Virus record (IMG/VR): IMGVR_UViG_3300042547_000074
Span: 1 to 62,189 of that record
DNA length: 62,189 nucleotides
Reading direction: 5' to 3' (one strand)
Source: a virus
In this document: piece after piece, positions 1 to 62,189 of the stretch
Layout: each line of letters starts with the position of its first letter
Position numbering within the stretch: the stretch's first letter is position 1
Position numbers and translations under genes: made by a program
Notes under the pieces: model-generated
Seen by the model: only the letters and a program-made list of their open reading frames with translations
Told to the model about the DNA's origin: nothing
Database searches by the model: none

Positions 1-1200
1 CACGTGCAAGGTCTTGCCCGTAGGGGCTTCGGCCTTGGGGTTGTCGATGATTACCCACAACACAGGGGCTGGGTAGTTGCTGCCCCAGTTGTCGAAGACA
101 TAGCCGTCCGTCACCATGATGATGCAGCCGGGCTTGATCTTGTTGTCGTGCATGTACTTGGGCACACAATTGGCATTAGTGCCGCCGCCACCCTTGGGTC
201 GCACCTTGGACAGCAGCCCATCGTAGTCGCCTTGGGTGAAGCTGTCGTGGCCGGCTACCTCCGTATCCCAATACAACACGTCGAGCTTGTCGGGCTTGGT
301 AGTGTTAGCAATCTCGACCACCTCGGTGAAGATGCGGCTGATGGGTGACGGACTGCCTGACCACATCGAGCCAGACAAGTCTGCGCCTAGCACAGCATGG
401 CCAAGCGACTCACCGTGCATCGAAGGCAGGTACACCTCCATACCCACGAAGCGACGGTTGAGCCTGCGCCACGTAGCGTCATCCTTGGCAACACAGTGGC
501 TGCTGAAGAACTCCCGCAACGCAGCGCGCCAGTCGACGGCAGGACGCAGCAGCTCACCTACTTCAGCAGGCATGTCACCCTTGCCAGCGCCACACTTCTT
601 GGCCTCGGCCTCACCACGCCGCAGTGCATGGTCGATCTCCTTGTCCAGCGCGTCACGGTCTGCCTTGTCCATCTCCTTGGCATCGTCCCAGCCATGCTCG
701 TCGAAGCTCGGCTGGCCCGCGCCGCTATCCTGCTTCTGGTCTGCGCCTTGCTCCTGCTTCAGTATGTCGAAGATTTGCTTGGCGCTCATGCCATCGAACC
801 GCTCGTCATACAGGCCCATGCGGGTGCCATCTGGGTTGCGCGGGAACTTGCACACGCTCTCGGTAGGGTCGGCCTTCACGATGATGCGGTTAACCACGTA
901 GTCACAAGCGATGTTGGCGAGCTCGTGGTCTGCCTCGTACAGCTTGCGCCATGTAGTCAGGTGCCGAAGCCCCTTGTGAACAGCCTCGTGCAGACACACG
1001 AAGGACAGCTCTGCTACAGGCAGCGCCTCGACGAAGGCAGTGCCATACACCTCGTCACGGCCATTGGTGTACGCCGTAGCAGTCTTGTCGCACAGGCTTG
1101 TCTTGCCTACCGACATAAGCCCAGCCCACAGGCGCAGGCCCGGTAGCTGCGACCGCATCACGTCGATCTTGGCCTTCTTCAGTTTGCGTTCTGGTTGCAT
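1..1200 (-). CDS. Metallopeptidase/VWA protein (DUF2201-type), N-terminal 400 residues
   Basis: The gene starts at 1200 (ATG, preceded by AAGGAGCAAG) and runs off the window at base 1. Across the circle junction it continues to a stop at 61996, giving about 402 aa. Residues 71-75 read HEAVH, a zinc-peptidase HExxH motif, followed by a helix with NIACDYVVN, as in the DUF2201 N-terminal putative metallopeptidase domain. From about residue 270 there is a von Willebrand A-like fold with MIDAS elements DLSGSM (274-279), GGGGT and VTDG. Gln/Asp-rich linker lies between. It is the last of three genes after a MoxR-type AAA+ ATPase; MoxR ATPases commonly work with VWA partners. Substrate unknown. Domain call is strong, function is inference. 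Confidence 0.85.
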   Translation of the reverse strand, partial: MQPERKLKKAKIDVMRSQLPGLRLWAGLMSVGKTSLCDKTATAYTNGRDEVYGTAFVEALPVAELSFVCLHEAVHKGLRHLTTWRKLYEADHELANIACDYVVNRIIVKADPTESVCKFPRNPDGTRMGLYDERFDGMSAKQIFDILKQEQGADQKQDSGAGQPSFDEHGWDDAKEMDKADRDALDKEIDHALRRGEAEAKKCGAGKGDMPAEVGELLRPAVDWRAALREFFSSHCVAKDDATWRRLNRRFVGMEVYLPSMHGESLGHAVLGADLSGSMWSGSPSPISRIFTEVVEIANTTKPDKLDVLYWDTEVAGHDSFTQGDYDGLLSKVRPKGGGGTNANCVPKYMHDNKIKPGCIIMVTDGYVFDNWGSNYPAPVLWVIIDNPKAEAPTGKTLHV

Positions 1201-1211
1201 GGTCTTGCTCC

Positions 1212-2072
1212 TTACCACTCGTAGGATTTCAGAATCCCGTTCAACTTATCCTTCAGGTCGGTGCGTACACCGGAGTCTTCCTTCACATCGTCGATGTCCA
1301 CACCAGCGATGGCCTTCTCAAGGTCGCGCCGCGCCTGCTCCAGTGACGGGTCCTTGGTCAGGTTCAGGTGGGTCAGCATCTTGCACATCTCGGCAGCGTT
1401 ACCGATGAACGTATCGTGCCAGCGGGTCACCGCTCCATCTGGTGCAGCTTCAACGTCAGTCAGCTTCTTCGTCATCGCACTGATGGTCTTGTGCAGCTTG
1501 TCCCACGGCTCACGCATGGCGTCAGCCAACCGGCTATCGAAGGCAGCATCGTACTGGCGACGCATATCCTCTAGCTCCTGCTTCGGCAGGTCTAAGCGGA
1601 AGTCACCGGACTCAGGCACCGGGGTAAACACCAGACGGAAGCCGAACTTGCTACGCACTTCCTCGACGGACGGGTAGTCCTCTGGATCATACAGCGCACC
1701 CAGATGCTTAGGTGCGTCAGCCAGCAGGCGCGGGTAGTCACGGAAGAACTGCTCCTGCTTGTCCTCGAAGTAGGTCTGCCGACCGTTCATCTCTGACTTG
1801 TAGTCAAAGAACAGGGAGGTGGGCAGCAGGCGCGGGCCACGGTCAGACCACGCCATCGTCAACTGGTTGTGACGGAGCCTACAGCTAGCGGCGTAGTCGG
1901 CCAGCTCCTTGCGTAGAGACGAGCCTGCCGTGAGGTTCTTGCGGAACTGACCTGCGTCCGTAGTGGCGCTGTTGTCGTTGGTCACTTGTCGGGTCACCGT
2001 CTTGTCCACCTTGTTGGCAGTCCAGACAGAGATGTTCAACTCCACAAGCATGGAGGATGATGCGATGCTCAT
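1212..2072 (-). CDS. Unknown protein between MoxR ATPase and VWA metallopeptidase (DUF3150-like?)
   Basis: A 286-aa soluble, charged, mostly helical protein with no catalytic motif I recognise. It lies 11 bp upstream of the metallopeptidase gene and 53 bp after the AAA+ gene, so the three are probably one operon. The ATG at 2072 follows TAGGAGCAAAC, the shared early start motif. The size and its place between an AAA+ and a VWA gene recall phage proteins labelled DUF3150, but I hold that only from memory of gene order. The 53-bp gap upstream contains a TTATCCCTA element and a CCCTA/TAGGG inverted repeat, but not a full copy of the 24-bp palindrome. Confidence 0.75.
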   Translation of the reverse strand: MSIASSSMLVELNISVWTANKVDKTVTRQVTNDNSATTDAGQFRKNLTAGSSLRKELADYAASCRLRHNQLTMAWSDRGPRLLPTSLFFDYKSEMNGRQTYFEDKQEQFFRDYPRLLADAPKHLGALYDPEDYPSVEEVRSKFGFRLVFTPVPESGDFRLDLPKQELEDMRRQYDAAFDSRLADAMREPWDKLHKTISAMTKKLTDVEAAPDGAVTRWHDTFIGNAAEMCKMLTHLNLTKDPSLEQARRDLEKAIAGVDIDDVKEDSGVRTDLKDKLNGILKSYEW

Positions 2073-2125
2073 TAGTTTGCTCCTAGTTTGTTATCCCTAA
2101 GCGCGCGGCGATAGGGCTTGACGGA

Positions 2126-3202
2126 TTACAAAATATCTGCGTTCTCAGCCGCCCACTTGGTGAAGTCGCCATTGCGGAAGGCGATGGTCTGCTTGGTCTT
2201 GCTACGTGCGAGGCTGGTGCAGAACACAGCCTGATGCTCAGCCTCCATGCGAGACACATACTTCATGATGGCCGAGATGGTGTCGGCCTCCACTGCGCGC
2301 TCAAGGTTGAACAGCAGGGTGATGATTGCACCTACGGACGTAGGCACAGGTGCCGTGTCGGGTGCCTTGAGGATAAGCTCACGTGCAGGCAGCTCATCTT
2401 GGAACGCAATGAAGTGCTGCATGTCCCGCGCCGCAGGCTCACCGATGGTGCCGATGAGACCAGCCAGCAGCATGTTCTCGGTAAACTTCTCACGCTGCCA
2501 CACGATGTGCGATGCCTTCTCCAGCGAACGCGGGGTCACAACTTGGCCTACCTGCACACGCTTGGGGTTATCGACGTAGGGGTTGCTTGGGTCGAAGTCG
2601 TCATCGCGGAACGATGCCAGCGCAGTCGGGGTCTGGTTCACCCATGCCAGCACAACAGGGTGGATGCCATTGGCAGCGCCCCACACCAGCCACTCTTCGA
2701 CGGATGGTTGACGCACCTCGACGACGGTCATGCGGTTCATGGTATGGGCAAGGAACGTATCGCCCAGCCCCTCCTCGGACAGGTTGCAAGTAACAATGGC
2801 CATACTGCCAGCAGGCATCATCTTATCCGCAACGCGCCTAGGGTTCTCCAACATGGGCAACACCATGTTCTGGATACTGCGCGGTGCCTTGGCCAGCTCG
2901 TCCAGTATGATAACCACGGGCTTGCCAGTGGTCAGTTTGAGCGCCTCGTTGGTGAAGAACCGCATGACGCCGGCCTCCTTGTCGGGGAACGGGATAGCCG
3001 TATCGCCCTCGGCCTTGGCCGTCATGTCGAAGCAGGCGTATTCGTATTCGTCACCCAGATACTCACGCAGCATGGGTAGGATGCTTGTCTTGCCGATGCC
3101 CTTGGGGCCGCGCAGCATGACGTTGTTTGTTGTGCCGACAGCGGCGATGAACTGCGCTGCCTCCTTGAGGGAGACACGCGAACCGAAGTTGATTGAAGTC
3201 AT
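2126..3202 (-). CDS. MoxR-type AAA+ ATPase
   Basis: A 358-aa single-domain ATPase. The Walker A motif GPKGIGKTS is at 32-40, Walker B VVIILDELAK at 96-105 (catalytic DE 101-102) and a sensor-1 Asn at 140 in AIVTCN. The layout matches MoxR/CobS-like AAA+ proteins, which remodel or load protein partners, often VWA proteins. The VWA/metallopeptidase encoded two genes downstream is the obvious candidate partner. The ATG at 3202 has GAAGGAGCAAAC in front of it, a 24-bp palindrome at 3221-3244 and a promoter at 3310-3338, so it probably heads its own transcription unit. A cobalt-chelatase role (CobS) is less likely, as no cobalamin gene is present. Confidence 0.9.
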   Translation of the reverse strand: MTSINFGSRVSLKEAAQFIAAVGTTNNVMLRGPKGIGKTSILPMLREYLGDEYEYACFDMTAKAEGDTAIPFPDKEAGVMRFFTNEALKLTTGKPVVIILDELAKAPRSIQNMVLPMLENPRRVADKMMPAGSMAIVTCNLSEEGLGDTFLAHTMNRMTVVEVRQPSVEEWLVWGAANGIHPVVLAWVNQTPTALASFRDDDFDPSNPYVDNPKRVQVGQVVTPRSLEKASHIVWQREKFTENMLLAGLIGTIGEPAARDMQHFIAFQDELPARELILKAPDTAPVPTSVGAIITLLFNLERAVEADTISAIMKYVSRMEAEHQAVFCTSLARSKTKQTIAFRNGDFTKWAAENADIL

Positions 3203-3205
3203 TGT

Positions 3206-3216
3206 GTTTGCTCCTT
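3206..3216 (-). promoter_or_regulatory. Start-associated extended Shine-Dalgarno AAGGAGCAAAC
   Basis: The minus strand reads AAGGAGCAAAC just before ATG 3202. The same or a near-identical element precedes the early genes starting at 1200, 2072, 4124, 51393, 52979, 55158, 55957, 57234, 60655, 61557, 61763 and 61959. AAGGAG is an ordinary anti-16S match; the constant CAAAC/CAAG extension is not explained by that pairing. Confidence 0.8.
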
Positions 3217-3220
3217 CGTT

Positions 3221-3244
3221 GTTAGCCGAACCAGTTTGGATAAC
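3221..3244. promoter_or_regulatory. 24-bp palindrome, copy 1
   Basis: Reads GTTAGCCGAACC then AGTTTGGATAAC, an imperfect copy of the palindrome whose ideal half is GTTATCCGAACC. It lies in the leader of the MoxR gene, between the promoter and the ribosome-binding site. It could be a dimeric repressor operator or, as RNA, a 10-bp stem. Confidence 0.75.
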
Positions 3245-3309
3245 TGGTCGGTGGTGGTTGTGTTTGCTTATGCTTGATGGGGGCGGGTTGGTTCCCGCCT
3301 CACCCTTCT

Positions 3310-3338
3310 CTTGTAGCAGAGTAGGTAGACAAAGTCAA
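3310..3338 (-). promoter_or_regulatory. Sigma70-like early promoter for the MoxR unit
   Basis: On the minus strand, TTGACT (3338-3333), a 17-bp spacer ending CTGC, then TACAAG (3315-3310). It sits at the 3' edge of the upstream gene. A GGCGGG/CCCGCC hairpin (3282-3299) and palindrome copy 1 follow in the leader before the MoxR start. The spacer end and -10 resemble the promoters at 4788 and 51423. Confidence 0.65.
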
Positions 3339-3341
3339 GGT

Positions 3342-3710
3342 TCAGTCGACGGTGATGCTCACACTGATGCCCACACGGTATTGGTGGTAGGCGGAGCCAC
3401 CAGAGTCGAGATCGGTTCTCTCTTCGCCCACACGGGCATACTCCCAGCAGGCACGGCGCGTATTGAAGTCCTCGGTATCGAACGCCTCCTCGAACCGCTC
3501 GATGGCAACCCATACGTCCTTCACGTAGTCGAAGTCATCGTACCACTTCACGTCATCATACTTGACGGTGATGATATCGGTCAGCGGCTCAATGAAGGGG
3601 TCTCCCCCTCGCGGCCAGTTCTCCTCTACCCATAGCTTGATAGCTGGGAACATCTCTGGTTTGTCGGCGTCCGCATAGAAGGCGAACGTCACATCGCTAC
3701 GGTAGCCCAT
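3342..3710 (-). CDS. Unknown 122-aa early protein
   Basis: An acidic, aromatic-rich protein of alternating beta/alpha appearance. It opens MGYRSDV and contains several Trp and Tyr residues. No motif is recognised. Its ATG overlaps the last base of the upstream gene (TGATG), so the two are translationally coupled; the SD is GAGGGAGAA. It is followed directly by the promoter of the MoxR unit. Confidence 0.7.
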   Translation of the reverse strand: MGYRSDVTFAFYADADKPEMFPAIKLWVEENWPRGGDPFIEPLTDIITVKYDDVKWYDDFDYVKDVWVAIERFEEAFDTEDFNTRRACWEYARVGEERTDLDSGGSAYHQYRVGISVSITVD

Positions 3711-3925
3711 CAGAGTTCTCCCTCGTCGATATACAGGCCACCCATCTCGCTTGCCCAGTAGGACGCAACGATGCGTGTGCCATCGGTGAACGTAACCACA
3801 ATGCTGTTCAGCCCCTCGTCATCGCCGCAACGGCGCTCGTAAAGGGCTTTGTCACCCAGCACATGGACAGACTGCACCTGCTTACCTACGTGCTGGCGCA
3901 GGTCTAAAATCACTTCATCAACCAT
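3710..3925 (-). CDS. Unknown 71-aa early protein
   Basis: A small beta-rich acidic protein (TFTDGTRIVASYW, GLYIDEGEL) with no family I recognise. The SD GGGAGAG lies before ATG 3925. It starts 1 bp after the stop of the zinc-finger gene and overlaps the next gene by 1 bp, so it is the middle of a tight three-gene cluster. Function unknown. Confidence 0.65.
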   Translation of the reverse strand: MVDEVILDLRQHVGKQVQSVHVLGDKALYERRCGDDEGLNSIVVTFTDGTRIVASYWASEMGGLYIDEGEL

Positions 3926-3926
3926 G

Positions 3927-4124
3927 TCACTCTCCCGTTCGCTTAGGGTTGAGCATCGTCAGCTCTGCCTTGTTGGTGATAACAACGTAGTTGCTCTTGT
4001 TTAGTGGTGCGCTGCACCATTTCACTGCCCGCGCAGCGAAGTCGCCACACGACAGGCAGGTGTTGTAGCCCAGCAGGGCGCGGCGTTCGGAGTATGTCTC
4101 TCCACAGGATATGCACTCAGCCAT
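3927..4124 (-). CDS. Small zinc-ribbon protein
   Basis: A 65-aa protein with two CxxC knuckles: CISCGE near the N-terminus and CLSCGD about 18 residues later, a treble-clef or zinc-ribbon pattern suited to binding one zinc. The C-terminal half is basic. It could bind nucleic acid or another protein. The ATG at 4124 follows GAAGGAGCAAAC, with palindrome copy 2 a few bases upstream. A longer overlapping reading in another frame is discarded because it lacks this start site. Confidence 0.7.
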   Translation of the reverse strand: MAECISCGETYSERRALLGYNTCLSCGDFAARAVKWCSAPLNKSNYVVITNKAELTMLNPKRTGE

Positions 4125-4141
4125 TGGTTTGCTCCTTCTTT

Positions 4142-4165
4142 GTTATCTGAACTGGTTCGGCTAGC
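4142..4165. promoter_or_regulatory. 24-bp palindrome, copy 2
   Basis: Reads GTTATCTGAACT then GGTTCGGCTAGC. It lies directly upstream of the start-associated ribosome-binding site of the zinc-ribbon gene and directly adjoins a 7-bp hairpin (4166-4184). Confidence 0.75.
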
Positions 4166-4184
4166 GTGCAGCCCTATGCTGCAC
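4166..4184. other. Hairpin adjoining palindrome copy 2
   Basis: Perfect 7-bp stem GTGCAGC / GCTGCAC with loop CCTAT. It has no T-run, so it is not an ordinary intrinsic terminator. The same arrangement (7-bp stem, 5-base loop, immediately next to the palindrome) recurs at 4742-4760. Confidence 0.6.
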
Positions 4185-4203
4185 CTGAAAGGCGCATTGC
4201 CTA

Positions 4204-4347
4204 TCAAACGAGACCGCACTCGGTGCCGACAGGCAGGCGGTCCCAGCCAAAGTGTTTCCTGAAGAACCGCAGCGCCTCGCGCTTGTTGGGCGCATAGATC
4301 GGGTAGAACATCTCGCCACGGCAGTTGACCCAGTATTTCCGGCTCAC
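4204..4347 (-). CDS. Small basic unknown protein, GTG start
   Basis: A 47-aa reading frame starting GTG at 4347 inside the stop of the upstream gene (GTGA, 4-bp overlap) and ending at 4204. It begins MSRKYWVNCRGEMF and has a basic patch ALRFFRKHFGW. The tight overlap and the absence of any other gene here support it. Function unknown; it is similar in size to other early phage micro-proteins. Confidence 0.55.
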   Translation of the reverse strand: MSRKYWVNCRGEMFYPIYAPNKREALRFFRKHFGWDRLPVGTECGLV

Positions 4348-4700
4348 TTGTCCTCTCCCAGTTTGCGCGGGCGCACTACACCTACGTCACTAGGCACAAA
4401 GCTATTTGCCCATGCCATCAGCACATCGAGCGACTGGTCACCGTTCTCGCCCACCCAATCCAGCCACTCACGTTGAGTGGTGGTGTGCCGGTCCTCTCCC
4501 TTCAGGCTAGGCATCTCGAAAAGCATAGGCAGGTCGGACATAGGCACGTCCACCACAGGCACCCCGTTTGCCTTGGCCCACGCATTGATGAAGTTATGCA
4601 GGCTGCGCCTGTCCTCTAATTGTTGCTCCTCCGCGAACGCGATAGCGTCTAGCAAGCTAGGCTCAGGGTTGCTGTCTTGCAGCGTTTTCCAATCAGGCAT
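4344..4700 (-). CDS. Unknown 118-aa early protein
   Basis: An acidic, helical soluble protein with no recognised motif. ATG 4700 is preceded by AAAGGAATC rather than by the extended early motif. It is the first gene behind a convincing promoter (4788-4816), a 7-bp hairpin and palindrome copy 3, so it probably heads the 4700-to-3342 cluster and is made early. It overlaps the following 47-aa gene by 4 bp. Confidence 0.7.
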   Translation of the reverse strand: MPDWKTLQDSNPEPSLLDAIAFAEEQQLEDRRSLHNFINAWAKANGVPVVDVPMSDLPMLFEMPSLKGEDRHTTTQREWLDWVGENGDQSLDVLMAWANSFVPSDVGVVRPRKLGEDK

Positions 4701-4717
4701 CGTAAGATTCCTTTCTC

Positions 4718-4741
4718 GTTATCTGAACTGGTTTGGATAAG
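4718..4741. promoter_or_regulatory. 24-bp palindrome, copy 3
   Basis: Reads GTTATCTGAACT then GGTTTGGATAAG. It lies in the leader between the promoter at 4788-4816 and the start at 4700, and immediately adjoins the 4742-4760 hairpin. Confidence 0.75.
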
Positions 4742-4760
4742 TGTGGCGAGAAACGCCACA
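4742..4760. other. Hairpin adjoining palindrome copy 3
   Basis: Perfect 7-bp stem TGTGGCG / CGCCACA with loop AGAAA, directly next to the palindrome as at 4166-4184. In the minus-strand transcript the order is hairpin, palindrome, ribosome-binding site. Confidence 0.6.
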
Positions 4761-4787
4761 GCGCAGGACGGAATCGCCCTGACCTTG

Positions 4788-4816
4788 TGTGTAGCACAGA
4801 AGGGGAACAAAGTCAA
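4788..4816 (-). promoter_or_regulatory. Sigma70-like early promoter
   Basis: Minus strand: TTGACT (4816-4811), 17-bp spacer ending GTGC, TACACA (4793-4788). The first TTGTAAG heptamer (4821-4827) lies only 4 bp upstream of the -35 hexamer, where an activator or an alpha-CTD would bind. Confidence 0.65.
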
Positions 4817-4820
4817 GCTA

Positions 4821-5236
4821 TTGTAAGGAAAAAACCTTACAATGCTATTGTAAGATTGTAAGGGTTGGAAAAGTGCCGTCTTACGCCATTTCTTACGCCA
4901 ATCGGCGTTTAAAACCAACACGTTAGCTTTGTATTGTAAGATTGTAAGCTGTTTTTAGAAAATACTATTAGGGGGGGGGAAAACGGGAAAAAAATTGTGG
5001 CGGTGGTGTGGCATAGGCGGAGAGGCCCGGAAAACTGGGGGTCTTTTAATAACTTGAAAAATGGCCTTACAATCTTACGATACCACCTAAGCTGTTGGTA
5101 ACATGGCACTTTCACGGCGTAAGAACCTTACAATACGTTTCTTACATTAGGTTTTTTCTTACATTAGGTTTTTCCTTACAATAGCTAGTTATCCAAACCG
5201 GTTCGGGTAACTCGGCCCTTCGCGCGTTTCTTACAA
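4821..5236. repeat. TTGTAAG heptamer array in AT-rich DNA (origin candidate)
   Basis: Ten exact TTGTAAG/CTTACAA heptamers: 4821, 4836 (inverted), 4848, 4856, 4934, 4942, then inverted copies at 5066, 5127, 5175 and 5230. Several one-base variants (CTTACGC, CTTACAT) lie between. About 0.05 copies would be expected by chance. Left copies mostly point one way and right copies the other. The stretch also has a G-run near 4972 and no credible gene. Iteron-type replication origin or a multi-site regulator array are both possible. Confidence 0.7.
5188..5211. promoter_or_regulatory. 24-bp palindrome, copy 4
   Basis: Reads GTTATCCAAACC then GGTTCGGGTAAC. It is embedded at the right end of the heptamer array, with no gene directly beside it, which argues for a DNA-level role of the palindrome. 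Confidence 0.75.
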
Positions 5237-5241
5237 TAGCT

Positions 5242-5339
5242 CGGCCCGCCCACTCGTTTCTTACTATCACGCGTGGGCTAGGCGCGATCCAGATGCTGGG
5301 TGGGGATGTGGCGGCCCGCCCACTCGTTTCTTACTATCA
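5242..5339. repeat. 28-bp direct repeat, 70-bp period
   Basis: The block starting CGGCCCGCCCACTCG and ending CTTACTATCA occurs at 5242-5269 and again at 5312-5339, and similarity continues past one mismatch into GCG. The inner CTTACTA resembles the neighbouring heptamers. No gene is seen across 4817-5427 on either strand. Confidence 0.75.
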
Positions 5340-5371
5340 TGCGCGCCCGCCGCGCGGTGCGCGACAGGCAC

Positions 5372-5406
5372 AAAAAAGCCCCGCTTGGCGCGGGGCCAAG
5401 CGGGGC
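5372..5406 (-). terminator. Intrinsic terminator, minus strand
   Basis: Perfect 11-bp stem GCCCCGCTTGG (5378-5388) / CCAAGCGGGGC (5396-5406) with a 7-base loop. It is followed on the minus strand by six T (complement of 5372-5377). It closes the unit that starts at 6435, insulating the repeat region downstream. Confidence 0.8.
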
Positions 5407-5427
5407 AGGGGAAGCGGGGGAGGCTGG

Positions 5428-5565
5428 TCAAAAAAGATGACGCCATTCCAACCAGCACAATTCGCGTCCGTGCTGGTCAAGAATGGCCGTGCCTTCCGGG
5501 TAGGTGACAAGCCCGACGATAACGTGGTTGCGCCATTGGACGGGGCGGCGGAAATGGTGATGCAT
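5428..5565 (-). CDS. Possible 45-aa basic protein between two terminators
   Basis: ATG 5565 preceded by GAAGGGAC; stop at 5428, 21 bp before the strong terminator. The product begins MHHHFRRPVQW and is rich in His, Arg and Trp. It fits exactly between hairpins at 5582-5609 and 5372-5406, so read-through past the first would be needed to express it unless it has its own promoter. No family recognised; could be spurious. Confidence 0.4.
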   Translation of the reverse strand: MHHHFRRPVQWRNHVIVGLVTYPEGTAILDQHGRELCWLEWRHLF

Positions 5566-5581
5566 GGGAAGTCCCTTCGAG

Positions 5582-5609
5582 AAAAGCGGGGGAGGCTTGC
5601 GCCTCCCCC
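5582..5609 (-). terminator. Hairpin terminator after the 272-aa gene
   Basis: Perfect 9-bp stem GGGGGAGGC (5588-5596) / GCCTCCCCC (5601-5609) with loop TTGC, then GCTTTTC on the minus strand. It lies 8 bp after the stop of the gene at 5617. The T-run is short, so it may be leaky. Confidence 0.6.
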
Positions 5610-5616
5610 TAGCGTG

Positions 5617-6435
5617 TTATGCCTTAGCGGCAGCGGCAGCTTCTGCCTTGATGATTGCAGCGCAATCGCGGGCAAGGGCTTTGACGAAAGCAATCCGTTG
5701 GTTGGTGATTGCTTCCTCCCCAGCGGCAACCTTTTTGATGTAAGCAGTCGCGGCCCGCAATACGTCCGTAGGGGAAGCGGCAGCCGGGGCAGCCGGAGCC
5801 TTAGCCGGAGCCTTGCCCTTGCCGGGAGCGTTGCCGCTATTGGTACCCTTGGCCGTCACCTTGGCGATAAGGGCAGACGTCGATTTCTTGGCAGCGTCGA
5901 GCAAGCCGCTGGCCACCGTAGTGCCATTGCCGCCAGTCAACGCCAGTTTGTTGCCGGCCATGCTTGCGGCAATCATGTTATCAGTAAGCGCAACAGCGGC
6001 GGGCAGCACCTTACCCTTAATCAGCGACCATGCGCTATCGGCAGCCGGAGTAGTGGCATCATTCACCCCGGCAGCATACGCCAGCACGGCAGCCTTAAAG
6101 CCTGTTATGCGAGCGCGCTGTTCCTTACCTGCTACGTAGAACGGGGCAGCCTTGCGGGCGTAATCGTAAAGGCTTGCATGCTTCGTTTCCGTCACGTTGC
6201 CCTTTTTGTCGCGGGCTTGAAATTCAAAGCGATGCGCCAGCAAGGAAGCATTGGCCATGCCAGCAATCAGGATATCGGTTGCGCTGCCTTGCGCTACCTT
6301 GCCGGCAGCGAGCTGCTTACCGGCAGCGAGGGCAGCGTTCACGCCAGTGCGAAGGGTAGCAGCCTGTTCCGGAGTGAAGCCGGCAATGCCAGCGGCAGCA
6401 ACGGGGGAAGCCTTGCGAGTGTTACGTGCAGTCAT
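5617..6435 (-). CDS. Ala/Lys-rich early protein, unknown
   Basis: A 272-aa protein with about a quarter Ala and many Lys. There is an ordered region up to about residue 190, then a low-complexity GKGKAPAKAPAAPAAA linker and a helical tail ending in an Ala stretch. The tail composition is histone- or DNA-binder-like, but no domain is recognised. It is the first gene of the minus-strand arc beside the divergent control region, with promoter 6490-6518 and palindrome copy 5 upstream. The SD is AAAGGTAAAC. Its own terminators suggest separate, probably high, expression. A longer opposite-strand frame over it (5293-6591) is rejected as a shadow. Confidence 0.75.
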   Translation of the reverse strand: MTARNTRKASPVAAAGIAGFTPEQAATLRTGVNAALAAGKQLAAGKVAQGSATDILIAGMANASLLAHRFEFQARDKKGNVTETKHASLYDYARKAAPFYVAGKEQRARITGFKAAVLAYAAGVNDATTPAADSAWSLIKGKVLPAAVALTDNMIAASMAGNKLALTGGNGTTVASGLLDAAKKSTSALIAKVTAKGTNSGNAPGKGKAPAKAPAAPAAASPTDVLRAATAYIKKVAAGEEAITNQRIAFVKALARDCAAIIKAEAAAAAKA

Positions 6436-6489
6436 GTTGTTTACCTTTCAGTCTATGATTGCCGGCAACGGAATGCTCCCGGCCCCCCT

Positions 6490-6518
6490 TCCCTAGGCTT
6501 AGACAGTGTGAAGGTCAA
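6490..6518 (-). promoter_or_regulatory. Putative early promoter, weak -10
   Basis: Minus strand TTGACC (6518-6513), 17-bp spacer, TAGGGA (6495-6490). The -10 is poor. Palindrome copy 5 lies 9 bp upstream of the -35, the position of an activator site. Confidence 0.45.
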
Positions 6519-6527
6519 GCCTGCCCC

Positions 6528-6551
6528 GTTATCCGAACCGGTTCGGGTAAC
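6528..6551. promoter_or_regulatory. 24-bp palindrome, copy 5 (nearly perfect)
   Basis: Reads GTTATCCGAACC then GGTTCGGGTAAC, one base pair from a perfect palindrome. Here the site is upstream of the -35 of the leftward promoter, whereas copies 1 and 3 are downstream of their promoters. Confidence 0.8.
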
Positions 6552-6758
6552 TTTGTTCAATGAAAACAAGGGGGTAGGGGTAACTACCTAGGGGGAACGC
6601 GACACCCACCCGCCCCCCACCCCCCAAGCACAGGTAAAGCAGCCCGCGCCTATATACATACTATTTTGCACAACCAATCACGTTCCCCCAGAAACACCCC
6701 CCTTACAAAACCAAATCAAGACCCCCCACCCCCTATATATTTTTAGTAGGATTCCTCC

Positions 6759-6779
6759 GGCTTCGCTATTAGCGAAGCC
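6759..6779. other. Perfect 9-bp stem hairpin in the control region
   Basis: GGCTTCGCT (6759-6767), loop ATT, AGCGAAGCC (6771-6779). No T-run follows on either strand, so a terminator is unlikely. A DNA structure or protein site is possible. Confidence 0.5.
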
Positions 6780-6804
6780 CCCCGTCATGGGACCCAACCT
6801 CCCC

Positions 6805-6833
6805 TTGCCCCCGTAGGGGGTATATTATATAAT
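6805..6833 (+). promoter_or_regulatory. Late (rightward) promoter
   Basis: TTGCCC (6805-6810), 17-bp spacer 6811-6827, consensus TATAAT (6828-6833). It is the best plus-strand promoter before the terminase genes and leaves a leader of about 245 bases. Confidence 0.65.
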
Positions 6834-7085
6834 CGTACTGCGCCTCGCCCCCGTTCTCTCCCCGTGGTGTGTTGCGGATAACAGGAATAAACGTCGTCTA
6901 ACCCAGCGACGGGCGCTCCGACTTGCTTCTTGGCGGTATTTCGCTATAGCCCCCGCTCCCTCCCCTAACGGGGTAACCCGGATAATCAGCAGCATCGCCC
7001 GCTGCTGGGGGGCCGGACCCGCTTTACACGCACCCCCTACGACACTATAGACAAGGTCTGCTCCCCCAAACCGGACGCTGCACTA

Positions 7086-7703
7086 ATGTCAAAAGTAAAG
7101 TTGAACCCGACGGGCGATGTCCCTCTTCCGTATAGTCCGGAAGATGTAGGGGCCCCCAGCTTTATGGATGAGCTAACGGCGTCAGCCAATACGGCTGACT
7201 TCTTGGAAGAGATGGGCGTACCGCTGGAAGTGGACCCCTCGACGTTCGAGAGGGAGAAGGCGCTCCTCGAAGGAGCCATCAAGGGCCAGCATGTGGCCCC
7301 CCTAACCAATTATGCGACAGCACTGGGTGCTAAGGCGTTTCTTCAGCAGTACGGCCAGAACTTGGCGTTCGATGCGGGTCAGGTGCGCGCTGCGCTTACC
7401 AATAAGCTGTTAGAGATAGCCAACTGTGGCGAGACCAAGTTTGAGCTTAAGGCACTGGAGCTCCTTGGTAAGCACAGCGATATCAGCCTGTTCACCCAGC
7501 GCAGCGAGATCAACATCAACTACAACAGCCCCGAGGCACTCGAAAGCGCCATCAAGGAGCGGGTCAAGCGCCTGCTGGACGCTGAAGTGGTGGATGTGAC
7601 CCCGATCAACGTCTCACTCGATGAAGAGTTTGGTGTGTTTGCCTCCGAGGAAGAGGAAGAGGAAGAGGAAGAGGACGAGACCCCCGAAGGGAACGATGAG
7701 TAA
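7086..7703 (+). CDS. terS: Terminase small subunit
   Basis: A 205-aa protein directly ahead of the large terminase, sharing one base with it (TAATG). The central helical region contains KALELLGKHSDISLF, a phrase typical of phage small terminase subunits, and the C-terminus is a run of Glu/Asp (about residues 185-205). Small subunits bind the packaging site and recruit the large subunit. No strong SD precedes ATG 7086. Call rests on motif and position. Confidence 0.75.
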   Translation: MSKVKLNPTGDVPLPYSPEDVGAPSFMDELTASANTADFLEEMGVPLEVDPSTFEREKALLEGAIKGQHVAPLTNYATALGAKAFLQQYGQNLAFDAGQVRAALTNKLLEIANCGETKFELKALELLGKHSDISLFTQRSEININYNSPEALESAIKERVKRLLDAEVVDVTPINVSLDEEFGVFASEEEEEEEEEDETPEGNDE

Positions 7704-9226
7704 TGGCGTCCAACATCAGCCTAGCTGATCTACCAAAGATTCTTCCCTTGCTCCCGGTGCACGAGCAGGAGCGGCTGCTAGCCGAGCTGGAGAAGCTGTC
7801 CGAGCTGAAGAGCCGCAAGCTGTGTCAAAACAACTTCCTCGCCTTTGTAAGAGAAGTATGGCCGACCTTTATTGCTGGCCGGCACCATGCCAAGATGGCA
7901 AATGCGTTCGAGCGCGTGGCTAGGGGCGAGTGCAAGCGCCTCATCATTAATATGCCACCCCGGCACACCAAGTCCGAGTTTGCCAGCTACCTGCTACCCG
8001 CATGGTTCCTAGGTAAGTACCCCCATAAGAAGGTCATCCAGTGCTCCCACACAGCTGAGCTGGCGGTAGGCTTTGGCCGTAAGGTGCGTAACCTTGTGGA
8101 TACTGAGGCGTACCACGACATTTTTCCTGACCTGCAACTGTCGGCGGACAGCAAGGCGGCTGGTCGCTGGAACACCAGCAAGATGGGTGACTACTTCGCC
8201 ATCGGTGTGAACGGTGCTGTGACCGGTAAGGGTGCAGACTTGCTCATCGTGGATGACCCGCACTCGGAGCAGGAAGCCGCTCTCGCGGAAGTGAACCCAG
8301 ATATCTACGACAAGACTTACGAGTGGTATACTTCTGGTCCTCGTCAGCGTCTGCAACCGGGCGGCTCCATCATTATCGTCATGACCCGGTGGTCAAAGCG
8401 CGACCTGACCGGGCAGATACTCAAAGATGCGTCGGCTAACGAGAGCATTGGCGAGTGGGAAGTCATTGAGTTTCCTGCCATTTTGCCCAGCAGCAAGCCG
8501 CTGTGGCCTGAGTTCTGGGAGCTGGACGAGCTTCTCAAGGTTAAGCGCGACGTCCCTAACTCCAAGTGGATGGCGCAGTACCAGCAGAACCCGGTGTCGG
8601 AGTCTGCGGCTATTATTAAGCGTGAGTGGTGGAAGACGTGGGAGTCTGACACACCGCCCCAGTGCGACTTCATCCTGCAAAGCTGGGATACGGCCTTCGA
8701 GAAGACGCAGCGAGCGGACTATTCCGCCCAGACCACGTGGGGTGTGTTTTACCACTCAGACGACAATGGCATATCTCAGGCCAATATTGTCCTCCTTAAC
8801 GCGTCGCGCGACCGTGTGGAGTTCCCCACGCTCAAGCAGTGGGCCATCGACGAGTATAAAGAGTGGGACCCGGACAGCGTCATCATTGAAAAGAAGGCGT
8901 CAGGGGCACCGCTCATCTACGAGATGCGCGCCATGGGGATACCCGTGCAGGAGTTCACCCCGACAAGGGGCAACGACAAGATCAGCCGTCTGAACGCGGT
9001 TGCGGACATATTTGCCTCTGGGCGTGTCTGGGCCCCGGCGACCCGCTGGGCCGAGGAGGTTATTGACGAGGTGGCTGAGTTTCCTGCCGGCAGCCACGAT
9101 GACTTTGTTGATACCGTATCCATGGCGATGCACAGGTTCCGGCGCGGAGGCTATATATCTACTACGCTAGACGCAGAAGACGAACCGCTGTACTTTAGAA
9201 GTCGCAAGCAACAAGGGTACTACTGA
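7703..9226 (+). CDS. terL: Terminase large subunit (packaging ATPase-nuclease)
   Basis: A 507-aa protein, normal length for the family. The ATPase domain has a variant Walker A PPRHTKS (85-91) and Walker B LLIVDDP (180-186). The RNase H-like nuclease domain has SWDTAFEK (about 327), an IIEKKASG strand and HDDFVD near the C-terminus, supplying the metal-binding acidic residues. It docks on the portal and pumps DNA into the prohead. It shares one base with each neighbour, so terS-terL-portal are translationally coupled. Confidence 0.97.
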   Translation: MASNISLADLPKILPLLPVHEQERLLAELEKLSELKSRKLCQNNFLAFVREVWPTFIAGRHHAKMANAFERVARGECKRLIINMPPRHTKSEFASYLLPAWFLGKYPHKKVIQCSHTAELAVGFGRKVRNLVDTEAYHDIFPDLQLSADSKAAGRWNTSKMGDYFAIGVNGAVTGKGADLLIVDDPHSEQEAALAEVNPDIYDKTYEWYTSGPRQRLQPGGSIIIVMTRWSKRDLTGQILKDASANESIGEWEVIEFPAILPSSKPLWPEFWELDELLKVKRDVPNSKWMAQYQQNPVSESAAIIKREWWKTWESDTPPQCDFILQSWDTAFEKTQRADYSAQTTWGVFYHSDDNGISQANIVLLNASRDRVEFPTLKQWAIDEYKEWDPDSVIIEKKASGAPLIYEMRAMGIPVQEFTPTRGNDKISRLNAVADIFASGRVWAPATRWAEEVIDEVAEFPAGSHDDFVDTVSMAMHRFRRGGYISTTLDAEDEPLYFRSRKQQGYY

Positions 9227-11748
9227 TGGCTATCGACAAGGCGCTTAACCCCGCCCCTACCGGTTTGACTGCTATGAAACCGACGTTGGACCTCGACAAG
9301 CAATATGCCGAGCCGACGCCGCCGGATGAAGGTGCCTTGGAGATTGAGATTGAAGACCCGGAGCGGGTTACCATCGGTACCGGCGACATGGAAATCATCA
9401 TCGACCCCGATGATGAGGACGAGGAAGATTCGGAGTTTGTAAGTAACCTTGCCGAGGACATGGACGACGGGCAGCTGACCGAGCTGGCGGGTGACCTGCT
9501 AGGTGAGTTTGACGAGGATATCAGCAGCCGTAAGGACTGGATACAGACTTACGTAGATGGGCTTGAGCTGCTGGGGATGAAGGTCGAGGACCGCACCGAG
9601 CCGTGGCCCGGTGCCTGCGGTGTGTACCACCCGCTCCTGTCAGAGGCTCTGGTCAAGTTCCAAGCCGAGACCATGATGGAGACGTTCCCGGCGCAGGGGC
9701 CGGTGCGGACTAAGGTCATTGGTAACGAGACGCCTGAGAGGCGCGATGCTGCCCAGCGTGTGCAGCAGGACATGAACCACCAGCTTACCGACATCATGGT
9801 GGAGTATCGGCCCGAGCACGAGCGGATGCTGTGGGGTCTGGGCCTGTCAGGTAATGCGTTCAAGAAGGTGTACTTCGACCCGAGCCTTGGCCGCCAGACG
9901 GCTATGTATATCCCTGCCGAGGACGTGGTGGTGCCCTATGGGGCGTCTAACATCGAGACGGCGGAGCGCGTTACCCATGTGATGCGCAAGACGCCTAACG
10001 AGCTGAAGAAGCTGCAAGCGTCGGGCTTTTACCGCGAGGCGGACCTGCCAGAGCCCAGCGACGTGCTGGACGAGGTGGAGAAGGCTATCGCAGAGAAGAT
10101 GGGCTTCCGCGCGTCCAGTGACGACCGCTACAAGCTGCTCGAAATGCACGTCGACCTTGTTATTGAGGACGACAAGTTTGCCAAGGATGAGGCCAAGGCC
10201 GGCATTGCCGTGCCTTATGTAGTGACCATCGACAAAGCCTCGTCGACCATTCTGGCTATCCGGCGCAACTGGGACCCGGAGGACGACCTCAAGCAGAAGC
10301 GCAACCACTTCGTACACTACGGCTACGTGCCGGGGTTCGGCTTCTATGCCTTCGGCCTCATCCACCTCATCGGTGCGTTTGCCAAGTCAGGCACGAGCAT
10401 CATTCGCCAGCTGGTTGACGCGGGTACGCTGAGCAACCTGCCCGGTGGCTTCAAGACCAAGGGCCTGCGGGTCAAGGGGGACGATACCCCCATCGCTCCG
10501 GCTGAGTGGCGCGACGTGGACGTCGCCAGTGGTACGATGCGCGACAACATCATGCCGCTGCCGTATAAGGAGCCAAGCCAAGTCCTGTTCGCGCTGCTCC
10601 AGAATATCGTGGATGAAGGCCGGCGGTTCGCCGCTACGGCAGACCTCAAGATCAGCGACATGTCGGGTCAGGCCCCGGTTGGGACCACACTGGCTATCCT
10701 TGAGCGCAGCCTCAAGATGATGTCGGCGGTGCAGGCGCGCATCCACTACGCGATGAAGCAGGAGTTTCGCCTGCTTAAGACCATCATCGCTGACTATACC
10801 CCCAGCAAGTACCCCTACCAGCCCGAGGAAGGCAGTCGCTTCGCTAAGAAGAGCGACTATGACGCGGTGGACGTCATCCCCGTGTCGGACCCCAACGCTG
10901 CCACTATGGCGCAGAAGATCGTCCAGTATCAGGCGGTTATTCAGCTCGCGCAGACGGCTCCGGGTATCTACGACATGCCATATCTGCACCGGCAGATGCT
11001 GGAGGTGCTGGGCATCAAGAACGCCCAGAAGCTGGTGCCGCTACAAGATAGCGACGAGATGAAGCCGCGCGACCCGGTCAGCGAGAATATGGACATCCTG
11101 AATGGCAAGCCCGTGAAGGCGTTTATGTATCAGGACCACGAGGCACACCTCGTCGTTCACATGTCCGCTATGCAGGACCCGAAAATCCAGCAGATGGTGG
11201 GGCAGAGCCCCAACGCGCAGGTCATCATGGCAGCCGCAAACGCTCACATCCAAGAACACTTGGCTTATGAGTACCGCAAGCAGGTGGAAGAGCAGGCTGG
11301 CGTCCCGCTGCCGCCGCCTAACGCCGAGATGGATGAGCGCACCGAGGTCGAGGTCTCCCGTCTGGCTGCTGCTGCCGCTCAGCAGCTGCTCCGCAAGAAT
11401 CAGGCGGAGGCTGCACAGCAGCAGGCCCAGCAGATGGCTCAGGACCCAGTCATGCAGCTTCAACAAGCCGAGCTGCAACTCAAGGCCGAGGAGCTCAAGC
11501 AGAAGGCGCAGAAGCTCCAGATCGACGCCGCAGACAAGGCGGACAGGCTGGACATCGAGCGCGAGCGCATCGCCGCACAGAAGGAGATCGCAGGTCTCAA
11601 CGTCGGTGCCAAGATAGCCACGGACAAAGCGCGGCTGGCATCGGACGAGCAGCTCGAAGGGCTGCGCGTTGGGGTACAAGTTGCTCGTGAGAGCATGATG
11701 GGTGGACAAGCGTCGGCGCAAACCCCGGCGCAGGGGGAAAGTGAATGA
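9226..11748 (+). CDS. Portal protein
   Basis: An 840-aa protein, long for a portal and closest in style to podovirus (P22-type) portals. The EPWPGACGVYHPLL segment (about 125) is a frequent portal signature. The last 150 residues are a Gln/Ala/Lys-rich coiled coil that could form the barrel or a crown inside the head. Twelve copies would form the DNA gate at the capsid vertex, binding terminase and then the adaptor. The gene overlaps terL by 1 base and the next gene by 4 (ATGA). Confidence 0.92.
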   Translation: MAIDKALNPAPTGLTAMKPTLDLDKQYAEPTPPDEGALEIEIEDPERVTIGTGDMEIIIDPDDEDEEDSEFVSNLAEDMDDGQLTELAGDLLGEFDEDISSRKDWIQTYVDGLELLGMKVEDRTEPWPGACGVYHPLLSEALVKFQAETMMETFPAQGPVRTKVIGNETPERRDAAQRVQQDMNHQLTDIMVEYRPEHERMLWGLGLSGNAFKKVYFDPSLGRQTAMYIPAEDVVVPYGASNIETAERVTHVMRKTPNELKKLQASGFYREADLPEPSDVLDEVEKAIAEKMGFRASSDDRYKLLEMHVDLVIEDDKFAKDEAKAGIAVPYVVTIDKASSTILAIRRNWDPEDDLKQKRNHFVHYGYVPGFGFYAFGLIHLIGAFAKSGTSIIRQLVDAGTLSNLPGGFKTKGLRVKGDDTPIAPAEWRDVDVASGTMRDNIMPLPYKEPSQVLFALLQNIVDEGRRFAATADLKISDMSGQAPVGTTLAILERSLKMMSAVQARIHYAMKQEFRLLKTIIADYTPSKYPYQPEEGSRFAKKSDYDAVDVIPVSDPNAATMAQKIVQYQAVIQLAQTAPGIYDMPYLHRQMLEVLGIKNAQKLVPLQDSDEMKPRDPVSENMDILNGKPVKAFMYQDHEAHLVVHMSAMQDPKIQQMVGQSPNAQVIMAAANAHIQEHLAYEYRKQVEEQAGVPLPPPNAEMDERTEVEVSRLAAAAAQQLLRKNQAEAAQQQAQQMAQDPVMQLQQAELQLKAEELKQKAQKLQIDAADKADRLDIERERIAAQKEIAGLNVGAKIATDKARLASDEQLEGLRVGVQVARESMMGGQASAQTPAQGESE

Positions 11749-11939
11749 ACAACGACATCCTCCGCTATCTGGCGGACAAGAACAACGAGGAAATCAAAGT
11801 CCTCGCAGACGATTTGGCGCGTGGGCACGCCAAAGACCACGGAGAGTACAAGTACGCTTGTGGCATTATCCGTGGGTTAATGATGGCCAACAGTTTTCTG
11901 GCCGAGACTGCCCAACGACTGGAGAATGACGATGACTGA
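11745..11939 (+). CDS. Unknown 64-aa protein
   Basis: A small acidic helical protein starting in the ATGA overlap with the portal stop. It lies between portal and co-chaperonin genes in the late unit. No motif. A 75-aa frame at 11702-11929 is an overlapping shadow: it lies mostly inside the portal coding sequence and has no comparable start. Confidence 0.65.
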   Translation: MNNDILRYLADKNNEEIKVLADDLARGHAKDHGEYKYACGIIRGLMMANSFLAETAQRLENDDD

Positions 11940-12360
11940 TACAGAGGACAAAACTCTGTTTGACGAACTACCTACCCTTCGTAAGATGACCAATGTTGAG
12001 GCGACCAACCAGCCCGCCGAAGACAAACCCAAGCAGCTGCCCGAGCCGTCAGGCTATCGCATCCTGTGTGCGGTTCCGGATATCGAAGAGAAGTACAGCA
12101 GCGGGCTTTTTAAGGCCGACATCACTAAGCAGTACGAGGAGCTAACGACTCCGGTGCTTTTTGTGCTGAAGCTGGGCCCTGACGCCTACAAAGATGAGCG
12201 CAAATTCCCCAACGGTCCATGGTGCAAGCCGGGCGATTTCGTCCTGACGCGCCCGATGGCCGGTAGCCGTGTGAAAATCCACGGTAGGGAGTTCCGCATC
12301 TTGAACGATGACAGCATTGAAGCTGTTGTGGAAGACCCGCGAGGCATCTCGCGCGCCTAA
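11932..12360 (+). CDS. GroES-like co-chaperonin
   Basis: A 142-aa protein with a disordered N-terminus and a Cpn10-type beta barrel from about residue 42. It shows GYRILCAVPDIEEKYSSG (the first barrel strand and mobile-loop-like region), CKPGDFVLT and a C-terminal DDSIEAVVEDP. GroES-like phage proteins (T4 gp31, for example) cap host GroEL for capsid protein folding, and this gene sits just ahead of scaffold and capsid genes. Start 11932 is chosen over 11926 because GGAG at 11921 is then properly spaced. It overlaps the preceding gene by 8 bases. Confidence 0.85.
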   Translation: MTDTEDKTLFDELPTLRKMTNVEATNQPAEDKPKQLPEPSGYRILCAVPDIEEKYSSGLFKADITKQYEELTTPVLFVLKLGPDAYKDERKFPNGPWCKPGDFVLTRPMAGSRVKIHGREFRILNDDSIEAVVEDPRGISRA

Positions 12361-12392
12361 CGGAGGCGTTTTTCCGTACAAAGGAGGCCGAA

Positions 12393-13322
12393 ATGGCAAG
12401 TAAACCTGCTGAAGACGACGATTTTTCGTTCGAAATTGAGGACGAGGTCGACGGAAAATCCGAAATTGAGGTTGTTGACGACACTCCGGAGGCTGACCGG
12501 GGCCGAGAGCCTATGCCCAAGGACATCGTCGAGGAGTTGGAGAGCGATGAGCTTGAAGACTACTCCGATAAGGTCAAAACGCGCCTCAAGCAGATGAAAA
12601 AGGTCTGGCACGACGAGCGCCGCGAGAAAGAACGCGTGCTCCGCGAGCAGCAGGAGGCCCTTAGCGCCGCTCAACGACTGTTGGAAGAGAACCGTCGACT
12701 GCGGAAAACCTTGTCGGAAGGCGAGCAGTCACTCGTTGGTAGCTATAAGCAGACCGCCGAGTATGAAATCGACGCAGCCCGTCGGGCTTACCGCGATGCG
12801 TACGAGTCTGGGGACGCTGACAAGGTCGTTGACGCTCAAGAAAAGCTCTCGCGGGCTACTTTGCGGCTTCAGCAGGTAGAAAATTACAGACCCACTTTAC
12901 AGGACTCGGGTACTGAGGTAGACATAGTACCGCAGCAGGCACAACAGCCCCGGCTCGACCAGAGAACGATTACGTGGCAAGAGCGTAATACGTGGTATGG
13001 AACCGATCCGGAGATGACTGCGTCGGCTCTCGGGCTTCACCAGAAGCTCGTTAATGAACGTGGCCCGCAGTACGTGGGTACCGACGAATATTGGACGGCG
13101 GTTGACAAAACAATCCGTCGTAGGTTCCCCGATTACTTCGGGGAGGAAGAGGCTCCAAGAACCTCTCAACGCGAAACCAAGAGTTCGCAGGTCGTAGCTC
13201 CCGCTTCACGCAGCCGGTCCCCCAAGAAGATTGTGCTGAAACAGTCCCAGTTGTCTATCGCTAAACGTCTGGGTCTTACTCCCGAGCAATATGCTCGTGA
13301 ACTTTTGAAGACGGAGAACTAA
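12393..13322 (+). CDS. Scaffolding protein
   Basis: A 309-aa highly charged protein. Residues 1-55 are acidic, 60-170 form a long coiled coil, then comes a conserved-looking stretch with WQERNTWYGTDPEMTASA, and the C-terminus is a basic helical segment (SIAKRLGLTPEQYARELL), typical of the capsid-binding end of podovirus scaffolds. It sits between portal and capsid genes. Very strong SD AAAGGAGG. It would direct prohead assembly and then leave. Confidence 0.85.
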   Translation: MASKPAEDDDFSFEIEDEVDGKSEIEVVDDTPEADRGREPMPKDIVEELESDELEDYSDKVKTRLKQMKKVWHDERREKERVLREQQEALSAAQRLLEENRRLRKTLSEGEQSLVGSYKQTAEYEIDAARRAYRDAYESGDADKVVDAQEKLSRATLRLQQVENYRPTLQDSGTEVDIVPQQAQQPRLDQRTITWQERNTWYGTDPEMTASALGLHQKLVNERGPQYVGTDEYWTAVDKTIRRRFPDYFGEEEAPRTSQRETKSSQVVAPASRSRSPKKIVLKQSQLSIAKRLGLTPEQYARELLKTEN

Positions 13323-13323
13323 T

Positions 13324-13809
13324 ATGACTCGTGGTACTCGTACGTTTGACGACGTCGTTGGTGAGCTGGAGGAAGTGCGTGCACCCCGCCAGACGCGTGA
13401 AGAGGAAAAGCGCTTTCAGACTTGGGCACCGGCTTCGACGTTGCCTGAACCTGATAAGCAGCCGGGATATGACTATCGCTGGATTCGTGTTTCCACGATG
13501 AACGAGAAGGACCCCCGGAACATCTCGGCTAAGTTGCGCGAAGGTTGGGAACCTGTTCGTATTGAAGAGCAGCCCCAGTTTCGCCTGATGATTGACCCAG
13601 ATAGCCGCTTCAAAGACAACATCGAAGTCGCAGGGTTGCTGCTTTGCAAGGCCCCGAAGGAACTGATGAGGCAGCGCAAAAATTATTTTGCGCAGAAAAA
13701 TCAGGCCCAGATGGACTCAGTGGACAACAACTTTATGCGAGAGAACGATGCTCGTATGCCGCTCTTCCGTGAGAAGAGGTCATCGACATCATTTGGTAAA
13801 GGCAAATAA
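13324..13809 (+). CDS. Head-module protein, unknown (161 aa)
   Basis: Starts 1 bp after the scaffold stop. It contains GYDYRWIRVSTMNEKDP and a basic Gln-rich tail. Proteins of this size with a YRWIR phrase recur beside capsid genes of marine and freshwater podoviruses, usually unassigned. It may be a minor head or morphogenesis factor. No enzymatic motif. Confidence 0.75.
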   Translation: MTRGTRTFDDVVGELEEVRAPRQTREEEKRFQTWAPASTLPEPDKQPGYDYRWIRVSTMNEKDPRNISAKLREGWEPVRIEEQPQFRLMIDPDSRFKDNIEVAGLLLCKAPKELMRQRKNYFAQKNQAQMDSVDNNFMRENDARMPLFREKRSSTSFGKGK

Positions 13810-13820
13810 AGGAGCTAGAG

Positions 13821-14438
13821 ATGGCATATCCGTCTGTTACCAGCCCCTACGGGCTGATCCCGATCAATCTGATCGGCGGGCAGGTTTTTGCCGGTTCGAC
13901 TCGCTTGCTGCCCATCGCCACTAACTCTTCGACGGCCATCTTCTATGGTGACGTCGTGAAGTTGCTGGCTGGTGGTACGGTTGGCAAGGACACCGGTACT
14001 GACGCTGCTACGCCGGTTGGTGTTTTCCTCGGTTGCACCTACACCGATCCGGTGTTTGGTAAGACCTTCCGTCAGTACTACCCCGGCACCACGAACATCT
14101 CCGACATTCAGGCATACGTCCTTGATGATCCGGACGCTCTGTTCAAGGTTGCCGTGTGCGCCGGCACCAACTCGAACACCGTCAGCTTCCTGACTCAGGC
14201 TGCTGTCGGCTCGAACGTGAAGCTGGCTAACGGTGCTAACAACGTGGGTTCAACCATCACGGGCAACTCCAAGGTCGGCGTTGACTCGACCGAAGGTACG
14301 AGCTCGGCATGGCCGATCCGCGTGATTGATGTTGTCCCCGAAACCGCTCTGGCGGGTAACCCCGGTTCTTACACCGAAGTTATCGTCAAGTGGAATCAGG
14401 GTATGCATCAGTACCTGAACCCCACTGGCCTCGCATAA
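13821..14438 (+). CDS. Putative capsid decoration protein
   Basis: A 205-aa Gly/Ser/Thr-rich beta protein starting MAYPSVTSPYGLIPI, with strong SD AAAGGAGC. It directly precedes the major capsid gene. The composition (few Lys, many small residues) and position fit a head decoration or auxiliary capsid protein. The N-terminal SPYGLIPINLIGGQV phrase is familiar from phage head clusters. Function not proven by sequence. Confidence 0.7.
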   Translation: MAYPSVTSPYGLIPINLIGGQVFAGSTRLLPIATNSSTAIFYGDVVKLLAGGTVGKDTGTDAATPVGVFLGCTYTDPVFGKTFRQYYPGTTNISDIQAYVLDDPDALFKVAVCAGTNSNTVSFLTQAAVGSNVKLANGANNVGSTITGNSKVGVDSTEGTSSAWPIRVIDVVPETALAGNPGSYTEVIVKWNQGMHQYLNPTGLA

Positions 14439-14450
14439 GGAGACTGAACA

Positions 14451-15362
14451 ATGGCTATTTCACGCGCACAGCTCCTCAAGGAGCTCCTGCCCGGCCTGAA
14501 CGCCCTGTTCGGTCTGGAATACGCCCGCTATGGCGAAGAGCATAAGCAAATCTTCGAGACTGAAAGCTCTGAGCGTTCGTTCGAAGAAGAAACCAAGCTG
14601 TCGGGCTTCTCGGCTGCTCCGGTTAAGAACGAAGGTTCTGCCATTGCTTATGACAACGCTCAGGAAGTCTTCACGGCTCGCTACAACCATGAGACGATTG
14701 CCCTCGGGTTCTCGCTCACGGAAGAAGCCATCGAAGACAACCTGTATGACAGCCTCTCGGCTCGTTATACCAAAGCGTTGGCCCGTGCCATGGCGTACAC
14801 CAAGCAGACCAAGGCTGCTGCGGTCTTGAACAACGGTTTTGACTCGGACTACCCCGGTGGTGACGGTCAGCCGCTGTTTTCGAGCGCTCACCCGCTGGTC
14901 TCCGGTGGTACCAACTCGAACATCCCCAGCACGCCAGCTGACCTGAACGAAACGTCGCTTGAAGCGGCTGTCATTCAGATCGCTGCGTGGACGGATGAAC
15001 GTGGCCTGCTCATCGCGGCTAAGCCGCGTAAGCTGGTGGTTCCGCCGAGCCTGATGTTCGTTGCGACCCGACTGCTGGAGACTGAACTCCGCGTGTCGAC
15101 CGCCGACAACGACATCAACGCCATCAAGAGCAACGGCTCGATCCCGGAGGGTTACACTGTTAACCACTTCCTGACCGACACCGATGCTTGGTTCCTGACG
15201 ACCGATGTTCCGAATGGTCTGAAGCACTTCGTCCGTACCCCGCTCGCTCAGAGCATGGACGGCGACTTCGACACCGGCAACGTCCGTTACAAGAGCCGTG
15301 AGCGTTACTCGTTCGGCTGGTCTGACCCGCTGGGCATGTATGGTTCGGTAGGCGCTGCCTAA
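14451..15362 (+). CDS. Major capsid protein (Mu gpT-like, HK97 fold)
   Basis: A 303-aa protein with features of the Mu gpT major head subunit family: N-terminal GLNALFGLEYARYGEEHKQI, ETIALGFSLTEEAIEDN, and the C-terminal SRERYSFGWSDP phrase. The length fits the family. It would form the icosahedral shell. Strong SD AAGGAGA, and a strong intrinsic terminator follows 29 bp after the stop, consistent with high expression of the scaffold-capsid segment. Confidence 0.9.
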   Translation: MAISRAQLLKELLPGLNALFGLEYARYGEEHKQIFETESSERSFEEETKLSGFSAAPVKNEGSAIAYDNAQEVFTARYNHETIALGFSLTEEAIEDNLYDSLSARYTKALARAMAYTKQTKAAAVLNNGFDSDYPGGDGQPLFSSAHPLVSGGTNSNIPSTPADLNETSLEAAVIQIAAWTDERGLLIAAKPRKLVVPPSLMFVATRLLETELRVSTADNDINAIKSNGSIPEGYTVNHFLTDTDAWFLTTDVPNGLKHFVRTPLAQSMDGDFDTGNVRYKSRERYSFGWSDPLGMYGSVGAA

Positions 15363-15391
15363 GCTAAGTCCTAGGGAAGTTTAGGACTTTG

Positions 15392-15427
15392 AGACCCCCC
15401 GGCGAGAGTCGGGGGGTCTTTTCTTTG
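15392..15427 (+). terminator. Intrinsic terminator after the capsid gene
   Basis: Perfect 10-bp stem AGACCCCCCG (15392-15401) / CGGGGGGTCT (15410-15419), loop GCGAGAGT, then TTTTCTTT. It probably gives a stepped drop in transcription between capsid and tail genes. Confidence 0.9.
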
Positions 15428-15490
15428 TGCTAATAGCGTGATACAAGTACGTCACTAGGTATTTAACCCGTGTCGACTGTCCTAGCAGAC

Positions 15491-15522
15491 GTAGTAGCGA
15501 CGACATGGGTATGTGCTACTAC
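15491..15522 (+). other. Leader hairpin before the 138-aa gene
   Basis: GTAGTAGC (15491-15498) and GCTACTAC (15515-15522) form an 8-bp stem ending just before the SD ACGGAGA of the next gene. It could affect its translation or mark an RNA processing site. No clear promoter is seen in 15428-15535. Confidence 0.5.
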
Positions 15523-15535
15523 ACGGAGATAAATC

Positions 15536-15952
15536 ATGGCGAATACGACATTTTCGGGTCCAGTAATCTCGCAGAACGGTTTCGTTGGCGATTTCACCGG
15601 CAACATCACTGGCAACGTCACTGGCAACGTCACTGGCAACCTCACTGGCATCGTCTTTGGCACCGTTACGACCCGCTCGGGCGCTGGTGCTGTCCCGGTC
15701 ACCGCAGCTTCGGTTCAGATTTCGACGGGCGCTGGCGCTGCCGCGCTGACGCTTGCCAACGGCACTGCTGGTCAGATTCTGAATCTAGTCATGACCGTTG
15801 ATGGCGGCGGCGATGCGACTCTGACCCCGACCACCAAGACCGGTTTCTCGACCATTGTGTTCGGTGACGTGGGTGACTCGGTTATCCTCCAGTACTTCAC
15901 CACGCTGGGCTGGATGGTTCTGTCGAACAACGGCGCAACTGTTAACGCTTAA
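15536..15952 (+). CDS. Virion protein with GNVTGN repeats, unknown
   Basis: A 138-aa protein. After a short N-terminus, residues 20-38 repeat TGNxTGNxTGN, a pattern common at the start of trimeric fibre-like phage proteins; the rest is beta-rich and Ala/Gly/Thr-rich. It could be a head fibre or decoration protein given its place after the capsid gene. No enzyme motif. Confidence 0.7.
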   Translation: MANTTFSGPVISQNGFVGDFTGNITGNVTGNVTGNLTGIVFGTVTTRSGAGAVPVTAASVQISTGAGAAALTLANGTAGQILNLVMTVDGGGDATLTPTTKTGFSTIVFGDVGDSVILQYFTTLGWMVLSNNGATVNA

Positions 15953-15980
15953 TCGGTAACCTCTAAGAAGGAGAAATCCG

Positions 15981-16457
15981 ATGGGTATGCAATATGATGT
16001 CAAATCCAAACACCTAACTAGCTCAGGTGTTGCGTACGGTTCCCGCACCCGTCTGAAGGGGGCTATTGTTTCCGCAAACGCGACTGCGGCAGCAAGGCAC
16101 GTCCTTTTTATGGACAACGACCCGCAAGCGGGTACGTACAGCATTACCTCAACCACACTAACAGTTACGGTAGCAAATACCTTGGCTGCGGGTGATCGAG
16201 TAGTTTTGAATTTTACTAGTGGTACCGCTGTGGACGGCGCGTATACGGTACTTACTGCTAATGCCACCACCTTTACGGTTACTACGGCGGCGTCTGGTAC
16301 AGGTAACGTAACGGCCTACCTAACTGTATTGTTGGAAGCCGACAGCTATAACGCTGTTGCTTACTCTATACTTGTTCCCGGCGAAGGCATTCTAGCTGAA
16401 AATGGGATTTATGTAGGGTTGGATGCTAACCTAACTGCCACTGTTTTCTACGGGTGA
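15981..16457 (+). CDS. Unknown 158-aa structural protein
   Basis: A Thr/Ala/Val-rich beta protein with SD AAGGAGA. It resembles its neighbour in composition but I see no shared motif. It is probably a virion component between capsid and glycosyltransferase genes. DNA here is slightly richer in A/T and TA-containing codons than the flanking genes, a possible sign of later acquisition. Confidence 0.65.
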   Translation: MGMQYDVKSKHLTSSGVAYGSRTRLKGAIVSANATAAARHVLFMDNDPQAGTYSITSTTLTVTVANTLAAGDRVVLNFTSGTAVDGAYTVLTANATTFTVTTAASGTGNVTAYLTVLLEADSYNAVAYSILVPGEGILAENGIYVGLDANLTATVFYG

Positions 16458-16460
16458 CCT

Positions 16461-17195
16461 ATGCAGGCACAGCGCAGTTATGATCTAGCCGGGAAGAGCA
16501 TCTTCATTGCTCTGCCGGCCTACGACTTCAAGGTGTCCTTGAAGTTGGCCATCTCCCTTGCGCGCTTCGCGCAGGCGGCCCCGCAACACGGCATCGAGAT
16601 TCAGATTGGCTCCATCTGCGGCTGCTCAGTGGTCTCTCGGGCGCGCAACCTGCTGTCGCAGGACATGCTGGAGTCCAACTGCGACTACCTGATGTTTATC
16701 GACTCGGATATCAACTTCGAGCCTGACGACATCTTCCGCCTGATGGCGTGGGGTTCCGACCCCAAAAAAGGCATCGTCGCTGGTGTCCCGCGCACCCGCA
16801 GCGAGACCAAGACCTACATTGCCAACCTTGAGTACGACGAAAACGGTGACCTGACCATGAACGGTATGGGTCTGGTTCGTGCTGAGCGTGTCGCCACGGC
16901 GTTTATGCTGGTGCGCCGTGAGGTGTTTGTCGAGATGACCAAGGCCCACCCTGAGTGGACCTACTACGACAAGAAGACGGACCGCATGATCCCGTGCTTG
17001 TTTGACTTCCAGCTGACCGAAGAAGGTTACATGGGAGAGGATTACCTCTTCTGCGACCGCACCCGCGAGCTGGGCTTCGAGGTGTGGGTCGACCCTAGCA
17101 TCGCGCTGGGTCACATGGGTGTGCAGGAGTATGTTGGCGATTACGGGCGCGACGTACTCTACCCGATGGTTGTTCCGAATAGGAGTGTAGCATGA
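16461..17195 (+). CDS. GT-A type glycosyltransferase
   Basis: A 244-aa protein with an N-terminal nucleotide-sugar fold, a DxD-type motif in LMFIDSDINFEPDDI (about 78-83) and the later GEDYLFCDRTRELGFEVWVDP segment, matching a C-terminal acidic/His region of family 2 or Anp1-like enzymes. No membrane segment, so cytoplasmic. It may modify a virion protein or a host glycan. A second enzyme of the same layout is on the opposite strand at 55169-55957. Confidence 0.8.
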   Translation: MQAQRSYDLAGKSIFIALPAYDFKVSLKLAISLARFAQAAPQHGIEIQIGSICGCSVVSRARNLLSQDMLESNCDYLMFIDSDINFEPDDIFRLMAWGSDPKKGIVAGVPRTRSETKTYIANLEYDENGDLTMNGMGLVRAERVATAFMLVRREVFVEMTKAHPEWTYYDKKTDRMIPCLFDFQLTEEGYMGEDYLFCDRTRELGFEVWVDPSIALGHMGVQEYVGDYGRDVLYPMVVPNRSVA

Positions 17196-17530
17196 TGAAC
17201 CGCCGTAAGTTTGCCAGTATGGGTCGCCAGATAGCGGCACAGCAACGGGCGCAGCCGCAGATGCCAATGAGCGGAGGGATTGGCGCAGCACTTGGCCGCA
17301 TCGGACAGCGACCGGGTATGGCTCCGGTTGATCGGGGCTTTATTGATCGCATGCCAAGGATGAATGTTCCCGAGGGGCCGCCCCCGGCAGGGATGGCTCC
17401 GGTTGACCCAAGTAAGGCGATGATGATGAAGAAAGGCGGCGCGGTCAAGAAGATGGCCAAGGGCGGTACCGCTTCCAAGCGCGCCGACGGTTGTGCCACC
17501 AAGGGTAAGACGAAGGGACGGTTTGTATGA
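17192..17530 (+). CDS. Small KGG-type basic protein 1
   Basis: A 112-aa Met/Gly/Pro/Lys-rich protein. The C-terminal 40 residues hold MKKGGAVKKMAKGG followed by ADGCATKGKTKGRFV. The same end pattern recurs in the proteins at 17527 and 18686. It overlaps the glycosyltransferase stop (ATGA). Likely a DNA-binding or virion-packed small basic protein, but the role is unknown. Confidence 0.7.
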   Translation: MMNRRKFASMGRQIAAQQRAQPQMPMSGGIGAALGRIGQRPGMAPVDRGFIDRMPRMNVPEGPPPAGMAPVDPSKAMMMKKGGAVKKMAKGGTASKRADGCATKGKTKGRFV

Positions 17531-18264
17531 TGAAGAAGCGCAAGTTCGGCTCGGGCGGTATGCCGTCGATGAAGGAGTCGATGGAGTCGGGCAACCGTGT
17601 CTCGCGTCAGGTTGGTAAAGAAACCAAAAAGCTCATGCCCGCTACGCGGAGCACCCGCCCGTCAGTTGGCGATGCCATCGCTTCAGGTAACCGCATGTCC
17701 AAGAAAAATGCCGAAGACCTGAAGGCCGTGAAGAAGTACGCCAAGGGCGGCAAGGTCAAGCGCTACGCTGATGGTGACCTCGTTGTGGGCGGCGCTGACA
17801 CCAGCGGGCTGAGCCTTGGTATGCCGAGCATTGATACTGACCTGCGTCGTGCCCTGACCGACAAAGAGCTGATGGACGCCAACCTTGCTGCTGTCCGCGC
17901 CCGCGAAGCCGCTAGCACGGCGAAGCCCAAACCGAAGCCCCGCGCCGCTGCTCCGACCAAAAAGGCTGAAGCCCCGGTCAAGAAGGCTGAAGCCCCGGTC
18001 AAGAAGGCTGAAGCCCCGGTCAAGAAGGCCGAAACTCCAACTAAAAAGCCCGCTTCGGGTATGCGCGTTGGTTCAGAGTCGGCCCGCGCTGCAAAAACTG
18101 GCATGAGAGAAGGTCTGCGTCGGGGTGCAAATGCCTTGGGGGACTTTATCAAGTCTCCTTTCCGGGCGGCAGCTAATCCGGGCCGCGACTACGCCAAGGG
18201 CGGCTCCGTCACCCGTGGCGACGGCATTGCCAAGAAGGGCCACACCAAAGGGAAAATCTGCTAA
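17527..18264 (+). CDS. Histone H1-like KGG protein 2
   Basis: A 245-aa basic protein. Residues about 140-175 are a histone H1-like tail with the 7-residue unit KKAEAPV repeated three times (21-bp DNA repeats around 17967-18031). Two glycine-lysine motifs (YAKGGKVKRYADG; YAKGGSVTRGDG) precede and end it, with the terminal IAKKGHTKGKIC echoing proteins 1 and 4. ATGA overlap with protein 1. A DNA-condensing role in the head is a reasonable guess. Confidence 0.7.
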   Translation: MMKKRKFGSGGMPSMKESMESGNRVSRQVGKETKKLMPATRSTRPSVGDAIASGNRMSKKNAEDLKAVKKYAKGGKVKRYADGDLVVGGADTSGLSLGMPSIDTDLRRALTDKELMDANLAAVRAREAASTAKPKPKPRAAAPTKKAEAPVKKAEAPVKKAEAPVKKAETPTKKPASGMRVGSESARAAKTGMREGLRRGANALGDFIKSPFRAAANPGRDYAKGGSVTRGDGIAKKGHTKGKIC

Positions 18265-18518
18265 TGGCTAAGACCCCGGCTTGGCAACGTAAGGAAGGCA
18301 AGTCCGAAAAGGGCGGGCTGAACGCCAAGGGGCGTGCATCTTACAACAAAGCCAATCCGGGGAAGCCGGGGCTCAAGGCCCCGCAGCCTGAAGGCGGTTC
18401 GCGCAAGAAGTCATTCTGCGCCCGGATGTCTGGGATGAAGAAGAAGCTGACGAGCTCTAAGACCGCTAACGACCCGAACAGCCGTATCAACAAGTCTCTT
18501 CGCGCGTGGAAGTGCTGA
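18264..18518 (+). CDS. Conserved small basic phage protein (DUF6321-like)
   Basis: An 84-aa protein starting MAKTPAWQRKEGKSEKGG, with the phrase GLNAKGRASYNKANPG and a C-terminal KSFCARMSGMKKK...RKWKC-like end (here LRAWKC). This layout is known in many aquatic phages as DUF6321. Function unknown. It shares one base with the preceding stop. Confidence 0.8.
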   Translation: MAKTPAWQRKEGKSEKGGLNAKGRASYNKANPGKPGLKAPQPEGGSRKKSFCARMSGMKKKLTSSKTANDPNSRINKSLRAWKC

Positions 18519-18519
18519 C

Positions 18520-18684
18520 ATGACTGACGAATCAAAGACTCTACTGGACGCAGTCTCTATGGTTACCGTTGTTGGGACTATAATGGACATGCTACCTGCC
18601 GTCGCAGCTATCTTCACCATCATCTGGACTGGCATCCGTATCTACGAGACAGATACGGTGCAAAAATTTCTCGGGAAGGACTAA
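18520..18684 (+). CDS. Small single-span membrane protein (holin candidate)
   Basis: A 54-aa frame: an N-terminal amphipathic part MTDESKTLLDAVSMV, a hydrophobic stretch about residues 15-41 (MLPAVAAIFTIIWTGIRIY) and a short charged tail. The size resembles class II/III holins or virion-linked membrane peptides. It starts next to the stop of the previous gene and ends 1 bp before the next ATG. It lies far from the lysis cassette at 30431-31442, so it may instead be a virion or regulatory membrane protein. Confidence 0.6.
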   Translation: MTDESKTLLDAVSMVTVVGTIMDMLPAVAAIFTIIWTGIRIYETDTVQKFLGKD

Positions 18685-18685
18685 C

Positions 18686-19000
18686 ATGCCTAGCAAGACA
18701 CCCAAGCAGAAGAGCTTCATGGCCGCCGTGGCCAACAACCCCAAGTTCGCCAAGAAGGTGGGCGTTCCCTCTAAGGTCGGTAAGGAGTTCGAGATGAAGG
18801 ACAAGAAGATGGGCATGAAGAAGATGGCCGATAAGGCCGGTCGTGCCATGACCAAAAAGTCGGCTGACACGATGGGTCGTGCAATGCCGAAGATGGCTAA
18901 GGGTGGCACTGTCGGTAAGGCCGACGGCTGCGCTACCAAGGGCAAGACCCACACCAAGATGGTCAAGATGGCCATGGGCGGAAAGATGAAGGGCTGCTAA
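18686..19000 (+). CDS. KGG-type basic protein 4
   Basis: A 104-aa Lys/Met/Gly-rich protein. The N-terminal SKTPKQKSFMAAVANNPKF and VPSKVGKEF phrases are common in aquatic phage small proteins. The C-terminal part holds MAKGGTVGKADGCATKGKT, nearly the end of protein 1, extended by a further MAMGGKMKGC. Basic and probably disordered. Role unknown. Confidence 0.75.
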   Translation: MPSKTPKQKSFMAAVANNPKFAKKVGVPSKVGKEFEMKDKKMGMKKMADKAGRAMTKKSADTMGRAMPKMAKGGTVGKADGCATKGKTHTKMVKMAMGGKMKGC

Positions 19001-19001
19001 C

Positions 19002-19280
19002 ATGCGACCGAGTCGGGGTATGGGCGCTATGATGGCGTCCAAGATGCCAAAGGCGAAGACTATTCGTCGGAAGGATAACCCCGACTCGGTCACCGTCTAT
19101 GCCAAGGGCGGCAAGGTTAAGGCGAAGCGCATGGCCGAAGGTGGCAGCGCCAAGGACGCGTGCTATTCCAAGGTTAAGGCGCGCTACAAAGTCTTTCCTT
19201 CCGCCTACGCCTCCGGGGCTATCTCCAAGTGCCGCAAGGTCGGTGCCAAGAACTGGGGTAACAAAGGTGGCAGTTCGTAA
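19002..19280 (+). CDS. KGG-type basic protein 5
   Basis: A 92-aa protein with a VYAKGGKVKAKRMAEGG linker and a folded end DACYSKVKARYKVFPSAYAS...CRKVGAKNWGNK, a conserved module in cyanophage and pelagiphage-like genomes. It has Cys residues that might bind metal. Start at 19002, 1 bp after the previous stop. Function unknown. Confidence 0.75.
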   Translation: MRPSRGMGAMMASKMPKAKTIRRKDNPDSVTVYAKGGKVKAKRMAEGGSAKDACYSKVKARYKVFPSAYASGAISKCRKVGAKNWGNKGGSS

Positions 19281-19542
19281 GACCGAGAAAGGCGCTTCGC
19301 TTAAGCGCTGGTTCCAAGAAGATTGGAAGGACGTCCGCACGGGTAAAGCCTGCGGGCGTCAGCCCGGTGAGAAGCGCGGCACACCTTACTGTAGACCTAG
19401 TAAGCGTATTTCTGATAAGACCCCCAAGACGTCGTCGGAGATGACTCCGGCGGAAAAGAAGACGCGTATCGCGCAGAAGAAACGGTTGGGGCAGCCTCCC
19501 GGTGCGCCTAAGCGCGTACAGGCAGCGCGGAGACAGAAATGA
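19267..19542 (+). CDS. Conserved small basic protein (KRWFQEDW module)
   Basis: A 91-aa protein; GTG 19267 inside the previous gene is taken as start because the recognisable product begins MAVRKTEKGASLKRWFQED, followed by CGRQPGEKRG, YCRPSKRIS and KTPKTSSEMTP. These phrases recur in small proteins next to the CYSKVK module in other phages. The longer in-frame extension to 19099 overlaps the preceding gene and is not credible. Unknown function. Confidence 0.7.
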   Translation: MAVRKTEKGASLKRWFQEDWKDVRTGKACGRQPGEKRGTPYCRPSKRISDKTPKTSSEMTPAEKKTRIAQKKRLGQPPGAPKRVQAARRQK

Positions 19543-20279
19543 CCACCAGCGGTACGACATCCTTTAACCTCAACCTTAACGAGCTCTTCGAAGAGGCGTT
19601 CGAGCGTTGTGGCGTGGAAATGCGGACCGGCTATGACTTTCGCACGGCACGGCGCAGCCTGAACCTGCTGACCATTGAGTGGGCGAACAAGGGCATCAAC
19701 CTCTGGACGCTGGAGCAAGGCTCCATCCCGATGGTGCAGGGGCAGATTACATATCCGCTCCCCGTGGATACCATCGACCTGTTCGACCACGTCATCCGTA
19801 CGCAGACTGGGCAGGCGCAGACGGACATCAACATTAACCGTATCAGCGCCGATACGTACCTCACAATCCCCAACAAGAACGCGCAGGGTCGGCCTATTCA
19901 GGTGTGGATCAACCGCCAGTCAGGCGCAACCTATCCGGCGGGTGGACAACCCGCAGGGACCAACCCCTCCACGGGTGTCGATCATCCGTCGATCAACGTG
20001 TGGCCTGCCCCGGACCAGAACAACTTCTATACCTTTGTGTACTTCCGACTGCGCCGTCTTCAGGACGGAGGTTCGGGTACAACGACGCAGGACATCCCGT
20101 TCCGTATGCTGCCGCCCCTCGTGGCTGGCTTGGCATACCATCTGTCGCTAAAACTGCCCGGTGCGCTGGAGCGGTCCATCGGCCTCAAGGCCATGTATGA
20201 TGAGTTGTGGCAGCAGGCCGCAGACGAGGACCGCGAAAAAGCACCGCTGCGCCTAGCGCCGCGTCAGATGTTCTACTAA
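19539..20279 (+). CDS. Head-tail connector/adaptor-like protein
   Basis: A 246-aa protein with N-terminal helices (FEEAFERCGVEMRTGYDF, ARRSLNLLTIEWANKGINLW) and a beta-rich middle (YPLPVDTIDLFDHVI). The C-terminus is helical and ends RLAPRQMFY. Helix-rich subunits of this kind form the ring under the portal in podoviruses. It overlaps the preceding gene (ATGA). A homing endonuclease gene follows directly. Confidence 0.7.
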   Translation: MTTSGTTSFNLNLNELFEEAFERCGVEMRTGYDFRTARRSLNLLTIEWANKGINLWTLEQGSIPMVQGQITYPLPVDTIDLFDHVIRTQTGQAQTDININRISADTYLTIPNKNAQGRPIQVWINRQSGATYPAGGQPAGTNPSTGVDHPSINVWPAPDQNNFYTFVYFRLRRLQDGGSGTTTQDIPFRMLPPLVAGLAYHLSLKLPGALERSIGLKAMYDELWQQAADEDREKAPLRLAPRQMFY

Positions 20280-20288
20280 GTAGGCGTC

Positions 20289-20780
20289 GTGCTCACCGGC
20301 CTGCTTTTTATCGTGTGGGCTGCGGGGTTTTTCGACGGCGAAGGCTCTGTTTTTGTTGAGATATCCAAGAACAAAAACACCCGGCGTAGAGTACGTAACT
20401 TGCTAACCGCGTCCGTTACTCAGACGTCTACACCGTGCCTGAATCTGTTCAAGGAGCATTTTGGCGGTAATATAACACCGATAACCAAGAGTCGGCGGCA
20501 CCACATGAATAACTCTGTATGCTACGTGTGGCGCGTACGCAGTAAAGATGCGATAGCGTTCCTTGAAGTCATAGCTCCTTATGTGGTAGTGAAGAAGGAG
20601 CAAGTAGAGTTAGCGCTCCAGTACCCACTTACGTCAGCGGACGGTAGGAAATATGCGGGTCCCTATAACCCCCTGCCTGACGAGGTCCATAACCGGCGTA
20701 TGGAGATTGGGCAAAAACTCAGAGACATCCGGGCGTCGATGAAGACGGCTTCGGTAGTGAGAGAGGATATAAGTGCCTAA
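20289..20780 (+). CDS. LAGLIDADG homing endonuclease, free-standing
   Basis: A 163-aa protein with one LAGLIDADG-type motif near the N-terminus (IVWAAGFFDGEGSVF, residues 8-22), followed by a beta saddle and SKDAIAFLEVI helix. A single motif implies a homodimer. GTG start. It lies between two structural genes, overlaps the next by 8 bp, and no intron or split gene is seen, so it is a selfish insertion rather than an intron gene. Its target is probably the homologous junction in related phages. Confidence 0.85.
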   Translation: MLTGLLFIVWAAGFFDGEGSVFVEISKNKNTRRRVRNLLTASVTQTSTPCLNLFKEHFGGNITPITKSRRHHMNNSVCYVWRVRSKDAIAFLEVIAPYVVVKKEQVELALQYPLTSADGRKYAGPYNPLPDEVHNRRMEIGQKLRDIRASMKTASVVREDISA

Positions 20781-21213
20781 CCGGTTCGCCTCTGGTAAGT
20801 ACGCGATTTCGCAGTGTGACCGCTGCGGCTTTCGCTACAAGCTGAAGGAACTGAGGTCGCTCGTCATCAAGACGAAGAACGTCAACATCCTTGTGTGCCC
20901 CACCTGCTGGGAACCCGATCAGCCGCAGCTTCAACTGGGTATGTACCCGGTGGATGACCCACAGGCGCTGCGCAACCCGCGCCCCGATACGACCTACCGG
21001 CAAGCCGGTTTGACGGGGTTACGCACTCAGCCAGTTACACAACCGACCGAGGATACTGACGCGTTCGGTACCCCTTCGCAAGGTAGCCGAATCATTCACT
21101 GGGGGTGGAACCCTGTGGGTTTTCAAAATCCCTTGGGTTTGTGGGGTCTTCCTGATACATTGGCAGGCAGTGGTCAGGTCGGTACCGTGACTATTCAGAC
21201 GACGGAGAATTGA
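20773..21213 (+). CDS. Zinc-ribbon virion-module protein
   Basis: A 146-aa protein with CDRCG (residues 15-19) and CPTC (about 42-45) knuckles, i.e. one zinc ribbon, then a Pro-rich, poorly structured tail. The ISQCDRCGFRYKLKELR and ALRNPRPDTTYR phrases recur in tail/adaptor clusters of aquatic phages. GTG start within the end of the endonuclease gene. Probable structural or assembly factor. Confidence 0.75.
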   Translation: MPNRFASGKYAISQCDRCGFRYKLKELRSLVIKTKNVNILVCPTCWEPDQPQLQLGMYPVDDPQALRNPRPDTTYRQAGLTGLRTQPVTQPTEDTDAFGTPSQGSRIIHWGWNPVGFQNPLGLWGLPDTLAGSGQVGTVTIQTTEN

Positions 21214-21214
21214 T

Positions 21215-21340
21215 ATGGCTAAGGGTGGTAAGACTAACGACCAGATGCTGAAGCTCGGACGTAACCTTGCTAAGGTTGCGAACCAGAAGAGCGGCAAGAA
21301 GCCGATCAAGGATATGGGAAAGGTCGATAAAAATGGATAA
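21215..21340 (+). CDS. 41-aa basic protein
   Basis: ATG 21215, 1 bp after the preceding stop. The product begins MAKGGKTNDQMLKLGRN and is Lys-rich, another of the small basic type found at 17192-19542. It overlaps the next start by 8 bp. The close packing supports translation; function unknown. Confidence 0.55.
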   Translation: MAKGGKTNDQMLKLGRNLAKVANQKSGKKPIKDMGKVDKNG

Positions 21341-21479
21341 CGTCAATCAGCCCAAGCCAGCGCATAACCCGCTGGGCAACAGCGGCTACCCGAACAACGT
21401 ACCTAACACCCAGACCGTGAAGACGCGCGGGACCGGTGCGGCTACCAAAGGTACGCATAGCAGCAAGAAGCTTGGCTAA
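21333..21479 (+). CDS. 48-aa small basic protein
   Basis: MDNVNQPKPAHNPLG start at 21333, ending VKTRGTGAATKGTHSSKKLG, where KTRGTGAATKG is a phrase seen in tiny proteins of related phages. An upstream in-frame Met at 21267 lies inside the preceding gene and is not used. The stop shares one base with the next ATG. Confidence 0.6.
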   Translation: MDNVNQPKPAHNPLGNSGYPNNVPNTQTVKTRGTGAATKGTHSSKKLG

Positions 21480-22141
21480 TGAACTACGCTCAGCTTGTCG
21501 AAACCATTAAGGGTTACACCGAAAACGACTTCCCGGACACGGTGGGGTCGGGCGGACTCACTTCGACTGAGCAAATTAATACGTTCATTGTCAACGCCGA
21601 AGAGCGTATCTTCAACACGGTCCAGCTTCTGGACCTACGCAAGAACGTGACGGGCAACTGCACGGCGAGCAACAAGTATCTCTCGGTCCCCTCGGACTGG
21701 CTGTCCAACTTCTCTCTGGCGGTGATTGACCCGGTCACGGGTGATTACGAGTATCTGCTGAACAAGGACGTTAGCTATATCCGGGCTGCCTATCCGTCGC
21801 CTACCGATACCGATAAGCCGCTCTATTACGCGTTCTTTGATGTGGATTCCTACATCCTCGGACCCACGCCAGACCTGAACTACCAGTTTGAGCTGCATTA
21901 TTTCTACTACCCGCAGTCCATCACAGAGGCGGGTACGTCGTGGCTTGGCGACAACTTCGAGTCCGTGCTTCTTTACGGCGCGCTGCTAGAAGCGTATACG
22001 TTCATGAAGGGTGAAGCTGATGTAATCGCCGGATACCAGAAGCGGTACGACGAAGCATTGGCTATGCTCAAGCAGCTTGGCGAAGGGAAGAATCGTCAGG
22101 ATATGTATCGCACGCCCCAAGTGCGCTACCCGGTGAGGTGA
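21479..22141 (+). CDS. Phage adaptor protein (SU10-adaptor-like)
   Basis: A 220-aa protein with long N-terminal helices (EQINTFIVNAEERIFNTVQL), a beta insert (KYLSVPSDWLSNFSLAVI) and a C-terminal helix ending near the YRTPQVRYPVR tail. It resembles the SU10-type adaptor that sits between portal and tail nozzle. Its short spacing from neighbours keeps it in the adaptor cluster. Confidence 0.8.
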   Translation: MNYAQLVETIKGYTENDFPDTVGSGGLTSTEQINTFIVNAEERIFNTVQLLDLRKNVTGNCTASNKYLSVPSDWLSNFSLAVIDPVTGDYEYLLNKDVSYIRAAYPSPTDTDKPLYYAFFDVDSYILGPTPDLNYQFELHYFYYPQSITEAGTSWLGDNFESVLLYGALLEAYTFMKGEADVIAGYQKRYDEALAMLKQLGEGKNRQDMYRTPQVRYPVR

Positions 22142-22142
22142 T

Positions 22143-22430
22143 ATGATTGACTCCGTAGGAACAATGCTGGGCGGCGACGTGATGGTGATGACCACGCAAG
22201 GCCGTGGCTTCACGCCCGAAGAGATTGCTGAACGTGCTCTCGACAAGATCATCTATGTTGGGGGCAACTCCCATCCGGCTATCAGGGACCAAGCGGAGGC
22301 GTTCAAGGACTCCATCCGCCAAGTGCTCGTCTATTACATGCACGAGGCTGTCCGGTCCCATAACGTGACTCTGGTGAACAAATTTCACAAGGCCGGGCAC
22401 TCAGAGTTCATCCCCATCTTAGACAGTTAA
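22143..22430 (+). CDS. Unknown 95-aa protein
   Basis: A helical protein with RGFTPEEIAERALDKIIYV, followed by a helix-rich tail with several His. It is a conserved-looking partner of the adaptor gene in similar genomes; no motif for enzyme activity. Starts 1 bp after the adaptor stop. Confidence 0.75.
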   Translation: MIDSVGTMLGGDVMVMTTQGRGFTPEEIAERALDKIIYVGGNSHPAIRDQAEAFKDSIRQVLVYYMHEAVRSHNVTLVNKFHKAGHSEFIPILDS

Positions 22431-22441
22431 GGAGACCTACA

Positions 22442-22930
22442 TTGGCTATTACGCAGGCAATGTGCACCAGCTTCAAGGCTCAGCTTATGCTGGCTGTGCA
22501 CGACTTCCGCCCCTCGGGCGACACAGGTGCGGACGTCTTTAAGTTGGCGCTGTACTCGTCCACTGCTTCGCTTGATGCGAACACCACGACGTACACCTCA
22601 TCGAACGAAGTTTCGTCGTCGGGCACCAACTACACCGCTGGCGGCGGCTCGCTGACCAACCTCGGTGTGACGGCAGTCAATACGAACTCGGAAACGGGTA
22701 CGGGCTTTGTTGACTTCGGTGACCTTACCTTCGCTAACGCGACCATCACGGCTCGCGGCGCGCTGATCTATAACACCACGCCTTCGGCTAACTCGAACGC
22801 CAACACGGCGCTGACGAACGCCTCGGTTGCGGTGCTGGATTTTGGTTCGGACAAGACGGCGACGAACGGTGACTTCACCATCATCTTCCCGACCGCCACT
22901 AACACCACGGCCATCATTCGGATCGCTTAA
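22442..22930 (+). CDS. Structural tail/head protein, TTG start
   Basis: A 162-aa Thr/Ser/Asn-rich beta protein beginning MAITQAMCTSFKAQLMLAVHDF. The start is TTG, fixed by AAGGAGA ten bases ahead; no ATG is available. The SGTNYTAGGGSL and VDFGDLTF phrases fit virion beta-sandwich proteins. Shares its stop with the next gene start (TAATG). Confidence 0.75.
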   Translation: MAITQAMCTSFKAQLMLAVHDFRPSGDTGADVFKLALYSSTASLDANTTTYTSSNEVSSSGTNYTAGGGSLTNLGVTAVNTNSETGTGFVDFGDLTFANATITARGALIYNTTPSANSNANTALTNASVAVLDFGSDKTATNGDFTIIFPTATNTTAIIRIA

Positions 22931-23292
22931 TGATCGAAGAACTTATCAGCCGAGTGTTTTATGCTCGCAACGTGGCGCATTTCGAACATTGGACTGCCAA
23001 TGGGGTCGGTGCGTTTGCGCGGCATGAAGCACTCGGCAAGTTCTACGATGAGGTGATCGACGCCATCGACAAGCTCGTCGAGGCGTATCAGGGTGCATTT
23101 GAACTGGTGGGGGGCATCAAAGCCCCCAAGACCAAGGCGGATGACATCCTGCTTATTTTGATCGAAGACGCTGCGTGGATCGAGAAAAACCATGAGGTTA
23201 TCTGCAAGGGCAACCGGGCGGTAGCCAACCTCGTTGACGGGGTGACGGAAGTTTATCTCACTACGATCTACAAGCTTCGCAACCTGATGTGA
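22930..23292 (+). CDS. Helical ferritin-like fold protein (DUF5856-like)
   Basis: A 120-aa all-helical protein: SRVFYARNVAHFEHW, GKFYDEVIDAIDKLVEAYQ and a closing helix. The pattern, with a His-x-x-His and acidic residues on helices, resembles DUF5856 (Dps/ferritin-like four-helix) phage proteins. It could bind metal or DNA, or be structural. Cotranslated with the preceding gene. Confidence 0.7.
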   Translation: MIEELISRVFYARNVAHFEHWTANGVGAFARHEALGKFYDEVIDAIDKLVEAYQGAFELVGGIKAPKTKADDILLILIEDAAWIEKNHEVICKGNRAVANLVDGVTEVYLTTIYKLRNLM

Positions 23293-23300
23293 GGTAGTAG

Positions 23301-25178
23301 ATGGCTCTCGTTCTCGCAGATCGCGTAAAAGATACGACCACTACGACCGGCACTGGGTCAGTCACGCTTAGTGGCTCGCCTCCCGCTGGCTTTCAGTCGT
23401 TCGGCGCGGCTATCGGTAACGGCAATACCACCTACTACACCATCTCAGGTGGCAGTCAGTTTGAAGTCGGTATCGGCACATATAACAGCGCCGGTCCTAC
23501 GCTCAACCGCGATACGGTGCTCTCTTCGAGCAACAGCGGCAGCCTCGTCAACTTCTCGGCGGGCACTAAAGACGTCTTCGTCACCTACCCGGCTGAAAAG
23601 TCAGTCAATGAGGACGCGACTGGTAACGTCAACATCGACATCACCGGCAACGCAACGACGGCTACGCGGGCTACTAACCTAGCTGCTGGCGCTGCGGGCT
23701 CTGTCCCTTACCAGACGGCGGCTAACACCACGGCGTTCCTTGCATCGGCTTCTGGTGTCCTTGTTGGCGGTAACCCACCGACGTTCTCCACGACCCCGAC
23801 GCTTACAGGTACGAACTTCACTGCAATCCCTAACGCTGCGCTGAGCAATAGTTCGGTTACCATCGGCAGCACAGCCGTGGCCCTCGGCGCTACATCTACA
23901 ACTCTTGCTGGTCTGACCTCGGTTACGCTGACTCAAGACCCGACGCTGGCGCTGCAAGCGGCAACCAAGCAGTATGTAGATACAGTAGCCTCAACCGGTA
24001 TTCACTTCCACCAGCCGGTACGGGTCGAGTCACCGGCCAACCTGAACGCGACGTACAGCAACGGCACTGCCGGAGTTGGCGCTACCCTAACCAATGCTGG
24101 CACTCAAGCTGCGCTGGTTATTGATGGTGTGACGCTCAGTGTCGCTGACCGCGTTTTAATTTACCAGCAGACGACACAGACGCAGAACGGCATCTACGTT
24201 GTGACAAGCGTAGGTTCTGTCTCGACCAACTGGGTACTGACGCGCTCCAGTGACGCGGACACTTTTGTCAGCGCTAGCCCAGCCGGTTTGAGCGAAGGCT
24301 CGACCGTGTTTGTCCAACAAGGCACGACCGGCGCAGGTGGGACCTACACCTGCAACACTCCGGGTACGATTACGTTTGGCACGACAAACATCACGTTTGT
24401 TCAAATCTCTGACGCGCAGATTTACTCGGCTGGCACCGGCCTGACGCTCACTGGCACGCAGTTCAGCCTCACCTCACCTGTAGCTACGACGCTAGGCGGT
24501 ACAGGTCTGACGACGTTTACAGCGGCTAACCGCGCGCTCTTCTCGTCTGGTACCACGACACTGACGACTGGTACGCTCCCCGTTGCTGCTGGTGGTACGG
24601 GGCAGACGTCCTACACGGACGGCCAGTTACTGGTTGGGCGCACCTCAGATGGTGAGTTGGTCAAGGCCACCCTGACTGCCGGTACGAGCATCAGCGTCTC
24701 CAACGGCGCAGGGTCCATCACGGTTACCAACACCGCACCAGATCAGGTCGTCAGCCTCACTGGCGGCGGCACTACCGTTATCACGGGTAGCTACCCTAAC
24801 TTCAACATTACCTCCAACGACCAGTTTGTTGGCACGGTAACCAGCGTCGGTGGTACTGGCACGGTTAGTGGGATCACCCTTACAGGCACGGTCACTTCTA
24901 CGGGCAACCTTACCCTTGGCGGTACGCTGAGCGTTGACCTTGCTTCTGCAACGGTTACGGGCACTCTTCCGGTCGCCAACGGCGGCACGGGCGCTACAAC
25001 GTTTAGCACTGGCGCTGTTTTGGTGGGTAATGGCACCTCTGCGGTGTCATCTGTATCTCCCGGTACGGCCAGTAATGTGCTAACGTCGAACGGATCGGCG
25101 TGGGTGTCGCAAGCGCCACCTGCTGCTGGTGTAACTCAAGCACGAGCCACCGGTATTAACTTCATCTACGGGCTATAA
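23301..25178 (+). CDS. Tail fibre protein
   Basis: A 625-aa Gly/Thr/Ser-rich protein with fibre-like repeats (GTLPVAAGGTGQTS, GTLPVANGGTGAT). It has a central folded region with KQYVDTVASTGIHFHQPV and DADTFVSASPAG, a module widespread in fibres of aquatic phages. The last 60 residues are closely shared with the fibre at 32202-33650. Likely receptor binding. Confidence 0.85.
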   Translation: MALVLADRVKDTTTTTGTGSVTLSGSPPAGFQSFGAAIGNGNTTYYTISGGSQFEVGIGTYNSAGPTLNRDTVLSSSNSGSLVNFSAGTKDVFVTYPAEKSVNEDATGNVNIDITGNATTATRATNLAAGAAGSVPYQTAANTTAFLASASGVLVGGNPPTFSTTPTLTGTNFTAIPNAALSNSSVTIGSTAVALGATSTTLAGLTSVTLTQDPTLALQAATKQYVDTVASTGIHFHQPVRVESPANLNATYSNGTAGVGATLTNAGTQAALVIDGVTLSVADRVLIYQQTTQTQNGIYVVTSVGSVSTNWVLTRSSDADTFVSASPAGLSEGSTVFVQQGTTGAGGTYTCNTPGTITFGTTNITFVQISDAQIYSAGTGLTLTGTQFSLTSPVATTLGGTGLTTFTAANRALFSSGTTTLTTGTLPVAAGGTGQTSYTDGQLLVGRTSDGELVKATLTAGTSISVSNGAGSITVTNTAPDQVVSLTGGGTTVITGSYPNFNITSNDQFVGTVTSVGGTGTVSGITLTGTVTSTGNLTLGGTLSVDLASATVTGTLPVANGGTGATTFSTGAVLVGNGTSAVSSVSPGTASNVLTSNGSAWVSQAPPAAGVTQARATGINFIYGL

Positions 25179-25188
25179 GGACTGGACT

Positions 25189-25584
25189 ATGGCGGCTCCG
25201 AATATCCTCAGTCTTACGACTGCTACAGGCAAAACGACGTACTTTACGCCGTCAGGCACTACGGCTGTGGTCCTCCTCCAGAACGCTGCGTCAAGTGGTA
25301 AGGTCCTCAAGGTCAATTCGCTTGTCGCGGCTAACGTGGACGGCACGAACGCGGCAGACTGCACGGTGTCTTATTACACCAACGGCGGTGTTGCTCAGGG
25401 GTCAGCCCCCTCTGGCGGCACGGCCTTCCCGATTGCTTCGACCATCTCAGTCCCGGCTGACGCCTCGCTTATCATCATCGACAAGACCACGCAGATTTAC
25501 CTTGAGGAAAACACCTCCCTCGCGGTGACCGTGGGCACAGCCAGCGACATTACATTTGTGGTTAGCTACGAAGAACTTAGCTAA
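25189..25584 (+). CDS. Fibre-associated beta protein
   Basis: A 131-aa Ala/Thr-rich protein of alternating strands without a recognised motif, 10 bp after the fibre gene with an AAGGA-type SD. Probably a small fibre partner or tip protein. Confidence 0.65.
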   Translation: MAAPNILSLTTATGKTTYFTPSGTTAVVLLQNAASSGKVLKVNSLVAANVDGTNAADCTVSYYTNGGVAQGSAPSGGTAFPIASTISVPADASLIIIDKTTQIYLEENTSLAVTVGTASDITFVVSYEELS

Positions 25585-25595
25585 GGACGGCGTAG

Positions 25596-26909
25596 ATGCC
25601 ACTCAGCAAATTTCAGGGCGGCATCCTCGGCGTAGGGTTCAACCCGCTTCAGGCTCCGAACGCGCCGACGATTGGCACGGCTACGGGCGGTAACGCCTCC
25701 GCGACCGTGACGTTTACTGCGCCTGCGAACGTCGGCGGATCGGCGATCACCGGCTACACCGGGCGCAGCACCCCAGACAACGTCGCCGCGACTGCATCCG
25801 CGTCACCCCTGACGTTCTCCGGCCTGACCAATGGCACCAGCTACACGTTTAACGTCTTTGCCTTGAACAGCTACGGCCCCTCGCCTGTGAGCGGGGCGAG
25901 TAATAGTGTTACGCCTGTCGTGCCGCAGTACATCGCCGTGGCGCACACCACAACACCCTTTGTTACCGCCTACCCTTGGAGCGGCTCCGGCTTTGGCACT
26001 AAGTTTGCTGACCCTGCTACACTACCTACGGGAAACGGCCAAGACGTAGCTTTTACTTCTTCTGGCAATGCTGTTGCGGTGGCGCACGTTACCTCTCCGT
26101 TTATCACCGCCTACCCTTGGAGTGGCAGTGGCTTCGGCGCGAAGTTTGCCGATCCCGCCACACTGCCTGCTGGGACTAGCGTCGCGGTTGCGTTCAGCCC
26201 GTCTGGTAACGCCATTGCTGTTGGCCATCAAACGTCGCCTTTTATTTCTGCGTATCCGTGGTCCGGTTCCGGGTTCGGCACAAAGTTTACTAATCCGGCT
26301 ACGTTACCTACGAACGATGGTGAAGGCGTTGCTTTTAGCCCATCGGGGAACGCGCTTGCAGTAGCCCAAGGATCAACATCGCCGCGAGTTACAGTTTATT
26401 CTTGGAGCGGCTCAGGCTTTGGGACAAAGTTTACAGACCCCGGTACGCTGCCCTCAGGGCAGAGTTTTTCAGTAGCGTTCAGTCCAGCAGGAGATGCCAT
26501 CGCCGTAGCGCACAACGTGACACCTTTTGTCACGGCATACCCTTGGAGCGGCTCCGGTTTTGGTACAAAGTTTGCTGATCCGGCTACGTTGCCGACTGGC
26601 GTTGGCACGGGCGTAGCATTCAGCCCAGCAGGTAACGCTATCGCAGTGGCGCACAACACAACGCCCTTCATCTCAACCTACCCTTGGTCTGGCTCTGGCT
26701 TTGGCACTAAGTTTACTAACCCCGCTACACTGCCTACGGGCAATGGCCAAGACGTAGCCTTCACACCCGCTGGGGATGCCATAGCCGTGGCGCACAGCAC
26801 AACACCTTTTGTTACCGCCTACCCGTGGTCTGGCTCTGGCTTCGGTACTAAGTTCACCAATCCAGCTACTCTGCCAGCTAGCACTGGCAACGGCGTAGCG
26901 TTCATCTAA
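25596..26909 (+). CDS. FN3 plus seven-repeat beta-propeller candidate
   Basis: A 437-aa protein. Residues about 19-108 form a fibronectin III-like domain (GGSAITGYTGRST, LTNGTSYTFNVFALNSYG). From about 112 to the end there are seven repeats of about 46 aa, each with AVAHxTxPFxxAYPWSGSGFG, TKFxxPATLP and VAFxxxGNA. Seven such units match a seven-bladed propeller, a fold used for sugar or protein binding. It lies in the tail-fibre block, so host-surface recognition is likely. The repeats are also visible at DNA level. Confidence 0.85.
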   Translation: MPLSKFQGGILGVGFNPLQAPNAPTIGTATGGNASATVTFTAPANVGGSAITGYTGRSTPDNVAATASASPLTFSGLTNGTSYTFNVFALNSYGPSPVSGASNSVTPVVPQYIAVAHTTTPFVTAYPWSGSGFGTKFADPATLPTGNGQDVAFTSSGNAVAVAHVTSPFITAYPWSGSGFGAKFADPATLPAGTSVAVAFSPSGNAIAVGHQTSPFISAYPWSGSGFGTKFTNPATLPTNDGEGVAFSPSGNALAVAQGSTSPRVTVYSWSGSGFGTKFTDPGTLPSGQSFSVAFSPAGDAIAVAHNVTPFVTAYPWSGSGFGTKFADPATLPTGVGTGVAFSPAGNAIAVAHNTTPFISTYPWSGSGFGTKFTNPATLPTGNGQDVAFTPAGDAIAVAHSTTPFVTAYPWSGSGFGTKFTNPATLPASTGNGVAFI

Positions 26910-26922
26910 TGGAGCACAACGC

Positions 26923-27174
26923 ATGATCGACCTCAACGAAGAACGCATCAAAATCCTCACTGACGCCTACGAGCACCGTCAGCGTGAGGTCATGCATCAC
27001 CAGATCAACATCAACAACTATCAGTTGGCGCTGGCGGAGATCGCCGAGAAGCACCCCGAAGACGAGGCCATGGCGGAGTTCGCTAACCGCCTGCGCGACC
27101 TCCTTGCAAGCTCAATCATCGAGCAGGCGAAGGAGATCATCATGCGCGACGTGATGGCAAAGCAACTGGCATGA
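26923..27174 (+). CDS. Coiled-coil protein, possible fibre chaperone
   Basis: An 83-aa charged, fully helical protein between two fibre genes, beginning MIDLNEERIKILTDAYEHR. SD TGGAGC. Small helical proteins here are often fibre assembly factors, but no motif proves it. Confidence 0.6.
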   Translation: MIDLNEERIKILTDAYEHRQREVMHHQININNYQLALAEIAEKHPEDEAMAEFANRLRDLLASSIIEQAKEIIMRDVMAKQLA

Positions 27175-27205
27175 CCATGCGCTCCTTCCACACAGGTAAC
27201 CTCTA

Positions 27206-28114
27206 ATGCCAAATTACAGCGGGAGATGGAACCTCGTCCAACAGCTTCAGGCCGTCGCGGCTGGGAATTGGCCTATATTTGAGTGTTTAGTTGTAGCTGG
27301 CGGCGGCGCTGGCGGCTCTGGTAGCACGGGTGCTGATGGTGGTGGTGGTGGCGCTGGTGGTTTACGCAGCGAAGCTAATTTCCCTCTCACTCGCGGATTA
27401 GCTTATACTGTTACCGTAGGAGCAGGCGGCGCTCGCGTTGCAACGGCGGCGGCGGCAGGCAATTCGGGGTCTAATAGCGTATTTAACGCGATAACCGCTG
27501 CGGGCGGCGGCGGCGGTGGAGCAGGCAGCACTCCTGCGGGCGCTAACGGAGGCTCAGGCGGCGGCGGGACTGGTACGCCACCACCCGGTGTAGCCGGCAT
27601 TGGCAACACCCCTTCTACATCTCCCGCTCAGGGTACTAATGGGGGGGATGGCACCGGAGGGCCAAATTATTCCGGCGGCGGCGGCGGTGGCGCGGGTTCT
27701 GCGGGGGGTGTTCCAACTACCAACCGCCTTGACAACGGTACTGGCGGCGATGGTGTCCAAAGCTCAGTTACTGGCTCAGCAGTCTTTTATGCGGGCGGTG
27801 GCGGTGGAGGATGGGCGTTTGGCGTAGCTAGCACGGTTTACCAGTATAACCCCGGCGGCCAAGGTGGGGGTGGCAATGGCGTCGGAGGCACGGGCGCTAG
27901 TGGGGTTAACGGTGTTGATGGCACTGCAAACCGTGGCGGCGGTGGTGGTGGTGGCGGTAACTACAATAACAGCTTTGGCGGCAATGGCGGTTCAGGAGTT
28001 GTCATTATTTCTTCAGCCCTAGTAGCGGCTTCAACAACTGGCTCACCAACGGTTACCACAATTGGCGGGCGTACAATCTACACCTTTACGAGCAGTGGCT
28101 CGATTACATTCTGA
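27206..28114 (+). CDS. Glycine-rich tail tip/fibre protein
   Basis: A 302-aa protein. After a short N-terminus (MPNYSGRWNL) most of the chain is Gly-rich sandwich repeats (AGGGAGGSG, GGGGAGGLRSE) with a YTVTVGAGGA strand, typical of the glycine-rich domain found in phage receptor-binding tips. The C-terminal VVIISSALVA strand closes the domain. Long GGC/GGT runs give local repeats at DNA level. Confidence 0.8.
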   Translation: MPNYSGRWNLVQQLQAVAAGNWPIFECLVVAGGGAGGSGSTGADGGGGGAGGLRSEANFPLTRGLAYTVTVGAGGARVATAAAAGNSGSNSVFNAITAAGGGGGGAGSTPAGANGGSGGGGTGTPPPGVAGIGNTPSTSPAQGTNGGDGTGGPNYSGGGGGGAGSAGGVPTTNRLDNGTGGDGVQSSVTGSAVFYAGGGGGGWAFGVASTVYQYNPGGQGGGGNGVGGTGASGVNGVDGTANRGGGGGGGGNYNNSFGGNGGSGVVIISSALVAASTTGSPTVTTIGGRTIYTFTSSGSITF

Positions 28115-28122
28115 GGTAGGGT

Positions 28123-28419
28123 ATGGCGCACTTTGCAAAAGTTGAAGATGGCATTGTCACTCAGGTCATTGTGGCTGAACAGGACGTAATTGACAGCGGC
28201 TTGTTTGGCGACCCAGCTTCTTGGGTCCAGACTTCCTACAATACCCACAACGGCGAGCATCCTGAAGGCCGTCCGCTGCGCGTGAACTACGCTGGGATTG
28301 GCTACACATACGACGCAGAGCGCGATGCCTTTATTCCGCCCAGCCCCGGAAAGGGCTATGCGTTTAACGAGGTAACGTGTAATTGGGATGCTCCTCTTGA
28401 AGAGGCAGACGCGCAGTGA
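28123..28419 (+). CDS. Conserved tail-region protein (98 aa)
   Basis: MAHFAKVEDGIVTQVIVAE, then WVQTSYNTHNGEHPEG and RVNYAGIGYTYDAERDAFI. This layout recurs next to tail fibre genes of cyanophages and relatives with no known function. It overlaps the next gene by 4 (GTGA). Confident as a gene, unassigned in role. Confidence 0.8.
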   Translation: MAHFAKVEDGIVTQVIVAEQDVIDSGLFGDPASWVQTSYNTHNGEHPEGRPLRVNYAGIGYTYDAERDAFIPPSPGKGYAFNEVTCNWDAPLEEADAQ

Positions 28420-30419
28420 GCAATAACTTCCCCGGTGGCCTCATCAGAAAAACACCCGTCACGCCCGCTGGCCCGTTCCAGAGCGGCGCGGCTCCCGGCA
28501 TGTGGACGCTTGCCGAGGCCAGCTTCTGGACGAAGCAGGGGCTGTGGCCGATTGCGGGGAACATCCAGCCCGTAGTCGAGGACGTGTTTTCAACGTGGCT
28601 TTACACGGGCAACGGCAGCACACAGACCATCACCAACGGCATCAACCTGTCCGGTCAGGGCGGGATGGTTTGGCTAAAAACACGGTCAGTTGTTGACAGC
28701 AGTCAGGTATACGACACAGTTCGTGGGGCCACGAAGAACCTAAGTACAGCCAATACTAATGCTCAGGCTGACTACACGACCGCCTTAACATCTTTCACTT
28801 CTAGCGGGTTCACTCTTGGTGCTGGTTTTAGCGCAAATACAAACAACGTTACCTACGCCTCATGGACATTCCGCGAAGCGCCCAATTTCTTCGACGTGGT
28901 GACGTATACGGGGACGGGTGCTAACCGCACCATCGCGCACAATCTTGGCGTGGCTCCGGGCATGATCCTCGTCAAACGCACTGACGCTTCTGCTGACTGG
29001 CAGGTCTATCACCGCAGCAACGCCAACACGCAGTATATGGTGCTGAACAGCACGGCTGCGGTAGCCACTGGCGCGACACGCTGGAACAGCACAACACCGA
29101 CCGCGACTGAGTTTAGTGTCGGCACTGACGCGACCGTCAACGCCTCTGGCGGCACCTACGTCGCCTACCTCTTCGCCCACGTCACCGCGTCGGACGGGTT
29201 CATTCAGTGCGGGTCGTTTACGACTGACGGGAGCGGTAATGCCACCGTGACGCTGGGTTGGGAACCGCAGTGGTTGACTCTAAAATCGTCAAGCAACACC
29301 CAAAACTGGTTCACTTTAGACCAGATGCGTGGCTTTGGCGTCGGAAACACAACATCTTGGCCATTTCTTTCTCCGAACCTTAGTGCGGCAGAAGACACAA
29401 ATTCAGGGTGGGGCAGCACGGCGACCGGATTCACAATGTCTGGGTTCTTGCCAAGTGCCACCTACATCTACGTCGCCATCCGTCGCGGCCCGATGCGTAC
29501 CCCGACGCTGGGGACGAGTGTGTTTTCGCCTGTCCCAGTTAATCTGTCGGGGAATCCTGCGATCCAGATAGTTACTGGATTCCCGATTGATATGTTTATA
29601 TACAAGCAAATCACTAGTACTCAATCGAACTTTGTTTTTGACCGCTTGCGCGGGGGCAATCTTCGCTTGTTTACAAATACGACAGATAGTGAAACAAGCG
29701 GATTAATTACTTCGTATTACAACTTCGGTTTTGATTATAACGACAGGGTTGTTAACAAGAACCCTGGGCTTACTGATCCTTCTTATATTGCTTGGCTCTT
29801 CCGCCGCGCCCCCGGCTTCTTCGATGAGGTTTGCTATACACCGGCTGCGGTGACTGGAACCGCTGTGAAACACAATCTCGGCGTTGTTCCTGAGTTGGTT
29901 ATCTCGAAATCCCGCACAGCGGGAACGGGGCCTTGGCTTGTCGCGCCTATTGTTTATGGCAATGGACAAAGGATGAGATTGAACACCGCAGATGCGAGCG
30001 CAATTCAATTTAATACTGGCTACCCTGCCACATCGACTGAAATATACGAAAACGCTCAGGTAGGAAATTTTCCTGCGGCCCCTTGGGTTGCCTACCTCTT
30101 CGCCAGCGCCCCCGGCGTGAGCAAGGTCGGCACTTACACAGGCAACGGCAGTAGCCAGACGATCAACTGCGCGTTCACAACGGGCGCACGGTTCGTGCTT
30201 ATCAAGCGCACGGACAGCACGGGCGATTGGTATGTCTGGGATAGCGCACGCGGTATCGTCGCCGGCAACGACCCGTATCTGGCGCTGAACACAACGGCGG
30301 CGGAAGTGACAAGCAACGACAGCGTCGATACGGACAACACCGGCTTCATCGTCAATCAGGTCGCGGCGTCCAACATCAACGTCAACGCCGCCACCTACAT
30401 CTTCTTGGCCATCGCGTAA
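28416..30419 (+). CDS. Large tail fibre with repeated DUF7483-like domains
   Basis: A 667-aa protein, GTG start. At least three copies of a roughly 180-aa lectin-like unit can be followed by the phrases YTGNGSTQTI, FREAPNFFDVVTYTGTG, HNLGVAPGMILVKRTD and YVAYLFA, repeated later as FRRAPGFFDEVCYT, HNLGVVPELVISKSR and TYTGNGSSQTI. Such repeats are called DUF7483 in cyanophage fibres. Probable receptor-binding fibre. Confidence 0.85.
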   Translation: MSNNFPGGLIRKTPVTPAGPFQSGAAPGMWTLAEASFWTKQGLWPIAGNIQPVVEDVFSTWLYTGNGSTQTITNGINLSGQGGMVWLKTRSVVDSSQVYDTVRGATKNLSTANTNAQADYTTALTSFTSSGFTLGAGFSANTNNVTYASWTFREAPNFFDVVTYTGTGANRTIAHNLGVAPGMILVKRTDASADWQVYHRSNANTQYMVLNSTAAVATGATRWNSTTPTATEFSVGTDATVNASGGTYVAYLFAHVTASDGFIQCGSFTTDGSGNATVTLGWEPQWLTLKSSSNTQNWFTLDQMRGFGVGNTTSWPFLSPNLSAAEDTNSGWGSTATGFTMSGFLPSATYIYVAIRRGPMRTPTLGTSVFSPVPVNLSGNPAIQIVTGFPIDMFIYKQITSTQSNFVFDRLRGGNLRLFTNTTDSETSGLITSYYNFGFDYNDRVVNKNPGLTDPSYIAWLFRRAPGFFDEVCYTPAAVTGTAVKHNLGVVPELVISKSRTAGTGPWLVAPIVYGNGQRMRLNTADASAIQFNTGYPATSTEIYENAQVGNFPAAPWVAYLFASAPGVSKVGTYTGNGSSQTINCAFTTGARFVLIKRTDSTGDWYVWDSARGIVAGNDPYLALNTTAAEVTSNDSVDTDNTGFIVNQVAASNINVNAATYIFLAIA

Positions 30420-30430
30420 GGAGGACCGGC

Positions 30431-30913
30431 ATGACCGAACCGCCATGGCTTACTGAGGCCCGCAAGCATATTGGGCTACGGGAGATTCCCGGTAAGCGTC
30501 ACAACCCTACGGTTGTGAACTGGGGTATTTCGCTTGGTGCTTGGTGGAAGGATGACGAGACGCCGTGGTGCGGAACCTTTGTCGCACACTGCCTTCGTTC
30601 TGCGGGACAGCCCGTACCTGCTGAGTGGTATCGTGCGCGGGCGTGGGGAGACTATGGTTCTTTGCTACGCCCCTCTCGGCTTGCACCCGGTGCCATCCTT
30701 GTCTTCTCGCGTGGAGGTAGCGGCCACGTAGGGTTTTACCTTGGCGAAGACCCGTTGTATTATCATATCCTCGGCGGCAATCAGCGGAACAGCGTAAACG
30801 CCATGCTGTTGGAAAAGCCGAGGTGTATTGCTACGCGTTGGCCACGAGGTGTCCCCGTGTACGGTGGCCCAGTACAGTTAAGCGGGGGCGTTGTTTCTAC
30901 CAACGAAGCATAG
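30431..30913 (+). CDS. Endolysin, NlpC/P60-CHAP-type peptidase (TIGR02594-like)
   Basis: A 160-aa cysteine peptidase. The catalytic Cys is in ETPWCGTFVAHCLRSAG (about residue 47), His in GSGHVGFYLGED (about 96) and a polar residue in LGGNQRNSV. The N-terminal IGLREIPGKRHNP phrase matches the TIGR02594 family of phage and bacterial wall hydrolases. No signal peptide, so it needs the holin encoded next. First gene of the lysis cassette. Confidence 0.88.
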   Translation: MTEPPWLTEARKHIGLREIPGKRHNPTVVNWGISLGAWWKDDETPWCGTFVAHCLRSAGQPVPAEWYRARAWGDYGSLLRPSRLAPGAILVFSRGGSGHVGFYLGEDPLYYHILGGNQRNSVNAMLLEKPRCIATRWPRGVPVYGGPVQLSGGVVSTNEA

Positions 30914-30921
30914 GAGACTAT

Positions 30922-31086
30922 ATGATTGATTTCGTTCTGAATCGCTTGCGTGAGCCAAGCACCTACGCCGGCTTCGCCGGTCTGGCTGCCGCTGTCGGCA
31001 TTGCTGAACCCCTGTATCAGGCCATTGCCGCTGTGGTTATGGCTGTTGCCGGGTTGGCTGCTATCTTCTTGTCCGAGAAGAAATAA
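30922..31086 (+). CDS. Holin-like protein, two membrane segments
   Basis: A 54-aa protein starting at 30922 after GGAGA. The short N-terminal helix MIDFVLNRLREPSTYAGF is followed by hydrophobic segments (about 18-34 and 36-50) and ends SEKK. Its place between endolysin and spannins and its size fit a class II-type holin. An upstream in-frame Met at 30823 lies inside the endolysin gene and is rejected. Confidence 0.75.
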   Translation: MIDFVLNRLREPSTYAGFAGLAAAVGIAEPLYQAIAAVVMAVAGLAAIFLSEKK

Positions 31087-31087
31087 A

Positions 31088-31306
31088 GTGAAGCTCCTTA
31101 CGTCCCTGCTCAGCGTATTTGCCGCCATACTTACATGGTGGAAACAGCGGGCGCTCATTGAGCAGGGGCGTAAGGAAGCTGCATTGGACGCCGTCAAGGA
31201 GGTCGAATCCCGTGTCGAGAAAGCTGAAGTTGCTGTGGCTACTCCCGATCCTGTGCGCAACAAGCGCCTGCGTGACCGGTTCGACCGCGCCGCTGGTAAT
31301 CAGTGA
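31088..31306 (+). CDS. Inner-membrane spannin (Rz-like)
   Basis: A 72-aa protein, GTG start 1 bp after the holin stop. Residues 1-20 (MKLLTSLLSVFAAILTWW) are a signal-anchor, then a charged coiled coil (KEAALDAVKEVESRVEKAE) and a short polar end. This is the usual i-spannin shape. It links the inner membrane to the lipoprotein encoded by the overlapping next frame. Confidence 0.75.
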   Translation: MKLLTSLLSVFAAILTWWKQRALIEQGRKEAALDAVKEVESRVEKAEVAVATPDPVRNKRLRDRFDRAAGNQ

Positions 31307-31442
31307 TTACTGCCGTATAGCCAAACCTATTGGCTATGATTCCGCTAGGGATAGCGCAGCGACCATAAAAGATATAGAAGAGCACAACTCTAAGTGGGTA
31401 TGCCTCTGCGAGGATGACTGCCCTGAAGGAATCCGGCGGTAG
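31212..31442 (+). CDS. Outer-membrane spannin lipoprotein (Rz1-like), overlapping Rz
   Basis: A 76-aa frame starting GTG 31212 inside the Rz-like gene in another frame. Signal peptide MSRKLKLLWLLPILCATSAC with a lipobox-like TSAC, giving a mature chain from Cys20 (CVTGSTAPLVISDYC). The EHNSKWVCLCEDDCP end matches Rz1-like proteins of many phages. It overlaps Rz for 95 bp and extends 136 bp beyond. Confidence 0.8.
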   Translation: MSRKLKLLWLLPILCATSACVTGSTAPLVISDYCRIAKPIGYDSARDSAATIKDIEEHNSKWVCLCEDDCPEGIRR

Positions 31443-32192
31443 ATGTTCGGCATTACACCCTTTGCTGCGGCACCGTTCGCCTCGCTTGGCACCGTAAACG
31501 CGGATGTCACTGTAACGGGTGTGAGCGGCAGCGGCTTCATTGGTACCGTTATTGCCGGTGTCATTGTCGTTGTTAGCCCCACAGGGGTGTCTGGCACAGG
31601 GCAGGTTGGTACTGCACAAGTTTCTGCTGCGGCTAATGTCGAAGTCACAGGCGTCCAAGGTACAGGCCAAATTGGCACAGTGCAGCCTACGTCGGCAGTC
31701 CGAGTAACCGGTGTCTCGGGTTCGGGCCAAGTCGGTAATGTCGTTGTCGATGCTGACGCTGCGGTCATTGAAGACGGTGTTGCGGGTACCGGCCAAATTG
31801 GTACGGTTCAAGTCCAAGCTAAGGCTACCGTAGTACTCCAAGGTGCGCAGGCCACCGGGCAGGTTGGTCAGGCTGATGCAGTTGCTGCTTCCGTGGTTGT
31901 TGAAGATGGCACTGCCGGCCTCGGCTTGCTGGGCACTCCGGTTATTACGGGTGATGCTAATATCCAGCCCACGGGCGTACAAGGCGCAGGACAAATCGGT
32001 GCCGTCAACGTACAGTCTGGTTACCGCGTCAATGGCATCCAAGCGACTGGTTCGGTAGGCAACGTAATTGTACAGATCAACAAAGCCGTAACCGTTACCG
32101 GAGTATCTGCAACTGGACGCGTGCAGACGGCGCTTGTTTGGGGTATTATCAACGACGCGCAGGACCCCAACTGGCAAGTTATACCGACGTAA
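31443..32192 (+). CDS. Repeat protein in tail module
   Basis: A 249-aa Val/Gly/Thr-rich protein built of about ten 20-24 residue repeats around the phrase VTGVSGSGQVGTV. Such repeats suggest a beta-solenoid or stacked strands. The end (WGIINDAQDPNWQVI) resembles a common C-terminal tag of aquatic phage tail proteins. Starts immediately after the spannin stop. Probably virion surface. Confidence 0.75.
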   Translation: MFGITPFAAAPFASLGTVNADVTVTGVSGSGFIGTVIAGVIVVVSPTGVSGTGQVGTAQVSAAANVEVTGVQGTGQIGTVQPTSAVRVTGVSGSGQVGNVVVDADAAVIEDGVAGTGQIGTVQVQAKATVVLQGAQATGQVGQADAVAASVVVEDGTAGLGLLGTPVITGDANIQPTGVQGAGQIGAVNVQSGYRVNGIQATGSVGNVIVQINKAVTVTGVSATGRVQTALVWGIINDAQDPNWQVIPT

Positions 32193-32201
32193 GGACGCAA
32201 C

Positions 32202-33650
32202 ATGCCGAGTACATATAGCAACCTCAAAATCCAATTGATGGCCACGGGTGAGAACTCCACTACGTGGGGTGACGTCACTAACACCAACCTTGGCACTGCC
32301 ATTGAGGAGGCTATTGCTGGCTCTGCCGATGTGACGTTTGCCAGCGGCGATGTTACTCTGACCCTGTCGGACACCAACGGGACGCAGACCGCGCGCAATA
32401 TGCGGCTCAACTTGATCGGGACGACTGGGGGTGTCACGCGCAACCTCATCGTGCCGTCCATCGAGAAAGCCTATATTGTCAACAACACCTGCGGCGATGC
32501 CGTGGTGGTCAAGACTACTGCGGGCACCGGCATCACCGTCCCTGCCGGTAAGACTACATGGGTCTTCACCAACGCCACTAACGTCGTAGATATTGTCACC
32601 CACCTCACGTCGCTGACGCTTGGCTCGGCGCTCCCGGTCGCTTCGGGCGGCACAGGGTCCACTTCGGGTAATGCCTCGGCGCTCACTGGCTTCAACGCCT
32701 CCAACGTCTCATCAGGTACTCTGGCGGTTAGCTTTGGTGGTACCGGTGCCAACGCTGCTCCTACGGCGCGAGTCAATCTTCTGCCGTCTTATGGCGGCAA
32801 CGCTGGTAAGCTCCTTGCGCTGAACGCGGGCGCTACGGATGTCGAGTGGATTTCGGCTGGCGGCGCAGGCACGGTCACCTCAGTCAACGCAAGCACGGCA
32901 ATCAGCGGGCTGTCCTTCTCCGGTGGTCCCGTCACTTCTGCCGGCACTCTGACCCTTAGCGGTACTCTCGGCGTCCAAGGTGGGGGCACTGGCACCACAT
33001 CGCTTACTTCAGGTGCGGTCCTGATCGGTGCTGGCACATCGGCTGTTACGTCAGTGTCCCCCGGCACTGCGGCTAACGTGCTTACGTCCAACGGCTCGGC
33101 TTGGGTCTCTCAGGCCCCGTCAGGTGGCGGCGCGGTGTCTAGCGTCACGGGTTCTGGCTCGGGTATCTCGGTCAGCCCCACAACCGGCGCAGTGGTCGTT
33201 AGCAACACAGGCGTCACCAGCATCGTCGCTGGCACAAACGTAACCATCTCAGGTGCTACGGGCGCAGTTACCATCAACGCCACGGGTGGCGGCGGTTCCG
33301 GCACGTTCTCGGCCAACGACGGCTCAGTTTCTGCCCCGTCGATCTTCTTTACCGGCGCAACAAATATGGGCATGTACCGGGCCGGAACCTCGATTAACTT
33401 TGCCGCTGGCGGAGTAAACGTATTTGCTGCCACGTCTACTCAAACTCAAATTTCAGCTAACAATACGCAACGTATTCTATGCGACGCCACTGGGTCAAGT
33501 TTGTCTGGGACTATAGTATTTAGTACCTCTTCCACGCCGGCCAGTGCGTCAGCTACTGGGACCGCAGGAACGATTACTTGGGACAGCAACTATATTTATG
33601 TGTGTACCGCTACTAACACATGGAAGCGTGTAGCAATCGCTACATGGTAA
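32202..33650 (+). CDS. Tail fibre protein, second copy of shared module
   Basis: A 482-aa protein. The N-terminal MPSTYSNLKIQLMATGENS and WGDVTNTNLGTAIEEAI phrases mark a common fibre N-domain. The middle has GTGTTSLTSGAVLIG and a VSPGTAANVLTSNGSAW segment shared with the fibre at 23301. The end is an attachment-like beta region with GTAGTITWDSNYIYVCTATN, resembling the C-terminal domains of intramolecularly assembled fibres. Likely receptor binding. Confidence 0.82.
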   Translation: MPSTYSNLKIQLMATGENSTTWGDVTNTNLGTAIEEAIAGSADVTFASGDVTLTLSDTNGTQTARNMRLNLIGTTGGVTRNLIVPSIEKAYIVNNTCGDAVVVKTTAGTGITVPAGKTTWVFTNATNVVDIVTHLTSLTLGSALPVASGGTGSTSGNASALTGFNASNVSSGTLAVSFGGTGANAAPTARVNLLPSYGGNAGKLLALNAGATDVEWISAGGAGTVTSVNASTAISGLSFSGGPVTSAGTLTLSGTLGVQGGGTGTTSLTSGAVLIGAGTSAVTSVSPGTAANVLTSNGSAWVSQAPSGGGAVSSVTGSGSGISVSPTTGAVVVSNTGVTSIVAGTNVTISGATGAVTINATGGGGSGTFSANDGSVSAPSIFFTGATNMGMYRAGTSINFAAGGVNVFAATSTQTQISANNTQRILCDATGSSLSGTIVFSTSSTPASASATGTAGTITWDSNYIYVCTATNTWKRVAIATW

Positions 33651-33660
33651 GGTAAGCTTA

Positions 33661-35601
33661 ATGCCCCTATCCAAACTTCAATTCCGGCCCGGTGTAAACC
33701 GCGACCAGACCAACTACTCCAACGAGGGTGGTTGGTTTGCTTGTGACAAAATCCGGTTCCGCTCCGGGTACCCGGAAAAGATTGGAGGCTGGGTCAAATC
33801 TACGCCGACACCGTTTGCTGGCGTGTGCCGCAATATGTGGAACTGGGTTACCACGTTCTCGGATAACCTGCTGTCACTGGGGACGAACGCCAAGCTCTAC
33901 ATCGAGGCCGGTGGTAACTATTACGACATCACGCCGCTCCGCTCGGTCAGCCCAACGCTGACGACGCCCAGCACGGACAACTGCATCCAGACGAGCACCA
34001 CTGCACCTACGACGATAACGGTAGTTATTCCCGCCGGGCACGGAACGCAGACCGGCAACTATGTAACCATCTCCGGCGTCGTGGGTCCTGTTGGTGGCGT
34101 GGCTGCTAGCCAGATCAACGGCAATCATAAAGTCACTGTGCTGAGTTCATCGACGTTCACTTTCCCCATCACGGGTCCGGTCACGTCCAACTCCGCTGGG
34201 GGCGGCGGTACGGCTATCAGCATCAGCTTTGAGATCGACACCGGCAATCCAGTTCCGCTCAATGGCTACGGCTGGGGTACTGGCACGTGGGGCCGCTCTG
34301 GTTGGGGTCTTGGCTCTACAAGTCCGGTATCGCAGCCCCAGCGCGACTGGTGGATGGACAACTTCGACAACGACCTTGTAGCTAACATCCGCAACGGCGC
34401 GCCATACATCTGGCAGCGTGGGTCTACCGTTGATCCGGGCGCGGCTCTGAGCACGCGGGCTATTACGCTTCAGGCGTACGCCACTGCCAATAGTTATGTT
34501 GCCAATGACGTGCCGGTCAAAGTTATGCAACTGCTGGTCTCACAGCAGGATAAGCATCTCATCGCCTTTGGCGCAGTGCCCTTTGGTAGCACAAATGCGA
34601 ACGACTTCGACCCCATGCTTATCCGTTGGGCTTCGCAGGATGCGCCGGGTAACTGGACCCCTACCGTTACTAATACCGCTGGTGACCTGCGTATCTCGCG
34701 CGGTTCGCGCATCGTTCGCGCACTACCTACTCGGCAGGAAATCCTCGTTTGGACGGATAGCCACCTCTACACCCTCCAGTTCCTTGGCACGACTGACGTG
34801 TTCGGTCTGCAAGAGTACGCAGACAACATCTCGATTGCCTCGCCCCGTGCCGTGGCAACGGCGTCTAACATCACCTACTGGATGGGTCAGGACAAGTTCT
34901 ACGCCTACACCGGTCGCGTCGAGACGCTGCCCTGTACCCTGCGCAACCACGTCTTCCAGAACCTCAACTTCGCGCAGGCGGAACAGATTATCTCCGGTAC
35001 AAACGAGCAATGGAACGAGGTCTGGTGGTTCTACCCGACCGCCGACTCCGAAGTAAATAACGCTTATGTCGTGTACAACCACCTTGATAGGCTCTGGTAC
35101 TACGGGAGCATCGACCGCACGGCATGGCTGGACACAGCCCTACGCCGCTACCCGCAGGCAGCAAACACTCCCGTGGCCGTAAACAACCTTGGCGACGTGA
35201 CGGTAGGCAACGGATATCTGTACAGCCATGAGAACGGTCTCGACGATGATGGCGCTGCCTTGTCGGCTTATATCGAGTCTTCTGACTTTGACCTTGGCGA
35301 AGGCGACCAGTTTATGCTGACCCGCCGTATGCTGCCCGACGTGAACTTTGATGACTCTACGGCCAACACCCCAGAGGTGACTTTGGAAGTGCGGACGCGT
35401 AACTTCCCCGGCTCCAGCCTCTCAAACAACCCCAGCGATGCTAAGCTGGTAATGCGGACCACGGTCGATACGTACACCGAGCAGGTCTTTGTTCGGGCAC
35501 GTGCAAGGCAGATGGCGCTTAAAGTCATATCCGACCAGCTTGGGGTTCAGTGGCAGCTTGGTGCGCCGCGTCTTGATATGCGCGAAGATGGTCGGCGTTA
35601 A
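33661..35601 (+). CDS. Tail nozzle-like protein (podovirus)
   Basis: A 646-aa beta-rich protein. The N-terminal LQFRPGVNRDQTNYSNEGGW and CDKIRFRSGYPEKIGGW phrases mark a widespread family of podovirus structural proteins likened to P22 gp10 or T7 gp12 nozzle subunits. QEILVWTDSHLYTLQF and EVWWFYPT further in are propeller-like blades. It would form the short tail below the adaptor. Assignment to the nozzle rests on family memory and context. Confidence 0.72.
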   Translation: MPLSKLQFRPGVNRDQTNYSNEGGWFACDKIRFRSGYPEKIGGWVKSTPTPFAGVCRNMWNWVTTFSDNLLSLGTNAKLYIEAGGNYYDITPLRSVSPTLTTPSTDNCIQTSTTAPTTITVVIPAGHGTQTGNYVTISGVVGPVGGVAASQINGNHKVTVLSSSTFTFPITGPVTSNSAGGGGTAISISFEIDTGNPVPLNGYGWGTGTWGRSGWGLGSTSPVSQPQRDWWMDNFDNDLVANIRNGAPYIWQRGSTVDPGAALSTRAITLQAYATANSYVANDVPVKVMQLLVSQQDKHLIAFGAVPFGSTNANDFDPMLIRWASQDAPGNWTPTVTNTAGDLRISRGSRIVRALPTRQEILVWTDSHLYTLQFLGTTDVFGLQEYADNISIASPRAVATASNITYWMGQDKFYAYTGRVETLPCTLRNHVFQNLNFAQAEQIISGTNEQWNEVWWFYPTADSEVNNAYVVYNHLDRLWYYGSIDRTAWLDTALRRYPQAANTPVAVNNLGDVTVGNGYLYSHENGLDDDGAALSAYIESSDFDLGEGDQFMLTRRMLPDVNFDDSTANTPEVTLEVRTRNFPGSSLSNNPSDAKLVMRTTVDTYTEQVFVRARARQMALKVISDQLGVQWQLGAPRLDMREDGRR

Positions 35602-35918
35602 TGGCTCTAACTAAGTTCCGTGCGGCTCCGCTGCCCAACCCACCTCCGGAGTACGACCCCCACTATATACGACAGCTTATCCGCGTGCTGGAGACTTACT
35701 TCTCCCAGTTGGATTCGCTCGCCCCTAACCAAGCGGAGTCCTACCGGGCTGATAATTTTTATGGCGGTACCCTTGATGGTATCTTCGCTGCACGGCAAGT
35801 GACTACAACCCAGAAGAACGCCCTAACGCCGCAGGCTGGCTGGGTAGTTTTTGACACTACGTTAGGTAAGCTGTCCGTCTACAACGGCACAAACTGGCAA
35901 ACGATAACGTCAACCTAG
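35601..35918 (+). CDS. Small tail protein (105 aa)
   Basis: One-base overlap with the nozzle gene. The N-terminus has a helix HYIRQLIRVLETYFSQLDSL and the C-terminus is a beta hairpin WVVFDTTLGKLSVYNGTNW typical of phage fibre attachment tips. Probably a virion protein. Confidence 0.7.
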   Translation: MALTKFRAAPLPNPPPEYDPHYIRQLIRVLETYFSQLDSLAPNQAESYRADNFYGGTLDGIFAARQVTTTQKNALTPQAGWVVFDTTLGKLSVYNGTNWQTITST

Positions 35919-35978
35919 AAACTTTGGACAAATCGGTAGCGTCAGTGTAAGTACGAGATAGCGCTCAAGGATCAGATT

Positions 35979-38081
35979 ATGCAGGTTTTGGACGTTCAGC
36001 AATCTAGCCCCACGCCGTACACCCCCGCAGGGGGCACGTACAATAACAACCCGGTCCCCGGTGCTGGCGGCTTGCCGTCTCTTTCTGGCCTTAACAACCG
36101 CATGAACCCCATGGCGCAGGAGCTTCAGGGTCGGGGCCGCAACGGCGACTCCATGCTGGTGCACATGACTCCCGACGAAGTCGGCGGTCTCCAAAGTCTT
36201 GCCATGGCTATGGGCGGTTCGCTCTCCATCAACCCCGACACTGGCCTGCCGGAAGCTAACATCCTCAAGAAACTCCTTCCGGTGCTGCTGGGTGTGGGTT
36301 TGAACTTCGCCCTTCCGGGCGCGGGCCTTGTCGCTTCTCTGGGCGGCAAAGCCGCTACTGCTGGTCTCCTAGTGGGCGCAGGTCAGACCGCGCTTACCGG
36401 CGATATTAACAAAGGTCTTATGGCCGGTCTCGGCGCGTTTGGTGGCGCTTCACTTGGCGGGGCACTGGCAGGGAAGAGTGCCGCTGCGGCAGCGGCTCCA
36501 TCAGGTGCTGCTACGGCAAAAACTGCTGCGGCTAATATCCTACCGGGCGACGAAATTGCTATGAGGGCGCTAGAGGCAAAGACGCAGGCGGCGTCTAACC
36601 TCCTGCCGGGCGATATGCTCGCTGAACAACTTGCTTCTCAAGCCACATCTCTACCCATTCCGGGCGATATGCTCGCTGAGCAACTCGCTTCTCAAGCCGC
36701 TCCCGCCGCCGGTGGTCTTGGTGTCACAGCTCCAGCAGCCAAGACGGGCCTTGCTGGGTTCGGCCAGCAATTTGGTCAAGCTGCCCGTGGTACAATGACT
36801 GGGCTCCCCGCCAAAGCCGCTCCCTACGCTGCTGGTCTGGGTCTTTATGGCGGGCTTAGTGACGCCATGCAGCCCACCATGCTCCCGCTGGAGGAAGAAG
36901 AGTCAAACTACGAAGGGCCGTATCTGTCTCAGCCGCGTAGGTTGACCCCGCGCGAGTCGGGTTCCGGCGGTGAGGTTGTCTTCTTCGACCAAGTGAACCC
37001 GTACCCCGGCTTCTTGACCCGTGAAGGGCGAATCCCCACTGGGTACGCTGAAGGCGGTCAGGCGTCGTCGCGTCCGTTGACCCATGAACAGTTAATCTCG
37101 ACCGGTTACACAGACCCGGCTACCGGTGTTCAGTCTCAGCTTCAGGCCAGCAACCTTTCGAGCCTGATAGGCGGGCGTTCTAACCTCGGCGGCGTCGAGT
37201 ATATCGTCAACGATCTCGGTAAGTGGGTACCTTACACAGCCCCTGCTCCCACTGCCGATACTTCTGCGCCGGCTCCGACTGCTCCGCCTCCGACTGCTCC
37301 GCGCCCGCAGGGTCCGCCTCCTATGATTGCTCCTCCCCCGCCTCCGGGTCAGACTGGTCAAACTGGTCAGGCTCCCATGGGTATCGGTGCGCGAGCTGCT
37401 GCGGCGCTGCCTGAGCTTATCTCTTACTTCCAGACATCGCCCGGTCCCATCACGGCTTCGCGCACCTATCCGGGCGGCTCTCCGTCTGAGCGCATCCGGG
37501 CCAATATCCGTGGTGGCGCTGCCGGCCCTCGTAGTGAGGCAGACTTTGGTTTTGCAAAGTCCTCTTCACTTGCTCCAAACTCACCGGTTGGCGGACCTGC
37601 GCCGATGGATATCAACGACATCATCCGTACTATTTCTGGTGGCGGCGGTGGCGGTTTCACCGGTAGCTATGACCCAGCAATGATCCTCCGCGAAGATTCT
37701 AACTCCTTCGCCCGTGGCGGCGACGTAAATATGAAGGATGGCTCCTTTGTCGTCGATGCGCGCACGGTTTCGGAAATGGGTAACGGCAGCAGCAATGCTG
37801 GCATCGAGCGTCTTGCTGCTATGGGCGGTCGCCCTGTTCGTGGCGGTGGGGATGGTGTTAGTGATTCTGTCCGCGCTCGTATCGGTGGCCGTCAAGAAGC
37901 CCGTGTGGCGCGCGACGAGGTGATCTTCTCTCCGGAAGCTGTTGCCCGTGTCGGCGGCGGTAACCATAGCAAGGGCACCAAGAAGCTCTACGCTCTTATG
38001 GATAGAGCCCACAAGGCTCGCAAGAAAGCTGGCCGGGGTCAGGACACCAAGGTTGCCAAGGGGCTGGGGGGTCTAGCGTGA
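35979..38081 (+). CDS. Internal virion/ejection protein candidate 1
   Basis: A 700-aa protein with hydrophobic Gly/Ala-rich stretches at about 88-170 (LPVLLGVGLNFALPGAGL, MAGLGAFGGASLGGAL), able to insert in membranes, then Pro-rich linkers near 415-465 and a basic C-terminus. The phrases RGGDVNMKDGSFVVDARTV and GTKKLYALMDRAHKARKKAG are common in phage proteins between tail and ejection genes. It could be part of the ejectosome. Function inferred from place and composition. Confidence 0.6.
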   Translation: MQVLDVQQSSPTPYTPAGGTYNNNPVPGAGGLPSLSGLNNRMNPMAQELQGRGRNGDSMLVHMTPDEVGGLQSLAMAMGGSLSINPDTGLPEANILKKLLPVLLGVGLNFALPGAGLVASLGGKAATAGLLVGAGQTALTGDINKGLMAGLGAFGGASLGGALAGKSAAAAAAPSGAATAKTAAANILPGDEIAMRALEAKTQAASNLLPGDMLAEQLASQATSLPIPGDMLAEQLASQAAPAAGGLGVTAPAAKTGLAGFGQQFGQAARGTMTGLPAKAAPYAAGLGLYGGLSDAMQPTMLPLEEEESNYEGPYLSQPRRLTPRESGSGGEVVFFDQVNPYPGFLTREGRIPTGYAEGGQASSRPLTHEQLISTGYTDPATGVQSQLQASNLSSLIGGRSNLGGVEYIVNDLGKWVPYTAPAPTADTSAPAPTAPPPTAPRPQGPPPMIAPPPPPGQTGQTGQAPMGIGARAAAALPELISYFQTSPGPITASRTYPGGSPSERIRANIRGGAAGPRSEADFGFAKSSSLAPNSPVGGPAPMDINDIIRTISGGGGGGFTGSYDPAMILREDSNSFARGGDVNMKDGSFVVDARTVSEMGNGSSNAGIERLAAMGGRPVRGGGDGVSDSVRARIGGRQEARVARDEVIFSPEAVARVGGGNHSKGTKKLYALMDRAHKARKKAGRGQDTKVAKGLGGLA

Positions 38082-38506
38082 GCGAAGTCCTCGTCTCTGC
38101 TGTCCCCACGGAGCATGTCTCGGCTCTTTGGCCGGTAGTGGAAAACTATGTAGCCTCCGCAGTTGGGCACACGCGCGGCTGCTACAACCCGGAGGACGTC
38201 TACCAGCAGTTGCTGGGCGGTACTCACCATCTCTGGATTGCGTTTGAGGGCACGGACATTAAAGGCTGCGTAGTTACGCAAGTCTTGCAGTACCCACGGA
38301 AGAAAGTGCTGGGCTGCTATATGGCCGGGGGTACGGATTTCGCATCATGGAAAACATCCATGATGGCGCTTCTCTCAAAATTTGCTATAGACAACGACTG
38401 CGAGTGCTTTGAGGCTACAGGACGCCCCGGCTGGCTGCGGATGTTTAAGAACGAAGGTTGTGAAGTGGTGTGGCAGACGTGCCAGCTTCCTATCACTAGG
38501 AGTTAA
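38078..38506 (+). CDS. GNAT-fold-like protein (internal virion protein A-like)
   Basis: A 142-aa protein of N-acetyltransferase layout: HLWIAFEGTDIKGCVVTQVL strands, a central KVLGCYMAGGTD and the end strand ECFEATGRPGWLRMFKNEG. T7 gp13 has a similar fold and role and sits at the same place relative to ejection proteins. The acetyl-CoA P-loop is not evident, so catalysis is doubtful. GTGA overlap with the preceding gene. Confidence 0.65.
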   Translation: MSEVLVSAVPTEHVSALWPVVENYVASAVGHTRGCYNPEDVYQQLLGGTHHLWIAFEGTDIKGCVVTQVLQYPRKKVLGCYMAGGTDFASWKTSMMALLSKFAIDNDCECFEATGRPGWLRMFKNEGCEVVWQTCQLPITRS

Positions 38507-38508
38507 CT

Positions 38509-39783
38509 ATGGCGGGTTCTAGTCAACCTACGCAGCAAGAGCAGAAGGTAACGCAGACCAATCTGCCGGACTACGCAAAGCCGTATTTCGAGAACCTACT
38601 GGGTCGCGGGCAAGGGCAGCTAAATCAAGAATATACGCCTTATCCCTACGAGCGTATTGCTGGCTTCACTCCGGCGCAGGAACAAGTCCAGCAGAACGTC
38701 CTTGGCTTGGGTGCTCCCAACCAGTTTGCGATGGGGTCGGGTCTTGCCGCTGCCGCTGGCCAAGGGTCGCTGCTTGCCAGTGATTACGCGCCGGGTCAGT
38801 TCAACGCACAACAGATTACGGCGGGACAGGTCAACGCGCCATCTATGCGCGCTGCGCAGACTTCCTTCGGGTCTGGGCCTCTCGAACAGTTTCGGATGGC
38901 TGCTCCAGAGCGGTTTGGGCAGGCGCAAGCTCAAGAGTATATGTCACCGTACATCCGCAACGTGCTGGATGTGCAGAAGCGCGAAGCTATCCGAGATGCG
39001 CAAAAGGGACAGGTAGCTCAGGACCTTGGTGCGGCTCGTCAGGGCACCTATGGTGGTAGTCGCCAGTTGCTGGCGGGTATTGAGCGCGAACGTAATCTCG
39101 GCCAGCAGCTGGGTGATATCGAATCCCGTGGTTTGCAGTCGGCGTTTGAGAACGCGCAGAGCCAGTTTGAGCGCGACCGTGGCGCGGGCATGACCGCTGG
39201 GCAGCAGAACTTGGGAGCCGCTCTTCAACAGCAGCAGCTGGGCACTCAAACGGGCCTTCAGGCGGCGCTGGCTAACCTTACGTCTGCACAACAGTCGAAC
39301 GTGCAAAACCTCGCTGCGCAGCTCCAGACCCAAGGTCTAAACGCTGAACAGTCAATGCGCGCTGCGCTGGCTAACCAGCAATCTAATCTTGAAGCTCAGC
39401 GCCTTGGTGAGCAGTCCCGTCAGTTCGGTTCGCAGCAGGGGCTGGCTGGTCTTGCGCAGGCTGGTCAGATGGGTCAGACACTGGGTAATCTCGGTCAGTA
39501 TCAGCAGCAGGCTGATCTCCAGCGGCTTCAGGCGCAGGCAGGGGCGGCGGGCGAAGTCCGTGGTCTGGAGCAACAATACCTCGACCAGATGTACGGCGAC
39601 TTCCTGCGTCAGCGCGATTTCCCGATGGAGCAGCTTGGGCAGTTCAGCAGCCTCCTGCGCGGTTTGCCGATGCAGCTTAATTCGACTCAAACGGCCTATG
39701 CTACGCCGCCGTCGTTTGCTTCACAGGCTATCGGTGCCGGTCTCGGCGGCCTTAGCTTGGCCCGCTTGGCTGGTGGCCCGTAA
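38509..39783 (+). CDS. Internal virion protein, Gln/Ala-rich
   Basis: A 424-aa protein, strongly helical with Gln/Ala/Leu repeats from about residue 170 (AALQQQQLGTQTGLQAAL, RLGEQSRQFGSQQG). The N-terminal LPDYAKPYFENLLGRGQG and FTPAQEQVQQNV phrases are frequent in ejection clusters of aquatic podoviruses. A Gly/Ala tail at the C-terminus may be membrane-active. Probable ejection protein. Confidence 0.7.
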   Translation: MAGSSQPTQQEQKVTQTNLPDYAKPYFENLLGRGQGQLNQEYTPYPYERIAGFTPAQEQVQQNVLGLGAPNQFAMGSGLAAAAGQGSLLASDYAPGQFNAQQITAGQVNAPSMRAAQTSFGSGPLEQFRMAAPERFGQAQAQEYMSPYIRNVLDVQKREAIRDAQKGQVAQDLGAARQGTYGGSRQLLAGIERERNLGQQLGDIESRGLQSAFENAQSQFERDRGAGMTAGQQNLGAALQQQQLGTQTGLQAALANLTSAQQSNVQNLAAQLQTQGLNAEQSMRAALANQQSNLEAQRLGEQSRQFGSQQGLAGLAQAGQMGQTLGNLGQYQQQADLQRLQAQAGAAGEVRGLEQQYLDQMYGDFLRQRDFPMEQLGQFSSLLRGLPMQLNSTQTAYATPPSFASQAIGAGLGGLSLARLAGGP

Positions 39784-39793
39784 GGAGTATTAG

Positions 39794-41050
39794 ATGCCCA
39801 AACCGTTCAGCATTCAGTCTCCTGAAGCGATTGCCAAGGAATACGGCGGTAACAAGCAGAAGATCGCGCAAGCGATGCAGATGGGGCTTGTCGACCCCAC
39901 TGCGGGTACCCTTGCGGGTATGTTCATTGACCGTATGCGCGGCGCGCAGATGCAGGAAGGCGCTCAACAGCCGTCCGTAGCACAGCAGGTCTTTGCTCCT
40001 CCGGCTCCGCCTGCCCCGATGGGTGCTCCGCCTATGGGCGGTATGCCGCCCGGTGCTCCTCCGATGGGTGCTCCGCCTATGGGCGGTATGCCGCCCGGTG
40101 CTCCTCCGATGGGTGCGCCTCCGATGGGCATGGCTGACGGCGGCCTCGCTGCGCTTCCCATCTCCGAGAGCATGTTCGACGAGCCCGTGGACGGTGGGTA
40201 TGCCGATGGCGGCATCGTGGCTTTCGCGGATGGTGGGCCGACCAATTTTTACGGGATGTCCACAGACATCGGTGCTAACCTTGGCATGTTGCAGGATCGC
40301 CTCAAGCCGGAGACGGAGTTCACCGAACGTGAAGCTCAGTATGTCCGAGACACGCTATCACCTGAAGCCCAGAAGAAGCGCCGCGACGAGGACAAGTATT
40401 TTGCGCTTGCGCAGTTGGGCGCTGCCATGGCGAGCACTCCGGGTAGTCTGCTACAGGCATTTGGTGCGGGTGTTGGTAAAGCTCTCCCCGGACTTCAGGA
40501 AGGAGCCAAAGCACGTCGGGCCGAAGAGCGTGAGGCTATCAGCGTAGGCGCACAGCGTGAGCTTGGACGTAACAAAGAGCAGCGTGAGTTGCTCAACACC
40601 GGTTTGGGCATGGTGGAGAAGGCCGGCGGCTTTGCTGAAGCCGCTAAGACCCGTGAGTTCCAAGATAAATGGAACCGCATGGACGATAAGACCCGGCGCG
40701 ACCTTGGCTATCTTACGGCTAGCACGCAGCTTAAAGTGGCGCGTGAACGCACCGCCGGTATCGCTGACTACCAGAAGAAAGAGTCTGACAAGGTGGCACG
40801 CGCGGAGCAAGCGGCGCGTGTCAAGTTAGCGGGTAGCGCGGCTCAGATGGCGGCGGCGGAGTTGCAGAAAAATACTAAATATCTGAGGGCCGTCCGGGAG
40901 GGTAGGGGAGAGGACGCTCGCAAACTTCTTAACGCCACCTCGGCGCGCATCTTCAACGACATGCTGGCTAACGCTGGTATTGATGAGGCTGGCGGATTGG
41001 CGGGTTCAGGTGTTATAGACTTTGATGACCTGAACCCCTCCGCTGATTAA
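39794..41050 (+). CDS. Internal virion protein with PPMG repeats
   Basis: A 418-aa protein. Residues about 69-111 are tandem GAPPMGGMPPGAPPM units (51-bp DNA repeats around 40018-40126), then acidic DGG phrases. From about 195 to the end it is charged and helical (ERTAGIADYQKKESDKVARA). The layout, hinge of Pro/Met then coiled coil, fits an ejection cluster component. Function unknown. Confidence 0.68.
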   Translation: MPKPFSIQSPEAIAKEYGGNKQKIAQAMQMGLVDPTAGTLAGMFIDRMRGAQMQEGAQQPSVAQQVFAPPAPPAPMGAPPMGGMPPGAPPMGAPPMGGMPPGAPPMGAPPMGMADGGLAALPISESMFDEPVDGGYADGGIVAFADGGPTNFYGMSTDIGANLGMLQDRLKPETEFTEREAQYVRDTLSPEAQKKRRDEDKYFALAQLGAAMASTPGSLLQAFGAGVGKALPGLQEGAKARRAEEREAISVGAQRELGRNKEQRELLNTGLGMVEKAGGFAEAAKTREFQDKWNRMDDKTRRDLGYLTASTQLKVARERTAGIADYQKKESDKVARAEQAARVKLAGSAAQMAAAELQKNTKYLRAVREGRGEDARKLLNATSARIFNDMLANAGIDEAGGLAGSGVIDFDDLNPSAD

Positions 41051-41059
41051 GAGGTAATC

Positions 41060-44000
41060 GTGCCCGACGTCCGGATGCCTAACGGTACCATTATTCGCGG
41101 CGTACCTGATGGGGTTTCGCGGGATGATTTGCTTCGCCGCCTACAGGGCAGCGGATACGACACAAAAGCGCTTCTTGGGCCGCCTGTTGCCTCAGAAGCC
41201 GAGGTGCCGCAAGCACCAGAAGAACCCCAAGAAGAACTCGGCTTCTTTGGTGCGCTGAAACGCGGTTTCACCACGCTGGGTGATGTGCCGGAAGCCTTTG
41301 GTTTTGCCACGGGTAAGGAAGGTGCGCGCGAGGAGCTGGTCAAGGCGCAGGAAGGCGAAGAGAAGCGAGCCGAAGGGTTTGGTCTGGATAAGACGCTAGG
41401 TGAGAACGTACAGGCGCTCAAGGAGCTGGCCGGCGAGTCTCTTGGCTTTATGGGGGCCCCGCTTGCTGCGGGCGCTGCTGGCTCTCTTGCCGGCGGACCT
41501 ATTGGTGGGGGTATCGCAGCCGCCGCTACGCTTCTTTCCCAGTACGGTGTCCAGAACTTGGCCCGTCAGGCTCAGGAAGACAAGGCGCGGGAGGAGCGCG
41601 GCGAAGCTCCACTGGGTCCTATGCCCGGTCGCGCTGCCGCTGCCGCTGTGGGTCAAGCCGGTCTAGATGTCGCTGGTTTTGCACTCCCTGTATTGCGCCC
41701 AGTGGCTGCGGCGTTCCCGTTCCTTCGCCCGCTTATCGGTATTGGAGGTAAAAAGGCAGCGGCGGAAACGGCTGAAGCTATCGTCGGGGCAGCGGCCAAG
41801 AATCAGCTCACCATCAAGGGTGGCATTGCCCGTGGTATCGCGCAGGGGGTGGCGTTCGAAATCCCCCAAGAAACGGCACAGACGGTGCTGGAGCGGTGGC
41901 AAGCTAAGCTCCCCCTCGATGACGACTCCGCAATTGAGGAGTATAAGCAAGCGGCTATCGGTGCGGCTGTCCTCGGCGGTGGCTTCGGTGGTATCGGCGG
42001 CGGTGTAAATGTTGTGCGGGAGCGCGCCGGCGAAGCCAAAGAGGCTAAAGCGCTGGAAGCGGCGGCGGGACTTGAGCGGAGTACCCCTGAAGAAAAAGCT
42101 AGGTTTGAGTCCTTGCTGACGGCTGCGGTAAACGAGTATGCCAACGCGAACCCGAGCACTCCCCCGGCTGATATCTTTAAGGCGCTGCGGGACGACGGCA
42201 CCATCCGTTCCCTAGGCAATCAGGCGAGGGCAAATGTCGAAGCGACGCAAGCGCAGGCGGAAGCGGGAGCAGGACTGGATGGAGGAGCAGGTCAACCTGA
42301 CGTGGATGTCGCTGGAGCAGCTGGGGCAGGCGTTCCACCTGCTGGCGCTGCCGCGACCACCGGAGAAGCTACCCAAACCGTTCCACAAACTGAACCCGTC
42401 GGAATGGCTGGCACTGGAGAGCCTGCTGGTGTTGCTACTGGCGCAGAAGCGAGACCAGACGGTACACTGACGCCGGAGGCGACTGCATCCGAAACGCAGG
42501 CCGCCGAAGACTTTTACCCAGACCTGATGCCGGCCTACATGGCTGAAACCAGCGTAGCTAAGCAGCGCGCCCTAGCCCCGGTGGTAGCTAATATTTTTTC
42601 GAAGCTGACCGGGCTTGAGGGGTTCAACTCCCCCAAGATCAAAGCGCTGCCGGAGAACATCCAGAAGGCGTATAACGCCACGGTTGCGGCTGTCCTTAAT
42701 GGCGTGAAGCCCGGATACAAGGGAAAAGTCATCAACCCTGAAACAATCGCTCAGCAGAAAATGGCTGAGTTCAATGTCACGCTACCCGAAGTAGCTACGC
42801 AAGCTGCGCCTGAAGTTGCGCCTGCCGAGACGGCTGCGCCGCCTACATATACGTACGCAGACCTAGTAGCAGAAGCTGATTCGCTTGTAGCGCCAGACCC
42901 AGAGTTGGTTCTTCCGGGCCAGCTAACTGCCCAGCAGTTCCAGCAGTTCAGTATCCAAGCGGAGCAGATGCCCGCGCTGGCAGAGCAAGGCGTAGAAGTA
43001 CCTAGCGCCTTCGAATTGCGGCAAGACCTGTACAAGGTGGCTGGACGCGAAGCGCCGCCATTGGCAGCTCCGACTGCGCCTGAGCCAGCGGCTGCTGAAG
43101 AATATGACCCAGAGACCCTCGCTGCGGCTACTGCGCAGGCACCGAGCGTATGGGCCACGCTGAGCAAGCAGGTGGAAGGCAAGCCGCCAGCTGCATGGGA
43201 TACACTGGAAGAAGAGGCGCAAGACGAGTTCATCGCCGCCATTGCTAATACTCCGGTTGACGCAACGCCCGTTGCTCGGGTCAAAGCTATCCGTCCTGTC
43301 TTTGACGCTATCCGTACCGGTAAGCCCATCCCGAAGGCTGCCGCTGCTCCCGCCGCTGCGGCTGCACCTGCGCCCGAGCCGCAAATCACAGTTGAAGCTG
43401 AGCCCGCTCCCAAGGCAGGCGGCGCTGGTAAGCCGCCGAAGCCGCCGAAACCACCAAAGCCGCCTATTGGCGCTGCTCCGGAGCCCGGTCCGAAACCCAA
43501 AAAGCCCCGCGTCATCAAGATCAATCAGGCCAAACTCAAGTGGGCCATGCGTGAGGCTGGGCTGCTGCAACGGCGCGACAACGTCTTCCGTAAGAAACTA
43601 CTGCGGAGTAAAAATACCCATCAGCTGAGCGACAGCGTTGGTGAAATGTTCTTTGGTTCCCGTGCTTATCAGGGGCCGATGAATTTGCTGCGCGCTTTGC
43701 GCGATAGCCTGACGCCGCAGGCCAAGAGAGCCATGCTGCCGTTCCTTCCCACCGACGACATTACCCGGTGGGTGGGGGATCGTCTCAAGAACGTAGCGGT
43801 CATCAACAAGCTGATCGACGACATGACGGTCTACCGCAACAAGCGCCTTGAGAAGACGAGCGCCATCCAGAACAAGTGGATGAAGTTCACGACGGCTTTC
43901 CCCAAGGGGGCCGACATCCTCAACGCGCTTACCAAGCTGGCTGACTTCCACGACGTCGACCCGACGCTGGCCGCTACGCCAGAAGAATATGCCAAGAGCG

Positions 44001-46684
44001 ACCCTGAGATGAAGCGGCTCATCAAGGAGAACGCGTCCAAGGCCAGACGTGACAATCGACAGGACGCCATCGACGAGGTCTATGCCGCGAAGCGCCAGCT
44101 CATGCAGCGTGAGAACGGTAGTGGTGCAGGGTTGGAAATCTTCAAGCTGGCTAAGGACGCATACCGCCGCAACCTGATCGACTCCTATATCCTGACCCTG
44201 AACCGCATCACAGGGGCAAGTTTGAGCGCCGAAGCCGAGAAGATAGCAGTTTCTAGTATAAAGTACATGTACAAGGAGGCGCTTGCCCGCCGAGTCTACT
44301 TCCCAACCATGCGCTATGGCCGCTTCTGGATGAGCGTTGGTAAAGGGAAAAACGTCGAGTACTACATGTTCGAGAGCGCGTTTGAGCGCGACATGGCCTT
44401 TACCCAGCGAAAGCGCGACATGGAGGCAGAAAACGACCCGCGCGATATGGACAGGGGTAATGACTACAAGGAAGTCACGGACTACCTGACAAAGGGTAAT
44501 GACGCCAGTGCGGCCTTGAAAGAAGTCTTTAACCAGCTGGACTCTGGCAATTTAGAGGACACCGCGCAGCTAAAAGACACTGTCTTCCAGATGTATCTGC
44601 TTGCTCTCCCAGAAGGTGATATGCGTAAGCGGTTTAGCCACCGCCGCTACGTCACCGGCTTTGGCACGGATGCCCTGCGCGACTTTGCTAACTCACAGAG
44701 CCGGGCTGCTAGCCAGCTGGCGCGGTTGTCCTACGCCCACCAAGTTCGGAGCGCGAAAACGGCGCTTGAGGGTGAAATTAAGGGTGCGCCTGACCGTGTC
44801 GGTATGGAGCCCTTTGTAAACGAGATATCTAAGCGGGCAGATGCTGAAATCGACCCGCCGGTCCGTGGCGGCTTCTACGGCCTGCTCGATAAGTTTGCTG
44901 GGCTAGGTAACAAGTTCGTCTTCCTGTGGATGCTGACATCGCCCAAGTCGGCGCTGATCCAAGCTACGCAGCTGCACACGGTAGGCTTGCCGGTCTTGTC
45001 GGACGAGTTCGGCTTCCGCAAGGTTATGGACATCGCTGGGCGCTACAGCATGGACATTATCCTCGGCAACAAGCTGGCTATCCATCGCAAGGACAACAAC
45101 GGCGACATCATCACCGAGTTCAACGTCAACATGCGTGATGCCAAGTTCATGCAGGACTTGGCTAAGTCAGACCCGCAGAAGCACAAGCTGCTACTGGAAG
45201 CTTACGACTACGCCGACCAGCGGGGGACCTTTGCGTCCACGTTCATCAGTGACCTGAACGAAACGGCTTCGCGCCCCACCAAGGTAGGCACCGTCAAGTC
45301 GGCGCTGAAGGAAGGCGATGTGCTGTCCGCTGCCAAGCAGGGCGGCGATGCCATGATGCAGTTTATGTCCGCTGGCTTCCACCAGATGGAGAATATGAAC
45401 CGCCAGATCATGTACATGACCAGCTTCGAGCTGGCGTACGAGCAGGCGAAAAAGAGCGGCATGAGCGATGCCGCTGCCAAGGAGAAGGCCATGGAGCGCG
45501 CACTGAAGGTGACGCGCGAGACCATGTTCAACTACAGCAACTACAACAAGCCTCGCGCTTTCAAGAACCCGGCTGGGCGTGTTGCCTTCCAGTTCATGAC
45601 CTACCCAGTCATGATGACCTCCTACCTTGTGCGTAACGCCAAGAACATGCTGCCCCTAATCGGCAACCCGGAAGGGAAGATGAGCGCAGCCAAGCGGCTG
45701 TTCGGTACCCTTGGTATGACGGCGATGTACGCAGGTATGACCGGCTTGCCGCTGTATGGTGTGTTCATGATGGCGGCTGAAGCTGCGCGCGAGATGCTGC
45801 GCGATGACGACGACTTCGCTCCTTACGAAGACGATAAGGGTAACCCAGTAGGTAAGGTCGACCTGAAGTATTGGTTTGAGAACAGCTGGCTGCCAGAGAC
45901 TTTTGGTCCGGACAGCAGCATAGCCAAAACGCTTGGCCTCCCTCCTGAGCTGGCGGTGCTGCTGGAGCGCAGCGTCAAGTTCGGCCCTATCTCGGCCCTT
46001 AGTGATATGAACCTCGCCGCCTCTACGTCGCTGAACGACCTGTTCTTCCGTGGCGATATCAAAGCCGACAACTTGGAAGGCCAGTTCAAGGAGATACTCT
46101 ACAACCAGATGATGGGCCCGCTGGGCGGCCTTATCAGTAACATGACTCGTGGAGTGCAGCTGTACGAAGAAGGTGAGACGACCCGCGCCATGGAGCTTAT
46201 GCTGCCTGCGTTCGTCAAGGGCGGTGTGCGCGCCTCGCGTCTGAGCGACGAAGGTCTGAAGACCATCGACGGGAAAGTCCTCAAGGACGCAGACTTCTTC
46301 ACCGAAGGTAAACTTTTCAACCAAGTCCTTGGCTTCGGTAGCACCGAGACCTACGAGATGCAGAAGCAGAACTTCGAGGGTAAGCAGCTCATCGACGAGA
46401 TTAAGGCGGAGCGCCAAAGCATCATCCAGACGGTTAAAAACGCGGAACTCCGTAGCCTCGACAATCCTACGGAAGCCAACCTTAAGGCTGTGGACCGCGC
46501 TTACCGAGAACTAGAGGTGTTCGACAACAAGTTCCCGCTGTCACCCGTGGGTGGTGATACCATCGGCACCGCCATTTCGAACGCGCTGGAGGAGCAGGCC
46601 GGCAGCATTGGCGGGTCGGAGATTGAACCGGAATATCCGGTCATGGCCGACGTCCAAGACCGGCGTATCAACCGAGGCAAATAA
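41060..46684 (+). CDS. Giant internal virion/ejection protein (LPD38, PLxRFG-like)
   Basis: A 1874-aa protein, GTG start. There is an N-terminal MPDVRMPNGTIIRGVPDGVS module, hydrophobic Gly/Ala segments at about 135-160, 195-225 and 305-320, and long Pro/Ala-rich linkers (370-480, 570-820). From about 830 it is a large helical region. QFMSAGFHQMENMNRQI and KNPAGRVAFQFMTYPVMM (about 1505) mark polyvalent-protein domains LPD38/PLxRFG. Hydrophobic helices near 1550-1590 could be a pore. The role is probably DNA ejection, like T7 gp16. No lytic transglycosylase motif is clear. Confidence 0.78.
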   Translation: MPDVRMPNGTIIRGVPDGVSRDDLLRRLQGSGYDTKALLGPPVASEAEVPQAPEEPQEELGFFGALKRGFTTLGDVPEAFGFATGKEGAREELVKAQEGEEKRAEGFGLDKTLGENVQALKELAGESLGFMGAPLAAGAAGSLAGGPIGGGIAAAATLLSQYGVQNLARQAQEDKAREERGEAPLGPMPGRAAAAAVGQAGLDVAGFALPVLRPVAAAFPFLRPLIGIGGKKAAAETAEAIVGAAAKNQLTIKGGIARGIAQGVAFEIPQETAQTVLERWQAKLPLDDDSAIEEYKQAAIGAAVLGGGFGGIGGGVNVVRERAGEAKEAKALEAAAGLERSTPEEKARFESLLTAAVNEYANANPSTPPADIFKALRDDGTIRSLGNQARANVEATQAQAEAGAGLDGGAGQPDVDVAGAAGAGVPPAGAAATTGEATQTVPQTEPVGMAGTGEPAGVATGAEARPDGTLTPEATASETQAAEDFYPDLMPAYMAETSVAKQRALAPVVANIFSKLTGLEGFNSPKIKALPENIQKAYNATVAAVLNGVKPGYKGKVINPETIAQQKMAEFNVTLPEVATQAAPEVAPAETAAPPTYTYADLVAEADSLVAPDPELVLPGQLTAQQFQQFSIQAEQMPALAEQGVEVPSAFELRQDLYKVAGREAPPLAAPTAPEPAAAEEYDPETLAAATAQAPSVWATLSKQVEGKPPAAWDTLEEEAQDEFIAAIANTPVDATPVARVKAIRPVFDAIRTGKPIPKAAAAPAAAAAPAPEPQITVEAEPAPKAGGAGKPPKPPKPPKPPIGAAPEPGPKPKKPRVIKINQAKLKWAMREAGLLQRRDNVFRKKLLRSKNTHQLSDSVGEMFFGSRAYQGPMNLLRALRDSLTPQAKRAMLPFLPTDDITRWVGDRLKNVAVINKLIDDMTVYRNKRLEKTSAIQNKWMKFTTAFPKGADILNALTKLADFHDVDPTLAATPEEYAKSDPEMKRLIKENASKARRDNRQDAIDEVYAAKRQLMQRENGSGAGLEIFKLAKDAYRRNLIDSYILTLNRITGASLSAEAEKIAVSSIKYMYKEALARRVYFPTMRYGRFWMSVGKGKNVEYYMFESAFERDMAFTQRKRDMEAENDPRDMDRGNDYKEVTDYLTKGNDASAALKEVFNQLDSGNLEDTAQLKDTVFQMYLLALPEGDMRKRFSHRRYVTGFGTDALRDFANSQSRAASQLARLSYAHQVRSAKTALEGEIKGAPDRVGMEPFVNEISKRADAEIDPPVRGGFYGLLDKFAGLGNKFVFLWMLTSPKSALIQATQLHTVGLPVLSDEFGFRKVMDIAGRYSMDIILGNKLAIHRKDNNGDIITEFNVNMRDAKFMQDLAKSDPQKHKLLLEAYDYADQRGTFASTFISDLNETASRPTKVGTVKSALKEGDVLSAAKQGGDAMMQFMSAGFHQMENMNRQIMYMTSFELAYEQAKKSGMSDAAAKEKAMERALKVTRETMFNYSNYNKPRAFKNPAGRVAFQFMTYPVMMTSYLVRNAKNMLPLIGNPEGKMSAAKRLFGTLGMTAMYAGMTGLPLYGVFMMAAEAAREMLRDDDDFAPYEDDKGNPVGKVDLKYWFENSWLPETFGPDSSIAKTLGLPPELAVLLERSVKFGPISALSDMNLAASTSLNDLFFRGDIKADNLEGQFKEILYNQMMGPLGGLISNMTRGVQLYEEGETTRAMELMLPAFVKGGVRASRLSDEGLKTIDGKVLKDADFFTEGKLFNQVLGFGSTETYEMQKQNFEGKQLIDEIKAERQSIIQTVKNAELRSLDNPTEANLKAVDRAYRELEVFDNKFPLSPVGGDTIGTAISNALEEQAGSIGGSEIEPEYPVMADVQDRRINRGK

Positions 46685-46720
46685 AAAACCCCCGGCTGGC
46701 TGGAGGGAACCAGCCGGGGG
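46683..46720 (-). terminator. Intrinsic terminator between convergent arcs
   Basis: Perfect 11-bp stem CCCCCGGCTGG (46689-46699) / CCAGCCGGGGG (46710-46720). On the minus strand it is followed by six T, making it a good terminator for the early arc. It overlaps the end of the giant late gene. On the plus strand no T-run follows, so late termination is less certain. Confidence 0.85.
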
Positions 46721-46769
46721 AATATGCAACCACAGACGGAAGGAGCAAACTTCCGGCTCCGTTATTATC

Positions 46770-46964
46770 TTAGAGCCTCCAGAGACGCAACCCCTTTATG
46801 TTGTTATGCGTCTCTCCTCGAACGAATACGGTCACTCTCAGACGTTTCGCCTCTTGGTAGACGCCTTCCTTGCTCCCCTTGATATCCAAGCAGGGGATGA
46901 ACACCGAGTGACCCTTAGGGAAGGTGCCCCAGTCGATATCATAAAAGACGCCCTCAACTTTCAT
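46770..46964 (-). CDS. 64-aa protein at the end of the early arc
   Basis: A small beta-rich basic protein beginning MKVEGVFYDIDWGTF and ending RLWRL. It overlaps the primase-helicase stop by 11 bp, so it is coupled to it. The gene ends about 50 bp before the terminator. No recognised family; perhaps a helicase accessory protein. Confidence 0.65.
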   Translation of the reverse strand: MKVEGVFYDIDWGTFPKGHSVFIPCLDIKGSKEGVYQEAKRLRVTVFVRGETHNNIKGLRLWRL

Positions 46965-49752
46965 TGGGCTGCGTGTATATATCCAAGTCGAGCGTCTCGT
47001 CGTCGATCTTCAGCCACAGGCAGTGGACCCCGTCCACCGTAATATTGGTGCCCTTGGCCAAGCGGTACGTCTCGTTGTTTATCAGGCGACCACTCTCCCG
47101 CAGCTTGCGCGTCGTCTCCGAGTAGCTGATCTGGAACCGCACACAATATTCTTTGAACTGCTTGACCGAGATGTACATCATCTTGGTGTTGGGCTCGATG
47201 CGCACCAGCAGCTCACCCTTCGGTTCGCGCTTGGGAAGCGGCCTAGTCTTGCTTCGGGCATCGCCGTTGTCGATAACCAAGATATTCTGTATACTCCGAT
47301 ACAGGTAGTCGCCCAGAACCTGCTCGACGTCGTTCAGCGGGGCTTCGGTATCTCCGCGCATAATATCAATTCGCTGACAGACCCACAGATAGATGCGCTT
47401 CAGGTCCCAGCCGATAAGGCCGCACTCTTTGGCGTAGATACCCCCGACGAGGTTGGCTGCGATGGTAGCCGACCAGAAACGCTCACGAGGAAGCAGCTTC
47501 AGTTCCCGGTCAATCTTGGCCTGTGTGCTCTCTAGTTTTGCCAGCACCTCTGGGAGCTTGGAGATTATGTAGCGGAGGTAGACAGGACCGGCGTGGCCGT
47601 AGTTTTCCAGCAACGCCATATCAAACATCTGCTTGCCGTACTCGGTGCCCACGGACTCAACGAGGCCGATGGGGTACTCGATCAGGCGCATCAACTCACC
47701 TTCTGGAGCGCGCTTTAATACGGACAGCTTTTCCGCAAACGAGGCGTTAGCCGTGGACACGGTGATGGTCTGCCATGTGGTGTTGTTCTCGCGCAGCTCG
47801 TTGGTGCCAGACACCATGCGCTCTTTACCCTTGCCGTTAGACAGGCCGTAAAGAAGCTCGGAGTATTCCTCCGGCGACATGTTGGTCAGCTCGTCCATGG
47901 TTGCCGGTAGGTTGTTAAGGATACCCACCCAGAGCAGTCGCCCGTTCATCGTGTCCTTCTGCGACAGACGCAGGTCCTTGGGGTGCCCGTAGACGCTGTT
48001 CACCAAGTGGAGCACGGTTGACTTACCCGTACCAGAGCGTGGGTTATACAGGTTGATGACCGCCCCCGTCTGATTGAGGAACTTCAGAAGCGGAGCGCCA
48101 AAGGCACTCAGCGCCGCAAACGCGTGGGGCTCCATACCCTTCGAGTCGAACAGGGCCGCTGCTTCCTTCCACTTGTCCAACGTACCCACCGGACCAATGA
48201 ACTTAGCCAGCTTCTGCGTGGTCTTTGACGGCGGCGAATAGATATGCCCCGTTGCGGTAATCTCTTGATCTCCAATAACAAACCTGCTGTTACCTTCGAC
48301 CCATCCAAATTGCTGCCTCATGATCTCTGCCTTATCTTTCTCTAGGCGCATATCCGCCGATGACATGATGTAGTCGTGTACTATGTTGGCCTTCTTGCCC
48401 CTGATGTAAGCACCGCCGTCCGACATTATCTTGCGGAACTCATCGAAGACCGAGATTTTCATCATTGGGAGTGTGAACTCCCGTATGCCGTCCGCAGGCA
48501 AGTGCAGACGTATAAGCACGTAGTCCTTATAGCTCCCGTCGACACGGTCAGTGACGCGCTTCACCACGTACAGATCGTAGGGGTAGATGCAGAAGGGGTC
48601 CGGTTGCTCCCCGGCCTCGTTCTTTTGTGGCATCACCCAGACGCCGCCGCCTTCGCCCCGGTAGTAGGGTTTGGGGTACGGAGGTATCTGGAACGTCTGG
48701 ACCTCACCAGCTACTTCTTCCACCTTGATGTTGTTGGTGGCCCTCTTGGGGATTTTACCTAGGTCACGGGGGCCTAAGATTTTCCCAAAGTGTTTGCACC
48801 CCTCGCAGCGGTCAGGGTACATCGCCTTGTATCGGGCGCAGCTAGTCGCCTTCCGGATGGTGGCTACCTTCCTGTCCACCTCTTCCGGGTCGTACTGCGG
48901 GTAGTCCTTGGATATAAGGTGCACCGCCGTAGAGGCGTCCTCACACAACGCCGCCACAGACAAAGCGTAGAACCACTCGTTGTAGTCCGTGTCCGCTTGA
49001 TTAGTGTAGGCATACGCCAGCTGAGCACAGCCGTCGCCGTTGGCGGTTCGCGCCATGATACGCTTGAAGTTGTAGCCCACCCCGTCCAGCATCGCCTGCT
49101 GTTGGGGAGGAGCCTTGTAGTCGGGGTCGAAGATAGACTTGGCCGGTGCCGGTGGCACCACGCCTAGCGTCTTGCAAAACTCCTCAAAGGCAATGGGCTC
49201 ACCCTCATGGGCGACAGTGACGGGGACCTGCCCGTCACGCTTAAAGTTGAACGTGCCCGGTACGCGCAGGATGCGCGCCGACTCAAAGACCTTCTCATCT
49301 ACGCGCATCCCTTGGGTGCGGCAGACCTCGCGCAACCGGCGCGCAGCGGGCTCCCATTGGTTAGGTGCTATCTCTTCTGTCAGCGCCCAGTAGACGTGCC
49401 AGCCATAGCCGGAGTCCACCAGTGTGGGGCGTGGAAGCCCTACGGTCCTACAGAAGCCTTGAAGCGCCTTGAGTCCCTGCTCTTGGGTGTCGTAGTCCTT
49501 GCCCGGTACGCAGTCGATATCCAACCAGAACGCCTTGAGCGCGCGGACGTTTTCCTGAGTCCTGCTGGTCGCTTCCTTGTACGTGGCTACTCCGAAGTAA
49601 ACATCTCTGCCTCCCCGCAAAAAAGTTTCAATTGTTGCGTCCGCCTCTTCTCTGTCCGGGACAAGGTGCTGGCGCACGTGCCCGTTCTTGATGCCAACAA
49701 TGGCGATATGGCCAGATGCAGGCTGGACGTGTTTTAACAGGTCGAAGTCCAT
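46954..49752 (-). CDS. Primase-helicase (AEP primase plus SF3/DUF927-like ATPase)
   Basis: A 932-aa replication protein. The archaeo-eukaryotic primase domain has catalytic acids in FWLDID (75-80), SGYGWHVYW (114-122; His119) and RILRVPGTFNFK (about 160). A Cys cluster near 310-325 (CARYKAMYPDRCEGCKHFG) may bind zinc. The helicase part has Walker A NPRSGTGKST (about 572), MDELTNM and GKGKERM. It would unwind DNA and prime synthesis for the family A polymerase. A 25-residue piece after the Walker B is duplicated in the protein at 54433-55158. Confidence 0.9.
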   Translation of the reverse strand: MDFDLLKHVQPASGHIAIVGIKNGHVRQHLVPDREEADATIETFLRGGRDVYFGVATYKEATSRTQENVRALKAFWLDIDCVPGKDYDTQEQGLKALQGFCRTVGLPRPTLVDSGYGWHVYWALTEEIAPNQWEPAARRLREVCRTQGMRVDEKVFESARILRVPGTFNFKRDGQVPVTVAHEGEPIAFEEFCKTLGVVPPAPAKSIFDPDYKAPPQQQAMLDGVGYNFKRIMARTANGDGCAQLAYAYTNQADTDYNEWFYALSVAALCEDASTAVHLISKDYPQYDPEEVDRKVATIRKATSCARYKAMYPDRCEGCKHFGKILGPRDLGKIPKRATNNIKVEEVAGEVQTFQIPPYPKPYYRGEGGGVWVMPQKNEAGEQPDPFCIYPYDLYVVKRVTDRVDGSYKDYVLIRLHLPADGIREFTLPMMKISVFDEFRKIMSDGGAYIRGKKANIVHDYIMSSADMRLEKDKAEIMRQQFGWVEGNSRFVIGDQEITATGHIYSPPSKTTQKLAKFIGPVGTLDKWKEAAALFDSKGMEPHAFAALSAFGAPLLKFLNQTGAVINLYNPRSGTGKSTVLHLVNSVYGHPKDLRLSQKDTMNGRLLWVGILNNLPATMDELTNMSPEEYSELLYGLSNGKGKERMVSGTNELRENNTTWQTITVSTANASFAEKLSVLKRAPEGELMRLIEYPIGLVESVGTEYGKQMFDMALLENYGHAGPVYLRYIISKLPEVLAKLESTQAKIDRELKLLPRERFWSATIAANLVGGIYAKECGLIGWDLKRIYLWVCQRIDIMRGDTEAPLNDVEQVLGDYLYRSIQNILVIDNGDARSKTRPLPKREPKGELLVRIEPNTKMMYISVKQFKEYCVRFQISYSETTRKLRESGRLINNETYRLAKGTNITVDGVHCLWLKIDDETLDLDIYTQPNES

Positions 49753-49767
49753 CGGGCGTCACTCGTC

Positions 49768-49786
49768 GTTGCGGGAAAACCCGCCA
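49768..49786. other. Hairpin in the primase-helicase leader
   Basis: GCGGG AAAA CCCGC stem (49771-49784) with partial flanking pairing, between the small HTH gene stop (49808) and ATG 49752, whose SD is weak. It may set primase translation. Confidence 0.4.
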
Positions 49787-49807
49787 ACTCTGCTCTCATT
49801 GTGATCG

Positions 49808-50035
49808 TTAGTCGAGACTAGCTATGTACCGCTCAACCGCTGGCTGGTGCGCCTCTGACGGGTCGTATTCACCAGTGAACCAGTAGTAGATGGTCTGACG
49901 GGTAACCCCTAGGGCTCCGGCGACTTGCGTCACCGGGATGTTGCGCTCGATACAAGCTCGACCCAAGCGCACCCCTAGGCGGTTCTTATCCCCGTTCAGG
50001 ATAGTCTCGGCTACATAAAGGCTGTAGCCTCGCAT
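49808..50035 (-). CDS. Small HTH DNA-binding protein
   Basis: A 75-aa protein. IPVTQVAGALGVTRQTIYYW (33-52) is a clear helix-turn-helix of Cro/XRE or resolvase-like type, flanked by helices. It is the only compact candidate DNA-binding regulator in this part of the genome and could bind the 24-bp palindromes or the heptamers; nothing in the sequence proves which. It lies between the SSB and primase genes, 3 bp after the SSB stop. Confidence 0.8.
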   Translation of the reverse strand: MRGYSLYVAETILNGDKNRLGVRLGRACIERNIPVTQVAGALGVTRQTIYYWFTGEYDPSEAHQPAVERYIASLD

Positions 50036-50038
50036 AGC

Positions 50039-50986
50039 TTATTCCCCGTCCTCGTCTTCTTCGTCCAACCATGCTGCCATGGCCTGCTTGAGCTCTGGCT
50101 TAGCGGTAACTTCAGCCGACGCCCGCTTGGGCGCAGCGCGCTTGGTGGGAGCTTCAGCCACAGGGGCTTCTTCCTCCTCATCGTCACCGAAGGGGTTACC
50201 AGCCGGAGCGGCAGGAGCGACCTTGGCCTCGATCATCTTGGGCTCGGCCTTGACCTTTGCACCACCCGCTTCGACAACGCTCAGGCCGACGTAACGCTTG
50301 GTCTCAGGGTCTTCCTGCGCAGCGTCAACGAAGCCAGCTTCAACGTCGGTCAGGTGACGCACAGGCTGGAACTTCAGCTTCATGGTGTCAGCATCAAGGT
50401 CGTACATCACACGGGTGACGACGGTATCCACAGCTTCGCTGTTGGCCAGCAAGAACTTCTTGTAGCTCTCGAACGGGTGGACGCTATCGACGCCCTTACC
50501 GAACAACGAGCCAGCCGGGATTTGCATCTGGTAGATTTCACCCGATGGGTCACCGGACACCAGCACCGCGATACGGCGCAGGTAGCGGCAGGCGCGCCCC
50601 TTGCCGTTCTCGCCAGAGCCTTCGACGTTCTTAGGGCAGGCGACGCAAGAGGAAGCCGGCTTACCGGCAGCCTTGGCGTCCGGGGTCTTGCCATCGTTGG
50701 ACCAGCAGTCAGGCAGCGTAGCCTGCGCGTTGGGGTCATACTTGGAGCCGTAGAACTGGCGCGACGGTTCAGCCAGCATGTCAACGATGATGACGTCCAG
50801 CTGATGCGGGACAGCCTTGCCGATCTGCTCACCACCCACGATGCGCTTGAAGGTGCCGTTGGTGTTCAGGCCGATGCGGCGCAGGCTACCGCCGTTGCTA
50901 CCCATCTTGTCCAGCAGCTTGGACTGCCGGCGTACGGTGGGGACGCTAGATGCGTCTGCGAAAATGGTCAGGTTGCTCATATTCAT
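50039..50986 (-). CDS. Putative single-stranded DNA-binding protein
   Basis: A 313-315-aa protein (start 50986 or 50980). The N-terminal region contains an OB-like strand set and a Cys pair group CVACPKN...RACRYL suggesting a zinc site. A long Ala/Pro/Lys linker follows, and the C-terminus is acidic with an aromatic residue (AAWLDEEDEDGE), the classical SSB tail that recruits replication proteins. The gene overlaps the preceding one (ATGA). Confidence 0.72.
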   Translation of the reverse strand: MNMSNLTIFADASSVPTVRRQSKLLDKMGSNGGSLRRIGLNTNGTFKRIVGGEQIGKAVPHQLDVIIVDMLAEPSRQFYGSKYDPNAQATLPDCWSNDGKTPDAKAAGKPASSCVACPKNVEGSGENGKGRACRYLRRIAVLVSGDPSGEIYQMQIPAGSLFGKGVDSVHPFESYKKFLLANSEAVDTVVTRVMYDLDADTMKLKFQPVRHLTDVEAGFVDAAQEDPETKRYVGLSVVEAGGAKVKAEPKMIEAKVAPAAPAGNPFGDDEEEEAPVAEAPTKRAAPKRASAEVTAKPELKQAMAAWLDEEDEDGE

Positions 50987-51393
50987 TCACCCTTTTTGCT
51001 AGGTTTGCGAACTTGGATTACGAACTTGCGGTCGAGCTGAAGGCCCATGGGCATCAGGTCTGGGTTCTCGTCCAGAAACTGCTGCATGTTACCGTTGTGG
51101 ATACGCTTTTCGAGGACGAACGGGATGTTCTGCTCGACCACGAAGTTGTACATGGACTCCCAATCGTTAGTCCAGTAACGGGACTGAACACGCCGTGACA
51201 CAGTACCCACAGGGGTCTTCACGCTGTCCAGATTGTGTTCGTTGCAGAACTCCAAGATAGCGGAAGAAATAACCTCAAGGCTCTTCTCCAGCTTCTCCAT
51301 CTGCGCTTCAAACACTTCTTTACGCTTGGCGATGGTCTCGCGCACATTACGGTACGCTTCCACCATCTCCTCGATACTTACTGAGTCCGACAT
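50983..51393 (-). CDS. Replication-module coiled-coil protein
   Basis: A 136-aa protein: an N-terminal coiled coil (about 8-55) then a small folded part with SRYWTNDWESMYNFVVEQN and PDLMPMGLQLDRKF. Similar proteins accompany SSB and helicase genes in other phages; Gam-like nuclease-inhibitor activity has been suggested for look-alikes but is unproven here. Start AAGGAGCAAAC-ATG; promoter at 51423-51451. Confidence 0.75.
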   Translation of the reverse strand: MSDSVSIEEMVEAYRNVRETIAKRKEVFEAQMEKLEKSLEVISSAILEFCNEHNLDSVKTPVGTVSRRVQSRYWTNDWESMYNFVVEQNIPFVLEKRIHNGNMQQFLDENPDLMPMGLQLDRKFVIQVRKPSKKGE

Positions 51394-51422
51394 GGTTTGC
51401 TCCTTCGGTTGCCGGGGTATTG

Positions 51423-51451
51423 GATGTAGCAGTCTGATTAGATTGTGTCAA
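51423..51451 (-). promoter_or_regulatory. Sigma70-like early promoter
   Basis: Minus strand TTGACA (51451-51446), 17-bp spacer ending CTGC, TACATC (51428-51423). It overlaps the helicase stop and would drive the SSB/primase block separately. The spacer end and -10 match the promoters at 3310 and 4788. Confidence 0.65.
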
Positions 51452-52979
51452 GTATATCATGATACAGGTCGATAAGTTTTTCGTGGTTGGTGATGTTGTT
51501 CCGGAGCATGGCGTACAGCCGCGACTCCACCTCGCTACCCTTGATGTGCACCACCGTCATGGCGTTCTTCTGCCCCGGTCGGTCGATGCGCGCGTTGGCT
51601 TGCAGGTAAGTCTCCACTGACGTGACCGGTGCGTACCAGATGATTGTGTCTGCCGCCGTAAGGGTAAGCCCGTGGCTGGCAGCCTGCGGCTGGATAACCA
51701 GCACCTTCGGGTCAGGGTCGTTCTGGAACTTGGTGACGATATCACTGCGGCGATTGACCGGCACCTTACCGCTAATGACGTCACAGGAGATGCCTTCCTT
51801 CTCCAGCCGGGTTACGAGCAGGTTGATGGTGTGCGTGAAGGGGACGAAGACCAGCACCTTGTTGCTTGTCTCGTTGATGACCTCCAGCACCGCAGTAAGC
51901 CGGTTGGACACGTCGAACTCAAGCACCTGCCCATCATCCGTGTAGACCGCGCCTCCGCTGATCTGGAGCAGCTTGTTGACCTTGGTCGCTGCGTTGACGG
52001 CGCTGACCTCCTCGCCCGCCGCCTCGATGAGCAGCTGGCTCTTGAGCTGATTGTAGTACTTCTTCTGCTGGGGGGTCAGGTCCACCTCTCGCTCGATGTG
52101 GGTGACGGGAGGCAGGTCAAGGCAGTCCTTCTTTGCGAACCGGATAGCCGGCTGAAGCACCTCATGCACGACCTTGCTTGCGTGGGGCTTGGGTGCCCAC
52201 TTGAACTTGCTTATCGGCATCATGACGCTGTCGCGGAACGGGCCGAAGTACTTAGGGCACTTGGGTGTATCCAAGAGCCGCGCCAAGCCGTAGGCGTCTA
52301 CTGGTGACTGAGCTGCGGGCGTACCCGTAAGCATCCACACCCGTGGGTTGAGCGCCTTCACGATCTTGTTGAGTATCTTCCAGCGGTTGGTCTGCGCGTT
52401 CTTATATGCAGACGCCTCGTCCACAACGATCAGGTCAAACCTACCCGCTATGATCTCGTCGATCACCGTGGCCACGCCGTCGAAGTTAATGATGACGAAC
52501 TCAGCCCCAGCACGGAGGACCTTCTCGCGCTGCTTGGCGCTCCCGTATGCCACGCTACACGCACGGTGCATGGCAAACTTAAAGATGTCCTGCTGCCACG
52601 CCGACTTCATGATGGACAGCGGGCACAGCACAAGGACGCGCTTTATCAGCCCTTTCTTCATCAGGTAGTCGGACGCCCAGATGACGCTGGCGGTCTTACC
52701 CGTACCCTGCTCGTTGAAGCAGAACGCCCGATGGCGCAGCGACAGGAACGACGAAGTCGTCTTCTGGTGGTCGAAGGGGGTATAGCGTCCAGTCCACTTG
52801 TAGTCGCGCAATATGGGCGACGGGGGGTCAAACCCCAGCTGCGCCAGTGCCTCGGCTTCCTTGTGACCCCACTTGACCAGCACACCCTCGCTGGTGCTGG
52901 CGCTCTTTGTTACTACAGATGTAATAACAGACGGGTCATCGACGCTGACGAGCAGCGCCCTGTCTTCAACGATTTCCAC
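51438..52979 (-). CDS. SNF2-type DEAD/DEAH helicase
   Basis: A 513-aa superfamily 2 helicase. Motif I NEQGTGKT (89-96), motif II DEAS (187-190), motif III LTGTPA, and C-terminal motif VI QANARIDRPGQ (about 465) are all seen. GTG start preceded by TAGGAGCAAAC. Likely role: remodelling replication or recombination intermediates, or displacing host proteins from DNA. Its stop carries the -35 of the following promoter. Confidence 0.92.
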   Translation of the reverse strand: MEIVEDRALLVSVDDPSVITSVVTKSASTSEGVLVKWGHKEAEALAQLGFDPPSPILRDYKWTGRYTPFDHQKTTSSFLSLRHRAFCFNEQGTGKTASVIWASDYLMKKGLIKRVLVLCPLSIMKSAWQQDIFKFAMHRACSVAYGSAKQREKVLRAGAEFVIINFDGVATVIDEIIAGRFDLIVVDEASAYKNAQTNRWKILNKIVKALNPRVWMLTGTPAAQSPVDAYGLARLLDTPKCPKYFGPFRDSVMMPISKFKWAPKPHASKVVHEVLQPAIRFAKKDCLDLPPVTHIEREVDLTPQQKKYYNQLKSQLLIEAAGEEVSAVNAATKVNKLLQISGGAVYTDDGQVLEFDVSNRLTAVLEVINETSNKVLVFVPFTHTINLLVTRLEKEGISCDVISGKVPVNRRSDIVTKFQNDPDPKVLVIQPQAASHGLTLTAADTIIWYAPVTSVETYLQANARIDRPGQKNAMTVVHIKGSEVESRLYAMLRNNITNHEKLIDLYHDILDTI

Positions 52980-52997
52980 TAGTTTGCTCCTAGTCTG

Positions 52998-53282
52998 TTA
53001 CTTCGGGCGTTTGCGCTCTCGTGCGCTAACCTCCGACACGAGGTTGCCTTTACTATCACGCTTGAACGAGCGGTTCTTAGTCTTCGGCTCTACCCGCAGG
53101 CCGTCGCCGTTGTTGCCACCCTTATCAAACGCGCGGACGTGAGCGACATCCATGCCGTCGCCCTTCTTAACCTTGCCTTCCTTCGCAAGCTTCGCTCGGG
53201 CGGCGTTGCGCTTGGCCCGGTTCCGCTTCTGCACCAGCGTACCTTGATACTTCTCGTATTCCGCTTTGTAATCCCTAGCCAC
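52998..53282 (-). CDS. HNH-like small nuclease candidate
   Basis: A 94-aa basic protein with AHVRAFDKGGNNGDGLRVE, where the His and two Asn fit an HNH core lacking the usual Cys pairs. GTG start with AAGGAGGTAGA SD. Overlaps the upstream gene by 8 bp. It may be a recombination or packaging-linked nuclease; the catalytic triad is not complete to my eye. Confidence 0.6.
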   Translation of the reverse strand: MARDYKAEYEKYQGTLVQKRNRAKRNAARAKLAKEGKVKKGDGMDVAHVRAFDKGGNNGDGLRVEPKTKNRSFKRDSKGNLVSEVSARERKRPK

Positions 53283-53478
53283 CCTCTACCTCCTTCGTCT
53301 CAAAGTACGGAGCCATCAGGGTGACGATGCGCCCCGTGGCAAGTGACTTCCCTTCTACCAAATCTGGCCACCTTTTGCTCGGCCCAATTATATGGGTAAG
53401 GTAGTACAGGTAGCCATGTTTGTTAGCCCTACTCTGGTGGTAATCATCGAGCTCCGACTTCAGGCTTAGCAGTTTCAT
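53275..53478 (-). CDS. Unknown 67-aa protein
   Basis: Start taken at 53478 (MKLLSLKSELDDYHQS), in the ATGA overlap with the Cas4-like gene; the longer upstream frame is a shadow of that gene. No motif. A coupled partner of the nuclease is possible. Confidence 0.6.
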   Translation of the reverse strand: MKLLSLKSELDDYHQSRANKHGYLYYLTHIIGPSKRWPDLVEGKSLATGRIVTLMAPYFETKEVEGG

Positions 53479-54140
53479 CCGCGCCTCCGTGGTCGCCAGT
53501 GTTCGCAGGTCTCGACGGGACACCAGCCGCACAGCCCGCTGGGGTTGGCGTTCCACACCCCGTTCTCCTTGGCCGCCTCAAGCCGGTCCAGCTGGGTCTC
53601 AAACACACCCATGTAAGTGGGTAGGTGCTGGCGGTGGTGAATCTTCTTGGGCATCTCCTGACTGACAACGTACAACAGTGCGGAGTTGATGGTCTCCACC
53701 TCGGGGTAGTGGATGAAGATAGCCCCAGCCAGCAGGTCCAGCTGCTTCATATCGGCGTACTTGGCGTTTTTACCAGTCTTGTAGTCGACCAGCCACGCCT
53801 TGCTGCCATTGACGATGAGCAAGTCAGCGATACCCCGGTACCACACGTCCTTAGCGAAGAAGCCGCAGGGCTTCATGTCGCTCGTTACGCCTATCTTGAT
53901 CTCAGCGTACTTGGTGCCATGCTTCTTCGCCAGCGGCTCAACAAAAGTTCGCATAAATGCAAACTTCTCAGGGATGGGTGTCCCCTTCGTGATAAACAAC
54001 TCAGCCGCTTCGTGAACGGCGGTCCCATAGTCAGCAGCTTCCCCCGGCTCGTCCTTGACGTCCTTAACCACCTTGAGGTGGAAGTATTTCTTCGGGCACT
54101 GCTCGAAGGTTTTGATGCTGCTATAGGACCACGCGGTCAT
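53475..54140 (-). CDS. Cas4/RecB-like PD-(D/E)XK nuclease with Fe-S cysteines
   Basis: A 221-aa protein. FEQCPKKYF at the N-terminus (Cys15) and CGWCPVETCEHW at the C-terminus supply four Cys as in Cas4/AddB iron-sulfur nucleases. The active site is GTAVHEAAE (His 43 region), GIADLLIV and WLVDYKTGK. Likely an exonuclease for recombination or DNA degradation. No CRISPR system is present, so it acts in replication/recombination. Confidence 0.88.
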   Translation of the reverse strand: MTAWSYSSIKTFEQCPKKYFHLKVVKDVKDEPGEAADYGTAVHEAAELFITKGTPIPEKFAFMRTFVEPLAKKHGTKYAEIKIGVTSDMKPCGFFAKDVWYRGIADLLIVNGSKAWLVDYKTGKNAKYADMKQLDLLAGAIFIHYPEVETINSALLYVVSQEMPKKIHHRQHLPTYMGVFETQLDRLEAAKENGVWNANPSGLCGWCPVETCEHWRPRRRG

Positions 54141-54421
54141 TATTTTTTGGCTTTCGTAAAACGACCCTTGCCATCACGTGTATCATTCTTACTGGCTTCG
54201 GCCAACGCCTTCTCTAGGGCAGCGGTGTCCTTTTTAAGGTCCTGATGCATTGCCCTGAGCCTGTCTAAACTGCTACCAAGCTCGTCAATTTCGCGCTCGT
54301 TTTCTTTGTTGATGAACTCAAGCTCTTCGATATGCTTCGTTAGCCTGATGTAGGTCTGCTCAGCCGCAGCCAGCTTCGCCTTCAGTTCGTCGATTTCACC
54401 CCACGGGTTGTACCAAGCCAT
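54140..54421 (-). CDS. Coiled-coil protein
   Basis: A 93-aa protein almost entirely heptad-like helix (LKAKLAAAEQTYIRLTKHI) with a basic GRFTKAKK end. One-base overlap with the nuclease gene. SD AAGGAGAGAG. Structural or regulatory partner; function unknown. Confidence 0.7.
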   Translation of the reverse strand: MAWYNPWGEIDELKAKLAAAEQTYIRLTKHIEELEFINKENEREIDELGSSLDRLRAMHQDLKKDTAALEKALAEASKNDTRDGKGRFTKAKK

Positions 54422-54432
54422 AGTCTCTCTCC

Positions 54433-55158
54433 TTACCTTGCGTTGCCTTGGAGCCGGTCTGAGACCAGCTTTGCATAGCCGGCGATGTCGATCCAGCTAT
54501 CTAGGTGCGACGGGTTACCCGTCAAAATACGACCAATCTTCGTGACAATCATATCGAGAGCCTGAAGCTGGTCTGGGTATAGCTGCGTATCCTCACGCAC
54601 CATCGCATTGTGGATCACCTGCTTGAGCTTGATGGCGATGTCGGCGTTACGCATGAAGGTACCGTATTGCTCGGCCCGCTTGTTGAGGATTTTTTCAATC
54701 TGCTCTTCCGCGACTGGCTCCGGCGCTACGCGCTCTTTACCCTTACCGCTAGACAAGCTGTGAAGCAGCGCTAAGTGTTCCTCCGGCGACATGTTGGCCA
54801 GCTCGGACTTCGCTTCCGGGTAGTCACGCTCCGTCAGGGTTGCCTCTGCGTCTCTAAAGTACGCAGGCCGATCACGGTCCAGTATCTTGATCTGTTCTGC
54901 TCGGACTTTAGGGTCCAGTCCCTTAAGGTGTTCTGCGTGTTCTTTCGTAACCCGTCGCATCATCGGCGGGTGTTTGCTTACATACCTTGGGCGCACCACG
55001 TTGTCGTCGTTTTCTTCCGCCTTCTCTTCGGCCATCTGTTTCTTCAGTAGCCAGACGTAGCCCGGACTTACAGCCATGTGGTTAGTAATCTCCTTAGTGG
55101 AAAGACCCCTCCTAAGTAGTGTCTTCACGTCTTTCGCTTTGTTAGTCTTCGTCGTCAT
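54433..55158 (-). CDS. HTH + helicase-fragment + DUF6378 protein
   Basis: A 241-aa protein, start 55158 chosen because TAGGAGCAAG precedes it (a longer frame to 55185 lacks this). Residues 10-40 are an HTH (DVKTLLRRGLSTKEITNHM). Residues about 118-142 (ELANMSPEEHLALLHSLSS...GKGKER) are 18/25 identical to a segment of the primase-helicase. The C-terminal 85 residues (KRAEQYGTFMRNADIAIKLK) match the DUF6378 pattern. A mosaic protein of unknown function. Confidence 0.75.
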   Translation of the reverse strand: MTTKTNKAKDVKTLLRRGLSTKEITNHMAVSPGYVWLLKKQMAEEKAEENDDNVVRPRYVSKHPPMMRRVTKEHAEHLKGLDPKVRAEQIKILDRDRPAYFRDAEATLTERDYPEAKSELANMSPEEHLALLHSLSSGKGKERVAPEPVAEEQIEKILNKRAEQYGTFMRNADIAIKLKQVIHNAMVREDTQLYPDQLQALDMIVTKIGRILTGNPSHLDSWIDIAGYAKLVSDRLQGNAR

Positions 55159-55168
55159 TTGCTTGCTC

Positions 55169-55957
55169 CTACTTGAGGTTGCCACCGGACTTTAGAATGT
55201 CACCATCGTAGGTGTACGTGCCGGTGTGGGTGAGACGGATGAACGGGTGGGCGTGGATTTTGCCGCCGTGCTTCCGCCAAAGTTCGCAAAAGTGATAATC
55301 CTCGGACAGCAACGCTCCGCTGTCGTCGATACTTGTTGCGAAAAACTCATGGGTCAGGGGCTTGGCATACTCCCCCTTCTCTGGGTCAAAGAACGACGAT
55401 ACCCGATAGGTGGGCACATGCGGAGCAAGCTCCTCAAAAACACGGCGTTTAATTAACATAAACCCTGTGCCACCGTGGCGTACCTCGATGAAGCCGTCTT
55501 CGTCTGTTTCTTGGTGGCTGTTGTCCACCATGTTGAACACAAACGCGCCAGCGTGGTCGTGCAGGTCGTCCTTACCTTCGCGCGCTGCCTTCTTGACGCT
55601 CTCCCAGTTCACTTCCTTCTTGGGGTAGATGCCGCACGCGATGTCCCTGTCTCCTGCTAGCAGCATAGCCACAGCGTTCTGATCGAAGCCAATGTCGGCG
55701 TCGATGAACATCAGGTAGTCGATCTCCTTCTCAAGGAAGACACGCGCCAGTTCGTTGCGGGCACGGGTGATGAGGCTCTCGTTGGTGATCTGGCACCAGA
55801 AGATATTCACCCCCACTTCGCGCATCTTGGCCATCGTGAAGAGCAAGCCCTGCACGTAAGCCCCAGTGCACATACCGCCGTACATGGGTGTCGCCACCAT
55901 GATGCTGGGGATTTTGTAATCTGGGTCCACCGGCTTCACTTTCATTTCGTCAGTCAC
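55169..55957 (-). CDS. Second GT-A type glycosyltransferase
   Basis: A 262-aa protein, GTG start after AAGGAGCAAAC. DxD motif in LMFIDADIGFDQ (about 88-90) and a later EDYHFCELWRKHGGKIHAHPF, equivalent to the GEDYLFCDRTRELG segment of the enzyme at 16461. The two share layout but little identity. It overlaps the HTH gene stop by 4 bp (GTGA) and its stop is part of the next gene start motif. It may glucosylate DNA, or a host or virion target. Confidence 0.82.
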   Translation of the reverse strand: MTDEMKVKPVDPDYKIPSIMVATPMYGGMCTGAYVQGLLFTMAKMREVGVNIFWCQITNESLITRARNELARVFLEKEIDYLMFIDADIGFDQNAVAMLLAGDRDIACGIYPKKEVNWESVKKAAREGKDDLHDHAGAFVFNMVDNSHQETDEDGFIEVRHGGTGFMLIKRRVFEELAPHVPTYRVSSFFDPEKGEYAKPLTHEFFATSIDDSGALLSEDYHFCELWRKHGGKIHAHPFIRLTHTGTYTYDGDILKSGGNLK

Positions 55958-56139
55958 TTCGTTTGCTCCTTCTTATAGTCGTAGACCTGCCGTGCAGCGG
56001 CAGCGATGGTCACGCCAAAGTGCTTGGCGATGTCCTCAAAAGGCTTACCCTCTGCGTACATATCCCAAATCTCTTGTCGCTTTTCAGGCGTCCACCAGCC
56101 GGCAGGTTTGCGCGGGCGACTGACAATGTTTTTCGTCAC
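55954..56139 (-). CDS. Small HTH (GcrA-like N-domain?) protein
   Basis: A 61-aa protein with WTPEKRQEIWDMYAEGKPFEDIAKHFGVT, a Trp-start tri-helical HTH like SANT/GcrA N-terminal domains. GcrA is an alphaproteobacterial cell-cycle regulator that binds methylated promoters; similarity is by pattern only. It overlaps the methyltransferase gene by 4 bp (ATGA). Confidence 0.65.
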   Translation of the reverse strand: MTKNIVSRPRKPAGWWTPEKRQEIWDMYAEGKPFEDIAKHFGVTIAAAARQVYDYKKEQTK

Positions 56140-56801
56140 TTCTTACGCACCACAAACTGATGGCCTATGTGTACAATGTCAAGCGACTCTGCAAAGATGT
56201 TGGTGAAGACGTCCACCGCAAAGCGAGGGCGGTGCAGGATGTCTCGGCTCTCACCCCACAGGTAATCGTCGAACACCAGCAAGCCGCCCTGCTTCAGTAG
56301 CGGCCACGCCATACACGCATCGGTCAGCACATCCTTGGCGATGTGGCTGCCGTCGATGTAGATGAAGTTATAGAGGTTCTTACCGTCGATCCAGTGTGCC
56401 AGCTTGCGCCCCAGAAACTCGGTAGCCGTACTCTTGTACTTGTAGACGCGGTTGTTCTCTGCTTCTGGACCGGGGCTGGCAAACCGAGTATGGCCCCAGC
56501 TGCCCTCGCGGCTGCGGTGCTGTGCGGACTGGCAGTTAAGCGCCGCGATGATGTTGTGATCGAACCGGTCTTCGGCCCCGCTAAGCTCTCCGTTCTTATG
56601 CTCCTCACTACCTTCCCATGTATCGACGCAGTCAATCCAGTCGCCGGGGTTCATCATGTTCTCAATGATCCAGACGGCGCTACGGCCCTCGAACGAACCG
56701 ATCTCAAGGAACGATTTGCGCTCCGGTAGCAGCGTAGCAAGCTGCTCCCACACAGGGATGTTGTGGCTGAACCAGTCTTGGGTGAATTTGTATTCGGTCA
56801 T
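56136..56801 (-). CDS. Class I SAM-dependent methyltransferase
   Basis: A 221-aa enzyme. Motif I FLEIGSFEGRSAVW (about 31-44), a DTW motif after strand 2, and FIYIDGSHIAKDV (about 150) with LVFDDYLWGE. It resembles methyltransferase family 24, usually acting on sugars or small molecules. Start 56801 chosen on AGGAGA spacing. Beside a glycosyltransferase, so a paired glycan modification is possible. Confidence 0.8.
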   Translation of the reverse strand: MTEYKFTQDWFSHNIPVWEQLATLLPERKSFLEIGSFEGRSAVWIIENMMNPGDWIDCVDTWEGSEEHKNGELSGAEDRFDHNIIAALNCQSAQHRSREGSWGHTRFASPGPEAENNRVYKYKSTATEFLGRKLAHWIDGKNLYNFIYIDGSHIAKDVLTDACMAWPLLKQGGLLVFDDYLWGESRDILHRPRFAVDVFTNIFAESLDIVHIGHQFVVRKK

Positions 56802-56811
56802 TTGCTCTCTC

Positions 56812-57234
56812 CTATTCTGGTACACGTTTGAAGTTAATGGTGGGGATTAGAACCACCTGCTCGACGTCCATCGGGTCGCCCCGGTCGTATCGCCCACCCG
56901 TGCTTACGGTGTGTTCAGTAGGCAGTTGAATAACGCCAAGCTGGTCGGTCCACTGCACAGCCAGAAGCGCATCCATGCTGTGACTGGTTACGTCACACAG
57001 TGCGTCGTACTTATTTTTGCCAAGCATATAGGTAGGGTATCGGCTGCGCTCGTTCTTCCTGACTTTCACCTCGACCACGCACTTGCGGTCACTGAACGAG
57101 AACATGCCATCATAGAACGCATACTCCTCGGTGGGCACCTCTGCCTCTAACCCGAACGCCCGCCCCAACTTACTCAGGACGTAGTGTTGGTTGCCGCGAT
57201 CAGCCGCGCTTTCGTATTTCGGCCTACCCGCCAT
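56812..57234 (-). CDS. PD-(D/E)XK nuclease candidate (resolvase-like)
   Basis: A 140-aa protein. RGNQHYVLSKLGRAF, then YDGMFSF and CVVEVKVRKNERS give the D-ExK core, with a YPTYMLGKNKYDAL helix after it. Size and pattern fit a Holliday-junction resolvase-like or restriction-like nuclease. Start AAGGAGCAGATC-ATG. Overlaps the next gene by 11 bp. Confidence 0.7.
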   Translation of the reverse strand: MAGRPKYESAADRGNQHYVLSKLGRAFGLEAEVPTEEYAFYDGMFSFSDRKCVVEVKVRKNERSRYPTYMLGKNKYDALCDVTSHSMDALLAVQWTDQLGVIQLPTEHTVSTGGRYDRGDPMDVEQVVLIPTINFKRVPE

Positions 57235-57676
57235 GATCTGCTCCTTTGTCGGTGTACTTCGCCTTCAGGACGTCATCGTAGCAATTCTGGGCTAAATGGA
57301 TTACGTCTTTCAGGAAGTCAGCTGCGATAACCCAGTCCGTCTCCTTCAGCTTGAGTAAGTCCCTACCTAAAACTTGCCCATCTTCGCCGTCCCAGCGGAA
57401 CCTGAGCTTAATCCCTTCGACTTTTTCTGCGTAGTACTTCGCATTGTACTTTGCATGGTAGGCTGGGTTTTTAGCCTTCCACTTTCGTTGGTGAGCGTTT
57501 TTACATGCCCTACATTTCCGCGCGCCGCTCGATGTATAAATAATGTTGTCCCCCTCAAAAGGGTGCCCGCGCTTACACACAAGCTTCTTCGGCCTTCCGC
57601 GCGGCCTTCCGCTCCGCCGTTTCGGTAGGGGGTCGTACCCCAGCGTGTTTTCCAAGTCTTCAATCTCACCCGCCAT
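57224..57676 (-). CDS. Zinc-finger DNA-binding protein, HNH-associated type
   Basis: A 150-aa protein; start 57676 fixed by GGGAGAGAG. A basic RRSGRPRGRPKK patch precedes CKRGHPFEG and CRACKN, a Cys/His cluster typical of phage HNH proteins, but I do not see the full nuclease core. The rest is helical. Overlaps the DNA polymerase stop by 11 bp. Confidence 0.65.
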   Translation of the reverse strand: MAGEIEDLENTLGYDPLPKRRSGRPRGRPKKLVCKRGHPFEGDNIIYTSSGARKCRACKNAHQRKWKAKNPAYHAKYNAKYYAEKVEGIKLRFRWDGEDGQVLGRDLLKLKETDWVIAADFLKDVIHLAQNCYDDVLKAKYTDKGADHGG

Positions 57677-59480
57677 AACTCTCTCCCATCTTGCTCTCAC
57701 AGTTTAACGGCAACGCCGTTGCCCACTTCGGGCGGATACGCATACACTGCTCCACATAACTCCGGGCCTCGTCGGCTTCCTCCTGCGGTGCTACCGCCAC
57801 CACGCTATCGTGGACGGTCATAGCGACCTTGTACCTCCGGGCGATCATCAGCATCTGGTTAGCGATGACGATGCGGGCCAGTGCCTGACAAATATTCTCG
57901 ACGCACTTGCCGCCGTATATCCGCGTAGGGATAACCGCTCGGCCCTTCTTGGTGTCGTAGACTAGCTCCTGCCTATTGTTGTCTTTCAGTTCGAAGCGCA
58001 GGTTAGGGTAGCGAAGACGCAACAGGTTGGGCAGCACGATACCCTCGATGACATCCAGCTTCATACCTTCGCCCAGCGTGGTGGGGTTACCGACTACCAA
58101 GGACTCCAGCGCGTCACCTGTATTGTCCCACAGCTTAGGTATGTAGGGGTAGGTCTCCCGATACACCGAGATGATGTGCTCACACTCCCCTAGCTCCAGC
58201 GTCACACCAAACGTCTTCAACTGCGCCTGAAACTTCTTGGCCCCCATGCCGTAGCCTGCACCAAGGATGGTAGTCTTACCCACGAACCGCTGGTCAGCCG
58301 TGACCTCGTCAATAGGCACACCATAGATGGATGACGCCATGATGCGGTACACATCCTCGCCCTTGTCGAACGCCTCGACCAAGTCCCACTGCCCAGCCAG
58401 CCACGCCAAGGTGCGCGCTTCGATCTGGCTGGAGTCGCAGTCGATAACCACGTAGCCGGGAGGTGCCTTGATGGCCTTCTTCAGCGGTGACTTGCGCGGC
58501 AGGTTCTGGAGGTTGACCTTGTCGTCGCCGCCGAACCGCCCAGTGTGAGCTGCGTAGTAGCGTAGGGGGACAGGCAGCAGACCGCGCTCAGCGATACGGA
58601 TAAACCGCTCCGTCCTTGTCTCTTCAAGAGTGCTCTTCACCCCTAGCCGCGCAGCGACAATGGCCTGCACCTGATCGTTCTCATGGTCCAACAGTGCCTT
58701 GAACGCCTCATCATTCTTGGCAAAAGCGTAGGTCTTCTTGCCCGTTGTCGGGCTGATCTTCTTAGGTGGGACAACACCATGGGAGGTTAGCAATTCTGCT
58801 AACTTAGGATTGCTCATCAGCTCAGCCCTGTCGTAGTTGAGCTTGTCCATGAGCGTTTCTTTATGCGCTTGCACTGACCCAAGATGCGCTTCCAGCGCCG
58901 CCTTGTCCAAGGTTAGCACCGGCTCGGTGAACATACGCATGGTCAGATCGATGAGCTGAAGCTCCTCCTTGGGGAACCCCTCCAGCAGTTTCATCGCCAG
59001 CTTGTACGTCAGCTCAGTGTCGTTGATGCAGTAATCCCCGTAGGCCGCCAGCTCTTCCGGCGTGAAGTCCAGCCGGCGCTTACCCAGCGCGTTGATGACC
59101 TCGGTACCCTTGACGCCCAGCCCGTACCGCTCGGCCAGCTTAGCTAGGCTGTTACCCGCATCAGGCCCGTCGATGGCCCGTGCCATAGACAGCGTATCCA
59201 CAATGCGCTTGGGTCGGATGTCGAACCGCCAGTTCAGGATAGCCATGTCGAACATCGCGTTGTGGGCGATGGCGATGCCGTTGGCCCAGTCGAACCTGTC
59301 CAGCCAAGCCTTGGTCTGCTTACGGGTGCCGGAGAACCACTGCGCCGGCTCGTCGTCCACCTTTACGGATACACCGATAGCCTCAAAGCGCGAGTCACGA
59401 ACATACTCCTCGGTAGTTACCTTGGAGAGACTGTACTGCTGGCTGTAATAGGTTTCGAAATCCACCGTCAGTATGGTCAC
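57666..59480 (-). CDS. polA: DNA polymerase, family A
   Basis: A 604-aa enzyme; start GTG 59480 in the GTGA overlap with the upstream gene. The 3'-5' exonuclease motifs VDFET (6-10), AHNAMFD (72-78) and YCINDTELTY (about 155) are intact. Polymerase motif A is VIDCDSSQIEARTL, motif B RFVGKTTILGAGYGMG, motif C AMTVHDSVVA. Motif C carries HDS where family A enzymes usually have HDE. No 5'-3' exonuclease domain; length is near T7 gp5. Confidence 0.93.
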   Translation of the reverse strand: MTILTVDFETYYSQQYSLSKVTTEEYVRDSRFEAIGVSVKVDDEPAQWFSGTRKQTKAWLDRFDWANGIAIAHNAMFDMAILNWRFDIRPKRIVDTLSMARAIDGPDAGNSLAKLAERYGLGVKGTEVINALGKRRLDFTPEELAAYGDYCINDTELTYKLAMKLLEGFPKEELQLIDLTMRMFTEPVLTLDKAALEAHLGSVQAHKETLMDKLNYDRAELMSNPKLAELLTSHGVVPPKKISPTTGKKTYAFAKNDEAFKALLDHENDQVQAIVAARLGVKSTLEETRTERFIRIAERGLLPVPLRYYAAHTGRFGGDDKVNLQNLPRKSPLKKAIKAPPGYVVIDCDSSQIEARTLAWLAGQWDLVEAFDKGEDVYRIMASSIYGVPIDEVTADQRFVGKTTILGAGYGMGAKKFQAQLKTFGVTLELGECEHIISVYRETYPYIPKLWDNTGDALESLVVGNPTTLGEGMKLDVIEGIVLPNLLRLRYPNLRFELKDNNRQELVYDTKKGRAVIPTRIYGGKCVENICQALARIVIANQMLMIARRYKVAMTVHDSVVAVAPQEEADEARSYVEQCMRIRPKWATALPLNCESKMGESYGG

Positions 59481-59650
59481 TGCGTTTTTTCCCTCAATGT
59501 CGATGCCTTTGCCTGCCACAGGTGCGCCTTGGCCCGCTCGGACAGCACCACTGGTCTCATTGCCCCGTCAGGGTAGCGCCAGTAGAACCGCCGATTGTGG
59601 ATGACTACCCGTGCATTTGCGCTAAGGCGGCGTTTGATTTTTGTAGCCAT
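59477..59650 (-). CDS. 57-aa basic protein
   Basis: Start 59650 with AGAAGGTG. Begins MATKIKRRLSANARVVIHNRR, strongly basic, with FYWRYPDG: a possible DNA- or RNA-binding factor coupled to the polymerase (GTGA). The longer frame to 59761 overlaps the neighbour without a start site and is dropped. Confidence 0.6.
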   Translation of the reverse strand: MATKIKRRLSANARVVIHNRRFYWRYPDGAMRPVVLSERAKAHLWQAKASTLREKTQ

Positions 59651-59832
59651 GTATTCACCTTCTGAAATGCGCCTAGCTCGTCCACGGCTGCAATTATGCT
59701 GCGCGATGTGTACACAGGGGGCCTTTTCTCCCCCTCTGGATGCACGGCAACGATGGTCCACCGGCCTTCCTGCTTAGTGAAGTAGACGTAGAAGAAGGGC
59801 TCGTTCTCGCTAGGGTATCGTGCGGGTTGCAT
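59605..59832 (-). CDS. Unknown 75-aa protein
   Basis: Start 59832 with GGGGAGGT. Begins MQPARYPSENEPFFYVYFTK, a beta-rich fold with TIVAVHPEGEKRP. It overlaps the basic protein gene by 46 bp, which is unusual, so one of the two starts could be wrong. Function unknown. Confidence 0.55.
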   Translation of the reverse strand: MQPARYPSENEPFFYVYFTKQEGRWTIVAVHPEGEKRPPVYTSRSIIAAVDELGAFQKVNTWLQKSNAALAQMHG

Positions 59833-59956
59833 ATCGGCTGTTGACCTCCCCTTGTCTCTGCTCAACCTCGAAAACAGCGGCGTCGACAATCACCATCCAA
59901 CTAAGGATGACGACAACGGCGGCCACCACGCTCCAAGTCACTAACCTTACTATCAT
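59810..59956 (-). CDS. Small single-span membrane protein
   Basis: A 48-aa frame from ATG 59956 (SD GGGAAG) to 59810. Begins MIVRLVTWSVVAAVVVILSW: one hydrophobic segment and a charged tail. It could be an early superinfection or antiholin-like membrane peptide. Based on a single start and hydrophobicity, so tentative. Confidence 0.5.
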   Translation of the reverse strand: MIVRLVTWSVVAAVVVILSWMVIVDAAVFEVEQRQGEVNSRYATRTIP

Positions 59957-59972
59957 CGTAGCTTCCCGACTC

Positions 59973-60353
59973 TCACTCGTTTTCCTCTAAAGTCAGCGCG
60001 TCGGGCATCAGCTTGATGATGCGCTGCACTTCCATCACAGCTTCAGCGTAAGCTACCTTAACGGCGCGGATGCGCGCCATCGCATGGGTCATCTGCTCTT
60101 CAATGCTAAGGGAAGTCGTCTTGCTTAACTCAAGTCCGAACAAATCCAACAATTCCTTCACTTCATGTAGGGTCTTGCGCCCGAAGTTAGGGATGCGAAG
60201 AAGTTCTGATTCCGACTTGATTACAAGGTCACGAAGGGTGCGGATGCCCTCATCGAAAAAGCAGTTGAGCGCGCGCACGGAAAACTCCAGCTCCTCCACT
60301 CGAACGTCCAACGGGTCACGGTCACCCAGTATCTTTTTAAGCCACAAATCCAT
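59973..60353 (-). CDS. Orphan RNA polymerase alpha C-terminal domain protein
   Basis: A 126-aa protein. Residues 11-76 align without gaps to the RpoA C-terminal domain: EELEFSVRALNCF and LLRIPNFGRKTLHEVKELL. Residues matching E. coli R265 (R27), N268 (N30), C269 (C31), G296 (G58), K298 (K60) and E302 (E64), which contact UP-element DNA, are kept; S299 is Thr. E20, E21 and E23 match the acidic 261 determinant that touches sigma. The rest (77-126) is a phage-specific helical tail; there is no alpha N-domain, so it cannot replace alpha. ATG 60353 shares one base with the VRR-NUC stop. Probable transcription regulator. Confidence 0.88.
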   Translation of the reverse strand: MDLWLKKILGDRDPLDVRVEELEFSVRALNCFFDEGIRTLRDLVIKSESELLRIPNFGRKTLHEVKELLDLFGLELSKTTSLSIEEQMTHAMARIRAVKVAYAEAVMEVQRIIKLMPDALTLEENE

Positions 60354-60655
60354 CACTCACCTCCTTTAAGCTTCCTGATTATGTCGCGCGTCGAGTCCCA
60401 GTTCTCTTCGTTCACGACAACGGCTACGCCGCCTGCGCTACGTATCTGCTCGATCTCATGCACCTGAAGCGCGGTTGGTTTGTTCGTGCCTGCCTTGCAC
60501 TCGATAGCCAGAAACTTCCCCGCCACGCAGCAGATGACATCGGGAACACCGCTCCGTCCGTATCCATGCGTAGCAGGGAAGAAGTAGTAGATACCCTCCT
60601 CGCGGAGAATTTTGACTACCTTGGCTTTGACCTTGCCTTCAGGGGTAAGTGCCAT
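60353..60655 (-). CDS. VRR-NUC nuclease
   Basis: A 100-aa protein with GVPDVICCVAGKFLAIECKAG (split D and ExK core of the PD-(D/E)XK fold) and the family's HGYGRSG and VNEENW elements. Stand-alone VRR-NUC proteins act on branched DNA. Start AAGGAGCAAACG-ATG, promoter 60677-60704 directly upstream. Overlaps the alpha-CTD gene by one base, so the two are made together. Confidence 0.9.
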   Translation of the reverse strand: MALTPEGKVKAKVVKILREEGIYYFFPATHGYGRSGVPDVICCVAGKFLAIECKAGTNKPTALQVHEIEQIRSAGGVAVVVNEENWDSTRDIIRKLKGGE

Positions 60656-60676
60656 CGTTTGCTCCTTGGGGAATCG

Positions 60677-60704
60677 ACGATACCAAACCCAGAGACAATG
60701 TCAA
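60677..60704 (-). promoter_or_regulatory. Sigma70-like early promoter
   Basis: Minus strand TTGACA (60704-60699), 16-bp spacer, TATCGT (60682-60677). It heads the VRR-NUC / alpha-CTD / polymerase block. Confidence 0.6.
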
Positions 60705-60705
60705 G

Positions 60706-61557
60706 TTAGTCGAGCAAGAAAAACGTCTCTCGGTCTACGCGCATACCGACACCGGCAACGAACGCCTTATCTTCCATGAGCTTCAGCATACCCAAGGTCG
60801 CGCGCTGCTTCTCGGTCAGGTCATCGAAGGTAACAACACGGGATGGTTTGTCGTGCTGACTAATCACCATTTGGTCACCGCGCATAAACAGGGTCGCGCT
60901 TCCGTCACTCGTGAGCGCCCGGTACGCCTTGTCCGTAGCCTCACGATGCTCACGCAATTCACGCAGGTCGATGTGGTCACAGCCAGTGGTGTATGTCTTG
61001 AGTGTCTCCCAGTTGGCTTCGATGTACGCTGCAAGGGATTCGGTCGCCTTGCTCTTGGCACGATGATACGTGTGACTAGCGTTGTTGTACGTAGTGGAGA
61101 GGGTGGCGCTAATCTTCTTGGCTGCATCCACGGCCAGCTCGTCGAGTGACTTCACACCGAACGAGTCCAGTACCTTCTTAGTGGCAACGCCTACCTTGGT
61201 GCTGAAGCTGCCGCTACCACGCTGCCTGCCTGCTTCCACACGGTGATTGTTTAGGTAGTAGCGGGTCTCACCCGTGCGGTAGTGGCGCTCAACCCACACA
61301 CGGCCAAGCTCCTCGTTGCCATCGTACACGTCGAAGTTACGCAGCTCTTGCCCCTCATTGTCGTAGACACGCTCGGTACTCTTGAACCGCCATGTCGGGC
61401 GCTTCACCCGCAAGGCGTCAATGAACCGGGCCATAGAAGGAGCCACCACAGCGGTGCCCTCCTTGCCGTAGCTGCTCCAGTTTTTCTGAACCTCCAGCAC
61501 CACAGAGGTGCCACCCATCGGGTAGAAGTAGTCGTTCTTGATGTCGTCCATGAACAT
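60706..61557 (-). CDS. Unknown 283-aa early protein
   Basis: A soluble, mixed alpha/beta protein; the N-terminal 40% is beta-rich (RVWVERHYRTGETRYYLN) and the middle helical and Lys/Ala-rich (VATKKVLDSFGVKSLDELA). No recognised domain. Start AAGGAGCAAGCAC-ATG. It may be a single-strand or capsid-associated early factor, but that would be a guess. Confidence 0.72.
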   Translation of the reverse strand: MFMDDIKNDYFYPMGGTSVVLEVQKNWSSYGKEGTAVVAPSMARFIDALRVKRPTWRFKSTERVYDNEGQELRNFDVYDGNEELGRVWVERHYRTGETRYYLNNHRVEAGRQRGSGSFSTKVGVATKKVLDSFGVKSLDELAVDAAKKISATLSTTYNNASHTYHRAKSKATESLAAYIEANWETLKTYTTGCDHIDLRELREHREATDKAYRALTSDGSATLFMRGDQMVISQHDKPSRVVTFDDLTEKQRATLGMLKLMEDKAFVAGVGMRVDRETFFLLD

Positions 61558-61568
61558 GTGCTTGCTCC

Positions 61569-61763
61569 TTAGTTGCTATCCCAGTGGTGATAACCCTCAC
61601 CACGTCCCTTGTCGTAGGCGTCCTCGCGCTCTTCGTCGGCGCGTTCCACCAACACCATCGCAAGGTCGTGCCAGTTCACCTCGTCGTTGGTGCCATAGTT
61701 CACCCACCGCTTGAGTGCTGCCCAGTCGAGGGTGCGGAAGTAGGTGCGATCTTTCTTAGCCAT
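61569..61763 (-). CDS. Unknown 64-aa protein
   Basis: Acidic, Trp-rich small helical protein starting MAKKDRTYFRTLDWAALKRW. AAGGAGCAGACCA precedes ATG. Sits in the string of small early genes next to the metallopeptidase. Function unknown. Confidence 0.65.
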   Translation of the reverse strand: MAKKDRTYFRTLDWAALKRWVNYGTNDEVNWHDLAMVLVERADEEREDAYDKGRGEGYHHWDSN

Positions 61764-61959
61764 TGGTCTGCTCCTTCTTGGTTAGGCCCAGCGCATACAG
61801 GCGCTGGCGCAGGTGGTTGGGGCTGAAGCCCCACAGGCCAAGCACGTCACGGCCATACGCCGCACACTCTCGGTTAAGCTCCTCTTCAAGAGCGCGCAGC
61901 TTGGACTTGCTCTCGTCGTACTCACGCAGCAGCGTGAACACCTTGGGTTCGTCGGTCAT
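61756..61959 (-). CDS. Unknown 67-aa protein
   Basis: Charged coiled-coil-like protein (LLREYDESKSKLRALEEELN) with a short end that reads like a partial HTH (NHLRQRLYALG). Start AAGGAGCAAGCCA-ATG. Palindrome copy 6 lies immediately upstream. Overlaps the next gene by 8 bp. Confidence 0.65.
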   Translation of the reverse strand: MTDEPKVFTLLREYDESKSKLRALEEELNRECAAYGRDVLGLWGFSPNHLRQRLYALGLTKKEQTNG

Positions 61960-61969
61960 TGGCTTGCTC

Positions 61970-61993
61970 CTTATCCGAACTGGTTTGGATAAC
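61970..61993. promoter_or_regulatory. 24-bp palindrome, copy 6
   Basis: Reads CTTATCCGAACT then GGTTTGGATAAC. It lies between the metallopeptidase stop (61996) and the ribosome-binding site of the next early gene, with no promoter recognised nearby. Confidence 0.75.
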
Positions 61994-61995
61994 TC

Positions 61996-62189
61996 TTACA
62001 GCGTCACGTGCAAGGTCTTGCCCGTAGGGGCTTCGGCCTTGGGGTTGTCGATGATTACCCACAACACAGGGGCTGGGTAGTTGCTGCCCCAGTTGTCGAA
62101 GACATAGCCGTCCGTCACCATGATGATGCAGTCGGGCTTGATCTTGTTGTCGTGCATGTACTTGGGCACACAGTCGGCGCTCGTGCCGC
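61996..62189 (-). CDS. Metallopeptidase/VWA protein, C-terminal part across the window end
   Basis: The last residues of the gene at 1-1200, re-read at the other end of the window and ending ...KTLHVTL with TAA at 61996. Bases 62005-62189 repeat 1-185 with six differences. At protein level these are G to D, N to D, N to S and one silent change, all in the VWA-like domain, so two variants were joined at the circle. Confidence 0.85.
   Translation of the reverse strand, partial: GTSADCVPKYMHDNKIKPDCIIMVTDGYVFDNWGSNYPAPVLWVIIDNPKAEAPTGKTLHVTL
62005..62189. repeat. Terminal overlap repeating bases 1-185
   Basis: 179 of 185 bases match 1-185, with differences at window positions 128, 169, 171, 175, 176 and 178 clustered toward one end. 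This is the join of a circular or terminally redundant genome. Confidence 0.9.

Follow-up and report, generated by a model that had tools for sequence, protein, structure and literature searches.

Do three adjacent genes in a virus sequence, encoding a MoxR-like AAA+ ATPase, a 286-aa protein and a protein with both zincin-like and VWA domains, specify the parts of a single machine, and on what would such a machine act? We addressed this question in a 62,189-base virus sequence (IMGVR_UViG_3300042547_000074), the whole stretch of which is referred to here as the window. All three open reading frames described in the original prediction were found, intact and in one direction on the minus strand (Table 1). 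They are referred to below as the trio.

Genome layout and start motif

The ends of the window (1-185 and 62005-62189) overlap by 185 nt, of which 179 are identical and 6 are mismatched, which makes it probable that the window is a tailed-phage genome of about 62 kb, either circular or circularly permuted. The record is classed as linear; with its terminal mismatches it is probably circular with strain variation. A search with the first 20 kb of the window found no DNA-level relatives among named phages. Rightward genes between 7,086 and 46,684 form the structural block, which includes terminase, portal, capsid and tail proteins and ends with a gene (41060-46684, plus strand) for an 1874-aa protein with matches to DarB-like antirestriction and LPD39 polyvalent proteins. 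The leftward block encodes a family A DNA polymerase, an Hjc-like resolvase, a PD-(D/E)XK nuclease, an SNF2-type helicase and a DUF927 primase/helicase-like protein. The trio sits in this leftward block, near its upstream end and in the orientation opposite to the structural genes. The same block encodes a 127-aa protein (59973-60356, minus strand) with an RNA polymerase alpha C-terminal domain (PF03118, E 6e-21), which could be a mimic of the host alpha subunit that redirects transcription. A strong terminator-like hairpin (5377-5406, minus strand; 12 pairs and a T-rich tail) lies after a minus-strand ORF at 5617-6435, and probably separates the leftward block from that ORF.

The three genes had been predicted to share a start motif, and this was confirmed: GGAGCAA-N2-7-ATG occurs at nine minus-strand sites in the window and at none on the plus strand, compared with 0.8 expected, and none of 100 shuffles reached nine. 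The motif is common to the trio and the leftward block and marks the leftward gene set. The single promoter also proposed for the three genes was not borne out, as several small same-strand genes lie upstream of the trio and promoter matches were near chance level.

Table 1. Features of the window discussed in the text
Feature	Position	Strand	Basis
Zincin-like and VWA protein, first 400 of about 402 codons	1..1200	-	DUF2201_N E 6e-26, DUF2201 E 7e-11
Start motif GGAGCAAGACCATG, zincin-VWA gene	1198..1211	-	shared motif
DUF3150-like third component, 286 aa	1212..2072	-	profile-profile and structural matches
Start motif GGAGCAAACTAATG, DUF3150-like gene	2070..2083	-	shared motif
MoxR-like AAA+ ATPase, 358 aa	2126..3202	-	AAA_5 E 4e-7; PHROG 1297 ATPase E 5e-41
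Start motif GGAGCAAACACAATG, ATPase gene	3200..3214	-	shared motif
DNA polymerase family A	57666..59519	-	PF00476 E 3e-37; leftward-block context
283-aa neighbour, function unknown	60706..61557	-	in 78/81 related phage loci; context, not core
End of zincin-VWA gene at other contig end	61996..62187	-	ORF and terminal overlap; gives last codons (TL, stop)

The ATPase and the zincin-VWA protein

The ATPase cleared the Pfam cut-off for AAA_5 and has an AAA+ core with Walker A (GPKGIGKT), Walker B (LDE), sensor 1 (N140) and two Arg residues (R157 and R225). At the aligned positions of about 120 relatives, the Walker A G/G/K, the Walker B D and E/D, the sensor-1 N and both Arg were kept in essentially all, in agreement with the intact Walker motifs originally described. 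The MoxR-type AAA_3 model (PF07726) did not list the window ATPase at E 0.1 and gave a weak match in the relative from phage MinM2. The nearest solved relatives are Midasin, NorQ and CbbQ, and across the sampled loci the ATPase gene was partnered with a VWA protein gene, which is a feature of the MoxR family.

The zincin-VWA gene is interrupted by the contig end and completed at 61996-62187, across the circular junction. It is likely to start at ATG 1200 and not at GTG 1218, judging from the GGAGCAA motif and the starts of homologues, which gives a protein of about 402 aa. Both of its Pfam matches exceeded their cut-offs (DUF2201_N, 92 bits against 23.2; the VWA-like DUF2201, 42.7 bits against 26.4). 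HEAVH is followed by NIACD, and the VWA motifs DLSGS...GGT...TDG form a MIDAS that includes T347 and D371, such that the combination of HEAVH and VWA MIDAS first noticed in this protein is real. The MIDAS D, S, S, T and D were present in all 129 aligned VWA relatives. Loss of HExxH in homologues had been named as an observation that would count against the original prediction; the motif was instead kept in 127/129, counting two loci (L035 and L045) in which a one-residue insertion gives HEAGGH. The two losses are both plasmid copies, from Paraburkholderia/Variovorax plasmids (L104, 15941-17218; L105, 7935-9221), in which the MIDAS and both partner genes remain. This suggests that cutting is not required everywhere, and that the motor and VWA parts are more essential than the peptidase site. 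We regard the zincin domain as a putative peptidase, with proteolysis predicted from its motifs. Comparison of the window with close relatives gave dN/dS values of 0.13-0.22 for all three genes.

The same family is represented by PHROG 1314, whose label 'HNH endonuclease' has been propagated onto many phage annotations. We rejected this label, since Pfam gives DUF2201_N and DUF2201 and no HNH domain.

The middle protein is related to DUF3150

The 286-aa protein is mixed alpha/beta in its N-terminal half and helical in its C-terminal half. On its own it gave no Pfam match, and is thus below the gathering score of DUF3150 (PF11348); one relative (L014) scored 22.1 bits, with 24.9 needed. Profile-profile comparison (hhalign) matched the protein to relatives on Burkholderiales, Rhodovastum and Acetobacteraceae replicons and in phage MinM2 at E 2e-73. 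Through the plasmid relatives it reached the Pfam DUF3150 proteins of gammaproteobacterial plasmids at E 4e-11, and directly at E 6e-7. The best Foldseek match of its AlphaFold model (mean pLDDT 77) among viral models was a DUF3150 protein (E 4e-17). By these profile and model comparisons, the 286-aa protein is a distant relative of DUF3150 at the superfamily level.

Solved structures gave no PDB sequence match and no convincing Foldseek match, and a second VIA look returned just generic helical bundles across the C-terminal half. There was no PADLOC match to the 286-aa protein and no meaningful match in the defence library. A hidden DUF3150 protein was also considered in RHph_TM3_14A and CRP-7, where profile comparison found the neighbour genes to be unrelated. 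Three phage records (OQ594354, OL906435 and PP438419), each of 65,014 bp, encode DUF3150 proteins that are 100% identical, yet bear different names and hosts.

The three genes are linked in phages

Viral contigs were searched with the 286-aa protein, giving at least 80 loci, which were clustered at 90% identity. Among the matches listed, the trio was complete and on a single strand in every one of the 22 non-redundant viral loci that had sufficient upstream DNA. Gene order varied: among the matches listed, complete non-redundant loci had the order ATPase-VWA-middle in 22 cases, VWA-ATPase-middle in 7 and ATPase-middle-VWA in 2. Since this sample had been picked by a member of the trio, we drew a second sample by the DNA polymerase, consisting, without de-replication, of 26 loci that extended 6 kb or more upstream. 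The trio was present in 23 of these (22 within the locus and one across contig ends) and none of the three genes in the other three, with no real partial trio in any of the 26. The three trio-less contigs, of 14-40 kb, lack all three genes along their whole length and may be fragments. The same trio was found in phage MinM2, and a genome scan for chromosomal copies, limited in its reach, found just four relatives. Random separation of the partners in relatives, which would have spoken against a module, was never seen in the sampled loci. The three genes are an obligate set, strongly supported as one module, as originally proposed.

Plasmids carry the trio and a diverged form of it

Genes for a MoxR-like ATPase, a DUF3150-like protein and a zincin-VWA protein occur in the window's order on plasmids of Rhodovastum, Cupriavidus, Paraburkholderia and Variovorax, and two of these plasmid trios are directly upstream of type IV secretion genes. 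Matches to DUF3150 were present in 1139 plasmid records, of which 983 are conjugative. Widespread among conjugative plasmids is a diverged form of the trio, in which a CbbQ_C-type ATPase and a true DUF3150 protein are accompanied by a CobT/NorD-like VWA protein. In the examples read this form usually adjoins recT/bet and exo, with ssb-recT-exo neighbours. Its ATPases match the phage ATPase at E 5e-8.

Plasmid pCAR1 carries this form as ORF101-103 (MoxR-DUF3150-VWA); ORF100-103 were described in 2009, with ORF101 as MoxR-like and ORF103 as a VWA protein (PMC2642839). The pCAR1-type trio resembles that of the window in its three kinds of protein, encoded in the same order on one strand, but differs in its CbbQ_C-type ATPase, in its recT/bet-exo neighbours and in its longer CobT/NorD-like VWA protein, which has an HExxH of its own and no DUF2201 match. 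In pCAR1-type VWA proteins, one of which is annotated NorD, the HExxH and a following N and D are invariant, and these proteins align weakly with the phage zincin domain. When plasmid Rts1 was deleted systematically, the list of 32 conjugation genes did not include those between exo and orf239 (PMC10838148), so no role in laboratory transfer is seen for them, which speaks against our reading below. However, in Rts1 (L116, 11030-14192) the VWA member of the trio appears to be interrupted by IS2.

The distribution of the trio bears on whether its linkage is chance synteny, that is, three unrelated early genes that lie side by side by descent. A gene can be retained in this way, as a fourth (the 283-aa neighbour, a family without a Pfam or PHROG match) is kept alongside in the close phage group, outside the plasmid module. 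We considered this gene as a further member of the module and rejected it, since it is missing from the plasmid loci and from MinM2, and we treat it as lineage synteny. The linkage of the trio itself outlasts changes in order and spans phages and plasmids, which makes chance synteny highly improbable and argues for one three-part machine.

Comparison with described systems

The original prediction could name no known system with these three parts. Part of the set was in fact known. Iyer et al. (2021) described, from jumbo phages of group 2.2, a pair consisting of a MoxR AAA+ ATPase and a vWA-metallopeptidase (PMC7824862) in which, as in the window, the vWA protein is fused to an N-terminal metallopeptidase domain. 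That system was described as a pair, whereas the set found here always adds a DUF3150-like protein and occurs also on plasmids. Adjacent and homologous ATPase and zincin-VWA proteins are also encoded by N4-like phages (Schitoviridae) as gp24 and gp25, with about 20-30% identity to the window proteins. Profile matches identified this pair in three loci (L016, L017 and L018), in addition to the annotation of LUZ7, in which the ATPase/peptidase pair adjoins helicase and DNA polymerase genes. No DUF3150-like gene was detected in L016, the one N4-like locus that was profile-tested. In N4 itself, gp24 and gp25 are transcribed in the middle phase and not in the late one (PMC4193335).

MoxR and vWA proteins are also joined by a third conserved component in the MoxR-vWA ternary conflict systems of Kaur et al. 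(2020) (PMC7159879). There it is VMAP, iSTAND, FtsH or a beta-propeller, mostly in multicellular bacteria; that of the window is none of these, being DUF3150-like and carried by mobile elements. NorQ/NorD, RavA/ViaA and CbbQ/CbbO share with the window the ATPase-VWA partnership, and remodel a protein target, but their clients are cellular and they have no DUF3150 partner. For NorQ/NorD the MoxR/VWA partnership is established, as is docking on the MoxR ring, and ring and VWA partner twist the client (PMC13036017). We use NorQ/NorD as a model for the working of the trio, and not as a claim of membership.

Neither DUF3150 nor the trio was found named in the literature searched, which covered few subscription papers. 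The pair of MoxR ATPase and vWA-metallopeptidase was already known, and pCAR1 ORF101-103 is an instance of the MoxR-DUF3150-VWA arrangement; the trio as a conserved unit of phages and plasmids was absent from the literature searched, which is not proof of novelty.

Proposed function of the trio

With moderate confidence, based on sequence comparison, we propose that the trio would be one ATP-driven machine of the MoxR/VWA type, acting early in infection and remodelling, and perhaps cutting, its target. Remodelling of a protein target had been suggested before and fits the MoxR/VWA families. The complex formation, proteolysis, timing and target that we infer are as follows. The ATPase would form a hexameric ring, on which the VWA domain of the third protein would dock while gripping the target through its MIDAS, and cycles of ATP would pull or twist the gripped target. 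The machine would always need the DUF3150-like protein as its third part, which most likely serves as an adaptor or scaffold and chooses the target, and the attached zincin domain of the VWA protein, in the window's branch, would probably cut the target presented to it. This target is most likely a protein met during establishment, replication or repair of the element's DNA; candidates are host and defence proteins, and parts of the complexes by which the element itself replicates or recombines. Early expression is suggested by gene position. Plasmid carriage, the replication-side position, the middle timing of the N4 transcripts and the neighbours in LUZ7 favour early action on proteins of the host, of defence or of DNA metabolism. 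Known defence families gave no match to the trio apart from one weak match.

Virion maturation was among the roles originally suggested. The MoxR/vWA pair would then be a head or tail chaperone, with the zincin domain trimming structural proteins. The jumbo-phage study drew an analogy to Acidianus two-tailed virus in proposing virion assembly for this pair (PMC7824862), and Pfam recognised no separate prohead protease between the portal and capsid genes of the window. However, plasmids, which make no virion, carry the same trio, the trio of the window is placed among the leftward replication genes, apart from the structural block, and the N4 transcripts are not late. Its occurrence on plasmids and its position on the replication side both speak against a general function in virion maturation, and we consider this role improbable.

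The precedent of NorQ/NorD, which inserts iron (PMC13036017), raises another alternative, in which a metal held by HExxH/NxxxD is delivered into a client enzyme by the MoxR/VWA machine without proteolysis. The retention of HExxH, N and D in pCAR1-type VWA proteins and their weak alignment with the phage domain are consistent with this, but no conserved gene for a client metalloenzyme was seen beside the trio. Few metalloenzyme clients are known to be common to phages and plasmids, and we think metal insertion just as doubtful as a virion role.

Somewhat less improbable, though still unlikely, is that the trio purely helps the element's own replication or recombination, loading or stripping polymerase, helicase, SSB or recombinase complexes and leaving host proteins untouched. 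Elements of three kinds have replication or recombination genes as neighbours: the window has DNA polymerase A and the Hjc-like resolvase, N4-like phages have helicase and polymerase, and plasmids have ssb-recT-exo. Neighbourhood is, however, weak evidence of a target, and three of the 26 polymerase-bearing relatives are without the trio, which suggests that replication is possible without it, unless these contigs are fragments.

Within our preferred reading of an early remodelling machine, a more specific form can be put forward tentatively, as a possibility. The trio may represent a further MoxR-vWA ternary class, with DUF3150 as its third subunit, in phages and conjugative plasmids. As a protease or a disassembly machine driven by its AAA+ part, it may disarm proteins of the host or of defence during the establishment of foreign DNA.

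These results define three genes that can be tested as a unit and for which clear point mutations can be made, and correct a misleading 'HNH endonuclease' label on many phage annotations. They tie the unstudied DUF3150 family to a motor pair kept in phages and conjugative plasmids. That these elements share the trio suggests a requirement common to invading DNA, and not virion building.

Follow-up and report, generated by a model that had tools for sequence, protein, structure and literature searches.

The window (the whole stretch of 62,189 nucleotides of viral DNA analyzed here) carries six copies of a 24-bp palindrome, and related phages bear palindromes of other sequences at matching places. 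The first-pass annotation had proposed that a dimeric regulator governs a phage regulon, and this proposal is supported: relatives keep the places of the sites, whereas the palindromes of a phage change in sequence jointly and in step with one early protein. That protein, of 272 aa and of no known family, is encoded by the first early gene, g8 (5617..6435, minus strand), and we regard it as the candidate cognate regulator. Judging from the sequences, the six palindromes are likely the DNA operators of a phage-encoded early regulon, to which the g8 product would be the most likely binder, repressing mainly by way of a roadblock.

A scan of the whole record with a symmetric weight matrix recovered exactly six near-identical copies of GTTATCYRAACYRGTTYGGRTAAC, 24 bp each, scoring 34-40 bits. 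The next-best position reached −2 bits, 36 bits lower, and thus the set comprises exactly six palindromes. When up to three mismatches to a perfect palindrome were allowed, four matches were found in the record against none in 100 dinucleotide shuffles. All six copies are intergenic and lie in the minus-strand early arc, and the same scan found no copy in the late genes or the remainder of the record. Both the coordinates at which the first-pass annotation had placed the six copies (3221, 4142, 4718, 5188, 6528 and 61970) and their confinement to minus-strand early intergenic DNA, with an empty late arc, are borne out.

Their placement is as varied as had been described, namely in leaders (3221 and 4718), upstream of a -35 box (6528) and in a repeat-rich stretch (5188). 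The copy at 6528..6551 (GTTATCCGAACCGGTTCGGGTAAC) ends approximately 9 bp upstream of the TTGACC -35 box of the sigma70-type promoter predicted for g8 by pattern match (TTGACC-17-TAGGGA; 6490..6518, minus strand). The copy at 5188..5211 (GTTATCCAAACCGGTTCGGGTAAC), for which relatives have equivalent sites, is located downstream of g8 in a noncoding stretch of 876 bp (4741..5616) with TTGTAAG-type direct and inverted repeats, possibly a replication origin. The copies at 4718..4741 (GTTATCTGAACTGGTTTGGATAAG) and 4142..4165 (GTTATCTGAACTGGTTCGGCTAGC) are both 17 nt upstream of a start, that of the gene at 4344-4700 and that of the gene at 3927-4124, respectively. A predicted sigma70-type promoter (TTGACT-17-TACACA; 4788..4816, minus strand), conserved in the relatives G016, G017 and G018, is found 75 nt upstream of the former. 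The copy at 3221..3244 (GTTAGCCGAACCAGTTTGGATAAC) precedes by 18 nt the start of a MoxR-like AAA ATPase (2126..3202, minus strand), a member of the putative regulon with a predicted sigma70-type promoter of its own (TTGACT-17-TACAAG; 3310..3338, minus strand). The last copy, at 61970..61993 (CTTATCCGAACTGGTTTGGATAAC), occupies the short gap upstream of the gene at 61756-61959, 10 nt from its start codon. Predicted start sites precede the leader palindromes by approximately 40 bp, and several intra-operon palindromes have no predicted promoter of their own.

Most relatives with an intact early region possess a palindrome family at places matching those in the window. In 18 relatives the palindromes fall into the same three classes: one precedes the first early gene by approximately 100 bp (70-155 bp in most relatives), one is found in the noncoding DNA directly following this gene, and the third belongs to the leaders of early genes, 13-22 nt ahead of the start codon. 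A palindrome is present in the MoxR leader at 35 of 43 loci (2.8 expected), and, in long gaps, 33 of 77 palindromes are within 40 nt of a start codon (12.1 expected), most of them at a distance of 13-22 nt. The palindromes of the relatives are approximately 14-24 bp long with abutting arms (0-4 bp apart), and their sequence is specific to each phage or phage group, amounting to some 20 unrelated codes. An exact-pattern scan of viral contigs with the consensus of the window, its ends conserved, returned no match because the code is private. As to the conservation of the sites among relatives, which the first-pass annotation had singled out as decisive, the positions are conserved while the sequence is exchanged between phages. 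Rather than being equally frequent in late genes, the sites of the complete relatives analyzed are restricted to early DNA. A few relatives with a g8 analog (G006 and G009) yielded no clear palindrome family, and none was apparent in the stretches examined of the Pelagibacter phages HTVC023P and HTVC027P and the phages 023Pt_psg01 and LC04.

An analog of g8 was detected at the matching locus in 132 entries of the pool and these sequences are divided into 15 families. Across 56 non-redundant loci, palindrome similarity tracks g8 similarity (Mantel rho of 0.71; 0 of 2000 permutations), and the correlation holds after correction for the similarity of MoxR, the CobT-like protein and terminase; a smaller partial correlation with the palindrome remains for the MoxR and CobT-like proteins. 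Of the 66 loci that were found only through a family II relative of g8, most turned out, unprompted, to bear CTAACA-N0-2-TGTTAG. G016 and G017 are approximately 95% identical across most of the early arc, yet their g8 sequences share only 28-32% identity and every palindrome differs, whereas G016 and G018 have g8 sequences of 95% identity and a palindrome in common. Among 31 early genes of G016, g8 is the only one that closely resembles its G018 counterpart (95%) while being dissimilar in G017 (approximately 30%) as well as in G000 (28%). The DNA flanking the swapped palindromes is approximately 94-95% identical, with promoters and start regions kept.

No relative of g8 families I and II was found in Pfam, PHROG or PDB, nor was a recognizable DNA-binding domain found in g8. 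Profile comparison detected no homology between the two large families, and fold searches of both g8 models against PDB and of the family II model against viral models gave no match; by our own reading, the models may contain a helix-turn-helix-like element. The g8 proteins of the window and of G011 had no match in isolated phages. A search of bacterial genomes with family II g8 and MoxR yielded no g8 relative, and the MoxR query retrieved two MoxR-like contigs in metagenome bins. The first-pass annotation had likened the center of the palindrome to LacI-type operators; a Pfam scan of 16 early proteins (the remainder were scanned with PHROGs only) gave no LacI match, and no relation of g8 to LacI was found. 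From the covariation described above, this fast-evolving early protein is probably the switch that binds the palindromes.

We propose that the g8 product binds the palindromes as a symmetric dimer or a higher oligomer. Its targets would be the palindrome near the g8 promoter (6528), that in the adjacent noncoding stretch (5188), and those in early leaders and gaps, which immediately precede the ribosome-binding site (3221, 4142, 4718 and 61970). At the leader sites and the promoterless intra-operon sites, the bound protein would block elongating RNA polymerase, and the main effect would be repression, by which early genes may be shut down or tuned. The regulator and all of its dispersed sites would change specificity jointly, and each phage lineage would therefore hold a private lock-and-key code. 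The diversification of the codes was perhaps driven by escape from silencing by competing phages.

The distance to start codons is nearly constant (13-22 nt) in long gaps as well, which would also be compatible with control of translation: in the mRNA, the palindrome would form a hairpin close before the ribosome-binding site, as the target of a translational regulator or of RNase cleavage. Many intra-operon palindromes lack a promoter, in keeping with such a hairpin, and the leader around 4142 (4122-4204, minus strand) has a sub-threshold match to the Rfam freshwater-2 RNA (RF02980; 26.1 bits against a gathering score of 49.9), albeit no family reached the Rfam cut-off in this early region. 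On the sense strand of the leader palindromes, however, A-C mismatches outnumber G-U mismatches by 29 to 10, the opposite of what selection for a hairpin would leave (p of 0.003, the sites being not fully independent), while the two types are balanced at non-leader palindromes. Furthermore, both the window and G014 have the conserved g8-proximal palindrome upstream of the -35 box, and some copies in family II phages are intragenic. Because of the mismatch types and of these copies upstream of a promoter or within genes, the RNA structural element that the first-pass annotation had offered as an alternative is disfavored, and we consider it unlikely. A role in replication, partition or packaging, with the palindromes as iterons or ParB-like centromere sites and the leader copies as secondary, appears improbable: at least one copy is in the repeat-rich noncoding stretch, a possible origin, but most copies are spread over approximately 10 kb and occupy fixed positions within gene leaders, and the searches of g8 revealed no domain typical of partition or initiator proteins.

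If the palindromes are operators, another phage protein swapped together with them could be the binder, for instance that of 54433-55185, the N-terminal domain of which resembles a helix-turn-helix. This variable protein partly follows the palindrome split, separating G000 and G017 from G016 and G018; nevertheless, no match to it was found in most palindrome-bearing relatives, it is only 72% identical between G016 and G018 (67% over part of its length in G017), and G019 bears a G016-type site in the MoxR leader together with a homolog devoid of the N-terminal domain. We thus hold this candidate to be quite improbable. The palindromes might alternatively be selfish short mobile repeats (REP- or MITE-like) spreading within each genome, as several copies per genome and genome-specific sequences would suggest; that is very improbable, given that different phages keep the positions and exchange the sequence and that complete relatives have copies in early control regions only. 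The Cro/CI-type helix-turn-helix protein of 49808-50035, a conserved phage protein which the first-pass annotation had put forward as the regulator, is almost certainly not the binder. Its homologs in G017 and G018 are identical in sequence despite completely different palindromes, and its recognition helix is nearly invariant across the clade; we reject it because the protein is conserved across palindrome changes.

A g8-operated regulon would resemble several known systems in part. In lambdoid phages, the palindromic operators and the cognate CI/Cro regulators differ as a set between related phages (heteroimmunity); here, in contrast, the sites are dispersed through early leaders rather than clustered at two promoters, the candidate regulator is not of the HTH_3 type, and there is no sign of lysogeny. 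Cluster A (L5-like) mycobacteriophages have many stoperators per genome, at promoters and in short intergenic spaces, with a motif that differs between phages and correlates with their own repressor (PMC6550527, PMC9283540). Likewise, the sites of the window type are found beside promoters and in gaps of approximately 33 nt, and motif distance correlates with regulator distance (here that of g8). Stoperators are, however, asymmetric elements of 13 bp, oriented with transcription and bound by a monomeric two-domain helix-turn-helix repressor in temperate phages (PMC6550527, PMC9283540). The palindromes here, of approximately 14-24 bp, are symmetric, and an orientation bias of their center that was apparent in a small set was not significant in a larger one. 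The g8 families differ from the stoperator-domain repressors in lacking database matches, and the phages here are set apart from cluster A by the switch to an unrelated code in early DNA that is 94-95% identical otherwise. Neither integrase nor resolvase (PF00589 or PF00239) was detected in 11 records, with which extrachromosomal prophages remain compatible. The ESAS of cluster K mycobacteriophages are inverted repeats just upstream of the translation starts of a gene subset, with a consensus differing somewhat between genomes; within the part of the source available (PMC3203893), they have 17-bp imperfect arms and a 4-13 bp spacer, are tied to the 13-bp asymmetric SAS, and are given neither a function nor a cognate protein. 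As far as that description goes, the palindromes here share the position upstream of starts and the varying consensus, and differ in their abutting arms, in that no SAS-like element was noticed and in that a covarying protein was identified. In a cultured relative, Planktothrix phage Pag-Yong1 (OL906435), the 33-kb stretch examined contains GGTTCAGNCTGAACC 22 times, with many of the copies approximately 21 nt upstream of starts, and the first early gene is of unknown family. In contrast to the window, Pag-Yong1 has copies of its palindrome within late genes and between them too, and neither g8 profile matches its first early protein.

More broadly, we tentatively entertain the possibility that, in this large group of freshwater and marine phages, the hypervariable first early gene, with several forms unrelated in sequence and no known DNA-binding fold, encodes a master early regulator with private operators. 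The gene and all its dispersed sites might be exchanged as a set under phage-phage competition, providing incompatibility or superinfection control without lysogeny. The results suggest a candidate function for an orphan protein at a fixed locus of a widespread group of uncultured phages and provide approximately 20 natural candidate regulator-operator pairs from which recognition rules may be learned, as well as near-isogenic phages in which one candidate regulator and all its sites are exchanged. If the proposal is true, phages that show no sign of lysogeny would likewise have evolved private operator codes of the kind that underlies lysogen immunity.

Six copies of a 24-bp palindrome, at 3221, 4142, 4718, 5188, 6528 and 61970, had been proposed in the first-pass annotation, and the window proved to contain exactly six. 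A perfect palindrome with up to three mismatches matched four of the sites and none in 100 shuffled sequences, and with a symmetric matrix the six sites scored 34–40 bits and the rest of the sequence below 0. As that annotation had also stated, the copies are confined to the early region: all six lie in noncoding parts of the leftward early arc, and the late genes have none. Of the Rfam families, freshwater-2, a cis-regulatory RNA, matched below threshold at 4122-4204 (minus strand), overlapping the 4142 copy and the ribosome-binding site. The noncoding stretch at 4741-5616, a possible replication origin, carries direct as well as inverted repeats of the TTGTAAG type, nine consecutive G and, at 5378-5406, a strong hairpin resembling a terminator. 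Because positions 62005-62189 repeat positions 1-185 with a few mismatches, a circular or circularly permuted contig, closed across strain variants, is probable.

More than 200 related loci were collected by searching viral contigs with the terminase, MoxR (the MoxR-like AAA ATPase, 2126-3202 minus in the window) and later early-gene queries, and about 20 records were retrieved complete or almost complete; apart from Planktothrix phage Pag-Yong1 (OL906435) and other named phages, all are metagenome contigs. We searched them de novo for palindromes that recur, leaving the window motif out of the search. Where the early region was intact, most records bore 4–22 copies of a palindrome family, and shuffled controls yielded no family; among the relatives examined, G006 and G009 are examples without a clear one. 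The palindrome sequence differs between relatives, being TTTACCGTACACGTGTACGGTAAA in G016 and G018, GTTTGCCGTAGYRCTACGGCAAAC in G017, GTTATCCGAGACGTCTCGGATAAC in G020, CTAACA-N-TGTTAG in G011 and G013, AGCGTACGGCNGCCGTACGCT in G021, GCATGTAGT-N4-ACTACATGC in G012, and further sequences in others. An AC..GT centre recurs in many of them, and a shared ancestral mode of recognition is therefore possible.

Based on gene calls from a simple gene finder made for this analysis, which are approximate, the sites of 18 relatives sorted into three position classes: one site that precedes the first early gene by approximately 70–155 bp, on the side of the divergent late genes; between one and five sites in a noncoding stretch of 0.7–1 kb downstream of that gene; and the remainder directly upstream of start codons. 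A palindrome occupied the MoxR leader at 35 of the 43 loci, against 2.8 expected, and 33 of the 77 sites in long gaps were within 40 nt of a start codon (12.1 expected), mostly at 13–22 nt. In two leaders, a predicted sigma70-type promoter, TTGACTTTGT-N-TGCTAYAAG, lies about 75 nt upstream of the palindrome, with the predicted transcription start about 40 nt ahead of the latter.

The HTH protein encoded at 49808-50035, proposed earlier as the regulator, was rejected as the palindrome binder, as it is conserved and the same in G017 and G018 although their palindromes differ. The first early gene (g8; 5617-6435 minus in the window, 272 aa), on the other hand, varies together with the palindrome. 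The 132 genes found at this locus across the pool fell into 15 sequence families, including family I, with the window gene, and family II. Nearly all members of family II pair with CTAACA-N0-2-TGTTAG, the spacing variants matching its subgroups, and the more diverged members G007, L232, L238, L243 and L282 have other palindromes. As the loci are partly redundant, near-identical g8 proteins were removed before the statistics; the earlier site tables, not the automatic search, supplied five of the palindromes, and two unreliable loci (L033 and L055) were excluded. The Mantel correlation between palindrome and g8 was 0.71 over 56 non-redundant loci (0 of 2000 permutations as high), and remained 0.45, 0.43 and 0.71 after correction for MoxR, CobT-like and terminase similarity, respectively. 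MoxR similarity retained a partial correlation of 0.35 with the palindrome, as expected of linked genes.

G016 and G017 are approximately 94–95% identical in DNA across most of the early arc, and most of their early proteins are 93–100% identical. Identity falls at g8 (28–32% in protein), at one small gene next to it and over the short segments that contain the palindromes; in the MoxR and 4344-4700 leader alignments, the promoter and the start region are kept and the palindrome between them is exchanged. G018 shares the palindrome of G016 and a 95% identical g8, and the MoxR leader of G019, a record ending before g8, carries the G016-type palindrome. Among 31 early genes, g8 alone had the fitting pattern in all four phages compared (G000, G016, G017 and G018). 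By this co-variation, g8 is a candidate binder of the palindromes. Separately, G015 has two tandem g8 paralogs (57052-57615 and 58114-58701; 40% identical), both in the palindrome-bearing region. The window protein at 54433-55185 combines a DUF6378-like C-terminal domain with a variable HTH-like N-terminus, which is swapped between close relatives and absent in G019.

Neither g8 nor family II matched Pfam, PHROGs or PDB sequences, and a profile comparison detected no link between families I and II. The AlphaFold models are mostly helical (mean pLDDT 71 for family I and 84 for family II) and neither had a significant fold match. Both contain two helices that a short turn connects, the second with a conserved tryptophan near its beginning; judged from the secondary structure of the models, this could be a divergent helix-turn-helix.

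The palindromes had been read either as sites for a dimeric regulator or as an RNA structural element. An mRNA hairpin would accept G-U but not A-C. On the sense strand of the leader sites, A-C mismatches outnumbered G-U (29 versus 10, p 0.003, the copies being not fully independent), which counts against the hairpin; non-leader sites were balanced (17 versus 21). At the g8 promoter the palindrome lies upstream of the -35, and family II phages carry additional copies within genes. Given these positions and the mismatch types, recognition as DNA is the simpler reading. One copy, near 8682 within the MoxR gene, occupies a position common to the family II phages L251, L252, L260 and L263. Considering the sites in transcribed leaders and in promoterless gaps, a regulator binding the DNA would repress by roadblock.

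The nearest described systems are the stoperators of cluster A mycobacteriophages and the ESAS of cluster K mycobacteriophages. Text searches of the literature, other than subscription journals and preprints, retrieved no description of the present system. No integrase or resolvase family was detected in 11 records, and a search of bacterial genomes gave no family II g8. Pag-Yong1, a cyanophage and cultured relative, has a palindrome of its own, present 22 times in the 33 kb examined; at 13775-31256 it also occurs within late genes and in the gaps between them, which is not so in the closer relatives of the window. With a cultured phage bearing its own palindrome, the hypothesis is open to test in the laboratory.
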